From: Methanosphaera sp.
GTDB lineage: Archaea; Methanobacteriota; Methanobacteria; Methanobacteriales; Methanobacteriaceae
NCBI GenBank assembly: GCA_017430835.1
Contig: JAFRMD010000187.1
Coordinates: 1 to 47,814, forward strand
Length of the DNA: 47,814 nt
Direction of reading: 5' to 3'
The position numbers were made by a program, and so were the translations under genes. How positions within the stretch are numbered: position 1 is the stretch's first letter; each line of letters begins with the position of its first letter. Positions 1 through 47,814 of this stretch are shown one piece after another. Below the pieces are notes generated by a model, which saw only the letters and a list, made by a program, of their open reading frames with translations, had not been told where the DNA came from and did no database searches.

Positions 1-1
1 C

Positions 2-232
2 ACTGTCAAAGCAAACCTCAACGATGCAACCAATAAACTATTAAACAAGAACGTGAAAGTTACAATAAAAGTAGATGGAAAAGTAGTTCTTAAAAACAAA
101 GTAGTAAAAAATGGTAAACTCACATCTTCATTTAAAAAAGCTCTTAAAAAAGGAAATCATAAACTCTTAATTACCAGCAGTGCTACCAAAGCATTTAATA
201 GTGCCAAACTATCCACCAACTTTAAAACCTAA
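2..232 (+). CDS. C-terminal end of an adhesin-like surface protein (partial)
   Basis: An open frame enters from the left edge and ends at TAA 230-232, giving 76 residues of a lysine-rich Ig-like repeat. It closely matches the last ~75 residues of the intact protein at 5242-7692: both carry the pattern KVDGK(V/A)VLKNKVVK followed by a TKAFN motif near the end. The two are therefore paralogs flanking the broken adhesin gene between them. Family knowledge places such proteins on the outside of the cell wall. The start and the rest of the protein lie outside the window, so nothing can be said of its signal peptide or binding domain. Confidence 0.75.
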   Translation, partial: TVKANLNDATNKLLNKNVKVTIKVDGKVVLKNKVVKNGKLTSSFKKALKKGNHKLLITSSATKAFNSAKLSTNFKT

Positions 233-239
233 CTCTCTC

Positions 240-247
240 TTTTTTTT
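240..247 (+). terminator. Oligo-T terminator
   Basis: A run of eight T lies 8 bases after the stop codon of the partial adhesin gene. Oligo-T tracts are the usual archaeal termination signal. No hairpin is seen. Confidence 0.45.
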
Positions 248-427
248 AAATTTAATAAATTATTAATATATTAATAATTTTTACTAATCCAATTTTTTAA
301 AAAAGTAAAATATAAAAAATAGAATAGTAATCATTTAACTAGTATGGCATTAATGATTACTTATTATAAGTAAAAAGTTCACACATAGTAGTTAAAGATT
401 TTAATATAAAAAAAGAAGGTGATTATA

Positions 428-3400
428 ATTTCTAAACAAAAAATATTCCTTGTTAGTCTTATAATCATATTATTATTAGGATTAAGTGTAGTCACAGCAA
501 GTGACAACTCAACTGTCAAAGATGTGAAAGTACAGAAAAGCGTGACAAAAACTAGTCCTGCAAATAATATTAAAACAAAGACAATTACAAAAAATAAAGA
601 AAGCAATGTGACTAAGAAAGTCACTAATACAAAAGAAAAAAGTGTTAAAAATATTTCAAAAACGAAAAACAAACAAACTAAAAAAGCAAGTAGCATCGAC
701 ATAAACAACTACAAGAACTTTACAATACATTAACAACCAGTACCGAAAGCGATTTAACCGTTAACCTAAAAGGAAACACATACCAAATCACAGAAGCAAC
801 AGGAGCAATAAGCATAAGTGATAACATAAAAAAACTAGTCATAAATGGAAATAATAAAACAATAGATGGAAACAAAAGATTCAACTTCTTAACAACACCA
901 ATCGATGATATCGAATCCCTTGAGGATGATAGTACCATCACTAATGATATTACCATCAATGATTTAACAATAAGCAATTGTTCAGGATCCCTAAGTGCAA
1001 TATTCCAGATGAATGTAAACTTAACTTTAAACCATGTTAAATTCATTAATAATGATTTAAAAGGTGAAGACATTTATGATTCTGTTGGTGGTGCACTATC
1101 TATCATAAACTATGAGAATATTACAATAAATAATTGTGAATTTGAGAAAAATTATGCACTAGATGCTGGAGCAGTTTTAATCGAAGGAATTAAGTCCAGC
1201 AAGTTAACTATTAATAATACCAACTTTACTTCAAATGGTAAAAAAGATAATGAAATAACTAATATAGGAGGAGCTCTTGCAATAGTAGCTTATCATGATA
1301 ACGCGAATGTTGAAATAGATAACTGCAAATTTACCAACAATACTGGAAATAGTAGAGTGCATTATACTACGCTGGAGGAGAATACTACTGCCCCAAACTC
1401 GAAATAAAAAATTCAATATTCAAATCCAATAATAATACGGAAATTTATGCTATAAACTATTATGATGAGCCATACCAAGCTGGTATAAATGGAACAGTAA
1501 CTATAGCTACAAAGGGAAATGTAACAATAACCAATACAAATTTTACAGAGAACACCGGTTTAATGAATGCTCCATTATATTACAAAAACAGTAATTCTAG
1601 TAGTCAGATTATCATAAAAGACTCACGATTTGATTCAAATGTTGCAGAAAAACATGAAAATAATTATTGGCCTAATCTTTGTGGAGCTGTATTTTTATAC
1701 CAAAATGGAAAATCAATTATATTAAATTCAACATTCGAAAATAACATGGGTTATAGTTCTGGAGCACTATATTTAGAAAGAGTAAATTCCATATCTCCGG
1801 CTTCAACAGAAATCATCAATTCAACTTTCTCTTCAAACACTGGATTTACAACTGCTGCAATATATCACTACTCAGTCAAATTAAGTATAGACAACACCAA
1901 TTTCACAAATAATATAGTAGCATACGATAAAGACTTATTTTACTATGATGATTACTCTGATCAATACTATGGTTACGATTTTTGTTCTGTTATACTAACA
2001 GAGCATAATGACTTAACCATAAACCATACAACTTTCATAGGAAATGGAGTGCCTTCAAACATTAGCGAAAACTATTTTGGTAACCAATACGGTGGAATTA
2101 TCATATTTTCAGCCCCGGATTATAACTTAACCATTGATAATACAAATTTCACTTCAAATACTGGAGTTGGACAAGGTGGAATAATTTATAGTGAAAGAAT
2201 AACTACACAGCAGGAAATAAAACCTCCTTATTATTCTATTGACGACAGGTTATCCGATAATAGAGTTCTAATTAACAATACAATATTTAGTAATAATAAG
2301 CTTTTAGACAAAATATATCGGGGACAAGCAAAAGGTATTGTCCTATATTTGAGGGGAAATACCATAATAGACAATACACAATTCATATCAAACAAATACG
2401 TTCCAAATTCTAACCAAGAATATAATGAAGAACCTACTGGAGTAATATACAAAGAATCTGATGAGTATTCTAGTTATTTTTGTGATATTACAAATTGTGA
2501 TTTCATAAATAACGATCCTGAAAACTTCATAATAAACAACAATGAAATAGTTAGAAATATTATAAATGGACATCCCCTAGAGGATAATTACATACCTAAC
2601 TATGGTGATGTTTCATATTATATTAATGGAGTTGAACAAGAAAAGTACCAACTAACAACTATCCCACAAGAAGATAATGATCCTATTGTCAAAGTTGCTG
2701 ATTTATATGTTCAAGAGGGATATCGCATCTACAAAATAATAATTAATCAAACAGAAGAGTCAAAATATTATTATACACAAAATTTCCACAATAATGCATA
2801 TTACTTCCTAATGAAAAACTATAACCTCACGTAGATGCTACAACTCCTGTTAATATAGGCTACAACACAACAATCAAAGGAAAACTATCCCTTACTGACG
2901 AAAATGATGAAACAACATACATTCAGATGAATACGTTGATTTATACATAGATGGCGAGCACATAGGACAAACAAAAACAACAGCCAAAGGAGAATACGAA
3001 TTCAATTACACAACAACAAAAATCGGAACACTCAACATCATAGTAACAATAGAATATTCAACAACGGTACCAGTCCTAACAAAAACAACCAATGTCACAG
3101 TAACACCAAAAGAAAGTAGATTAACCATCAAAGCAACAAACAACACAATAGGCGAAACAACAAAAATAACATTCACACTCAAAGACAACCACAACAAAGC
3201 AATAAACACGCATTCATATACTTCTACATAGACAACATACTTGGAAACGGCACAACCAATTCAGACGGTACAATCACATATGAATGTAAACTAAGCAATG
3301 CGGGATTCCATTATGTAGTAGGATTCTACGATGGAAATGAAACATGTATAGGCTCAACCAACAAAACCACATTCAAAATAGAAAAAATAAAAACAACAAT

Positions 3401-4799
3401 AACAGTTACTGCAACAAACACCAACATCAACAAAGAAACAACAATAACTGGTAAATTAACTGATGAAAAGAACAACCCAATCAAAAACACACAAATATCA
3501 TTACTCATCGATAATAAAGAAATAAAACTAAAAACAACCACAACCGGTGAATTCAAATACGAACACTTAGCAGTAAACCAAAATGAAAATTACATAACAG
3601 CAATATTTGAAGGAAATGAGAAATACGTAAACAGTATCAATTCAACAATAATCAAAGCAACACCAATTAAAACACTAATAAGCGTTACAGCAAAAGACGT
3701 TAATGTATATGAAAAAACAAGCATAACCGGTAAATTAACAGACATTGACAAAAATCCTATCAAAAAAGCCAAAGTTACACTTAACATTGAAAATAAAGAA
3801 GTAACTGTTAAAACAGACGACAACGGAAAATTCAAATACGAACTAAAAGTTACCAACACCAGAAAAAATCATGTTATAGCAACATTCGATGGCAACTATG
3901 TTTACATAAAAAGTATAAACACCACAAACTTCAAAATAAACAAACTAAACACAAAAATAAGCATAACCGCAACAAACAGTATAGAAAACAAAAAAACAAC
4001 AATCCAAGGCAAATTACTGGATGCTAACAACAAACCTATAAAAAACGCCAAAGTTACCCTTTACTATGATGGAAAAGAAATCACCACAATAAAAACAAAC
4101 AACAAAGGCACATATTCCTACAAATACACAACAACAAAAGAAGGAAAATATGATGTTAAAGCTTCTTTCGAAGGCAATGACAACTACCTGCCAGCTACAA
4201 AAACTACAAAAATCAAAGTAGTATCATTGAAAGTTAAAACCCAAATTACAGTTAAAAGCGTTAAAGCAGATAATGGTGATACAGTTAATTTAGAAGCAAC
4301 CGTTAAAGATAAAAACGGCAAACTAGTAAACAAAGGAAAAGTAATATTCAAAAGAAACAGTAAAACAATAAAATCAGTTAACATAAAAAATGGTATCGCA
4401 ACACTCAACTACAACTTAGGAAACAGCATTGCAAGAACATATAAAATTACTACAGTATACTCATCAGAAAAATATGGAAGAGTACAAAACAACACAAATT
4501 TAACCGTTAAAAAAATACCAACAACAATTAAAGCAAAAGACATCGTATCCAAAGGTAACACTTTCACAATTAAAGCCAAAATCCTTGACAACAAAAACAA
4601 AAACATTAAAAACAACAACAAAGTAACAATAAAAATCAACGGAATCACCTACCAAAACGAAGTAAAAGTCAACAAAGGTAATGTTAACATCAAAGTACCT
4701 ACAAAACTAAATAAAGGCAAATATACAGTAAGTATCCTGTCCGGAACAAACGGTTACTATGCTTCAAGCAGAAAAGATGTTAAATTAACAATACTTTAA
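428..4799 (+). pseudogene. Adhesin-like surface protein gene broken by five frameshifts
   Basis: Six open segments in changing frames read as one protein of about 1,450 residues. It starts with a signal peptide (ISKQKIFLVSLIIILLLG...VVTA) and a Lys/Thr/Asn linker, continues with a parallel beta-helix region (repeats such as INNCEFEKN and IDNTNFTSN) and ends in several Ig-like repeats of ~85 residues with the motif ITGKLTDxxxxPIKN. The frame changes near 709, 1356, 2830, 2925 and 3210, and each is explained by one missing base. The final segment (3210-4799) is open throughout and ends at TAA. There is no ATG start: an AAGGTGAT ribosome site at 416-423 points to ATT at 428, while GTG at 419 lies inside that site. 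Intact, it would be a cell-surface adhesin-like protein. The other explanation is a cluster of sequencing errors, although its neighbours read cleanly. Confidence 0.75.
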
Positions 4800-5241
4800 T
4801 ACCCTAAACATCACCCCCTAATCTTATTTCTTTTCATTTTTGATACTTGATAATTTTATTTAATCAATTTTAAGAGTAAATTTTCCATATCCCCGACCAG
4901 TTAATATTTTTTTTAAATAATTTTGATTTTAAAATTATAATACTATTAAAAAGTTTTTCTTCATTAGTTTAATTATTATTAATATTTTTATTTTTATAAA
5001 AATAATTAATTATTTTATATTTTTATAAACAATTTACAAATAATTAGTGATTTTATTATAAACAAATACTATTATAAAGCAGTTATTTTAAATAATTACT
5101 TAGGAGTAAAAATAATTTAATAAAATTAAAATAAATTTTATAAATTATTAAAATTCAATTTCTTTTTAAAAATTATTTAAGGAAATCAGAATTTTGTAAA
5201 ACATACTTCTATCAAAAAATTATATTGAAATAGTGATTAAT
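4800..5241. other. Intergenic stretch, AT-rich
   Basis: About 440 bases between the broken adhesin gene and its intact paralog. It is nearly all A and T with many short AATTA/TTAAT runs. No open frame, RNA gene, clear TATA box or long inverted repeat could be supported. It presumably holds the promoter of the gene at 5242. Confidence 0.5.
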
Positions 5242-7692
5242 ATGAATAAAAATATGAAAACTATACTCTTGTTAACAACTATTTTAATCGTACTAGTGGG
5301 AATAAGCTGTGCAACAGCAGCAAACACAGACAACACAACAACAAAAATCAAAACAACCGACACAACAAAACAAGTTCAAACAACCACAAAAACTAGTAAA
5401 GATACAAAAGTTGTTAATAAGAATACAGATAATAAAAAAATTGTTGATAAAAGCAACACAAATAAAAACGTTAAAACTGCTACAAAAAGTAATTTTACCA
5501 TAACTGAAAAAACATATTCAACCTACTTTGATACAAACTCCACTGCCAAAACAAGCACAATAGCAAACGGCAGTACCCTTACCTTCTCAGGAAATATAAA
5601 GAACAAAGACTTCACCTTCGATAACATAAAATTAACAGTAAAAAATGATGGAACAAGCACATTATACAATACAACAATTACAGTTCAAAACAATGCAAAA
5701 ATAGTATTTGATGGAATAAAAGTTCACAACAATAACAAAGAACAGGACTACACAATACTTCTTGAAACAAAAGGAAACACTATCAAAAATTCAGACATAA
5801 CAGTTGTCAGTAAAAATCCAGTTATAGGTATAAAAATTGATGATAATAAAAACACAGTAACAAACACTACAGTAAACATTTCTGCACCATCATCCGATTT
5901 AGTATATAATCCTGACTTAACAAGTAATGCAGATTCATCCGGAATATTCATTAAAGGATCAAATACATTAATTGACAACGTAAAATTATACTATGATGAT
6001 GCTGGCCAAACAACCGGATTTTTCCCTACTGTTGACGGTATGGACGTACAATCCAAAGCTGCAGGACAAGAAGTAGTTGGAAACACCATACAAAATTCCA
6101 TGATTACCGTTACAGGTACAAACTATGTTTATGGATTAAACCTCGGAAGATCCAAAAATATCAAAATGACTTCAACTACCATAAATGTCACATCAAAATA
6201 TTATGCTGCAGCCATACAATTATTTGATGCATACAACACAAGTCTAAGCGGTACTTTATATTCAAAAGCAGATGCTGAAGCTTATGGTGTTTACAGTACT
6301 GCAATGGGTATTGGCAGTTCAAAAGACATTACCCTTAAAAAATTGGACTTGAATGTTGAATCCGAAAAGGCTATTGGCGTCTTAATTGAAGGTGCTTCAA
6401 ATGCAAAACTATCCGATTCAACTTATAATGTTAAAGGTACTAACTGTACTGCAGTAATTACCCAAATTGACTGGATGGGAAACATTCCTGATGGCGTAAA
6501 TATTAAAAAATTGAAAATAAACTTAAAAGGTAAAACTGACAACTACATTATGGCTTTCTATATGAGCAAAAATGTTAATGTAAACGGCAATACCATTAAA
6601 ACCACTAAAGGTTCACCAATAACAATCCTTTCAACAAACAATACCAAAGTAATTGACAATTATATTGTTATTGACAACAAATTCCTTGGTAATGATGCAG
6701 TAACTTCCGATACTTCAGACACCATTATTAAAAACAATACCCCTAGCATTGCCCAATTAATTAAAGCAAATGAAACTTTAACCAAGGAAAACGAAAAACT
6801 TAAAACTACATATGCAACAAAAATCAGTATTGGCAAAATCTCCACACAAGTTGGTAAAACAATCAAATTAACAGCCAACGTAAAAACCAGTAAAGGTAAA
6901 AACGTTACTGGTGGAGAAGTATCATTTAAAGTAAACGGTAAATACCTTAAAGATGCAAATGGAAACTTATTACAATCAAAAGTTTCAAAAGGATCAGCAA
7001 CAATCAAGTACACTGTTCCAACATCCTGGATTAAGAGTACTAAAGTAGAAGCATATTACTCTGGAAACGATAAATTTAACAATTCAAACATAACAAAAAA
7101 AGGCATTATAAAAGTAAGCAAAGGAAAAAGCAAAATTACAATCACACCAAATGTTAAAAAAGCAAAAGCCGGTGATAAAGTTATTCTTGCCGTGAAACAT
7201 GTTGATACTAACTCACAAAAAGAACTTACTTCCAAAGTGACCCTTAAAATTGATGGCAAAAAGAAAACAGTTAAAGTCAAAAATGGTGCAGGCAAACTTA
7301 CTTACACAATTCCAAAAGGAAACAATGCAAAAACAATAAAAATAACTGGAACCTACTCATCCAAATATTATAACAAAGCTAAAGCATCAAGCAAAGTCAA
7401 AGTCACAAAAACAACACCAACAATAAAAGTTACAAAAACAACAAGCAAGTCAAAGAAAACTACTATTAAAGGTAAAATCCTTGATGCCCATAATAAATTG
7501 TTAACCAAAAATGTTAAAGTAACTGTTAAAATAGATGGAAAAGCTGTTCTTAAAAATAAAGTAGTTAAAAAGGGTAAAATTAACCTCCTACTTAAAAAAG
7601 CATTTAAGAAAGGTTATCATGCTTTAACCATTTCAAGTACTTCTACAAAAGCATTTAATGCTGGTAAAGTAACAACTGCATTTAAAGTATAA
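5242..7692 (+). CDS. Adhesin-like surface protein (beta-helix plus Ig-like repeats)
   Basis: A secreted protein of 816 residues. ATG 5242 is preferred to GTG 5233 because the weak ribosome site AGTGAT overlaps that GTG and sits at normal distance from the ATG. Order: signal peptide (KTILLLTTILIVLVGISCATAA), a Thr/Lys/Asn-rich linker to about residue 85, a region of short repeats with N-T-hydrophobic-x-N steps typical of right-handed beta-helix (NosD/pectate-lyase-like) folds to about residue 510, a short helix (LIKANETLTKENEKLKTTY), then three Ig-like repeats to the C terminus. There is no C-terminal membrane segment or sorting motif, so how it stays on the wall is not evident. The C-terminal repeat nearly duplicates the partial protein at 2-232. 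It probably binds host, partner-cell or wall material; the ligand is unknown. Confidence 0.85.
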   Translation: MNKNMKTILLLTTILIVLVGISCATAANTDNTTTKIKTTDTTKQVQTTTKTSKDTKVVNKNTDNKKIVDKSNTNKNVKTATKSNFTITEKTYSTYFDTNSTAKTSTIANGSTLTFSGNIKNKDFTFDNIKLTVKNDGTSTLYNTTITVQNNAKIVFDGIKVHNNNKEQDYTILLETKGNTIKNSDITVVSKNPVIGIKIDDNKNTVTNTTVNISAPSSDLVYNPDLTSNADSSGIFIKGSNTLIDNVKLYYDDAGQTTGFFPTVDGMDVQSKAAGQEVVGNTIQNSMITVTGTNYVYGLNLGRSKNIKMTSTTINVTSKYYAAAIQLFDAYNTSLSGTLYSKADAEAYGVYSTAMGIGSSKDITLKKLDLNVESEKAIGVLIEGASNAKLSDSTYNVKGTNCTAVITQIDWMGNIPDGVNIKKLKINLKGKTDNYIMAFYMSKNVNVNGNTIKTTKGSPITILSTNNTKVIDNYIVIDNKFLGNDAVTSDTSDTIIKNNTPSIAQLIKANETLTKENEKLKTTYATKISIGKISTQVGKTIKLTANVKTSKGKNVTGGEVSFKVNGKYLKDANGNLLQSKVSKGSATIKYTVPTSWIKSTKVEAYYSGNDKFNNSNITKKGIIKVSKGKSKITITPNVKKAKAGDKVILAVKHVDTNSQKELTSKVTLKIDGKKKTVKVKNGAGKLTYTIPKGNNAKTIKITGTYSSKYYNKAKASSKVKVTKTTPTIKVTKTTSKSKKTTIKGKILDAHNKLLTKNVKVTVKIDGKAVLKNKVVKKGKINLLLKKAFKKGYHALTISSTSTKAFNAGKVTTAFKV

Positions 7693-7726
7693 TCACAATC
7701 CCAAAAAAAATTTTCACCCTCAATTC

Positions 7727-7734
7727 TTTTTTTT
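7727..7734 (+). terminator. Oligo-T terminator
   Basis: A run of eight T lies 35 bases after the adhesin stop codon and before the cofE promoter region. Confidence 0.45.
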
Positions 7735-7797
7735 AAACAAATATAATATTTCCAATTAATATAATTCATAATAGTAAACATGGTTGAATGATATTAT

Positions 7798-8562
7798 ATG
7801 AACATAGAACTTATTGGAATTAAAGATTTTCCTCTTATTAAAGAGGGAGATAACCTGCCTGAAATTATTTATGAATCCTTGTTAAATAATGACATTTCCC
7901 TTTCAGATAGTGATATTCTTGTTCTTGCAGAAACTGTTGTAAGCAAGGCTGAAGGAAATTACGTGAAAGTTGATGATGTTACCCCATCTAAAAAGGCTAT
8001 GGAAATGTCCCGTAAAAGTGGTAAAGATGCTAAGCAGTGTCAAATCATTTTAGACAATTCTAGGGATATTCTTCGTTGTCAGAATGGGCTTATTATCACT
8101 GAAAGCAAACACGGTTTTGTTTGTGCCAATAGTGGCATTGATAATAGTAATTGTGAGGAAGGTTTTGTAACTCCCCTTCCGGTAGATCCGGATAAGAGTG
8201 CTGGAGAAATTAAAAAATTTTTAGATGAAAAGTTTAATGCTGACTCCAAGATTATCATATCCGACACCCAGGGTAGAGCCTGGCGTGTTGGTGCTATTGG
8301 TGTAGCTGTGGGAATTAGTGGTCTACATCCAACTACGGATTTTAGGGGAAGTTATGATCTTTATGGTCAGGAACTTATGAGTACTATTGAGGCAACTGCT
8401 GATGAACTTGCTAGCGCTGCCAGTCTTCTTATGGGTCAATCGGATAGTGGCATTTGTCTTGTTTTAATCAGAGGTTACGATTCAAGCCTTACCTCCTGTG
8501 GATTAGATGATTCGAATATTGGTGAAATTTTAAGAGAAAAGGATCATGATGCATTCAGATAA
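7798..8562 (+). CDS. cofE: Coenzyme F420-0:L-glutamate ligase
   Basis: CofE adds gamma-linked glutamates to F420-0 using GTP and a divalent metal, the last steps of coenzyme F420 synthesis in the cytoplasm. The 254 residues match the usual length of stand-alone archaeal CofE. Recognisable family segments are IGIKDFPLIKEGDNL at the N terminus, VLAETVVSKAEG, the GFVCANSGIDNSN segment, ISDTQGRAWRVG and GVAVGISG. There is no C-terminal nitroreductase-like domain such as the one fused in actinobacterial FbiB. ATG 7798 gives the expected N terminus. The gene lies 17 bases upstream of cofD, so the two probably form one transcript. Confidence 0.93.
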   Translation: MNIELIGIKDFPLIKEGDNLPEIIYESLLNNDISLSDSDILVLAETVVSKAEGNYVKVDDVTPSKKAMEMSRKSGKDAKQCQIILDNSRDILRCQNGLIITESKHGFVCANSGIDNSNCEEGFVTPLPVDPDKSAGEIKKFLDEKFNADSKIIISDTQGRAWRVGAIGVAVGISGLHPTTDFRGSYDLYGQELMSTIEATADELASAASLLMGQSDSGICLVLIRGYDSSLTSCGLDDSNIGEILREKDHDAFR

Positions 8563-8579
8563 TAATTGTAGGTGATTTT

Positions 8580-9482
8580 ATGATTTCTGTACTTTCAGGT
8601 GGTACTGGTACTCCCAAATTATTACAGGGAATTAAGGAAGTTGTACCGGAAGAAAAATTGAATATTGTTGTAAATACTTTGGAGAACAATTATTTTTCTG
8701 GCGTTTATGTTTCTGCAGATATTGATACTGTATTGTACACTATGAGTGATTTGATTAATGATGAATTATGGTATGGTAGAAAGGATGACACATTTTTTAC
8801 ACATGATGAATTAAAAAGATTGGGTTTTGATGAAACACTCAGGATAGGTGATAAAGACCGTGCATTAAAAATACAGAAGACTATGTTAATGCAGAAATAT
8901 TCGCTTACGGAAAGTGTTAAAATTCAGAAGGACTCGCTGGGTATAAGGGCAAATATTCTTCCAATGAGTAATTTTCAACCTGAAGTAATCATTGATACGG
9001 ATAAGGGCAAAATGTCTTTTCATGATTTTCTTATTAAAGAAGCTTCAAAACCTATTGTTAAAGATGTTATTTATAAAGAAGTTGAAGCAAGCAGTGAAGT
9101 GTTAGAAGCTTTAGAAGAATCGGATCAAATAATTATTGGACCCTCAAATCCTATTACTTCAATTAATCCCATAATATCCATGTCAGGTGTAAAAAAGATT
9201 CTGAAAAAAAGTTATGTTACGAGTGTTTCACCCATTATTGGTGAAGATGCTGTTAGTGGTCCCGCCAGTAAGTTCATGAAAGCCAAAGGAATTGATGTAA
9301 GTCCGAGTGGTGTTGCAAAAATTTATGAGGATTTTCTAGACCATTATATAATAAATACTACCGATTACAAATATAAACATAGTATAGAAGAATTCATAGA
9401 AAAAGTGTCTGTGGAAAATATAATATTTGACAGTATAGATGATAAAATAAATTTAGCAAAGAAGATACTTGTAATGAATTAA
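8580..9482 (+). CDS. cofD: 2-phospho-L-lactate transferase
   Basis: CofD transfers the phospholactyl (or phosphoenolpyruvyl) group from its GDP-activated form to the deazaflavin FO, giving F420-0. The protein of 300 residues opens with the family signature SGGTGTPKLLQG, carries the NTLENN and ADIDTVLYT segments, and has the conserved IIGPSNPITSINPI stretch near residues 187-200. The start is set by the ribosome site AGGTGAT seven bases before ATG. It follows cofE closely, and its product is the substrate of CofE. The next gene (GTP cyclohydrolase III) begins 25 bases downstream and supplies an early precursor of the same coenzyme. Confidence 0.94.
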   Translation: MISVLSGGTGTPKLLQGIKEVVPEEKLNIVVNTLENNYFSGVYVSADIDTVLYTMSDLINDELWYGRKDDTFFTHDELKRLGFDETLRIGDKDRALKIQKTMLMQKYSLTESVKIQKDSLGIRANILPMSNFQPEVIIDTDKGKMSFHDFLIKEASKPIVKDVIYKEVEASSEVLEALEESDQIIIGPSNPITSINPIISMSGVKKILKKSYVTSVSPIIGEDAVSGPASKFMKAKGIDVSPSGVAKIYEDFLDHYIINTTDYKYKHSIEEFIEKVSVENIIFDSIDDKINLAKKILVMN

Positions 9483-9507
9483 TAGGATTAAATATTTAAG
9501 TGATTAA

Positions 9508-10266
9508 ATGATACAGATTACGTTAATACAAATTGATAATTATGGACCTTGGACTGTGACGCCAGGACCAAGGTTTGAACCAGATTTACAAACATTACAA
9601 TCAAGATTATATGGTGATTTAGAAAGGGAATTTGGTGCACGTGGTGGAATTGTTTTTTTCAACCGTTTTGATAACTTAATTGCCATAAGTAATGGAATAA
9701 ATGAAGAGGAACATGTTAAAATTCAAGATTCGATACGTAACAGATATCCAATTACGATAAGTATGGGTGTTGCTGCAAGAGAAAATCCTCTTGAAGCTCA
9801 AAAGGTAGCTACCCAAATGATTCAGAAAGGTGGAGGAGCTCAATCCAAGGACAGATGTGAAGTATTAAATATTGATTCTTTAGCAAAAGAAGATGAATCC
9901 AAAGTTCAAATTGCACATATTGATATTGATGACATTACAAATACTCTCACTGATGTTGAAACTGCTTATGATGTGTCAATTGTTGTATATGATGTTTTAA
10001 TTGAACTTATGAAAGAACTTAAAGAACATAATGGTTTATGTTTCTTTATTGGTGGAGATAATTATATGGCTCCATCAAATGGCATTACAAAGAATGAATT
10101 ACGTGAAGTTCTTAAGAAAATAGGTTCCACGACTGGAGTTACCCTTAAAGCTGGTGTAGGTATTGCAAAAAAAGGTGGACGTGCAGCAGATTTGGCAGAT
10201 ATAGGTCTTGAAGATATTAGAGCAGATTTAACTGATGATTCTGTTTTAGTATTTACCGACAAGTAA
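9508..10266 (+). CDS. gch3: GTP cyclohydrolase III
   Basis: This archaeal enzyme (also named ArfA) opens GTP with Mg2+ to give the formylaminopyrimidine nucleotide FAPy, the first step toward riboflavin and FO. Its 252 residues match the family. Visible features are the N-terminal IDNYGPWTVTPGPRFEPDLQ segment, FFNRFDNL near residue 52, the glycine-rich GGGAQSKDRCEVL around residue 111 and FIGGDNYMAPSNG around residue 178. The two similar halves reflect the duplicated palm-like fold of the family. The position after cofED puts an early and two late F420 steps in one likely transcript. Confidence 0.92.
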   Translation: MIQITLIQIDNYGPWTVTPGPRFEPDLQTLQSRLYGDLEREFGARGGIVFFNRFDNLIAISNGINEEEHVKIQDSIRNRYPITISMGVAARENPLEAQKVATQMIQKGGGAQSKDRCEVLNIDSLAKEDESKVQIAHIDIDDITNTLTDVETAYDVSIVVYDVLIELMKELKEHNGLCFFIGGDNYMAPSNGITKNELREVLKKIGSTTGVTLKAGVGIAKKGGRAADLADIGLEDIRADLTDDSVLVFTDK

Positions 10267-10322
10267 TCCTATTATTTATTTAACCTCCAATTAAAATAAT
10301 AAAATATGATACTGGTGTTATT

Positions 10323-11066
10323 ATGAATGTATTGGCAGCTATGGCTGGAATTAATAATGGTGAATTTTGTAAAAAATTCACAAAACAAGGTGTTGACATT
10401 ATCACTTTAGGTGGATATAATATTGAATTAGATACATTTAAAGCAGGACTTGAAATAATGACAAGTGATGATAATGACAGAAAAGAATTTTTCACCTGTC
10501 CTCATCACTTATCAGAAGACATAACAGAAGAAGCAACCATCATAAGAGAATTTAATCCTTCATGGAATGGAAAAATTAGTGTGAATCTTAGGGGCATAGA
10601 TCCAAACTCATTTAAAGTTGTTTATTCAAACGATAATGTAGATATCATAGAAGTAAATGCACATTGTAGACAAGAACCTATGCTTAAAGCTAATGCAGGT
10701 CAAAAATTATTGGAGGATACCGAACAATTATCTAAAATACTTGAAGAGGTAACCAATAATTCAGGCAAAGAAATTAGTGTAAAAATTCGTACAAATGTCG
10801 AAAATGTAGATACACTAAAAATAATAGAACTGCTCAACTCATACAATATTGACTATATACATGTTGATGCAACAAAACCTGGAGTAATGGAAGCAGACTA
10901 CGACATGATTAACAAGATTAGTCAAAACACCAATATTCACATCATTGGAAACAATTGTGTAACTGCCCATGAAGATTACCTGAAAATGTTAGACAGCGGA
11001 GCAAACAGCGTTTCAGTAGCCCGAGCAGCATTAAATGGAGACATTGGACATATTTTCGGAAATTAA
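10323..11066 (+). CDS. TIM-barrel protein related to dihydroorotate dehydrogenase/NifR3 (MJ0144-like)
   Basis: A 247-residue protein with the layout of a TIM-barrel flavoenzyme related to dihydroorotate dehydrogenase and tRNA-dihydrouridine synthase. Visible segments are LAAMAGINNGEFCKKF at the start, VDIIEVNAHCRQEPM near residue 105, ISVKIRTN near residue 150, and the C-terminal phosphate/flavin-binding pattern IIGNNCVTAHEDYLKMLDSGANSVSVARAAL. The substrate is not known. I recall the Methanocaldococcus homolog (MJ0144) sitting beside GTP cyclohydrolase III (MJ0145), the same pairing as here. That suggests, but does not prove, a role linked to flavin/deazaflavin or pterin supply. The start is ATG 10323; the 56-base gap to the previous gene allows co-transcription. 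Confidence 0.75.
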   Translation: MNVLAAMAGINNGEFCKKFTKQGVDIITLGGYNIELDTFKAGLEIMTSDDNDRKEFFTCPHHLSEDITEEATIIREFNPSWNGKISVNLRGIDPNSFKVVYSNDNVDIIEVNAHCRQEPMLKANAGQKLLEDTEQLSKILEEVTNNSGKEISVKIRTNVENVDTLKIIELLNSYNIDYIHVDATKPGVMEADYDMINKISQNTNIHIIGNNCVTAHEDYLKMLDSGANSVSVARAALNGDIGHIFGN

Positions 11067-11287
11067 TGAAATAACTAAAAACCATCCTCCCCCTAATCCC
11101 CTAAAAAATAATTATTTTTCTCTTGCCATATTTTAATTTCTTACTTTTAACAACATACACGTCTTAATACCTTTAGTAATTATACATTTATATTCTTACA
11201 AACCTATTTTTTAACAAATGATAAAAATTCACTAAAAAATGTTAAATATTTAACAAAACTTAAATAGAATTAAAGGTTGTAATAATT

Positions 11288-12532
11288 ATGTTAATGAATG
11301 AAGAAACGAAATTAAATAAACATCATTATAGAGTTTTTGCCTTAAGTTGGGCAGGATGGGTTTTTGATTTCTATGATTTGGTTTTATTTACTTTTCTAGT
11401 GTCTCAACTTCAAAGTGATTTGCATTTCAGTGCGGAAATGTTATCATTATGCTTAGGAATATCATTATTTGCCACAGGCCTAGGTGGAATTATTTTTGGA
11501 GCACTAGGAGATAAATACGGCCGTAAAAAAATATTACAATGGACAATAATTGCATATTCCATAGGAACTTTGCTGAGTGCTTGCACATGGTCATTTTATT
11601 CACTTTTAATATTTAGATTCATCACAGGATTTGGAGTTGGTGGAGAATGGGCTACTGGTCAAACATACATTAATGAAACTTTCCCTGATAAGTTGAGAGC
11701 CAGATTTGGAGCTTTCATGCAATCAGGAGCACCAATTGGAGTAATATTGGCTTCAATAGTGGGTGGTATAATCAGCCCCCTCATTGGATGGAGATTTACA
11801 TTTTTACTTTCAATAATACCAGCACTCATGGTTATATACATAAGAAAATATCTTAACGAATCCGATGTATGGATTCAAAATAAAGACAAATACGTGAATA
11901 AAAATATTTTTGAAGAATTTAAAGAATTAGTATCCAAAGAATATAGACAAATATTCCTCAAATCATTAATCCTATGTATTTTTGGTATGTCCGCATATTG
12001 GTTTACATATTCATGGCTGCCCACTTATCTTGCACAGGAAAGAGGACTGGCCCTAATTGGAACTACAATAGGAATTATAATAATACAGTGCGGAGATTTC
12101 TCAGGTTACACAAGTTTCGGTTTCGTGGCTGAAAAACTTGGAAGACGACCTGCATTTACAATCTACAGCTTTATAATGGCAATAAGCATTTCAATGATAA
12201 CACTCTGTTGGAATCAGATTACGGAAGTTCCCGATTTAATATTCGTATTCATGTTTTTAACTGGATTTGGAACAGGATTTTTCGGAGGATTCGGGGCATT
12301 ATTCTCGGAACTATTCCCTACCAAAATACGAAATACTGGTGTTGGAACAGTATTCAATCTTGCACGTGGAGCGCAGTTTGTAACACCAGTAATCATCACT
12401 CTTATTGCAACATACAGTGATTTAAGTTATGGTATAGCAATAGCTGCAATATTTGCATTACTATGTGGAATTTGGATCTGGATATTCCCTGAAACAAAAG
12501 GAACAGTCATTAACGAATTAGATTCAAATTGA
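11288..12532 (+). CDS. Major facilitator superfamily transporter (metabolite:H+ symporter type)
   Basis: A 414-residue membrane protein with about twelve hydrophobic segments. The loop after the second segment carries the MFS signature GDKYGRKK, and the related motif EKLGRRP lies in the second half, as expected from the two-fold repeat. The opening WAGWVFDFYDLVLFTFLVSQL and the segment GFGVGGEWATGQTYINETFP resemble the carboxylate/sialate symporter branches (SHS/MHS types such as lactate/pyruvate or NanT-like carriers). The substrate cannot be fixed from sequence. ATG 11288 and ATG 11294 are both possible starts. It stands alone and is transcribed toward the ATPase gene on the other strand. 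Confidence 0.85.
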   Translation: MLMNEETKLNKHHYRVFALSWAGWVFDFYDLVLFTFLVSQLQSDLHFSAEMLSLCLGISLFATGLGGIIFGALGDKYGRKKILQWTIIAYSIGTLLSACTWSFYSLLIFRFITGFGVGGEWATGQTYINETFPDKLRARFGAFMQSGAPIGVILASIVGGIISPLIGWRFTFLLSIIPALMVIYIRKYLNESDVWIQNKDKYVNKNIFEEFKELVSKEYRQIFLKSLILCIFGMSAYWFTYSWLPTYLAQERGLALIGTTIGIIIIQCGDFSGYTSFGFVAEKLGRRPAFTIYSFIMAISISMITLCWNQITEVPDLIFVFMFLTGFGTGFFGGFGALFSELFPTKIRNTGVGTVFNLARGAQFVTPVIITLIATYSDLSYGIAIAAIFALLCGIWIWIFPETKGTVINELDSN

Positions 12533-12563
12533 AAACAACTTAAGTGATATAAACTCCTTTCTC

Positions 12564-12570
12564 TTTTTTT
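12564..12570 (+). terminator. Oligo-T terminator between convergent genes
   Basis: Seven T in a row lie 32 bases after the transporter stop and 16 bases before the end of the convergent ATPase gene. Confidence 0.4.
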
Positions 12571-12585
12571 AATTAAAAATATATA

Positions 12586-13770
12586 CTATTGAGGATACCT
12601 ACCTCTAGTATCATGTTTTATTTCCAACCATCTTTTTAACATTATGTCAGATAAATAGTATTTTCCATCAGCAGAATATTCAATAATTCCCTTATTACTG
12701 AGCAAATCCAAGTATTTGGTCAATGTTACTTTTGAATATGAAACATTTTCAAGTAGGGTAGTCCAGTCCATTTCACCATTTTCAACAAAGAGAATTATTA
12801 ACCCTTTTTCATTATCATTTAATGTTCCCCAGACTCTTAGCCATAATAATGCTATATTGTCAATATTTAATATGAAAGATTCTTTAATAATTTCAGTTGT
12901 ACATACAATATTATTGGGTAAAATATTGCAAAAACTGTTAATGTATGCTGGGATTCCCCTAGTACATTTATAAAATCGTTCAAATGCTTCTTTATCAAAT
13001 CGTATATTGTTAGATTTTTCCTGTATATATTTTTTAGTTTGTTCTTTAGTGAATTCATTTACATTTAATTGAAACATTCGCCCCCCAAAAGCTCCAGTTT
13101 GCCCATTAATCATTTCAATAATTTCAGAAGTGTTTGATACACTGCCTGTGAATATATAACTTACATTATATTGTTTTTGTGAATAACTACGTATCAACCA
13201 AAAAAAAGCTTCTGGATTTTCAAGAGTTTTTAATAATTGAAATTCATCAACTACTATTATAAAACCTTTGATTTCATCAACAGAATCAACAATTTTCTGA
13301 GGTAATTCCATTACATATTTACTTAATTTATTATAATTATCTTCGATTAGAGGTATGGGTAAATCACGTAAGTTTGAGTTATTGAAATTGAAATTTTTCA
13401 GTTTTAACTGATTAAATGTATGATGTAACCTTTCTTTAGCCTTTTCAAATATATTTACATCATCATTTAAACTTTCTTCAATCATGCATAAAAATTCTTT
13501 AATAACTTCTTCTTCAGATAATTTTCCTTTCTGTCTCCCATATATATCAGATAAATCTATGTATGTAGTTAAAAAATAATCTGGCTGATTTTTTAATAGT
13601 TTTTTAAGTAAAGAGGTTTTTCCTATACCTCTATATCCAGTAATTAAAAATTGATTAGGAATTCCTTCTTCCAACAATGCCAAATTAGTACTTAATATTG
13701 TTAGTTCATGTTCCCTATTGTAAAAATATTTATCAATATTTTCGGGCATTACTATAGGCATATACTTCAT
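12586..13770 (-). CDS. Archaeal AAA ATPase (Arch_ATPase family) with C-terminal winged helix
   Basis: A 394-residue P-loop ATPase. The P-loop GYRGIGKT lies near residue 45, Walker B FIIVVDEFQLL near residue 172, a sensor-like YIFTGSVSNTSE near residue 205, and the conserved GAFGGRMFQLNVNEF after it. The last ~80 residues resemble a winged-helix DNA-binding domain (LLSNKGIIEYSADGKYYLSDIMLKRWL). The family is common in archaea and its cell role is largely unknown; some members sit with mobile or defence genes. It is a clear paralog of the ATPase at 18895-20086, sharing the FYNREHE-type N terminus and the order of motifs. Four TTAACTA-n-TTAA-like sites lie just upstream and may be its operator. 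Confidence 0.8.
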   Translation of the reverse strand: MKYMPIVMPENIDKYFYNREHELTILSTNLALLEEGIPNQFLITGYRGIGKTSLLKKLLKNQPDYFLTTYIDLSDIYGRQKGKLSEEEVIKEFLCMIEESLNDDVNIFEKAKERLHHTFNQLKLKNFNFNNSNLRDLPIPLIEDNYNKLSKYVMELPQKIVDSVDEIKGFIIVVDEFQLLKTLENPEAFFWLIRSYSQKQYNVSYIFTGSVSNTSEIIEMINGQTGAFGGRMFQLNVNEFTKEQTKKYIQEKSNNIRFDKEAFERFYKCTRGIPAYINSFCNILPNNIVCTTEIIKESFILNIDNIALLWLRVWGTLNDNEKGLIILFVENGEMDWTTLLENVSYSKVTLTKYLDLLSNKGIIEYSADGKYYLSDIMLKRWLEIKHDTRGRYPQ

Positions 13771-13823
13771 TTAAATCATCATTTCATTTTTTAATAATAA
13801 TATATGGATATTCATATTAATAA

Positions 13824-13965
13824 TTAACTACTAAATTACAACTTAACTACTTAATAAAAAATATAAAAAAAATAATTCTAAATTATAATTAACATGTAAA
13901 GTATAAATTAACTACTTAATTTTAATTATAAATAAAAAAATTTAAAAGCAAAGTTAACTAGTTAA
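13824..13965. repeat. Cluster of TTAACTA-n-TTAA palindromic sites
   Basis: Four copies of a 12-base near-palindrome lie in the 390-base gap between the divergent ATPase and marker 9 genes: 13824-13834 (TTAACTACTAA, one base short), 13843-13854 and 13908-13919 (TTAACTACTTAA), and 13954-13965 (TTAACTAGTTAA, a perfect palindrome). A looser relative, TTAACATGTAA, sits at 13889-13899. They are 54 to 195 bases upstream of the ATPase start. Multiple spaced palindromes suggest a regulator binding region. The rest of the gap is plain AT-rich DNA. Confidence 0.5.
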
Positions 13966-14163
13966 GAAAACGAAAAAATTACTATACTCAGATATACATA
14001 AACGTCAATTAAATAATTACCCATTAAATTATTATATTCCAATTACTTTTTTAGAAAAATTATTATAATCGCAACATCAAATAGTTATAATATACTAGAG
14101 CAAATAGAAACTTAAAAAATAAAATTTTAATATAATAAATTATTCAGTAATAGGAGTGATATT

Positions 14164-14646
14164 ATGGGATGGGAAGATGCACCAGCTCATGTATGTAGAG
14201 GAGGAGATGCAAGAGGACTTGCTTTCTGTTGTCCACCAGTCAAACCATGTCCTGTACATGCAAAAATAGCTGAAATAGGATTAACACCACAAGAATTTGT
14301 GAACATTAAAGAAGATTTTGGAAAAAGGACAAAACTAGGTACTGGAGCTGCAACATGTTTTGGATCATTAATCTGGTGTTGTAAAGATTCAAAACCTTGT
14401 CCATTAAGAGATATGGAACTTCAAGCAGCAGGAATTTCACATGATGAATACATGACACTTAAAAAGCAACTTGCAGAAGAAATATTAAAACACTCAAAAG
14501 TTAATACCGTAAAGTATACTGATGAAGACATTCAATCTCTTGCAAGTACCTTCAACATTAGTGTTGACGAAGCCAAAAAAGCATTGGATGAATCAGGTAA
14601 TGATTTGAAAGTTGCGATAAAAAATCTCAGACTAAAAAGTTTATAA
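14164..14646 (+). CDS. Methanogenesis marker protein 9 with C-terminal UBA-like domain
   Basis: The N-terminal ~95 residues hold two cysteine-rich units of the same plan: C-x10-CC-PPVKPCP (residues ~11-31) and C-x6-CC-KDSKPCP (residues ~62-77). These eight cysteines suggest metal or iron-sulfur binding. This is the pattern I associate with methanogenesis marker protein 9, a family confined to methanogens and of unknown function. After a helical linker, residues ~118-157 (TDEDIQSLASTFNISVDEAKKALDES...) look like the small UBA helix bundle found at the end of archaeal NAC proteins. The start ATG follows AGGAGTGAT. The tetrapyrrole genes downstream fit a link with methanogenesis cofactors, but that link is inference. 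Confidence 0.82.
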   Translation: MGWEDAPAHVCRGGDARGLAFCCPPVKPCPVHAKIAEIGLTPQEFVNIKEDFGKRTKLGTGAATCFGSLIWCCKDSKPCPLRDMELQAAGISHDEYMTLKKQLAEEILKHSKVNTVKYTDEDIQSLASTFNISVDEAKKALDESGNDLKVAIKNLRLKSL

Positions 14647-14652
14647 ATGAAC

Positions 14653-14659
14653 TTTTTTT
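14653..14659 (+). terminator. Oligo-T tract after marker 9
   Basis: Seven T in a row start 7 bases after the stop codon. They may end the marker 9 transcript before the tetrapyrrole genes. Confidence 0.35.
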
Positions 14660-14692
14660 ATTAACCCCCTTTTATTAGTAGAGTTGTTTTAT

Positions 14693-15319
14693 ATGGGACT
14701 TACTTCACTATTTTTAGAAATGAAAGACAAACACGTGTTAATCATTGGTACTGGTTCTGTGGGTATTAGAAGAGCTAGACGTTTCTTAGATGTTGGTGCT
14801 AATGTATCTATTATTACACACAATATTGATGATAATCTTAAAGAGGAATTTCTTTCAAAGGGTGCTACCTTTTATGAAGATAATGATAGGGGTGAACTTC
14901 TTGATAAATGTGATTTAGTAGTAGTTGCAACTGATGATAAGAAGTTGAATGAAGAAATCTCCATAAAAGCACGGGATAAACTTGTTAATTGTGCTAGTGA
15001 TATTTCATTAAGTAACGTAATTGTTCCTTCAACATTTGATATTGGAGGAGTTACTGTTTCATTATATACTGGTTCAAAAAGTCCTCTTATGGCAAAGGAA
15101 CTTAGAAAAAAAATTCAAAGTGTAATAACTCCTGAAGATATCTTGAATATTAGATTACAGGAAAGTATACGTGACTTGTTGAAGGACAATATTAATTCCC
15201 AACAAGATCGCAAGAAATGTATGATTAAGATTAAAAACGACAAGCAAGTCCAAAAGTACATTAGTAATGGAAATTTAGAAGAAGCTATAGAATATGTTAA
15301 AGAAAACTTTATTTTTTAA
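14693..15319 (+). CDS. Precorrin-2 dehydrogenase (sirohydrochlorin-forming, CysG N-terminal/Met8-like)
   Basis: A 208-residue cytoplasmic enzyme oxidising precorrin-2 to sirohydrochlorin with NAD+, the branch-point compound for siroheme, cobamides and the methanogen coenzyme F430. It starts with a Rossmann nucleotide-binding motif (VLIIGTGSVGIRRARRFLDVGA), has the family segments DLVVVATDD and NCASDISLSNVIVPSTF, and continues with SLYTGSKSPLMAKELRKKI. There is no fused methyltransferase domain. ATG 14693 (MGLTSLFLEMKDKHVL) is chosen over the upstream TTG at 14684. hemA starts 124 bases downstream on the same strand. Confidence 0.9.
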   Translation: MGLTSLFLEMKDKHVLIIGTGSVGIRRARRFLDVGANVSIITHNIDDNLKEEFLSKGATFYEDNDRGELLDKCDLVVVATDDKKLNEEISIKARDKLVNCASDISLSNVIVPSTFDIGGVTVSLYTGSKSPLMAKELRKKIQSVITPEDILNIRLQESIRDLLKDNINSQQDRKKCMIKIKNDKQVQKYISNGNLEEAIEYVKENFIF

Positions 15320-15443
15320 TTAAATTTGTTGAATAATGTTCTATGTAAAATTTAAGTAGTAATAAATTGAAATATAATAAAAGACATAATAGGAGTCTAT
15401 AAATTATTAATGACACTCTAAAAGTAGACAAGGAGATAGGTGA

Positions 15444-16634
15444 ATGCTAGTAAACGTACGTATAGATTTTAAAATAGCTGATGTAGGTTCAATGGAAAAC
15501 TCATACAAAAAGTTAGATGAATTGAACAAAAAGATACACAATAACGTAAACGTGTTAGAAGAAGTAACAATTAAAACATGCAACAGGTATGAAATATACC
15601 TTATCCTCGAAAATGACATTAACATTCCTACAACAACATTTATCGTTGAAAAAGATGACCATGCAATAAACCACCTATTACGATTAGCTTCCGGAATAGA
15701 ATCAATGATTATGGGAGAAGACCAAATACTTGGACAAATAAAAAATGCACGAAAAAAAGCAATAAAAGAAGAAACAATAGGTCCAAAATTAGAGAAAGTA
15801 TTTACAAAAGCAATACATGTTGGTCAATCCATCCGAAAAAATACCCACATTAATGAGGGAGGAGTTTCAGTAGGAAGTGGAGCAGTAGAACTTATCGAAG
15901 AAAAATATGGCTCACTTAAAGGAAGAAATGTTCTCATATTAGGTGCTGGAGAAATGGGAACAGTTGTTTCCAAAGCATTGCTTGAAAAAGAAACCAATGC
16001 AATAGTTGTGGCCAACAGAACATATGATAAAGCATTAGAATTAGCACGAGAATTAAATGGTATTGCAATTAGATTCAATAAATTAAATGATAACTTCGAA
16101 AAAATTGACATATTAATAAGTGCAACAGGAGCACCCCACACACTTATCGATAAAGAAAGACTTTCATTCTTACCAGAAGAACACCTAAGCAACATGGTAA
16201 TGTTGGATCTTGCAAACCCTCGTGACATAGACGAAGATGTTAAAGAATTAAAAGTACAACTATATAATCTAGATGATCTTAGATATGTTACGGATAAAAA
16301 TAAGGAAAAAAGAGTTAAAGAAGCTGAAAAAGCTGAAGCAATTATTGCTGAAGAAACTGTACTTTTAAAAGATGCTCTTAAACAAATGGAAATAACACCT
16401 ATCTTATCCGGATTGAATGTTGAAGCAGAAACTATAAGAAAAAATGAGTTAGAAAAAACCTTGCATATGCTTGACCTTAACGAAAAAGATGCTAAAACAT
16501 TAGACTTATTAACACACAGCATTGTTGATAAAATGTTATTCAATATCATAAAAAATCTCAAAAAAGCAATAAGCAATGATGACCAAGAAACTATAAATGC
16601 TGCAAAAAAAATACTTCTTGAATATCCCGAATAG
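15444..16634 (+). CDS. hemA: Glutamyl-tRNA reductase
   Basis: HemA reduces glutamyl-tRNA(Glu) with NADPH to glutamate-1-semialdehyde, the committed step of C5-pathway tetrapyrrole synthesis. The 396 residues show the catalytic cysteine in KTCNRYEIYL (near residue 49), the conserved SGIESMIMGEDQILGQIKNA, the NADPH-binding VLILGAGEMG, and a C-terminal helical dimerisation region. The start follows a long ribosome site, AGGAGATAGGTGA. Its neighbour upstream makes sirohydrochlorin, so the pair covers the first and the branch-point step toward F430, the nickel cofactor of methyl-coenzyme M reductase. Confidence 0.95.
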   Translation: MLVNVRIDFKIADVGSMENSYKKLDELNKKIHNNVNVLEEVTIKTCNRYEIYLILENDINIPTTTFIVEKDDHAINHLLRLASGIESMIMGEDQILGQIKNARKKAIKEETIGPKLEKVFTKAIHVGQSIRKNTHINEGGVSVGSGAVELIEEKYGSLKGRNVLILGAGEMGTVVSKALLEKETNAIVVANRTYDKALELARELNGIAIRFNKLNDNFEKIDILISATGAPHTLIDKERLSFLPEEHLSNMVMLDLANPRDIDEDVKELKVQLYNLDDLRYVTDKNKEKRVKEAEKAEAIIAEETVLLKDALKQMEITPILSGLNVEAETIRKNELEKTLHMLDLNEKDAKTLDLLTHSIVDKMLFNIIKNLKKAISNDDQETINAAKKILLEYPE

Positions 16635-16805
16635 TATACTAAATTATTAACCCTCCTAACTCTCTTCTACTAAAATAATCATGCTACTTTTTAATAATTT
16701 GTATAATGAAAAATTTTAAAAAAAACACAAAAGTCTTAATAAAAACAAATCCTATAAGTTAAATTAGAAAACAATAAATAACTTTCAAAAACAGGAGGCT
16801 TAAAC

Positions 16806-17267
16806 ATGTATGATAAGATATTATTACCTACAGACGGTTCAAAAAATTCAGAAAAAGCTATAGCACATGCATTAACAATAGCAGAATATGAAGATGCAGA
16901 AATAGTTATTTTAAACGTGGTTGACAGTGTATATTTAACAGGACTACCTGAAGAAGACTTAATAACAAAATCTGAAATGATTCTGGAAGAAGAAAGTAAA
17001 AAAGTTACATCACGAGTAGAAAACATTATTAAAGATATTGAAAAAGAAAAAGGAAACTCCGGAAAAGACTTGAAGTTAACTACTAAAACCATTGAAGGAA
17101 ATGCTGCTGACGTAATTCTTAAAGTATCCGAAAGTGATGACATTGATTTGATTGTTATTGCAAGTAGTGGAAAACATATGCTCGACAGATTCCTCTTAGG
17201 AAGTGTAACAGAAAAAGCAGTAAGACACAGTACAGTACCAATACTTGTAATTCCAAACAAAGATTAA
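16806..17267 (+). CDS. Universal stress protein family (UspA-like)
   Basis: A single 153-residue Usp domain. The N terminus (MYDKILLPTDGSKNSEKAIAHAL) is typical. The C-terminal ATP-binding loop reads ASSGKHMLDRFLLGSVTEKAV, close to the ATP-binding consensus G-x2-G-x9-G-S except that the first glycine is alanine. Nucleotide binding is therefore likely but not certain. Such proteins act in the cytoplasm in stress adaptation; the precise role is unknown. A GGAGG site lies seven bases before the ATG. It appears to be transcribed alone. Confidence 0.88.
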   Translation: MYDKILLPTDGSKNSEKAIAHALTIAEYEDAEIVILNVVDSVYLTGLPEEDLITKSEMILEEESKKVTSRVENIIKDIEKEKGNSGKDLKLTTKTIEGNAADVILKVSESDDIDLIVIASSGKHMLDRFLLGSVTEKAVRHSTVPILVIPNKD

Positions 17268-17681
17268 AACTTCTTTTTATTATTTTTATTTCGAAACAAC
17301 TTCCCAACCCAATAAAAACTAATTTCTTAAATACAATAATCCAAGAAATAATGGATATGCTATATTAATAATCAAAATAATAACCCCCACTCACAACAGA
17401 CATTAACCTGCAAATTATGTGGTGCATTATAAAATCCGTTTTTTAAATGAATTTACATTAAATTTTATCTGATATTGATTATTTACTTATCAATTGAAAA
17501 AAAAAGCTTTTTATGTTTGAATTTTAGTCTATTAAAAAAATTCTCCTAATAATATGATTAAAAACAAGTTATAATATTGGATTGATATTACAAAACATTA
17601 TATCAATCCATTTTTAAATTATTCTCGAGTACATAATATAATTCTCCTTTATGAGTTTATCATTAAATTCATTAATTCTCC
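17268..17681. other. Intergenic stretch between convergent genes
   Basis: About 410 AT-rich bases between the stress protein gene and the secreted protein gene on the other strand. The only structure seen is the inverted repeat at 17578-17610. No gene or RNA was recognised. Confidence 0.5.
17578..17610. repeat. Perfect 11-bp inverted repeat (hairpin)
   Basis: TGGATTGATAT at 17578-17588 is the exact reverse complement of ATATCAATCCA at 17600-17610, with an 11-base loop. On the + strand five T follow directly, like an intrinsic terminator. It lies 72 bases beyond the stop of the minus-strand secreted protein gene and 310 bases beyond the stress protein gene. Confidence 0.55.
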
Positions 17682-18359
17682 TTAATATTTTCCTTTAATT
17701 CCCATTGTTTTGACACCAGGATTTGTTACATTTGTGTTGTTAAGATCTGTTGTGTTAGTGTTGTTTAATGAAGTGTTATTCATAGTGTTGTTAAGAGGTA
17801 CTGTTTTAGTGTTGTTAAAAGGTACTGTTTTAATAGTGTTGTTATTTGCTTTGGTACTGTTGGTTACTATAGTGCTGTTAGTTACTTTGGTACTGTTAGT
17901 TACACTGGTACTGTTAGTTACTTTGGTACTGTTAGTTACACTGGTACTGTTAACTTTTGTGTTGTTGGTTACTTTAGTGCTGTTAGAAACTTTGGTGTTG
18001 TTAACTGTTTTGTTAGCAGGAACATTTCTTTTTGTTGTGTTTGATACTGCTTTAGTGTTTTTGTTTGTGTTTACATTTTTGTTGTTGTTGGTTGTGACTT
18101 TTTTGTTGTTAGCTGGGTTACTTTTCTGGATAGTTTTAGTTACTGTGTTTACTTTTTGAGCTACTGGTGTTACAACTTTTTGAACTTCTACTACAACTGG
18201 TTGTTGGCCATCTACAGCTGAAGTTGTGTTATTTTCTAATGCTTGAGTTGTGTTATTTACTACTGTTTGGTTATTCATTTCTGTTGTTAAAGCGTATCCT
18301 ACGCCTAATGATGCTATTAATAGACACATTGCTATTAATAATAATTTTTTCATTTTCAT
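17682..18359 (-). CDS. Secreted Asn/Thr-rich protein dense in N-glycosylation sequons
   Basis: A 225-residue protein with an N-terminal signal peptide (KKLLLIAMCLLIASLGVGYA) and almost no other hydrophobic sequence. The mature part is low complexity: a Val/Gln segment, an Asn/Lys/Thr segment, then repeats of V-T-N-S-T. By eye there are about 25 N-x-S/T sequons. A perfect 36-bp duplication (17881-17952) encodes VTNSTSVTNSTK twice. It ends with the different tail GVKTMGIKGKY. No known domain was recognised; it may be a heavily glycosylated surface or wall-spanning protein. Two start codons are possible (18359 and 18353), both close behind AAGGAG. A TATA box and a leader hairpin lie upstream. 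Confidence 0.7.
   Translation of the reverse strand: MKMKKLLLIAMCLLIASLGVGYALTTEMNNQTVVNNTTQALENNTTSAVDGQQPVVVEVQKVVTPVAQKVNTVTKTIQKSNPANNKKVTTNNNKNVNTNKNTKAVSNTTKRNVPANKTVNNTKVSNSTKVTNNTKVNSTSVTNSTKVTNSTSVTNSTKVTNSTIVTNSTKANNNTIKTVPFNNTKTVPLNNTMNNTSLNNTNTTDLNNTNVTNPGVKTMGIKGKY
17881..17952 (-). repeat. Two perfect tandem copies of a 36-bp coding repeat
   Basis: Bases 17881-17916 and 17917-17952 are identical, and each is itself built from two similar 18-bp units. The repeat lies inside the secreted protein gene and adds sequons in steps of one per 18 bases, so copy number could vary by slippage without breaking the frame. Confidence 0.85.
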
Positions 18360-18448
18360 CCTCTCCTTACTTTAAAAATTTTTTATTTATAAAATCTATA
18401 TTTCTAATTCCATATTTCCAAAACTTTTATTTCTAATAGTTTATTTCC

Positions 18449-18469
18449 AGGTGAGACTTCCTCTCACCT
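18449..18469 (-). promoter_or_regulatory. Leader hairpin upstream of the sequon-rich protein
   Basis: AGGTGAG (18449-18455) and CTCACCT (18463-18469) form a 7-bp stem. With the TATA box at 18493-18500 on the minus strand, transcription should start near 18472, which puts this hairpin at the extreme 5' end of a ~110-base leader. Confidence 0.45.
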
Positions 18470-18492
18470 ACTTAGTATTATATTTAGGTTAG

Positions 18493-18500
18493 TATATAAA
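18493..18500 (-). promoter_or_regulatory. TATA box of the secreted protein gene
   Basis: On the minus strand the sequence reads CCTTTATATACT, a good archaeal TATA box, about 135 bases upstream of the start codon. Confidence 0.5.
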
Positions 18501-18770
18501 GGTTTTCGAGTGCAAGTACTTACTTACATGATTAAATTCCAAAAATAAATAATTATAAAACTATTTATGTAAAAATAAGAGTAATAAAAATTATATTAGT
18601 TAAATAACTTGACATAATGTTGATTTAATAAGAATTTTAAAAAAAGTTCGGAACAATAAATTATTTTTTTGGAAATGATACTGTTACAAAGGTAAGATAG
18701 AATTATCATCAAACATACAATTACATTATTTAGAACAACAGTATCTTAGGAAACACTTTCTTCTTAATTT

Positions 18771-18860
18771 ATAATGCAATGTGTGTTTTTAGCATTATAA
18801 TGAAATTTACATTATATAATGTAATGTGTGTTTTTAGCATTATAATGAAATTTACATTAT
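18771..18860. repeat. 45-bp tandem direct repeat with an internal palindrome
   Basis: Bases 18771-18815 and 18816-18860 match at 44 of 45 positions (C/T difference at the seventh base). The junction contains a perfect 18-bp palindrome TTACATTATATAATGTAA at 18807-18824, and each unit contains the palindrome CATTATAATG. The second copy runs directly into a TATA-like TTATATATAAA (18857-18867) that precedes the ATPase gene. The rest of the 535-base gap 18360-18894 shows no gene. Confidence 0.8.
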
Positions 18861-18867
18861 ATATAAA
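18857..18867 (+). promoter_or_regulatory. TATA box of the second ATPase gene
   Basis: TTATATATAAA lies 28 to 38 bases before ATG 18895 and abuts the 45-bp repeat, predicting a very short leader and control through the repeats. Confidence 0.45.
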
Positions 18868-18894
18868 TAATATGCTTTTAAAAGATTAATATAG

Positions 18895-20086
18895 ATGAAA
18901 ACATGGGAAATCTACCCTTAGGAATGATACAGATTTAGATGATTCGCAATTTTATAACAGGAAAGAAGAAATATCTTTTATTTCTGATAATCTAGAACTA
19001 ACAAAAAAGGGATCAACGCCAACGATATTACTCACAGGCATTAGAGGTGTTGGAAAAACTGCTTTGATGAAAAAATTAAAAAGAAATTTCCAAGAAAATT
19101 ATTTAATTGTGTATATGGATTTATCTGCAATGAACAAATTTAGAAAAGATTCATTAACTCGTTTTGATTTCATGAAATTATTCTATGAGTCTATAATAAA
19201 AACATGTGATGAATCAAATATAAAAACTATAGATAAAAAAATATTAAAATATTTGAAAACAAATAATTTTAAAATAGAAAAAATAGAATCATTTTCTAAA
19301 ATTCCAATCCCTATCATTAAAACAGAAGAAGACTATACAAAATTCACTACTTTTGTAATGGATTTACCGCAACAAATATATGAAAACTATAAAGAGAATA
19401 TTGATGGAATTTTAATATTTATTGATGAATTTCAAAATCTAAAACAACTTGGTGAAGATGTAAACGGATTTTTATGGTATCTGCGAAGTGTAATCCAATC
19501 ACAAAAACATGTGGGATATATATTTTCGGGAAGCATGAGTATTAAAGATGATTTAATTGCAGACATTGCTGGTCAAAAAGGTGCTTTTGGTGGTAGAATA
19601 TTAAATTTTGAGATTAAAACTTTTTCATTTACAACAACAAAAAATTACTTAAATGAAAATGCCAATTACCTTAACTTCACAGAAAAGGGCTTTGAAAGAT
19701 TTTATAATTGTACAAAAGGTATTTTATATTATGTTAATAGTTTTGCAAGGTTATTGCCCCCTAATGATGAATTGAATGAAAATAGAATAATTACTGAATT
19801 CAAAAAATCTTTACCTTATCTGTTAATTCATTTGACTAATGAATGGTACAAATTAAATAAGCAAGAACAAAAAATTATTACTTCACTCATTGAAAAACCA
19901 TTACGAAGAATTGAAATTGCTAATAAATTAGGAGTTACTAGTGGAGCCATTGGTGCTTCTTTAAAAACCTTGCAAAATAAAACATTAATAGAATTGGACA
20001 ATAGTAAATATCATATATATGATTCTATTTTTAAAACTTGGTTAAAAAAAGAATTTGAAGAAAAAGGAGATTATCCATACAAATAA
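18895..20086 (+). CDS. Archaeal AAA ATPase (Arch_ATPase family), N-terminal frameshift
   Basis: A paralog of the ATPase at 12586-13770. The P-loop GIRGVGKT is encoded at 19037-19060, followed by Walker B ILIFIDEFQNL, the sensor-like YIFSGSMSI, GAFGGRILNFEIK and a C-terminal winged helix (RIEIANKLGVTSGAIGASLKTL...). The frame holding these is open only from 18899 and has no ATG/GTG/TTG before TTG 19064, which lies after the P-loop and so cannot be the true start. ATG 18895 reads MKTWEIYP and then hits TAG at 18919. Skipping the single T at 18919 gives a continuous protein of about 396 residues with RNDTDLDDSQFYNRKEE, matching the paralog. It is therefore a one-base lesion, a sequencing error or a shifty site (CCT TAG G). 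The body is otherwise intact. Confidence 0.75.
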
Positions 20087-20386
20087 CAATAAAATGATAC
20101 CTCATAGGTCATTTCAATATTAAAAAATTCTTTTAATCTTTTTCTTTTCAAATATTAACTTAGATTATACAATTAGACGAATTAACTCATATCCCCATAT
20201 ATTTTTTAATTAATAACTACCATCCATTTCTTCATTTTATTATTATTGCTGTTTTTGATACAATTTACGCATTAAAATAATATACATTTACTAACATATC
20301 TAATAATATTAATTATTATTAAAAAAATTATAAAAATTAATTAGTGATAAAATCATTATTTTAAAATAAAATTTAAAGGTGAAAAA
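20087..20386. other. Intergenic stretch, AT-rich
   Basis: Three hundred bases before the adhesin gene at 20387. No open frame, RNA gene or strong repeat was seen. A ribosome site AAAGGTGA lies directly before the next gene. Confidence 0.5.
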
Positions 20387-22894
20387 ATGAAAAATAAGAA
20401 AAGTATTATAATGATATTATGTTTTATAGTGCTAGTGTTTTCATTAAATACCTTATCCGCAGCAAGTTCTGAAAAAAAATTGAACACAACAAAAATTGAT
20501 AAACAAGCAAATATTCACAAAGTTAGCAAGGAATCGACAACTAAAAAGACTAAGAAAACATCAAACAGTATAGTATACGTGAATACTTCTTCAAAAAGTA
20601 ATACAGAAGATGGTAGTAAATCGTCACCTTATAAAACTATTAATAATACGAATATAGGAAAAATATCCGATAATTCAACAGTTTACATCTCAAAAGGTAC
20701 TTATAATGTTTCCCCTACAAACCTAAATAAAAATTTATCCTTTGTTGGAGAAGATAAAAAAGATGTAATTTTTATTCCTGAAGAAAACTCAACTACATTC
20801 ACTGTTAAAGAGAACGCTAATGTGAATTTTATAAATTTAACTATTAAGAATTTTTTATCAGAGAATAATAATTTGATTAAAAACACAGGATTATTAAATA
20901 TTGATAATGTAAATTTTTACAATAACAAAGTTACTAGTAAACAATCCAATGGAGTGTGCATCAAAAATACGGGAAGTTTAAAACTATCCAATTGTCTTTT
21001 TGAAAATAATACTGCCTCATATGGATCAGCATTATACAATCAAAACAAGGCAAAAGTAGATGATTGCATATTCAGTAAAAACAATATATACAATGTTGGA
21101 GGAGCTATCTATAGCATTCGTAGCGATTTAACCGTTACTAATTCAAAGTTCAGTGAGAATAGTGCTGTTAGTGGTGCAGCCATTTACAATGCTTTCGGTA
21201 ATTTGACTGTAAATAATACTGACTTTTATAAAAATAATGCTGCAACATTCTTTGGAGGAGCAATTTATTCAACTGGGATAACTTATGCTTATAATTCAAA
21301 CTTTTACAGCAATCATGCCAATAAAGATGGCGGAGCGATAACCAACACTAATAATTTCACCATTTTTAATTGTAATTTTGAACAGAATTCTGCAGGAGAA
21401 AATGGTGGAACCATTGAAAACGTTGCATGGTCCGGTAATGAAAGAGGAAATTTAACCATATTCTATTCCTCTTTTCTAGAAAATAGTGCCGGAATGGACG
21501 GCGGAGTAATCATAAATTATAATAAAAATGAAAGTGATGGAAATTTTTCAACCGTTACTGCAAGACATAATGTTTTCGATTCTAACACTGCTTCAAATAG
21601 GGGTGGTGTAATTTATAATGAACAGTTTATGGATTTTGAATACAATGTTTTAATAAATAATGATGCCAATACTGGTAAAATGGTTTATTCAAAAGATGAT
21701 TTAATAAAAAGCATAGAAAATAACTGGTGGGGTAAAAACAAGATTACCCGAAATGATATTGGAGTAATACCTAAAACGTGGGTTGTTATGAAATTATCAA
21801 ATACGACCGCATTTGTAAAAAACTTAAAAAGTAGTTTGAACATCTCTTTAGATACATTGAATACTGGAAAAATACTGGATTCGACACTCCCTAACAGGAA
21901 AGTAATTTTCTATGTTGATAAAACGATACTTTCCAGCAATTATGTTACAATAAACAAGTCCATAAGTTATTTACTTACACCTTTAGATGATAGGATAAAT
22001 GTCAAAATTGATAATCAACTCTTGTCCTTAAAAGCAGCAAAGGCAAACATAACATATTCATTAACAAATAAGAACCAAACTTTAAACATTAAAGTCATAT
22101 TGCCAAAAAATGTTAAAGGAAAAATATCAGTAAAAATTAATTCCAAAAATATCTTTAATAAGAAAGCATTAAGCAATGGAAAACTATCTTTAAATTATGT
22201 TATTCCAATAAAATGGACGAAAAATAAGTATAAGATGGAAGTGTTATTTAATTCAAAGGATGGATCCTTTATTAAGAATTTAACAATTAAAATTCCTAAA
22301 AGACAAAGTAAAACAACCCTTAAAATTATCAATATGAGTGCATTGAAAGCTGGAAAGAAAATTAAATTAATTGCAAATGTTAAACTTGGAAAATATAATA
22401 TCACTACAGGTAGCGTAACGTTTAAAGTAAATAAAAAAACTATAAAATCTAAAGTTAAGGTGACTGATGGTAAAGCAGTATACAAATACACTATCCCCAA
22501 ATCATTTTCACCTAAAAAATATGTGTTCCGTGCAGTATATAAGGGAGATCTTAATAAAAAGCCTTCAAATGCATCTAAAAGCATAAAACTAGAAAAATTG
22601 AACATCAAACTCAATATTAAAAGTAAACTTTCTTTGAAAAGAAACGTTAAAAATCAAATAAAAGTAGCAGTTCTTGATGAATATAAAAGAAAAGTAACAT
22701 CTGGAAAAATTTCTTATAAAATCAATAAAAAAACAATAAAAAGCAACATTGCCATTAAAAAGGGATATTTCATTATCAAATATACTCCTAAAATTAAGAG
22801 TAAAAAACAAGTAACACAGACATTAACAATTAAATTTAACGGAAAATCCAAATATAATTCTCTAAAAAAGACTGTGAAATTAGTAATAAAATAA
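20387..22894 (+). CDS. Adhesin-like surface protein (beta-helix plus Ig-like repeats)
   Basis: An 835-residue secreted protein starting at ATG behind AAAGGTGA. Order: signal peptide (KSIIMILCFIVLVFSLNTLSA), Lys/Thr linker, the pectate-lyase-like opening IVYVNTSSKSNTEDGSKSSPYKTINN near residue 65, then a beta-helix of repeated units such as GGAIYS and NCNFEQNSA to about residue 440, closing at NNWWGKNKITRND, a typical end of this helix type. Three Ig-like repeats rich in lysine follow to the C terminus. There is no membrane anchor at the end. It is probably displayed on the pseudomurein wall; the ligand is unknown. Confidence 0.86.
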   Translation: MKNKKSIIMILCFIVLVFSLNTLSAASSEKKLNTTKIDKQANIHKVSKESTTKKTKKTSNSIVYVNTSSKSNTEDGSKSSPYKTINNTNIGKISDNSTVYISKGTYNVSPTNLNKNLSFVGEDKKDVIFIPEENSTTFTVKENANVNFINLTIKNFLSENNNLIKNTGLLNIDNVNFYNNKVTSKQSNGVCIKNTGSLKLSNCLFENNTASYGSALYNQNKAKVDDCIFSKNNIYNVGGAIYSIRSDLTVTNSKFSENSAVSGAAIYNAFGNLTVNNTDFYKNNAATFFGGAIYSTGITYAYNSNFYSNHANKDGGAITNTNNFTIFNCNFEQNSAGENGGTIENVAWSGNERGNLTIFYSSFLENSAGMDGGVIINYNKNESDGNFSTVTARHNVFDSNTASNRGGVIYNEQFMDFEYNVLINNDANTGKMVYSKDDLIKSIENNWWGKNKITRNDIGVIPKTWVVMKLSNTTAFVKNLKSSLNISLDTLNTGKILDSTLPNRKVIFYVDKTILSSNYVTINKSISYLLTPLDDRINVKIDNQLLSLKAAKANITYSLTNKNQTLNIKVILPKNVKGKISVKINSKNIFNKKALSNGKLSLNYVIPIKWTKNKYKMEVLFNSKDGSFIKNLTIKIPKRQSKTTLKIINMSALKAGKKIKLIANVKLGKYNITTGSVTFKVNKKTIKSKVKVTDGKAVYKYTIPKSFSPKKYVFRAVYKGDLNKKPSNASKSIKLEKLNIKLNIKSKLSLKRNVKNQIKVAVLDEYKRKVTSGKISYKINKKTIKSNIAIKKGYFIIKYTPKIKSKKQVTQTLTIKFNGKSKYNSLKKTVKLVIK

Positions 22895-22908
22895 ACTCCT
22901 CATTTAAC

Positions 22909-22916
22909 TTTTTTTT
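22909..22916 (+). terminator. Oligo-T terminator
   Basis: A run of eight T lies 15 bases after the adhesin stop codon, before the end of the convergent CobN-like gene. Confidence 0.4.
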
Positions 22917-23015
22917 ATTTATTTCCCCCATATTAAGTTTTAAATAAAGTTTTGATAAAAATAGTTTAATAAAAGAAAAAAAATAAGGGGGATTTTGATT
23001 TAATTTGATAATACT

Positions 23016-26000
23016 CTACTTCCTAATACGAACATTAGGTTTTGTGAAACCTATGAAGAAGATTATTGCAATTAGAACTACAAATAAAATGTATCCTAAA
23101 GAAATCTCTGATTGTGGAGATGGTGGTTTACCAATGTTTTTCTTAATGATTTCATATACTGCTTGAGAACCTGATGTAGAACCTGATTCTCCACCTGCTG
23201 ATGAACTTCCTGCACTTGGAATGTCCCCTGCACTTGAAATTCCATCATTTGTTGTAGTACCATTACGTCCATTCTTACCATTGGTATTGTTAACAGTGCC
23301 TGTTCCACTTCCGGAACCTGAACCAGAACCTGTTCCAGTTCCTACATCACCATTTCCAGTACCAGAACCTGAATCACCTGTTCCAGTTCCGCCATTGTTA
23401 GAAGCCATTGAATTTGCATCCCCGTTGTTGTTTGTGGAGTCTGCTAAACCTGAAGCTCCTGCTCCTGCCATTGCCATTGCATTTGCTTCGTTTGTTGTAC
23501 CCTCATTTACGTATTCATTTATACCTTCTCCCGCATCAACAACTCCTGTTCCTTCAGTACTTATTGTTGCATCTGAATTTGATTCAGTGTATACTGCATC
23601 AGGATTTTTAGTTGCGGATGCATATATTTGAGAGTACTCTTCTAAACCTTTTACACCTAATGATGATCCTACTTTTATTATCCAATCATGGAGGTTTATG
23701 TTACCACAAGTGTGGTGACAACATGCCACACCATAACGGTTTGCGTTGTCAACATATTTTTGTAATAGTTTTTTCTTTAGGTTTTGGTCATCATTTGTCC
23801 AATAACCGTACATGTCACTTGTTAATAACCAACCTGCCATTGATTGCCATGAATATGATTTATATTGTGCATCAATTATCATGTAAGGACTGTCTATTAA
23901 GTTTTCGGCTAATTCTTTTAGTAATCCATTTCCAATAATTCCTGCATTATTTCCATCAGAATCGACTTCAACGGATTTACCTGTTAATGATTCTTGATAA
24001 TTCTGTGTAGTCAGCATTGTTTTCATCAAGTTTTCAAAGTTTTGGGACATTTGGTTCCATCCACCAACTGTTGATGCCATTCCCTGCATCCATTGTGGAT
24101 TCAATAGTGTTGTTCTTGTTTCACGTTTTACTTCTTCACCCAACGTGTTCGTGACAACATTGTTTTTATCACGAATGTCAAGTAGTATAGTGTTAGGGGT
24201 TGCTCCATGAACTGTTGCTGCATTTAACAGACCTCCATACCAATCAACATAATCATCTGTATCAAGGTATCTCCAACTACTGTCCAGGTTTTGGATGATT
24301 AAATCAACGTGTTCTAACATGTATGCAAATATTGCACTGTCATTTTTTACTACAATTTTACCATCTTTAATGTTCCATGAATGCCCTATTCTTGATTCGT
24401 AAACACTTGCTATTTCAGAAGAAACACCATTTGAAGTATTTAATGTTAAACCTGCTTGGTTTAACATATCTGACACTCCCGTTCCTTCAAGTACTGCACC
24501 AGGCAATCCAAATAATCTTTCTAATGATTTTACTTCCTTATAATGTTTTTTAACATAATTATATTTTGTAGATTCTTTTAAAGCATTTACCTTATATACT
24601 GATTCAGTTAGTAAAGTTAACCAGTAAGGGTTGTTACTAACAATTGTTGCAAATACATCTATTCTAGGTCTTTGATAAACTGTTCCGTTAACATTAATCG
24701 TGAGTTTTTTAAGTGGTATTACTTCAGTTCCTACTACCGTACCCGTATTGTCCCATACCGGCTCAACACCAAGCAGGTATAAGAACTGTGCAAGACTTAT
24801 ACCTTCTGTACGTAGTACTTCAGTACCCCATATTATTTCACCAACTGTTTCAGGGAAAGTTTCTTCACCCATGTCAATCATGTACTTTGACAGTAACTGA
24901 TCAACTGATTCTACTGCAGATTCCCATGCACTTTTACTTGGCATCTTTGTAGTATCACTTGCGTACATGGCTCGTCCAGTAGGTAAAACATCCGAGTATG
25001 ATGGATCAGCAGCTAATCCAGGTTCAACATATCCTCCACTAAGAGCATTTAATATGGATTCCCATTCGATATTGTTGTTTACTTTATTAATAATATCCTT
25101 TACTTCGGAAATGTCCTTGTAAAAGTTTGAGGATTCATTATAAACACCATAAGATTGGGCTACTTTTTCTACACTGTATCCTTCAACCAGGTTAGTTACG
25201 ATAGATGTTAGAACATTGTTAATAGTTTTTTTCTTGGAATTAAAACTTCTGTCTTTAATCATTTTATAGTAACTTTCATTTATTGAAGGATAGTAGAGGT
25301 TCATTATACTTTCAAGGATAGTTGTTCTAGAGGATGCTATAGTCTCAACACCACTTATCATCTCTGTACTATTCCAGACATAACCTATGGTATGCAAACC
25401 ATAATTCATCTTATCTGCCGACATCCCCTCTATGTCCTGATGTATCATTGCTAACCAATCTTCAAATGCCTTATCACTATCTGTATATTTTTTTACTTTT
25501 TTGAGCCATTTATTGAATTGACTGGATTTTGGTTTTTCGAATCCTAGATTTGTTGCGTACTTGATTAAGTCTTTTTTAGATTTTGCTAAATCCTTCTTAT
25601 TTCCATTTTTCTTGGAAATCAAATATGTCTTATAACTTTCAGAGAATGCCAAATAATCTGGTTTTTCGTAACCTAACTGTGTTGTTAAATTAATAATATG
25701 TTTTTTATAATATTCCATATTATTTTTTACGCCACTGGCTTTGTTAGAATCGTATCTGGTAATTTCATCATTTAACTTCACATAATCCCCATATAATGAC
25801 GTGGATGATGATACTGGAGTCATATGTGTAATTACTTGTGCAAAACTTCTTTCTTTTGCAGTCATACCTTCCCCAGGGTTTGAAACTATGTATGGATATA
25901 CTATAGGAGTTTCAATTAACTGGAACGGCCAGTCTGCTGATTGTAATCCTTGAGTTCTGCCCGGTAACCATTCTAATGTACCGTGAGTTCCTAAATGTAC

Positions 26001-28625
26001 TATTGCATGGTTTTTAAATACCTTACTTAGATACTTATAATATGCTACATATTGTTGTGGCGGTGGCAAGTAGCTGTTGTGGAAATCAATTTGTGAATCC
26101 CATCCTCTTACCGGTTGAACACTTAGGAATATGTTTCCAAAACGTACACCAGGTATCAAGTAATAACCCTGGTTTTTATATCGTGTTTCATTTGCTAAAG
26201 CAAAACCATTACTTTGATTAAATTTCTTCTGTAAATCTGAAGGCAAAGCAAAATACCATTGATAAAAACGTGTTTTATTTAAAACATATCTTTTAGAATT
26301 TTTAGATATGATAATCTTTGTCTTGTTTTTATTCCAATAATGCTTAAATTGGCTTTGCAGACTTTTAGATAAACCTTTTAACCATTTTTTTAATTGTTTT
26401 CTATTTACTTCAACCTTTTCACGATATATCATGGATCCATTTCCCATACCTTTACCCCATGAAGCATACATGCTTTTTTGTAAACTTTTAGGAAGTGTTT
26501 TGAACCATTTATTATATTGTGCTTTACTTACTAATTGTTTATATTTAACTAAATCCTCATAATGATCAATTACGTACAAATCTAATAATCCTTCTGCCCA
26601 TTGACCTTTATTACTGAAATCAGTGACAATAGTGTTTATTTCTTCGGTTGTTGGAATTTGGTTTTTGTCCATTCCAATATTATATCCTTCATCATATAGT
26701 TTTTCCAGAAAATCATGAATAGTTTGGAAAACATCTAAAAATGATGCTCCAATATTTGCTTTTCCTGGAGGGTATCCATAAACAATTAATGATATTCTTT
26801 TCTTTGAATTGTTTAATTCTTTAAGTTTTGCCCATCCATTGGTTAACTGCACATGTTTTGCAATTCCTTCTTTTATTAGAACTGTTTTCTGATTTTCATC
26901 CACATAGGATATTGGAATAGAACCGTAAACTCCTTCAAACTCGGGCATAGTTACTGCGGCAGTCCATTCATTTTGTGGACCGTATTCGCTTTCATAACTG
27001 AATTTACTAATATCCTTTAATGCATTGATTAAAGTAGTGTTTAAATGTTTATATGCATTAATAGTGTAATCTTCTCCCCTTTGTGTATAACCTGTAGTCC
27101 ACCAGTACATGTAACTTACTGCACTTACCCCTCGTTTTAGGTAGGATTTGTTTCCTGCCATTTCAAGCAGTGCAGTCATATCAGGATCTTCTGCAGTATT
27201 TTTGTAAATACTGAATGCTGCTCTTTTTTGATTTTCATATTCCTTAATTAAAGCATTTACTACTTTACCTCCAGAATAATAGGTAGCTATTGCTATGAAA
27301 GGTCCTGATATCTTTTTATTTTTGTTATACCATTTTTCAAAGTTATTGAAAATTTTTTGAGGATTGTTATTAACCTTATTCCATTGGGAATATTCTATAG
27401 TCATCCAGTTTAAACTTCCAGCTCCGTCAGCATTATAACCTGGGTCGGATAGAATCCAAGTGTTTATTAAACTTTCACTTGGTGTTTTCACATTTCCTTT
27501 AAATCCTGGATAATAGATACCCCAAGAGTTTGATACGTATATTGGACCATTTCCAGTAGTTGTAGGATTTATTGTTGTTTCTTTGAGTAAGAATTTAATA
27601 TAACTAAACAAGTTTTTCATATTTTTTTGAAGAACTGTTGAGTTTGATTCGGCTGTTGTCTGCCAATATGATCCTACGTATGTATTTTCTACTGAATGTG
27701 GATTACCACCCAGAAATCCCCAATTTCCTAAAGTTCCTTGCAATATTCCATCGTCAAAAATTCCGAATACATATGCAATTTTCTCTTTTTTGGATGCCGG
27801 GGATTTGGCTATCTGACTTGTATCAATTGCAAAACCATTTCCTGGAGAGTACATGTCAACTAGTATGAAATTAGAATAATCTAACATCCATTGACCTGAA
27901 TCATCATATGAATTATTTAATGCATAACTTTCCAAGAAGAAAAATCTATCACTGTATTTTTTAAGTTGATTGGCTTTTTCTTTTTGTCCGTTACCACTAG
28001 TGTCTCCTGAAAATGTTATGATAGCAATATCTGGTATGAATATATAATTTATTTTACGAGAACTAATTAAATTTGTTGTTTCTTCACCAACAGAGTAAGT
28101 TCCGTAACTAAATTTTAAGGTATAATTTCCAGAATTCAGATTAGTGAAGTTATAAGCACCGGTTATGTCACTTTTTGTGCTAGTAATACTTTTACCTGTG
28201 ACTGAATCGTATAAAGATATTTTTGCTCCATTTACTACAAAAGCATCTTCTTCTCCAGCTGCATAGACATTGTTAATTTTGTCATATGCAGTTGTTACTA
28301 TTCCAGTGATATTAAATTTGTCTACTGCATTTGCAGTTTTGATATCACTTAATGTTTTGTTTCGTTTTAAAATTACGTTCTTTTGATTGCTCGTATTTTG
28401 TACATCCTGTTTCGTAGTGGCTGTTTTTGTATTATTTGTTATACTCTTTTTATTGATTGTTTTGGTTGCATGTGTTGTTGAAACATGAGTTTGTGTTATG
28501 ACTTTTTGAGTAGATATTGAATTTTCTTTAGTAATGCTGTTTGTTGAATTATCTTTAGCTGTTACTGTTGTACAAATTATTAAAAGAAAGAGTATTATAC
28601 ATAATGAAATAATTTTCTTATTCAT
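23016..28625 (-). CDS. Secreted, membrane-anchored CobN/Mg-chelatase H-like protein
   Basis: A giant of 1869 residues counted from ATG 28625, which lies eight bases after AAGGAG; the upstream GTG at 28634 overlaps that site. Order: signal peptide (KKIISLCIILFLLIICTTVTA); Lys/Thr linker to ~100; a Cna-B/carboxypeptidase-regulatory-like beta domain (~105-190, TGAYNFTNLNSGNYTLKF); a CobN/ChlH-type chelatase region (~200-1690) with QPVRGWDSQIDFHNSYLPPP and the signature HLGTHGTLEWLPGRTQGL (~880) and HHTCGNINLHDW (~1638); a Gly/Ser/Asn-rich stretch; and a C-terminal membrane helix with a basic tail (VRIRK). Cytoplasmic CobN inserts cobalt into hydrogenobyrinate diamide with ATP-using partners, usually in ~1200-1300 residues. 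Here the domain faces outward, so binding or capture of a tetrapyrrole or metal is more likely than ATP-driven chelation. It is the last gene of the minus-strand set with an ExbB/ExbD-like pair. Confidence 0.87.
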   Translation of the reverse strand: MNKKIISLCIILFLLIICTTVTAKDNSTNSITKENSISTQKVITQTHVSTTHATKTINKKSITNNTKTATTKQDVQNTSNQKNVILKRNKTLSDIKTANAVDKFNITGIVTTAYDKINNVYAAGEEDAFVVNGAKISLYDSVTGKSITSTKSDITGAYNFTNLNSGNYTLKFSYGTYSVGEETTNLISSRKINYIFIPDIAIITFSGDTSGNGQKEKANQLKKYSDRFFFLESYALNNSYDDSGQWMLDYSNFILVDMYSPGNGFAIDTSQIAKSPASKKEKIAYVFGIFDDGILQGTLGNWGFLGGNPHSVENTYVGSYWQTTAESNSTVLQKNMKNLFSYIKFLLKETTINPTTTGNGPIYVSNSWGIYYPGFKGNVKTPSESLINTWILSDPGYNADGAGSLNWMTIEYSQWNKVNNNPQKIFNNFEKWYNKNKKISGPFIAIATYYSGGKVVNALIKEYENQKRAAFSIYKNTAEDPDMTALLEMAGNKSYLKRGVSAVSYMYWWTTGYTQRGEDYTINAYKHLNTTLINALKDISKFSYESEYGPQNEWTAAVTMPEFEGVYGSIPISYVDENQKTVLIKEGIAKHVQLTNGWAKLKELNNSKKRISLIVYGYPPGKANIGASFLDVFQTIHDFLEKLYDEGYNIGMDKNQIPTTEEINTIVTDFSNKGQWAEGLLDLYVIDHYEDLVKYKQLVSKAQYNKWFKTLPKSLQKSMYASWGKGMGNGSMIYREKVEVNRKQLKKWLKGLSKSLQSQFKHYWNKNKTKIIISKNSKRYVLNKTRFYQWYFALPSDLQKKFNQSNGFALANETRYKNQGYYLIPGVRFGNIFLSVQPVRGWDSQIDFHNSYLPPPQQYVAYYKYLSKVFKNHAIVHLGTHGTLEWLPGRTQGLQSADWPFQLIETPIVYPYIVSNPGEGMTAKERSFAQVITHMTPVSSSTSLYGDYVKLNDEITRYDSNKASGVKNNMEYYKKHIINLTTQLGYEKPDYLAFSESYKTYLISKKNGNKKDLAKSKKDLIKYATNLGFEKPKSSQFNKWLKKVKKYTDSDKAFEDWLAMIHQDIEGMSADKMNYGLHTIGYVWNSTEMISGVETIASSRTTILESIMNLYYPSINESYYKMIKDRSFNSKKKTINNVLTSIVTNLVEGYSVEKVAQSYGVYNESSNFYKDISEVKDIINKVNNNIEWESILNALSGGYVEPGLAADPSYSDVLPTGRAMYASDTTKMPSKSAWESAVESVDQLLSKYMIDMGEETFPETVGEIIWGTEVLRTEGISLAQFLYLLGVEPVWDNTGTVVGTEVIPLKKLTINVNGTVYQRPRIDVFATIVSNNPYWLTLLTESVYKVNALKESTKYNYVKKHYKEVKSLERLFGLPGAVLEGTGVSDMLNQAGLTLNTSNGVSSEIASVYESRIGHSWNIKDGKIVVKNDSAIFAYMLEHVDLIIQNLDSSWRYLDTDDYVDWYGGLLNAATVHGATPNTILLDIRDKNNVVTNTLGEEVKRETRTTLLNPQWMQGMASTVGGWNQMSQNFENLMKTMLTTQNYQESLTGKSVEVDSDGNNAGIIGNGLLKELAENLIDSPYMIIDAQYKSYSWQSMAGWLLTSDMYGYWTNDDQNLKKKLLQKYVDNANRYGVACCHHTCGNINLHDWIIKVGSSLGVKGLEEYSQIYASATKNPDAVYTESNSDATISTEGTGVVDAGEGINEYVNEGTTNEANAMAMAGAGASGLADSTNNNGDANSMASNNGGTGTGDSGSGTGNGDVGTGTGSGSGSGSGTGTVNNTNGKNGRNGTTTNDGISSAGDIPSAGSSSAGGESGSTSGSQAVYEIIKKNIGKPPSPQSEISLGYILFVVLIAIIFFIGFTKPNVRIRK

Positions 28626-28850
28626 TATATACACTCCTTTTTCGAATATTTTAAAATTTATGTGTGTTATAAATCAATATTTTGTGAATATAATACACTA
28701 ATAATAATTTAGTTGTTTATTTATAATATAAGTATTGTTAGTTAAATTAGATTAAATTAAATTTGATAAATAATTTAATATAAATTTATTTAATAGTGTT
28801 AAAAATAATTAAAAAAAAGATAGAAAAAATGAAAAAACAATGAAAAAATA

Positions 28851-31800
28851 TTATTTAATTAATAATCCTTTTTTATATGTTTTAGTCAATGATGAAAATT
28901 TACTGTTACCTTTGTATACAAATGTTATTTTTTGATATCCTTTTAACTGTTTAAGAGCTACAAATTTAAATACTATTTGACCCTTTTTAAGAGTACCTGA
29001 GATAACTTTTCCTTTAGAATCTTTTAATACTTTTCCATTAAGTTTCAAGGATACTTTACCATTATCAGCAGTTTGTTTCTTTTTACCTGATAAACCATTG
29101 TCAATTTTTAAAACCAATGATACTTTTTTACCTACCTTAGCTTTAACATTATTATAATGGAAAACCGGCTTGAATGGTTTAATTTTTATAGTTGTTGACT
29201 TAGTAACTTTAGTAATGGTGTCATTACCATCATAAACTATTTGCAATTTATAATTACCCTTATCAAATGTTTTAGGAACTGTGTACTTGTATTTGATGAC
29301 TCCTTTGGATATCTTAGCATTGGCAATCCTTTTATTATTTATTTTAATTGCCACTTTGCCAGACTTGATTGCTTTTTTGTTTGCAGTAATTTTTGCCTTA
29401 ATCACCACAGGTTTACCAAGAGTTGCAACATGTTTTTTAATTGAAACTGCAGATTTAGTCTGGACGCCCAACTTATTGCTTCCAGAGGAGGATGCGAAAT
29501 CATGGGTTCCTAAATAAACAACTTTAATAGTATACACTTTACTAGTAGTTTTTGCAGGTATTTTGTAAGTGTATGAAGCTACTCCCAATTTAACCTTAAC
29601 TGTTGCAAGCTTTTTATTACTAAGATAAAATTCTGCTTTTCCAGATCCTATTTTTCCACCGTTTGCTTGGGTAATATTGGCAGTTAATTTAACTTTTGAA
29701 CCTGCCGTATTAAGAACTTTAGCAACCTTAACCTTTGTTTTTGATGGAACTTTCTTGAAAGTTGCCTGGGCAATAGCCGTAGCATTTTGGAAGTTTGTTC
29801 CAGTTACTGAAACAGATAATTGATATGTTGTTGCTTTGAGTAATGTAGAAACTTTATAGGATAATGTTGCTTTTCCTTTACTTACCTTACTTTTTCCAAT
29901 AACATTTGATCCCAATTTAAATGTTGCAGTTAAATTTTTAAAGTCACTGGTTGTTGATTTTACAGTTGCAGTTATTGTTACTTTCTTTCCAAGATAAGCA
30001 CTAACTGGTTTTACTGTAACATTTACAAAGTGTAAGAAATTGTTTGAAATCTTATTGGATGAGTGTTCACTAACAACTGACTTATCAGCATATTTTGATT
30101 TAGCTTTCAGTGAATTATTTTTTACAACATTTTTGGAAGATTGATCAGCCAATTTAACTGTTGTAGTCGCATTGGTATCTATCTTGTTTTGAGTAATTGT
30201 ATTTGATGAACTTGAATACATTAACATTATTCCCTGATCACCAACAGGTATTACATCACTGTGTTTGGCAGAAGTTGATGAACCATAATTGACTTTACGT
30301 AAAGTAAACTGATTCTCTTTTATGTTGTTGTTTGAACTTCTGTAACCTGCAATACCATAAGGATTTGTTCCAGTTGCAGTGATTTTATTTGACAATATCT
30401 GATTTTTACTAGAATCAAACAACTCTATTGCATATATACCGGAACCAGTTGCAGTAATTTTATTCTTAGATATTGTGGAAGAGGTACTGTTTTCCAATAT
30501 TACACCATGAACATAATCTCCCTTATTTGTGGAATTTTTATTACCTGTTACTGTAATAGTGTTTGATTCAACAATTGTGTTTACACTATTTCTTCCTGCA
30601 ATAAATCCTGCTGTGAAATAACCTCCAGTTACTGAAACTGTATTGGACTTGAATGTATTTGCTGTTGCATTGCTTGTTGTTATTGAAGAACCCCAATTTC
30701 CACCAAGTACTCCCATACCATATACGTATGGTCCATAGCTCACCATATTAATATTGTTACTTGTAACTTTGTTGTTATGTGAATCAAAGTATATGTCAAT
30801 TCCAACAACACTATTTTTGCAAGTTGAACTTGGGGAAGTGTATTTGTTAAATTGTGATGTTACTTTGACTGTGTTTTTGTTTATTGCATTGTTTGATGAA
30901 TAAACCAACATGATACCATGATTGTGAAGAACTTCTTTTAAAAAATCAACAGGTTCACTAAATTGTAATTCCTCATCATATTGATTAGGTTTATTTGATT
31001 GATTTATATTAATTGTGTTTGATTCTAATGTGTTTGTATCAGATGAATAAGCAAAAATTCCGTTATTGATAAGATCACCTGAAGTTGTTATAGTACATCC
31101 TGAAATTGTGTTACCATTTGCACCACATAAGAATATTCCTAAGCTTTCCTCTTTAGCATAATTTGTTATTTTCACATTAGTAATCTTACAATTATTCACA
31201 TCCATTATTTCAATTGCATGTTGATTATCATTGTCTTTGTTATTATTTTTTATTGTGAGATCTTTTATTGTTGATGCATGTGCCTCATCCATTAGTGTTA
31301 TTGTTCCCTGATTTATTACACAACTTTGTCCAATAATATGAACCTTTCTTGGGAATTTAAAGTTTATATTGTTAAATGTACCTTTTAGGTATACTGTTGT
31401 GTTTTGTAATATTTGGTTGTCACCAGAGGTTTTTGCATTTCCATCCGTATCAAAGTATGTTAGAACATTTGTAGAGTTTACTGTTATTTTAGCGTTTGAA
31501 TCAGGAGTATTTGCACCATTTGAATTTGCTGGTTTTAAATAAGCTTTCTCCAAACCAGTTCCTCTTTTTGATGATAATACATTAGAATCATCTACAATTA
31601 TCTTTGTTTCTGATGCTACTGATGAACCTGTTTCATTAAAGTTAATAGCATAATCGGCTTGTGAAGTAACCTTATTTAATTTAACAGTTACATCATTAAT
31701 TTTTTTAGTTGAAGACTGTTTTTTAAATAGAATACCCTCTTTATTACTAATAATTGTATTATTGTTTATAGTTATTTTAGTGTAATCTCCTTTTGCGTAA

Positions 31801-33005
31801 ATACCGTTACTATTTCCTACGTTAATAGTGTTTGATTGAATAAGTATGTTAGTTCCGCCAATATCAATACCTGCACCATTTTCAGAAGTGATTTCATTGT
31901 TTAATACCTGAACATCATTTCCTCCAATGTTTATTGCAGTTGCAACATTATTTACGTGAACTTTATTATTATTTACTTTTGCTCCTTCACAGGCATATAT
32001 TCCAGTAGAGGTTGCTGAAACATCATTGTTTGATATTGTATTTTTAGTTCCGTCTTGAGTGGATATTCCTTTGTATCCTCCAGAAACAGTATTGTAAGAT
32101 ATGATGTTTCCTGCACCCATTACTTGAATTGTGTTACACCAAGAACTATCATATCCTGTTACTTTATTTCCAGTTATGTTGTTGTTATTACAAATTCCAC
32201 CTTTAAACAATCCAGAACCGTATGAACTTAAGTAAATTGTATTTGCTTGATTTGATTTTACTGTGTTGTTTGCTATTTTGTTATTATGGGAAGAACCCAT
32301 TACAAATGCTGAGTGGGATCTAGTAGCTCCTTCACCCATTGCTGTTTCCAATGTGTTTAACCTAACTGTACTTTGGTTCATGTTATCTGCTGCAAATGCA
32401 AATGAATATGAACCCGTTACTTTGATATTATTGTTTTCTATGATTAGATTTTTTGAATTATTTACGTGAATACCGGAAGTATATTCTTTAGTGTTCTGTA
32501 TTGTTAAGTTTGATATTTTTGAACCTGCGGAATTTGTTCCTTGAACATAGACTGTACAATTGTATAGTTTTGCATTTTTGTCTTGGCTGGTGAGTGTTAT
32601 TGATTTGTCTAATGCGAAGTCTACATTATTGAATGTTCCTTGTAAATTTAAAGTATCTCCTGACTGTACCAAGTCTGTGGTAACTGTCATATTGGATTTT
32701 TTAGTGAAATACTGACTATATAACTCACTTGTTACTTTTCTTGTAGTTCCTGCTGTTTTAACTGTCTTATTTTTATCTTTTATTTTGTTATTTTTTTGTA
32801 TTGTTTTATTATTGGCTAGTTTAGCTGTTTTTGGTGTGCTTTTTGTGGTTGTGTCTTTAACTATTTTGTTAGCAGTTACCTTTTTTTGCACAACATTATC
32901 TGAGTTATGGTCAGTATCTGAACTGATTTCTGCTGCAGATATTGTTCCTAAGCTAACCAGTAATAAAACCAATGTTAATAACATAATTTTATTTATGGTT
33001 TTCAT
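28851..33005 (-). CDS. Adhesin-like surface protein (two beta-helix regions plus Ig-like repeats)
   Basis: A 1384-residue secreted protein. The start ATG follows GGTGA. It has a signal peptide (INKIMLLTLVLLLVSLGTISAAE), a Lys/Thr/Asn linker to ~90, then two similar blocks that each open with a YFTKKSNMT/YFDTDGNAK-type segment and continue as NosD-like beta-helix repeats (N-x-I-x-x-N-x-I/V steps; ~100-480 and ~515-1010). Four or five Ig-like repeats follow, with GKATLSYKV-type strands, to the C terminus. The two blocks suggest internal duplication. There is no C-terminal anchor. It lies between the ExbD-like and the CobN-like gene on the same strand, with its own TATA box, which hints at a partner role, although adhesin genes are also scattered elsewhere in the window. 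Confidence 0.86.
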   Translation of the reverse strand: MKTINKIMLLTLVLLLVSLGTISAAEISSDTDHNSDNVVQKKVTANKIVKDTTTKSTPKTAKLANNKTIQKNNKIKDKNKTVKTAGTTRKVTSELYSQYFTKKSNMTVTTDLVQSGDTLNLQGTFNNVDFALDKSITLTSQDKNAKLYNCTVYVQGTNSAGSKISNLTIQNTKEYTSGIHVNNSKNLIIENNNIKVTGSYSFAFAADNMNQSTVRLNTLETAMGEGATRSHSAFVMGSSHNNKIANNTVKSNQANTIYLSSYGSGLFKGGICNNNNITGNKVTGYDSSWCNTIQVMGAGNIISYNTVSGGYKGISTQDGTKNTISNNDVSATSTGIYACEGAKVNNNKVHVNNVATAINIGGNDVQVLNNEITSENGAGIDIGGTNILIQSNTINVGNSNGIYAKGDYTKITINNNTIISNKEGILFKKQSSTKKINDVTVKLNKVTSQADYAINFNETGSSVASETKIIVDDSNVLSSKRGTGLEKAYLKPANSNGANTPDSNAKITVNSTNVLTYFDTDGNAKTSGDNQILQNTTVYLKGTFNNINFKFPRKVHIIGQSCVINQGTITLMDEAHASTIKDLTIKNNNKDNDNQHAIEIMDVNNCKITNVKITNYAKEESLGIFLCGANGNTISGCTITTSGDLINNGIFAYSSDTNTLESNTININQSNKPNQYDEELQFSEPVDFLKEVLHNHGIMLVYSSNNAINKNTVKVTSQFNKYTSPSSTCKNSVVGIDIYFDSHNNKVTSNNINMVSYGPYVYGMGVLGGNWGSSITTSNATANTFKSNTVSVTGGYFTAGFIAGRNSVNTIVESNTITVTGNKNSTNKGDYVHGVILENSTSSTISKNKITATGSGIYAIELFDSSKNQILSNKITATGTNPYGIAGYRSSNNNIKENQFTLRKVNYGSSTSAKHSDVIPVGDQGIMLMYSSSSNTITQNKIDTNATTTVKLADQSSKNVVKNNSLKAKSKYADKSVVSEHSSNKISNNFLHFVNVTVKPVSAYLGKKVTITATVKSTTSDFKNLTATFKLGSNVIGKSKVSKGKATLSYKVSTLLKATTYQLSVSVTGTNFQNATAIAQATFKKVPSKTKVKVAKVLNTAGSKVKLTANITQANGGKIGSGKAEFYLSNKKLATVKVKLGVASYTYKIPAKTTSKVYTIKVVYLGTHDFASSSGSNKLGVQTKSAVSIKKHVATLGKPVVIKAKITANKKAIKSGKVAIKINNKRIANAKISKGVIKYKYTVPKTFDKGNYKLQIVYDGNDTITKVTKSTTIKIKPFKPVFHYNNVKAKVGKKVSLVLKIDNGLSGKKKQTADNGKVSLKLNGKVLKDSKGKVISGTLKKGQIVFKFVALKQLKGYQKITFVYKGNSKFSSLTKTYKKGLLIK

Positions 33006-33069
33006 ATTTTCACCATTATATTAAATCTGTTAAAAATTTTTTTAAAGAAATTTAGATTCTCTATAGTGG

Positions 33070-33079
33070 TTATATATTT
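33070..33079 (-). promoter_or_regulatory. TATA box of the beta-helix protein gene
   Basis: Minus-strand AAATATATAA, preceded by an A-rich element, lies 65 to 74 bases before the start codon. It predicts a leader of about 40 bases and shows this gene can be transcribed separately from the ExbB/ExbD-like genes. Confidence 0.45.
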
Positions 33080-33201
33080 GTTGCTTTTAAATATTAATAT
33101 TTTAAAAAAATTTATTTAATTAAAGTAAAATTGATAAAATAATCATTATTAAATTAGTAAAAATAGTAAAAAAAGAGAGTAGAAAAAATTTTTTAAATTT
33201 A

Positions 33202-33540
33202 TCACGCTGGCGTCATATACTGTTTTCCAGTTTTCGGATCAGTATAAACAGTTCCTGTTTTTGTATAACCAGAACTTGAATCATCTATACTTTCAGGCAC
33301 ATCAGTTACCTGTTGACCCTGTTCAATTTCAACTGTTTGCTGTGCTTTCTGCATTACATTCTGTTTTTGTTCAGGACTCATGTCACTAAATACAACATTT
33401 TGCATACCTGTAGACATTACAGCAAAAATTAAGAAACCTACAGCCAATACCAACATAATATCTGTCATGTTTGTTACTGAAGACATTGGGTCCAAGTCAT
33501 CATTGTCTCCATGTCTTATTCTACCGCGTCTTAATGACAT
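33202..33540 (-). CDS. DUF2149-type membrane protein, ExbD-like
   Basis: A 112-residue protein with a basic N terminus (RRGRIRHGDNDD), the segment DLDPMSSVTNMTDIMLVLAVGFLIFAVMS forming one membrane helix, and a soluble tail facing outside. I place it in DUF2149, a family of unknown function in methanogens. The plan matches ExbD/TolR: a short cytoplasmic start, an aspartate at the head of a single membrane helix (the proton-carrying residue in ExbD), and a periplasm-side domain. Its ATG overlaps the stop codon of the MotA/ExbB gene by one base (TAATG), indicating coupled translation and a stoichiometric partner. ExbD equivalence is inference. Confidence 0.75.
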   Translation of the reverse strand: MSLRRGRIRHGDNDDLDPMSSVTNMTDIMLVLAVGFLIFAVMSTGMQNVVFSDMSPEQKQNVMQKAQQTVEIEQGQQVTDVPESIDDSSSGYTKTGTVYTDPKTGKQYMTPA

Positions 33541-34187
33541 TAGAAATCAACCTCTAATATTGTTTCACCTAAATCATACAATGTTGTAATGTCCTGATCA
33601 TACCATTTTCTACGAATTTTGGATATTACAAAACAAATTGTACCTGATGCTAAACCTGCTGTTGTTGTGTTGAATGCAGTTGTTAAATTAGCCGTTAACG
33701 TTTGCATATCCCCTAAACCTAAAGCAGCCAATCCAGGACCCATAGGAATAATTGTTCCTAACAAACCACATCCTGCACCTACTTTAGCTACAATATCGAC
33801 CTTAGTTAAAGATCCTATCATTTTTGCTTCTTGGGTTTCTAGTAAGTTTCTAGCTAAAATTTCCCTAGTATTTTTATCATAACTGTCGCGGTCTAACATT
33901 GCAATAGAGTTTAATAATTCCTTATCATATTTATGCAGGTTTGTTTTGTTTACAACATCACATATTTCGTCTTGAGTCTTACATTTAGCAATGTCTTTAA
34001 TAATTTTTTCTTTATCTTGACCAGTAATTTTTTTTCGACCAGTATATTCGGCAAGTATTGAACCCAATTCAATTATTGCAAATATAATGAATATTACTAG
34101 CAAAATCATTACCGGCAGTAATAAACTTTGAGCTATTACATTTAATACACCTGAAAGAATTTCTCCTCCAGGGATAGTTGATACCAT
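33540..34187 (-). CDS. MotA/TolQ/ExbB family proton channel protein
   Basis: A 215-residue membrane protein. It has one helix near residues 13-42 (SLLLPVMILLVIFIIFAIIELGSILAEY), a cytoplasmic region of about 90 residues, then two helices (VGAGCGLLGTIIPMGPGLAALG and TAFNTTTAGLASGTICFVI). The sequence TKVDIVAKVGAGCGLLGTIIPMGPGLAALGLGD followed by LTTAFNTTTAGL is the recognised ExbB/TolQ/MotA pore signature. In bacteria such proteins use the proton gradient to drive motion or transport through an ExbD-type partner; the gene directly downstream is the obvious candidate. It is 11 bases after the DUF2162-like gene. Confidence 0.9.
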   Translation of the reverse strand: MVSTIPGGEILSGVLNVIAQSLLLPVMILLVIFIIFAIIELGSILAEYTGRKKITGQDKEKIIKDIAKCKTQDEICDVVNKTNLHKYDKELLNSIAMLDRDSYDKNTREILARNLLETQEAKMIGSLTKVDIVAKVGAGCGLLGTIIPMGPGLAALGLGDMQTLTANLTTAFNTTTAGLASGTICFVISKIRRKWYDQDITTLYDLGETILEVDF

Positions 34188-34198
34188 TCTTTATCCTC

Positions 34199-34900
34199 CT
34201 AATATTTCAAAAAGTAACTTCGTTTTTTAGCAAGTATTCCTCCAAAAATCATTAGCAAAAATATTACTACTAACATTTCTAGCATTGAATAAAATGATTG
34301 TATTTGTATTGTTGTTCCATCAACTAATAAAGAAATGTTTGGTAAAATCATAATACATAATACAAAGTATATTCCAATAAAAATCATGAAATTTCCCAAA
34401 ACCAATGGATAAGGTTTATTGATTTTTTTAACTATTGAAAATGACAACAGATATGTTATTCCCATTACAATAACCAATGCAACTGCTGAAACTGCACCCA
34501 AAGTAACTGAGGATATACCAGCAACTGGTGCTACCAATATAACAGAGGACAATATTGCTCCAAAACAACAAGGACATGGTGCTACCACTGCCATACATGT
34601 TGCAGATCCAGTGTCTTTATCCGTTACTTGCCAATCATATATAGTTTTAAATCCTGTTATTACAATTATTATGGCTATAACTGCAAATATGGCCCCACTG
34701 TAACCGTATACTATCTGGTATATTAATTCAGTATAAGGTTGGCACAGGTAAGATAATACTACTAGCCCCACACCATAACCTAACAATATTAAAGCAACTT
34801 TTTTTCTTTCAATTCCTGAAAAACCTAAGGCTAAACCAATTTTTACACCAAATACTAGTACGGCCGCCAATATACCATATTGCCAGAATTGTTCTAACAT
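34199..34900 (-). CDS. DUF2162-type polytopic membrane protein, putative transporter
   Basis: A 233-residue protein with about six or seven membrane helices. A motif VVAPCPCCFGAI near residue 110 places three cysteines at a helix entry, suggesting metal or thiol chemistry. I match it to DUF2162, annotated as a predicted transporter in methanogens; the substrate is unknown. The start ATG follows GGTGATATT. It is the first gene of the tight trio with the MotA/ExbB and ExbD-like genes. A good TATA box lies about 85 bases upstream. Confidence 0.75.
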   Translation of the reverse strand: MLEQFWQYGILAAVLVFGVKIGLALGFSGIERKKVALILLGYGVGLVVLSYLCQPYTELIYQIVYGYSGAIFAVIAIIIVITGFKTIYDWQVTDKDTGSATCMAVVAPCPCCFGAILSSVILVAPVAGISSVTLGAVSAVALVIVMGITYLLSFSIVKKINKPYPLVLGNFMIFIGIYFVLCIMILPNISLLVDGTTIQIQSFYSMLEMLVVIFLLMIFGGILAKKRSYFLKY

Positions 34901-34980
34901 AATATCACCATACTAATTTTTTGAGTTTTATAAAAGTCAATATATTAAAATAATTATATTTGTAGTAAATTCTATTGATT

Positions 34981-34988
34981 TTATATAA
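34981..34988 (-). promoter_or_regulatory. TATA box of the DUF2162-ExbB-ExbD-like operon
   Basis: Minus-strand CCCTTATATAAAAT gives a strong archaeal TATA box 81 to 88 bases before the first start codon. Transcription should begin near 34958. Confidence 0.5.
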
Positions 34989-35247
34989 GGGTATTTTTAT
35001 TTTTTTTAATTTATTAATATTACTCTAAAAATTAATAGAAAACTAATTTAAAACGAAGATTTGAGATTTTTATTAAAATTTTTTTTATTTTTTTATAAAT
35101 TATTATTTAATTAGTTTAGTAAAAATAAAAACTCGTTTAAAAAAAATAACTAAAAATTATATAATTTAATTTAAATAATAAGACATAAGAAAAAATAATT
35201 AAAAATGAAAAATAAAAAATAAATCATTTTTCTTATATAAAAAATAG

Positions 35248-35254
35248 AAGGAGG
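35248..35254 (+). promoter_or_regulatory. Strong ribosome binding site selecting an ATT start
   Basis: AAGGAGG ends eight bases before ATT 35263. The only nearby ATG (35258) is three bases away, in another frame, and stops after 13 codons. Confidence 0.55.
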
Positions 35255-35262
35255 TTAATGAA

Positions 35263-38200
35263 ATTAAAAACAAAAACAAAGTCATATTATCATTTTTAAT
35301 AGTATTAATAGCTTTTTTGATGATAACATCAGTTTCGGCAACAGACAATAACATGACAAAAAAAGATAAGAAAATTGCAGAAAAACATGACAAAATCAAA
35401 AACACTGCCAAAAAAGCCAAAACACCATTAAATGAAAAAAACATTAAAAAAACAGCAACTAAAAATACAAAAAAAGAAAATGATAATTCAAACGACGATA
35501 ACAACCCAACAACTAATGATAAAAAAGAAGACCCTGAAATTAGGTTAAGTAATTCTGAAATTCATCCTGGAACAAGCCATACATTCCTGGCATTACTTCC
35601 AAATGATTCAGAAGGAACAGCACACTTTACTATAGATAACAACACAATTTCAGATGAAATACCTGTAGAAGAAGGACAAGTAAGTTACACATACACCATA
35701 CCAAGCACATACTCTTCAGAACACTACTTATTAAGTTTAGTATATAGTGGAGATGAAAAATACCATAATAAAACAGCATACGCCAATTTAACTTTAACAC
35801 CCGAAGGAGGAAAAACAAAAGCAACAATAAATTTAAAAAACTATACTGCAAAATACCTGTCAACAATCCCATTTAAAATTAATTTAAACAAAAATGCTAC
35901 AGGAAATGCCAGCATAAAAATAAACAATAAAATTATAGCAGAAAACATTAACCTAACAGATGGAACCATCAATTACTCTTATAAAAGTGTTGAAAACCCT
36001 GGAACATACACTATAGAAGTAACTTATAACGGAAATTATATGTATGAACAAACAAGCAAAAACTCAACATTAACCATTAACAAACTATCAAGTTCAATTA
36101 GTACAAAAGACATCACATCTAAAGCCGGAAAAAAAACATTATTCAAAGCCACATGCACTGATGAACTAGGAAGAGCCTTAACAAAAAATGCAGTTACATT
36201 TAAAATAAACAACAAAAAAATAGGAAGCAACAAAACAAACTCAAAGGGTGTTGTTACTCTTTACGCAGTTATCAACTCTAAATTAAATAACAAAATTAAT
36301 AACTTAACCGTGACAACAACCGCCACCTCAACCACGCTAAGTAACACAAAAAGAGTTAAACTAACATTAAAACAATTAAAAACAAAAAGCGTTGTTCCAA
36401 CAATATCAACCATTCCCTCAAAAACAATAACCTTTACTGCCACAGTTGTTGATGAATTCAATAATAGAGTAAATGTTGGATATGTTACCTTTAAGAAATC
36501 CGGTAAAATCCTGAAAAAAGTTAAAATATCAAACGGTTTTGCAAAATATGAATTATACACAAATTATCAAACATCAAAAAAATCATATATTTATGCAATA
36601 TATACTGGAAACTGGAAATATGCAAACTCAAAAGCAAAAGGACTCTACAAAATAAACAAACTTAAAACATTCACAACATTAACAGCCATTGAAACTAAAA
36701 TAGCATCCAGAATAAAATTCCAAGTACACCTAACCGATCAAACACAGCAAAAGGTTACTTCCGGTAAAGTAAAATTATACATAAAATCAAAGCTTATTGG
36801 AACAGTTAAAGTTAAAAAGGGTTTAGCTACATTAAATTATAAACTATCTAAAAAGTATACTGCTGGAAACTATAGGATTAAAGCCGTATATTCTGGAACC
36901 AAAATGTATCTGAAGTCTTCAAAAACCAACACCATGACTGTAAACAGACTAAAAACCACCATTAGTGGAGAAGAAGTTGTTGCAATCGTGGGAAAAAAAT
37001 CATCAATTAAACTATATTTAACTGATGAAGACCAATATAATGTAGAAAAAGGTATTGTGAAATATTACGTGAACGATACATACATTGGCAAATCCAAAGT
37101 ATCAAAAGGAGTATCTAAACTTGTTTACAGAATTCCAAAAAGATTTGATGGATTTACTGTAAATTATTATGCAACATACGAGAAGAATGGATTGTATGAT
37201 TCAAGTTCTTATACCAATACGATGACTGTTGCACATCAGAAAGTAGTTTATGTAAGTAATAAAGGTAATGACAATAATTTAGGAGATAAAAAACATCCAT
37301 ATAAAACAATAAAGCATGCAATTAACCATATTACATTGTTTGGTAAGATAAATGTCTTATCAGGAAAATATTCCGTATCAGGTATTAAAGTTGATAAATC
37401 AATAAGCATCATCGGAAAAGGAAAATCAAAAACCATACTTGACGGAAAACAGAATGGTAAACCAATGTTTAATACTACAAAACGTAATGCAGTATTAACA
37501 ATCAAATCATTAACTATTCAGAATGCCAAAAGTAATAAGAAATTTAGTGCAGGAGCAATTGTTTCAACAAGCAAATTGAATTTATATAATGTTCGCTTCA
37601 AAAACAATATAGCTACTGGCCTTTATTCAGGAGGAGCAATATATACAAATGGTATATTAAATGCAACAAAAACAGAATTTATAAACAACAAAGTAACAAA
37701 CGTTAACAGTCAGGGAGGAGCAATACGTTCATACAATAACACAACATACCTAATCAAGTGTAAATTTAATGGAAATACAATTACTGGAAACAATAATACT
37801 GGTGGTTCCGCAATATACTCCGAATCATCTGATTTAATTATTAACCAGACAACATTTGTGAACAATCATGCAAAAGGTAAATATATCACAGGTGGTGTTA
37901 TAAGATCAATATCTGGTGCTGTCGTAATAGACAGAAGTAAATTCAATAAGAACACAATTACTGCCACAGGTTATGGTATGGGTGGTATAGTTGGAAGTTT
38001 AAGTTCTGCAGTATCCATACGAAATAGTAACATCAACAACAATATCGTTAAAGGAAGTGGTTCTGCCGGAGGAAGTGTAGTTTACATTGAAACTGCAGCG
38101 ATGGACATTTACAAAACAAAAATGACATCAAATAAAGTCGTTTCACCTGCCTCTTACGGAGGAGCAATATATGGTTATAAATCTGTGATAACCTTAACCA

Positions 38201-38631
38201 AAGGAAGTCTGACCAAAAACATGATAGTGTCCTCACAGAATGGTTATGGTGGAGCAATATACATCTTTGGAGGTAAATTAACCTCTAAGAAAAATATCTT
38301 TAAAAATAATGAAATTAATGCCAAAAATATGGCACTTGCAGGTGCAATATATTCATATGGTAAAGTTAAAATTTCATCAGACAACTTCATCCAGAATAAA
38401 ATAAATGCTACAAGCCTTGGTGGTGGAGCAATAGCAAACATGGGAAATCTAACAATCACAAAAACAAACTTCATAGACAACAACGCATCAAATACTGGAA
38501 ATGCTATAACTTCAACAAAAACTGCTAAAAACAATATAAACAACAATTACTGGGGTTCAACTAAACCTTCATGGAAACAGTTACTATACGGTTTATCAAA
38601 ACCTAAAAAATATCTTAAAAAGAAAGCATGA
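35263..38631 (+). CDS. Adhesin-like surface protein (Ig-like repeats plus C-terminal beta-helix), probable ATT start
   Basis: Reading from ATT 35263 gives about 1122 residues with a textbook signal peptide (KNKNKVILSFLIVLIAFLMITSVSA). The first usable TTG or ATG (35317 or 35320) would cut this signal in half, so a rare ATT start or an N-terminal sequence change is likely. Domains: Lys/Asn-rich linker to ~90; six or so Ig-like repeats (~90-650, with GKVKLYIKSKLIGTVKVKKG-type strands); then VYVSNKGNDNNLGDKKHPYKTIKHAI opening a beta-helix with repeated GGAIY steps, ending at NNYWGSTKPSW. This order is the reverse of the other adhesins here, where the beta-helix comes first. There is no C-terminal anchor. 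Confidence 0.82.
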   Translation: MKNKNKVILSFLIVLIAFLMITSVSATDNNMTKKDKKIAEKHDKIKNTAKKAKTPLNEKNIKKTATKNTKKENDNSNDDNNPTTNDKKEDPEIRLSNSEIHPGTSHTFLALLPNDSEGTAHFTIDNNTISDEIPVEEGQVSYTYTIPSTYSSEHYLLSLVYSGDEKYHNKTAYANLTLTPEGGKTKATINLKNYTAKYLSTIPFKINLNKNATGNASIKINNKIIAENINLTDGTINYSYKSVENPGTYTIEVTYNGNYMYEQTSKNSTLTINKLSSSISTKDITSKAGKKTLFKATCTDELGRALTKNAVTFKINNKKIGSNKTNSKGVVTLYAVINSKLNNKINNLTVTTTATSTTLSNTKRVKLTLKQLKTKSVVPTISTIPSKTITFTATVVDEFNNRVNVGYVTFKKSGKILKKVKISNGFAKYELYTNYQTSKKSYIYAIYTGNWKYANSKAKGLYKINKLKTFTTLTAIETKIASRIKFQVHLTDQTQQKVTSGKVKLYIKSKLIGTVKVKKGLATLNYKLSKKYTAGNYRIKAVYSGTKMYLKSSKTNTMTVNRLKTTISGEEVVAIVGKKSSIKLYLTDEDQYNVEKGIVKYYVNDTYIGKSKVSKGVSKLVYRIPKRFDGFTVNYYATYEKNGLYDSSSYTNTMTVAHQKVVYVSNKGNDNNLGDKKHPYKTIKHAINHITLFGKINVLSGKYSVSGIKVDKSISIIGKGKSKTILDGKQNGKPMFNTTKRNAVLTIKSLTIQNAKSNKKFSAGAIVSTSKLNLYNVRFKNNIATGLYSGGAIYTNGILNATKTEFINNKVTNVNSQGGAIRSYNNTTYLIKCKFNGNTITGNNNTGGSAIYSESSDLIINQTTFVNNHAKGKYITGGVIRSISGAVVIDRSKFNKNTITATGYGMGGIVGSLSSAVSIRNSNINNNIVKGSGSAGGSVVYIETAAMDIYKTKMTSNKVVSPASYGGAIYGYKSVITLTKGSLTKNMIVSSQNGYGGAIYIFGGKLTSKKNIFKNNEINAKNMALAGAIYSYGKVKISSDNFIQNKINATSLGGGAIANMGNLTITKTNFIDNNASNTGNAITSTKTAKNNINNNYWGSTKPSWKQLLYGLSKPKKYLKKKA

Positions 38632-38661
38632 AACGATAAAAAAGGAAATCTAACCTCCCCC

Positions 38662-38668
38662 TTTTTTT
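38662..38668 (+). terminator. Oligo-T terminator
   Basis: C5T7 sequence 31 bases after the adhesin stop codon, before the gatDE operon. Confidence 0.45.
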
Positions 38669-38853
38669 AATTTATTTAATTGATAATTATTCACTATTTT
38701 TAGTTATTTTCAATTTTTAAGAAAAAATAAAAACTATGAAAAGCATATAATTATATATTGTTGATTGTTAAATTACGATAACATTAACGTTTTAAACTTA
38801 ATTATATAATTATTTTAAATATTGCAATGAAAATTTTCTAGGAGGACTATAAT

Positions 38854-40170
38854 TTGGCATATGAAGGATATCTTAAGGATTTTCTGGAAATATCAAACAT
38901 AACTGTAGGAGACACAGTTAAAGTAACAAAACCTGGAATAGAACATGAGGGAATGTTACTTGAAAAACCAGATTATTCTAATGAAAACACCATAATTATT
39001 AAATTAGATAGTGGTTATAACATTGGAGTCGATGTTAAAGATGCAAAAATTGAGAAAATAAGTGAAGGAAGCAAACCTAAAATTGAACTTGACCCTGTTG
39101 ATAAGCAATTAAGTGACGAAAAGGATAACTTATCAATTCTTTCTACTGGTGGAACTGTTGCCAGTGTTATTGACTATAAAACTGGAGCGGTTCATCCTGC
39201 ATTTACTGCAGATGACTTGTTAAGAGCTACACCTGAACTGGTGGATTATGCAAACATTAACGCTAAGGCCATTTTTAATATTCTTAGTGAAAACATGACC
39301 CCGCAATACTGGATAGAAACTGCAGAAGCAGTTTATGATGAAATAAACAATGGTGCTGATGGTGTAATTATTGCTCATGGTACTGACACCATGCATTATA
39401 CCGCTTCAGCACTTAGTTTTATGTTGGATACGCCTGTACCAATTGTGTTGACTGGAGCACAGCGTAGTTCTGATCGTCCATCATCAGATGCTTTCACAAA
39501 CCTTATGGCGTCTGTTGTTGCTGCAAAATCTGATATTGCTGAAGTAAGCATTTGTATGCATTCAAATGAGGATGATCCATCATGTGATTTGCATCGCGGA
39601 ACACGGGCACGTAAAATGCATACTTCACGTCGGGACACTTTCACGAGCATAAACATGGACCCTATTGCAAAAATTGAAAATGAACAAGTCGTAATCAATG
39701 ATACAGAAGTTTCATATACTAAAAGAAATGAGACTGAATTGTCCATTAACACCAACTTGGCAGATAATGTTGCTCTTGTAAAAATGTATCCTGGTATAGA
39801 TTCTGAAATTATTGATTTCTACACGGATAAAGGATATGATGGCATTGTTATTGAAGGAACTGGTCTTGGTCACTGCAGTGATGATGTTATTGATAAGATA
39901 GCTCGTGCTACTGGAGAAAATATTCCTGTTGTAATGACTTCACAATGCATTTTTGGTCGTACAAACATGAATGTATACAGTAGTGGTAGAAGACTTTTAA
40001 ACAGTAATGTTATTCCAGTTAGTGACATGTTACCAGAAACTGCTTATACTAAATTGTTATGGGCTGCCGGTCAAAGTGATGATATTGATGAAATACGTAG
40101 GATTATGCAAACCAATCTTAAAGGAGAAATGGATACTACATTATCCCAGAATTACTTTATAAAAAACTAG
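38854..40170 (+). CDS. gatD: Glutamyl-tRNA(Gln) amidotransferase subunit D
   Basis: GatD is the asparaginase-like glutaminase of the archaeal GatDE complex, which makes Gln-tRNA(Gln) from Glu-tRNA(Gln). After an N-terminal beta domain (to ~90), residues ~95-425 show the L-asparaginase motifs: LSTGGTVAS with the nucleophilic threonine, [29 protein letters not shown], and [19 protein letters not shown]. The 438 residues fit the family. The start is TTG 38854, eight bases after AGGAGG; the next methionine codon is inside the conserved N terminus. gatE begins 13 bases after its stop. Confidence 0.96.
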
Positions 40171-40182
40171 GAGAAATAGATT

Positions 40183-42078
40183 ATGTCTGAAGATAAATTT
40201 GATTATAAAGAATTAGGATTAATGATGGGACTTGAAATTCACCAACAATTAGACAGCAAAAGCAAACTATTTTGCAGATGTCCAAATTCCTTAACGGATA
40301 AAGAACCTGAAAGAAAAATCTATCGTAGATTAAGACCAACACAGAGTGAACTTGGAGAAATTGACAGAGCAGCTTATGAAGAATTCCAGAGAAATCTACA
40401 GTTTGTATATGAAGCATACAATCATCATACATGTCTTGTTGAAGCTGATGAAGAACCTCCTGCAAAGTTAAATCAGGAAGCTGTTGACATTTCAATTATT
40501 CTTGCATCACTAATGAACATGAAAGTAGTTGATGAATTCCATACAATGCGTAAACAAGTAATTGATGGAAGTAATACCAGCGGTTTCCAGAGAACCGGAA
40601 TTCTTGCTACTGACGGTTATGTTGAAACAGAATATGGTAATGTTACTATTGAAACTCTTGGTTTGGAGGAAGATGCTGCCCGTAGAATTGGCGAAGAAGA
40701 AGGTAAAATTGTCTTCCGATTGGATCGTCTTGGAATTCCACTTGCTGAAATAACTACCAGTCCAGATATGCATCATCCTGAACAAGTAAAACAAGTAGCT
40801 TACCAGCTTGGCCAAATACTTAGAAGTACCCGTGTTAAAAGAGGACTTGGTACAATCAGACAGGACCTTAACATTTCCATTAGAGAGGGTGCAAGAATAG
40901 AAGTTAAAGGTGTTCAAGACCTTGAACTTATGCCAACTATCGTAGAAAATGAGGTTCAAAGACAACTTAACCTGATTGATATTGCCGAAGAGTTACAAAA
41001 TCGTGATGCAAAGGTAGAAAAATGCATTTATGATGTTACAAATCTTTTAGAAAATACTGAAAGTAAAGTTGTTCAATCAATTCTTGAAGAAGAAAATAGT
41101 GGAGTACTTGCAATAAAACTTAAACATTTTGCTGGACTTATTGGAAGAGAAATTCAGCCGGGAAAAAGGTTGGGTACTGAATTTTCCGAACATGGAAAGA
41201 AAATGGGAGTATCAGGATTGTTCCATACTGACGAGTTACCAAATTACGGTATAACTCAGGAGGAAGTGGACGTTATTCGCAATGAATTACACTTGGAAGA
41301 TGATGATGCTTTTATATTAGTAGCAGGACCTAAAGATAAAGCATATAATGCATTAAATGAGGTTATTAAACGTGCAAAACAGTCACTTGAAGGAGTGCCT
41401 GAAGAAACTAGACGTGCACAAGATACAGGCAATACTGAATATCTAAGGCCTTTACCTACTGCCAGCAGAATGTATGTGGAAACCGATATTCCAACAGAAA
41501 TTATTGACCCCCAACGGGTTGCAAGAATTGCGGCAGATTTACCAGAATTGCCTGTTGTTAAAAAGGAAAGAATTAAGAAAGAGTATAATTTAAGTGAAGA
41601 TCTTGCAGAACAGCTAGTTCAACGTAATAATGCTGACTTATTTGAGGATATTAAGAAAGAATTGCCAAAGATGGATGCTACAAAGATTGCATCCGATATC
41701 GTGTCAACTATTCGTGACCTGAAACGTGATGGTGAAGATGTTTCAAAATTAGACAAGGATGTTTTAGTGGAAATTTTCTCTTTAGTTGATAATGGTATTG
41801 TATCTGCTGAAAAAACTGATGTTTTACTTAAAGATGCTTGTAATGATATCAGTCCAGAGGATTCTGTGAAAAAGAATAATCTTGAAAAATTATCTGATGA
41901 TGCTATCGAATCAGAAATTAAAGCTCTTGTTGAAGAAAATAAGGATATGATTCTTGAACGTAAAATGGGGGCTATGGGTCCTATGATGGGTAAGGCTATG
42001 GCTTTATTTAAGGGAAAAGCAGATGGTCAAACTGTCAGTAAGATTATAACAAAGGAAATTCAGAATATGATTAACTAA
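40183..42078 (+). CDS. gatE: Glutamyl-tRNA(Gln) amidotransferase subunit E
   Basis: GatE binds and activates the mischarged tRNA with ATP and receives ammonia from GatD. The 631 residues are normal for the archaeal form: GatB-like catalytic core (MMGLEIHQQLDSKSKLFCRCPN near the start; ADEEPPAKLNQEA; DGSNTSGFQRTGILATDGYVET; FRLDRLGIPLAEITTSPD), an AspRS-like insert in the middle, and a C-terminal YqeY-like tail with GAMGPMMGKAMALFKGKADG. The ribosome site AGGAG overlaps the end of gatD, so the two are translated together. This pathway implies that the organism charges tRNA(Gln) indirectly. Confidence 0.96.
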   Translation: MSEDKFDYKELGLMMGLEIHQQLDSKSKLFCRCPNSLTDKEPERKIYRRLRPTQSELGEIDRAAYEEFQRNLQFVYEAYNHHTCLVEADEEPPAKLNQEAVDISIILASLMNMKVVDEFHTMRKQVIDGSNTSGFQRTGILATDGYVETEYGNVTIETLGLEEDAARRIGEEEGKIVFRLDRLGIPLAEITTSPDMHHPEQVKQVAYQLGQILRSTRVKRGLGTIRQDLNISIREGARIEVKGVQDLELMPTIVENEVQRQLNLIDIAEELQNRDAKVEKCIYDVTNLLENTESKVVQSILEEENSGVLAIKLKHFAGLIGREIQPGKRLGTEFSEHGKKMGVSGLFHTDELPNYGITQEEVDVIRNELHLEDDDAFILVAGPKDKAYNALNEVIKRAKQSLEGVPEETRRAQDTGNTEYLRPLPTASRMYVETDIPTEIIDPQRVARIAADLPELPVVKKERIKKEYNLSEDLAEQLVQRNNADLFEDIKKELPKMDATKIASDIVSTIRDLKRDGEDVSKLDKDVLVEIFSLVDNGIVSAEKTDVLLKDACNDISPEDSVKKNNLEKLSDDAIESEIKALVEENKDMILERKMGAMGPMMGKAMALFKGKADGQTVSKIITKEIQNMIN

Positions 42079-42085
42079 ATCATAT

Positions 42086-43540
42086 TCATTTTTTTAATTT
42101 TTTCTTTATTCCTTCCCATAAATCTATTTCTTCTCCACAACCTGTAATTATTACATATTTACAATCTGATTTTCTGACTAAGTCTATTATTTTGTTTATT
42201 CTTGTTTCAAAGTCAAATTCTAGTGGATAGAATTCTGATGTGAATTCTTCTTGGATTTGATTATAGTATTCTTGTGCTGCTTCTATTGATGTTCTGCCTG
42301 GCAAGACCACTAATTTATTTGGGTTTAGTTTTTCTATTGCATCTTTATGGTCTTCAAATATTTCTTCTTCGTTAGCATCTGGTGTTGTGTATATGAATTC
42401 CAGTGTATCATCTATGTAACTGTTCATTAAAAGAAGATTTACTTTAAGTGCATCTCCATTATCTCCCTGACCTACTCCAACTGTTTTTCCTTCAAATGGT
42501 ATAATTTCAAATCGACCTGGAGGCAATATTTCCATTTTCAAGTTGTTATAGTAATTTGTCACGTTTTCTTCTATATTTTCTGGTACTGGTGTGAATGAGG
42601 CATAAGTGGTTACTGCACAGAGTATGTTGTATAAGTTATGTATTCCAAATGGTGGTACTTTAAATGTAGTGTCTATTGGAATATTTTCTTTTGTTTGATA
42701 ATTGTATGTGTTTCCTTTGATTTGTATCAACCATTTTCCATCTTGTTCTTCGAAGCGTGTTAATTCAACATCAGGTTTTGGCCTTTTAAATCCGCATGTA
42801 CAGGAGTATAATCCCCTTTGATTCATGTAGTACTTAGAATATTCTAATTGTTTACCACATTTTGGACATTTTACTGTTGCACCATCAAAAATATCGTTTA
42901 AGGATTCCAAGTTAAAACCGTAATAAATTATATGATTATTGTCTTTTTCTTTGTTGAGTCCTATGTATGTCGTGTTTGGATCATCGGCATTTGTTATTAT
43001 CATACCATCTTTTACTGCCTTAGATAGTAATGTTTTTGCCTTTAGGTAGTCTTCAAATGGATTTTTAACTCCAGCTACCTGTGTGTGTTCTCTGGAAATA
43101 TTGGTGTATACCACACATTTTGGATTGATATATGTGGATACCGTGTCAGGCAATCCGTGTTTAATATCACGTATACCATATTCAAATACTCCAATTTCTC
43201 CAGGATTATCAAGCAATGATGTTGTTAATGCAAAAACTGTGTTATTTCCTACACTGGAGGATAGTTTTGAATCTATTGAAAATAAATCTATCATCATTGT
43301 TGTAGTAGTAGTTTTTCCATTAGTTCCCGTGATTAATATTGAACCTTTTTCCACTTGGTTTTCACTTAATTCCTTTACAGAATCCCATCCTGAAAGTTTT
43401 ATGAAGAATAATCCCGGTAGACTTTTTCCACCAGTTGGTAAAACCTTAAGTACTCCGCTAAGTGTTTTACTAACCCCTTTACCAAAATAATACCTAATAC
43501 TTTTTGTCATCGAATATGCCTCAAAATTTTTTAAAAACAA
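42086..43540 (-). CDS. MurT-like Mur ligase family protein with zinc ribbon
   Basis: A 484-residue ATP-dependent ligase of the Mur family. It has the P-loop ILITGTNGKTTTTTMM near residue 70, the central-domain segments VYTNISREHTQ and ITNADDP, and a four-cysteine insert (CPKCGKQLEY...YSCTCGFKRP, ~225-255) that marks the MurT branch. The C-terminal part has LPPGRFEII and VLPGRTSIEAA. In Gram-positive bacteria MurT works with a class I glutaminase to amidate the wall peptide; Methanobacteriales have relatives thought to act on pseudomurein. The partner glutaminase is not next door: the gatDE genes nearby are an unrelated tRNA system despite the shared name. The gene converges on gatE with seven bases between them. 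Confidence 0.83.
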   Translation of the reverse strand: MFLKNFEAYSMTKSIRYYFGKGVSKTLSGVLKVLPTGGKSLPGLFFIKLSGWDSVKELSENQVEKGSILITGTNGKTTTTTMMIDLFSIDSKLSSSVGNNTVFALTTSLLDNPGEIGVFEYGIRDIKHGLPDTVSTYINPKCVVYTNISREHTQVAGVKNPFEDYLKAKTLLSKAVKDGMIITNADDPNTTYIGLNKEKDNNHIIYYGFNLESLNDIFDGATVKCPKCGKQLEYSKYYMNQRGLYSCTCGFKRPKPDVELTRFEEQDGKWLIQIKGNTYNYQTKENIPIDTTFKVPPFGIHNLYNILCAVTTYASFTPVPENIEENVTNYYNNLKMEILPPGRFEIIPFEGKTVGVGQGDNGDALKVNLLLMNSYIDDTLEFIYTTPDANEEEIFEDHKDAIEKLNPNKLVVLPGRTSIEAAQEYYNQIQEEFTSEFYPLEFDFETRINKIIDLVRKSDCKYVIITGCGEEIDLWEGIKKKLKK

Positions 43541-43673
43541 TAATCATTAAGTAATTATATTTTAGTAAAAATAATATTTATACGTATCTTTTGATTAAAA
43601 AATATTAGCAGTAACGGTTTATTTAAAAAAATAATCATAATTTCACCGTTTTCTTAATGTTAAATTAATTGAT

Positions 43674-43693
43674 ATTATACCTTTTGGTATAAT
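43674..43693. promoter_or_regulatory. 8-bp inverted repeat upstream of trxB
   Basis: ATTATACC (43674-43681), four T, then GGTATAAT (43686-43693): a perfect palindromic site in the 290-base divergent gap between the MurT-like gene and trxB. A second, shorter inverted pair AACGGT/ACCGTT lies at 43613-43618 and 43645-43650. These could be operators or, for the longer one, an RNA hairpin. Confidence 0.5.
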
Positions 43694-43827
43694 GCTTAAT
43701 ATATGAGTAAAAGAAGAATCATAATAAAACAAACCACATTAGGTGTTGATTTTTAAATCAAAAAACATTTTAATTATTTTCTAAAAATATAATAGTGATT
43801 ATTAAATAGAATAAAGAAGGAATATTG

Positions 43828-44727
43828 ATGTATGATATTATAATTATTGGGGCAGGTCCTTCAGGTCTTACAGCAGGTATTTATGCAGGTCGTGCCGGAT
43901 TAAAAGCACTTGTTTTAGATAAAAGTCCTCTTGGTGGTACTGCCAATACTGCACCTCTTGTTGAAAACTATCCTGGCTATGATAAAATATCCGGTTCGGA
44001 ACTAATGAAAAATATAATACAACAGGCTAAGACCTATTGTGAGATTAAAGAATTTGTTAACGTTAAAAGCATCAAAAAAGATGATTCCATATTTAATGTT
44101 GAAACAAGCAATGATTCATTTTGTTCAAAGAACATAATATTAGCAACAGGAACTACTCATAAAACTTTAGATGCTGAAGGTATTGAAGAATTTACAGGTC
44201 GTGGCGTGTCTTACTGTGCTGTTTGTGATGGGAATTTCTTTGTTGATCAGGAAGTTTTAGTTATTGGTGGAGGAAACAGTGCAGCTACAGAAGCTTTATA
44301 TTTAAACCGTATAGGAGTTAAAGTTAGTCTTGTACATCGACGTGACAAATTAAGATGTGATGCAAAATTACAGGAAGATCTTAAAAATAAAAATATAAAA
44401 ATTTATTGGAACAGCGTTATTCAGGAAGTCAAAGGTGAAGTAAGAGTTGAAGAAGCAGTGCTCTTAAATAATAGTACTGGCAAAGAAACTTCCCTTAAAG
44501 TTAGTGGAATATTTGTTGCTATTGGAAACAATCCAAATAATCAACTCGCCAAGGACTTGGGTGTTTTATGTAATGATGCGGGCTACATAAATGTTGATGA
44601 ATATATGCAAAGCAATGTAGATGGTGTTTATGCAACCGGAGATGTTACTGGAGTAGTAAAACAGATTGTTGTTTCTGCTGGTCAAGGTGCTATAGCCAGT
44701 TCAAGAATACAAACATTATTATTGTAG
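43828..44727 (+). CDS. trxB: Thioredoxin reductase
   Basis: A 299-residue flavoprotein passing electrons from a reduced nicotinamide or deazaflavin coenzyme to thioredoxin. It has the FAD-binding start DIIIIGAGPSGLTAGIYAGRAGL, GGTANTAPLVENYPGY, the redox-active pair in SYCAVCDGNFF (~130), the second dinucleotide fold VLVIGGGNSAATEALYLNRIG, and GVYATGDVTGV near the end. ATG 43828 is preferred to TTG 43825 because AAGG lies seven bases before it. The nicotinamide-binding HRRDKLRCD keeps the HRR pattern usual for NADPH. The 69-residue gene and the AAA+ gene follow closely, suggesting an operon. Confidence 0.92.
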   Translation: MYDIIIIGAGPSGLTAGIYAGRAGLKALVLDKSPLGGTANTAPLVENYPGYDKISGSELMKNIIQQAKTYCEIKEFVNVKSIKKDDSIFNVETSNDSFCSKNIILATGTTHKTLDAEGIEEFTGRGVSYCAVCDGNFFVDQEVLVIGGGNSAATEALYLNRIGVKVSLVHRRDKLRCDAKLQEDLKNKNIKIYWNSVIQEVKGEVRVEEAVLLNNSTGKETSLKVSGIFVAIGNNPNNQLAKDLGVLCNDAGYINVDEYMQSNVDGVYATGDVTGVVKQIVVSAGQGAIASSRIQTLLL

Positions 44728-44733
44728 ATTATT

Positions 44734-44943
44734 ATGTCAGATGAAAATTTTGAAAAAATTAAAATGGATTTAATAAATGATTTTCCAGATATAACAAGTA
44801 TCAGTGAAACGCCTGAAGGTATTAAGATTGTTGCGGATGATGATACATTATGGAAAGTCTTTGAAGTTCTTTTTAATGGTGTTGAAAACATTGAATTTAA
44901 TATGGGAACAGATGAGGAATCCTATATTGTTATGAAAATATAA
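44734..44943 (+). CDS. Small acidic protein of unknown function
   Basis: A 69-residue protein, acidic, with no membrane segment or cysteine. It has a predicted alpha-beta pattern (DLINDFPDITSISETPEGIKIVADDDTLWKVFEVLF then a strand-rich end). I do not recognise a family. It sits 6 bases after trxB and 17 bases before the AAA+ gene, whose ribosome site GAGGGGTGA overlaps the gap. This tight packing supports its being real and co-expressed. Confidence 0.65.
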   Translation: MSDENFEKIKMDLINDFPDITSISETPEGIKIVADDDTLWKVFEVLFNGVENIEFNMGTDEESYIVMKI

Positions 44944-44960
44944 ATTAGAGGGGTGAATTA

Positions 44961-46073
44961 ATGAAAAACTTATCAGAAAAATACATGACTAATCAAGAAA
45001 TTCGACAAAAAATTGCAGATAGTATACCTGAAGCAAAAATTCTTATGTTAAAACCTGTAGGTTATCCTGTTGAAACAAATTTCATTGAAACACCTGTAAT
45101 AGAAGTGACCAATAAAGAATTATTTGAATTATATGCAAAGGAACAATGGAATGGTTACAGACTTCACAAGAATCAATACATATTTGATCAAAAGTTAATT
45201 CCTGACTTTGCTTTTCAAGTTATAGACATCAGACCAGATAATTCAAGAATTACTAATAATACGTCCATACTTGTTTTGTCTAATGAAATTGATTTAAATA
45301 CCATTAAATCTAAAAATGATATTCGTATTGATGATGTTATTGGTCAAACACAGGCTAAAAACAAATCTAAACTTATCATGAAATATTTGGAAGAACCTGA
45401 ACATTTTAATGGGTGGGCTCCGAAGAATATTCTCTTTTATGGTATGCCTGGTACTGGTAAGACCATGCTTGCTCAGGCGTTGGCAAATGAGTTAGATATT
45501 AATCTTCAAATGATTAAGGCCACAAGTCTTATTGGTGATCACGTTGGCGATGGATCCAAGATGATTCATGAACTTTATAGACAGGCAAGAAGCAGGAAGC
45601 CTGCTGTTATTTTCATTGATGAAATTGATGCAATTGCTCTTGAGAGAAAATATCAGTCCCTACGTGGTGATGTGACTGAGATTGTTAATGCTCTTCTTAC
45701 GGAGATGGATGGTATTGAAGATAATGAAAGTGTGATTACAATTTGTGCTACCAATAATCCTTCATTACTTGATTATGCTATTAGAAGCAGGTTTGAGGAG
45801 GAGATTGAATTTACTTTGCCTGATAGCAATGATAGAAGGGAAATTCTTGAGATGAATATGAAGACCTTACCTCTTGACTGTATTTTTAATGAGGATTCCT
45901 TTGTTGAAAAAACTAAGGGTCTTTCTGGTAGAGACATTACTGAAAAAATTTTAAAGACTGCCCTTCATAAGGCTATTGCAGATTCTAAAGATTTTATTGA
46001 AGAGGAAGATATTGATTATGCTATCAAGGAAAGTAAGAAGCAGTTTATTAATCAGGATACTATGTTTTCATAG
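44961..46073 (+). CDS. AAA+ ATPase (proteasome-regulatory/CDC48-like module)
   Basis: A 370-residue protein: an N-terminal ~115-residue region of unknown type, then one AAA+ module. Motifs are DDVIGQTQAKNKSKLIMKYL, Walker A ILFYGMPGTGKTMLAQALA (~residue 157-164), Walker B AVIFIDEIDAI, sensor 1 ICATNNPSLLD, the arginine finger region YAIRSRFEEEIEF, and a small helical lid with LSGRDITEKILKTAL. It resembles the PAN/VAT/FtsH class but lacks an N-terminal coiled coil, a second ATPase ring and a protease domain, so it may act as an unfoldase or remodeller with an unknown partner. The start follows GAGGGGTGAATTA. Confidence 0.85.
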   Translation: MKNLSEKYMTNQEIRQKIADSIPEAKILMLKPVGYPVETNFIETPVIEVTNKELFELYAKEQWNGYRLHKNQYIFDQKLIPDFAFQVIDIRPDNSRITNNTSILVLSNEIDLNTIKSKNDIRIDDVIGQTQAKNKSKLIMKYLEEPEHFNGWAPKNILFYGMPGTGKTMLAQALANELDINLQMIKATSLIGDHVGDGSKMIHELYRQARSRKPAVIFIDEIDAIALERKYQSLRGDVTEIVNALLTEMDGIEDNESVITICATNNPSLLDYAIRSRFEEEIEFTLPDSNDRREILEMNMKTLPLDCIFNEDSFVEKTKGLSGRDITEKILKTALHKAIADSKDFIEEEDIDYAIKESKKQFINQDTMFS

Positions 46074-46101
46074 TTTTCTTTATTTTATTTTTTTATTTTT
46101 A

Positions 46102-46199
46102 TAACTTATAATTAACTAAGTTTTTAGTTATAATAAATTAGAAAGAATCAAAGTATAAGTTACTAATTTATAAGTTAAATGTTATAATCACATAAGTTA
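46102..46199. repeat. Repeated ATAAGTTA elements and a small inverted repeat
   Basis: In the 380-base gap before gdhA, ATAAGTTA occurs at 46155-46162, 46170-46177 and 46192-46199, and its mirror TAACTTAT at 46102-46109. TAACTAA/TTAGTTA form a 7-bp stem at 46113-46130. All lie more than 170 bases upstream of the gdhA TATA box. The function is unknown; the remainder of the gap before 46370 shows no gene. Confidence 0.4.
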
Positions 46200-46373
46200 T
46201 TATTAAAAAATAGATAACCAAAAAGATAATAAAAAATAGAAACAATGAACAAAATAATAAAAAATGATTAAAAAAAGAAAAATGATTAAAAAAAATTTAT
46301 TTAAGCATTAAAATATTGAACAATATCCTTTTTTGAAGGAAATGAAAAAATAATTTTAAATACTATGAAAACC

Positions 46374-46383
46374 ATATATATAA
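46374..46383 (+). promoter_or_regulatory. TATA box of gdhA
   Basis: ATATATATAA preceded by GAAAACC, a good archaeal TATA/BRE pair, predicts transcription from about 46405 and a leader of about 50 bases. Confidence 0.6.
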
Positions 46384-47790
<1,407 letters not shown>

Positions 47791-47814
47791 AATTCTCATC
47801 TAATAATCCCCCCC

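Follow-up and report, generated by a model that had tools for sequence, protein, structure and literature searches.

The window, the whole 47,814-nucleotide stretch of Methanosphaera sp. DNA analyzed here (contig JAFRMD010000187.1), carries five minus-strand open reading frames (ORFs) in a row, with the positions and families that an earlier annotation made from the DNA letters, the sequence-only reading, had assigned to them (Table 1). The DUF2162, ExbB and DUF2149 genes form a compact trio, in which DUF2162 and ExbB are separated by 11 nt and ExbB and DUF2149 overlap by one base. The beta-helix gene is flanked by gaps of 196 nt on the DUF2149 side and 216 nt on the CobN side, and hydropathy analysis of its product shows an N-terminal segment only. 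Its slot is filled by different adhesin-like ORFs in other Methanosphaera loci (L004, L005 and L009), in agreement with the doubt already expressed about its membership, and so the beta-helix gene is a variable adhesin outside the conserved unit and probably not part of the system. A Pfam scan of 20 other ORFs of the window detected no cob genes, and no CbiM, CbiQ or CbiO gene was seen in the window. Adhesin-like genes lie around the locus. The named best matches of DUF2162 and of the CobN-like protein come from Methanosphaera.

Table 1. Positions of the genes and motifs of the locus within the window.
Feature	Position	Strand	Basis
DUF2162 polytopic membrane protein, 233 aa, first gene of the trio	34199..34900	-	PF09930, 209 bits
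ExbB/MotA/TolQ-type protein, 215 aa	33540..34187	-	PF01618 (MotA_ExbB), 36.1 bits
DUF2149, ExbD/TolR-like single-span protein, 112 aa	33202..33540	-	PF09919, 68.5 bits
Codon of membrane Asp27 of DUF2149	33460-33462	-	residue conservation
Beta-helix adhesin-like protein	28851..33005	-	PF13229/PF05048 (Beta_helix/NosD)
CobN/HmuS-like ectoprotein, 1872 aa	23016..28634	-	CobN-Mg_chel PF02514, 597 bits
HLGTHGTL motif of the CobN-like protein (second His, H884)	25974..25997	-	alignments to ChlH, CobN and HmuS
CCHHTC metal-ligand-like motif of the CobN-like protein (residues 1638-1643)	23706..23723	-	alignments of relatives
Membrane-proximal YE[VI] box of the CobN-like protein (Y1827-E-I)	23148..23156	-	common to other C-anchored ectoproteins
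C-terminal membrane span of the CobN-like protein (residues 1840-1870)	23025..23117	-	hydropathy

A scan of public genomes with the DUF2162 profile identified 105 relatives, the best 80 loci of which were kept and combined with the window. DUF2162–ExbB–DUF2149 is a tight, real unit and not a chance association: all three genes are present in 74 of these 81 loci, and the remaining seven (L023, L036, L053, L061, L069, L073 and L076) are cut by a contig end. An early CobN HMM also scored the C-terminal tails of FmdE ectoproteins, and neighbor counts were redone with body-only queries. A CobN body is present on 35 of the 81 loci (best 80 of 105 plus the window); in 29 of them it ends no more than 600 nt upstream of DUF2162, in the same orientation. 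This supports the coupling, proposed in the sequence-only reading, of an ExbB/ExbD-type pair to DUF2162 and to a surface protein with the CobN fold. No CobN was found in 25 of the 57 fetched loci with more than 5 kb upstream of the trio. The co-occurrence across methanogens that had been named as a check on that proposal is also seen, DUF2149 being present in 135 and PF02514 in 118 of 151 Methanobacteriota genomes, and PF02514 in 4 of the 16 that lack DUF2149, although these genomes are related and the counts do not represent independent events. ExbB–DUF2149 is also found without DUF2162 (for example in L153, L099 and L109). DUF2162 carries a conserved PCPCC motif, and its AF2 model is all-helical with a mean pLDDT of 76.8. 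Its earlier description as a Cys-motif transporter is tentative: CPCC is altered in the CbiM-linked copies of L145 and L146 and kept in that of L078. A plasmid collection gave no match to DUF2149 or DUF2162. CobN matched 159 plasmid records, and the two places where the wider neighbors were read are cobalamin loci.

Asp27 of DUF2149, the membrane Asp of the ExbD type, is conserved in 99% of 105 unique sequences, and Asn24, Met29, Leu30 and Val31 in 100% of them; Gly144, Thr145, Thr174 and Thr175 of ExbB are conserved in 99–100% of 111 unique sequences. As in the ExbB–ExbD, TolQ–TolR and MotA–MotB motors, an ExbB family match is combined with a single ExbD-like span containing a conserved Asp, and the spans of ExbB retain their Gly and Thr residues, so that the archaeal pair is assigned by sequence to the ExbB/ExbD-type proton motors. 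The D-x-M-L-V stretch of DUF2149 resembles that of E. coli ExbD, and DUF2149 is shorter than ExbD. DUF2149 matches the TolR model TIGR02801 weakly (E 0.0012, 19 bits vs a cut-off of 127). Unlike the known motors, the archaeal pair is found without TonB and without an outer membrane. TonB (PF03544) is absent from 151 Methanobacteriota genomes other than that of the window, and the barrel of TonB receptors (PF00593) is detected in one of them, as a single match in G031 that may be contamination; the same searches gave the expected matches in E. coli, Caulobacter and Bacteroides, used as controls. The absence of TonB across these genomes agrees with the earlier remark that this organism lacks an outer membrane, and therefore the ExbB–ExbD-type pair needs another partner. 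As described in the respective sources, ExbB/D is raised at 71 °C in the proteome of M. thermautotrophicus (PMC6528648) and the M. ruminantium ExbB gene mru_0329 appears in a lauric-acid response table (PMC5816558), neither of which bears on nickel.

The CobN-like protein consists, in this order, of a signal segment, a carboxypeptidase-regulatory-like domain, a class-I chelatase body, a low-complexity linker and a C-terminal anchor. Since hydropathy analysis shows an N-terminal segment at residues 1–29 and a single C-terminal span followed by a basic tail, the chelatase body is predicted to face outward, as in the sequence-only reading. The model of residues 560–1680 (pLDDT 87.0, pTM 0.87) has HmuS as its best PDB match among the matches listed, tied on Z with ChlH and CobN, and the best sequence score is to ChlH. 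Together with the predicted topology, the model marks the protein as a class-I chelatase fold that is secreted, anchored at its C terminus and nearest to HmuS. It shares the fold and the HxGTHG His with CobN and ChlH and differs from them in being secreted to the side that lacks ATP and in having a C-terminal Cys motif and an anchor; CobN and ChlH work with ATP-driven partners in the cytosol. The scores of the window protein also stay far below the curated NCBIfam cut-offs for CobN and BchH, with 386 bits vs 1619 and 359 vs 822 in the comparison with the CobN equivalogs. A membrane-proximal box, K-[AS]-Y-E-[VI], is common to the CobN and FmdE ectoproteins. In filtered sets, a YE[VILM]-type match is present in 38 of 41 CobN, 10 of 11 FmdE and 3 of 16 other C-anchored ORFs; the latter three lie near ExbB, and the tail of one of them (L034) lacks the K.YE[VI] form.

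The Bacteroidota hmuYRSTUV operon has been described as encoding the de-chelatase HmuS, the membrane protein HmuT, the ExbB-like HmuU and the DUF2149-type HmuV (PMC12583661, PMC13227078, PMC10100974, PMC10434189), HmuV being assigned to DUF2149 and HmuU to MotA/TolQ/ExbB (PMC10434189). HmuS removes the metal from heme (PMC12583661), and its head domain has a heme site formed by Met79/His254. ExbB-type and DUF2149-type genes also stand beside a gene for a chelatase-fold protein in archaea, and so the S, U and V parts of Hmu are linked there too. Both sets encode a membrane-anchored, outward chelatase-fold protein with an ExbB-type, a DUF2149 and a polytopic protein, where HmuT and DUF2162 are likened by description only; HmuT HMM matches are reported mainly in Bacteroidota clusters (PMC10100974). 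In contrast to the hmu operon, the archaeal set has neither TonB nor, in 150 of the 151 genomes, any match to a receptor of the HmuR kind, and it is linked in relatives to CbiM and FeoAB. The HLGTHG of the window protein agrees with the HFG(T/A)HG pattern of HmuS, H884 matching the catalytic His538, and the equivalent His is kept in 71 of 74 CobN-like ORFs. However, the HmuS motif LSLDHxxEFMGG with the axial His1209 and Glu1212 is absent from the window protein, which has LDTDDYVDWYGG there; DH..EF occurs in 5 of the 74 ORFs (L126, L137, L142 and the shorter L081 and L082), and 62 of the 74 have a CobN-like DD motif instead of the HmuS His. The methionine-rich insertion of HmuS domain IV is likewise absent from the window protein, which has 7 Met in residues 961–1190 and at most 8 in any 120 residues. 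CCHHTC is invariant in aligned close relatives (sets of 14 and 41) and aligns with CSGFVC of HmuS at a position beyond the end of the CobN and ChlH alignments; among the 74 ORFs, 26 have CCHHTC, 34 CCDC[ST]C and 64 any C....C. A tree was also calculated from 28 rows, comprising HmuS and the strict-motif ORFs (29 found, 27 after removal of near-duplicates) and leaving out a Roseobacter BchH that did not match the motif; HmuS lay on a very long branch and its placement as a sister was not resolved.

The neighbors of the trio in relatives, outside the window, point to metal-ion uptake (CbiM, FeoAB) and nickel. Two small secreted-type proteins, which we call HPGHG and AHG, have a signal-like start and a C-terminal span and match no Pfam family above cut-off. 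In Methanobacteriaceae L030 (a locus also labeled L152), FmdE ectoprotein, HPGHG, CbiM, AHG, CobN, DUF2162, ExbB and DUF2149 follow each other on the same strand. L118 has a version of this run with an FmdE fragment and two CobN, and in the version of L012 the first ORF is cut and other ORFs lie between AHG and CobN. The FmdE–CbiM–AHG block leads straight into the trio, without CobN, in a second locus of the Methanosphaera genome of L004 (L206), in L145 and L146, and in Methanobrevibacter (L024, L037 and L078), and in L201 and L209 FmdE–HPGHG–DUF2162–ExbB–DUF2149 faces CbiM–AHG. An AHG-linked CbiM was found in 15 loci (L012, L024, L030, L037, L078, L118, L145, L146, L199, L200, L201, L202, L206, L207 and L209), the count excluding L203, with no AHG match and CbiM at the contig end, and L204, L205 and L208, with a further, weakly matching CbiM outside the cluster. 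The trio is on 11 of the 15, 8 of the loci having been selected because of the trio or its CobN. CbiQ is found in none of the 15, whereas all 30 control loci with ordinary NikM/CbiM contain it even with shorter flanks. The cluster thus shares a CbiM-family S component with the nickel–cobalt ECF transporters NikMNQO/CbiMNQO and differs from them in lacking the combination of CbiM with CbiQ (and CbiO) that defines them. In genomes taken as Methanothermobacter, the order is FmdE–CobN–DUF2162–ExbB–DUF2149 (L136 and L140), and a CobN ectoprotein heads feoA–feoB in L154, as confirmed by Pfam, and in L122, where FeoA was not called.

The genome that we take to be the M. marburgensis chromosome (G144) has DUF2149, ExbB and DUF2162, then CobN in three pieces, then FmdE (L121); the CobN beside this trio is accordingly a broken one. 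The CobN-like ORFs are listed as c10550–10570 (MTH673 in the sister species), and another CobN, c17530, adjoins feoAB, c17510–17520 (PMC3087415). In M. marburgensis, the levels of the ‘Transporter’ MTBMA_c10530 and of an ABC transporter increase when nickel is limiting, and CobN1 and NikR1 are abundant in this condition only (PMC12350162). The gene order in G144 suggests that c10530 is most likely ExbB (or DUF2162), an inferred mapping. In the account of that 2025 study, the authors suggest nickel transport for the induced ‘Transporter’ and call the role of CobN1 unknown (PMC12350162).

A repeat, GTAWTA-N15-19-TAWTAC, occurs in the 250 nt before 8 of 11 FmdE, 7 of 65 CobN and none of 91 DUF2162 genes, counts that are partly circular as the repeat was discovered in these upstream regions, and also upstream of 7 of 19 DUF3344 surface genes and 5 of 697 other genes. 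The enrichment (22/95 vs 5/697) has a Fisher value of 2.6e-17, which overstates independence because the sequences are related. The DUF3344 and nikM sets played no part in finding the repeat. With the spacer set to N15-17 and one outer base relaxed, the repeat is found before 6 of 13 HIPDGF, 0 of 15 HIMEG and 1 of 2 HIGDG genes, where we label HIPDGF genes nikM-type and HIMEG genes cbiM-type. The NikR site of E. coli is GTATGA-N16-TCATAC (PMC7055735), and NikR control of methanogen nikMNQO was predicted earlier (PMC10617489). Judged by its sequence, the repeat before FmdE, DUF3344, some CobN and some nikM genes appears NikR-like and operator-like. Throughout G144 the repeat is not clearly enriched (forward/reverse 3/3 vs 0/0 in the control, and 2/4 vs 2/3); two of its eight places are just upstream of CobN and FmdE. 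In the window, the closest sequence, with one mismatch, lies at 28696 in front of CobN and carries little weight in AT-rich DNA.

These observations lead to a plausible hypothesis, to which we give about an even chance, that the set is a TonB-less, proton-driven surface metal scavenger, an outer-membrane-free relative of Hmu with a de-chelating ectoprotein and most likely nickel as its main cargo. ExbB and DUF2149 would be a proton-driven motor in the cytoplasmic membrane, the partner of which, instead of TonB, would be a surface machinery of DUF2162 and the membrane-anchored chelatase-fold ectoprotein, with a motor–ectoprotein contact possibly made via the C-terminal span and the YE[VI] box. 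On the outer side of the membrane, the ectoprotein would bind a tetrapyrrole or comparable chelate that carries a metal and would free the ion, with the motor providing force or driving the complex through its cycle. The freed ion would be imported by metal permeases, namely CbiM/NikMNQO for nickel or cobalt and FeoB for iron in the paralogous operon. For the system linked to the trio, nickel would most likely be the main cargo. In a bolder form, which we consider rather doubtful, the TonB-free motor may pull directly on the surface chelatase-fold and FmdE proteins through the C-terminal span and the YE[VI] box, a built-in ‘TonB’, mechanically releasing the metal of the chelate to the CbiQ-less CbiM. 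If so, HmuUV of Bacteroidota would serve HmuS/HmuT instead of, or besides, TonB/HmuR.

The ectoprotein might instead bind a whole tetrapyrrole (cobamide, heme or F430) for import by DUF2162 under proton force, as chelatase folds bind tetrapyrroles, the polytopic DUF2162 bears the Pfam name ‘predicted transporter’ and CobN ends just upstream of it in the 29 loci above. However, this is unlikely, since the permeases linked in relatives are metal-ion systems, all sequenced methanogens are reported as B12 makers (PMC2667541), a fold search with DUF2162 gave no recognisable transporter fold among the matches listed and ExbB–DUF2149 exists without DUF2162. Because the set resembles the hmu operon with HmuS, removal of the metal is to be preferred as a first assumption over import of the whole tetrapyrrole. 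The theme of proton-driven metal or tetrapyrrole acquisition in the sequence-only reading is supported, and of its proposal that captured tetrapyrrole or metal is handed to a transporter, metal acquisition is favored over import of the whole molecule. It is quite unlikely that the ectoprotein serves in metal insertion, or in surface storage or sensing of metal or tetrapyrrole, with the trio as a separate generic energizer: the prevalent DD motif, the top sequence score to ChlH and the trio loci with upstream room and no CobN would fit, but the cytosolic ATP-driven partners of CobN and ChlH are unable to act outside, and the position beside import systems and the precedent of HmuS also argue against it. 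A role of ExbB–DUF2149 in a cell-wall or surface-protein process like that of Tol or Mot, with the chelatase genes as mere neighbors, would be consistent with the surrounding adhesin-like genes and with other C-anchored proteins that likewise lie beside ExbB; it is improbable given that the same small set (CobN, FmdE, CbiM, AHG and HPGHG) is repeatedly linked in several genera and given the proteomics of nickel limitation. A true heme-acquisition HmuSTUV system common to Bacteroidota is very improbable, since, despite identical S, U and V families and HmuS as the top structural match, tied on Z, the window protein lacks the HmuS-specific motif and the Met-rich insertion, TonB is missing and archaea are described as lacking complete hmu operons (PMC12583661).

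Under the scavenger hypothesis, gut methanogens would probably use the motor and the giant surface protein, which is built like a heme de-chelatase, to extract scarce metals, nickel in particular, from extracellular chelates. Among the open-licence papers listed in the searches, none presents these genes in its title or abstract as an archaeal system, and the role of the many archaeal HmuS homologs is called unclear in the 2025 structural study in EMBO J (PMC12583661). The present analysis links these homologs and the nickel-induced ‘Transporter’ and CobN1 (PMC12350162), as reported in these sources, to one conserved gene set and suggests a testable job for an ExbB/ExbD-type motor in cells without an outer membrane. 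Methanogenesis relies on nickel and cobalt enzymes, and a surface scavenger that is widespread among methanogens of gut and rumen would be of practical interest, too. A surface ‘BchH’ of M. ruminantium with N- and C-terminal spans is already listed among peptide-vaccine proteins (PMC2812497).

The CobN gene adjoining the trio is broken across frames in genome G144 (L121:9870-14801) and contains several stops in genome G151 (contig 1, 985055-987406), whereas DUF2162, ExbB and DUF2149 are all intact in the loci L121 and L090. FeoA–FeoB lies directly 3' of a CobN ectoprotein with a YEV anchor in L154 (7312-13669), and the arrangement in L122 (3174-9525) is similar, with the CobN ectoprotein ahead of the feo genes, which appears to represent an iron version of the system. 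The PF02514 ORFs of L081 and L082 lack the Cys motif and carry a DHYYEFLGG motif resembling that of HmuS, the heme de-chelatase of Bacteroidota; they are possibly not surface proteins.

A secreted protein family, represented by L060:11700-14309, has members in 33 of the 81 loci (80 DUF2162 loci and the window), and CobN is present in 25 of these 33. A domain search of one member has identified DUF3344 and Ig-like domains. Most members (34/45) are located downstream of the trio on the plus strand, and the operator-like repeat GTAWTA-N15-19-TAWTAC is common to 7 of 19 DUF3344 genes.

A CbiM subfamily is tied to the small secreted protein AHG, with the small protein HPGHG and the ectoprotein FmdE also in linkage; CbiQ is absent beside the AHG-linked CbiM in L199, L200, L201, L202, L206, L207 and L209. 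The sole TonB-receptor-like match among 151 genomes (G031, contig 16, 5966-7045; E 2.5e-15) is perhaps assembly contamination.

The window also holds two tetrapyrrole-type genes, about 6.4 kb from the minus-strand cluster and on the opposite strand, and the PF13241 protein may be a precorrin-2 dehydrogenase.

Further features of the window and of other loci
Feature	Location	Strand	Remark
Adhesin-like protein, flanking cluster	window 20387-22894	+ (opposite to cluster)	Ig-like or Chlam_PMP repeats
Adhesin-like protein, flanking cluster	window 35317-38631	+ (opposite to cluster)	Ig-like or Chlam_PMP repeats
NAD-binding protein, PF13241	within window 14684-16634	+	Pfam match
Glutamyl-tRNA reductase HemA	within window 14684-16634	+	
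PF02514 ORF	L081:1453-5106		about 1200 aa
PF02514 ORF	L082:1030-4587		about 1200 aa
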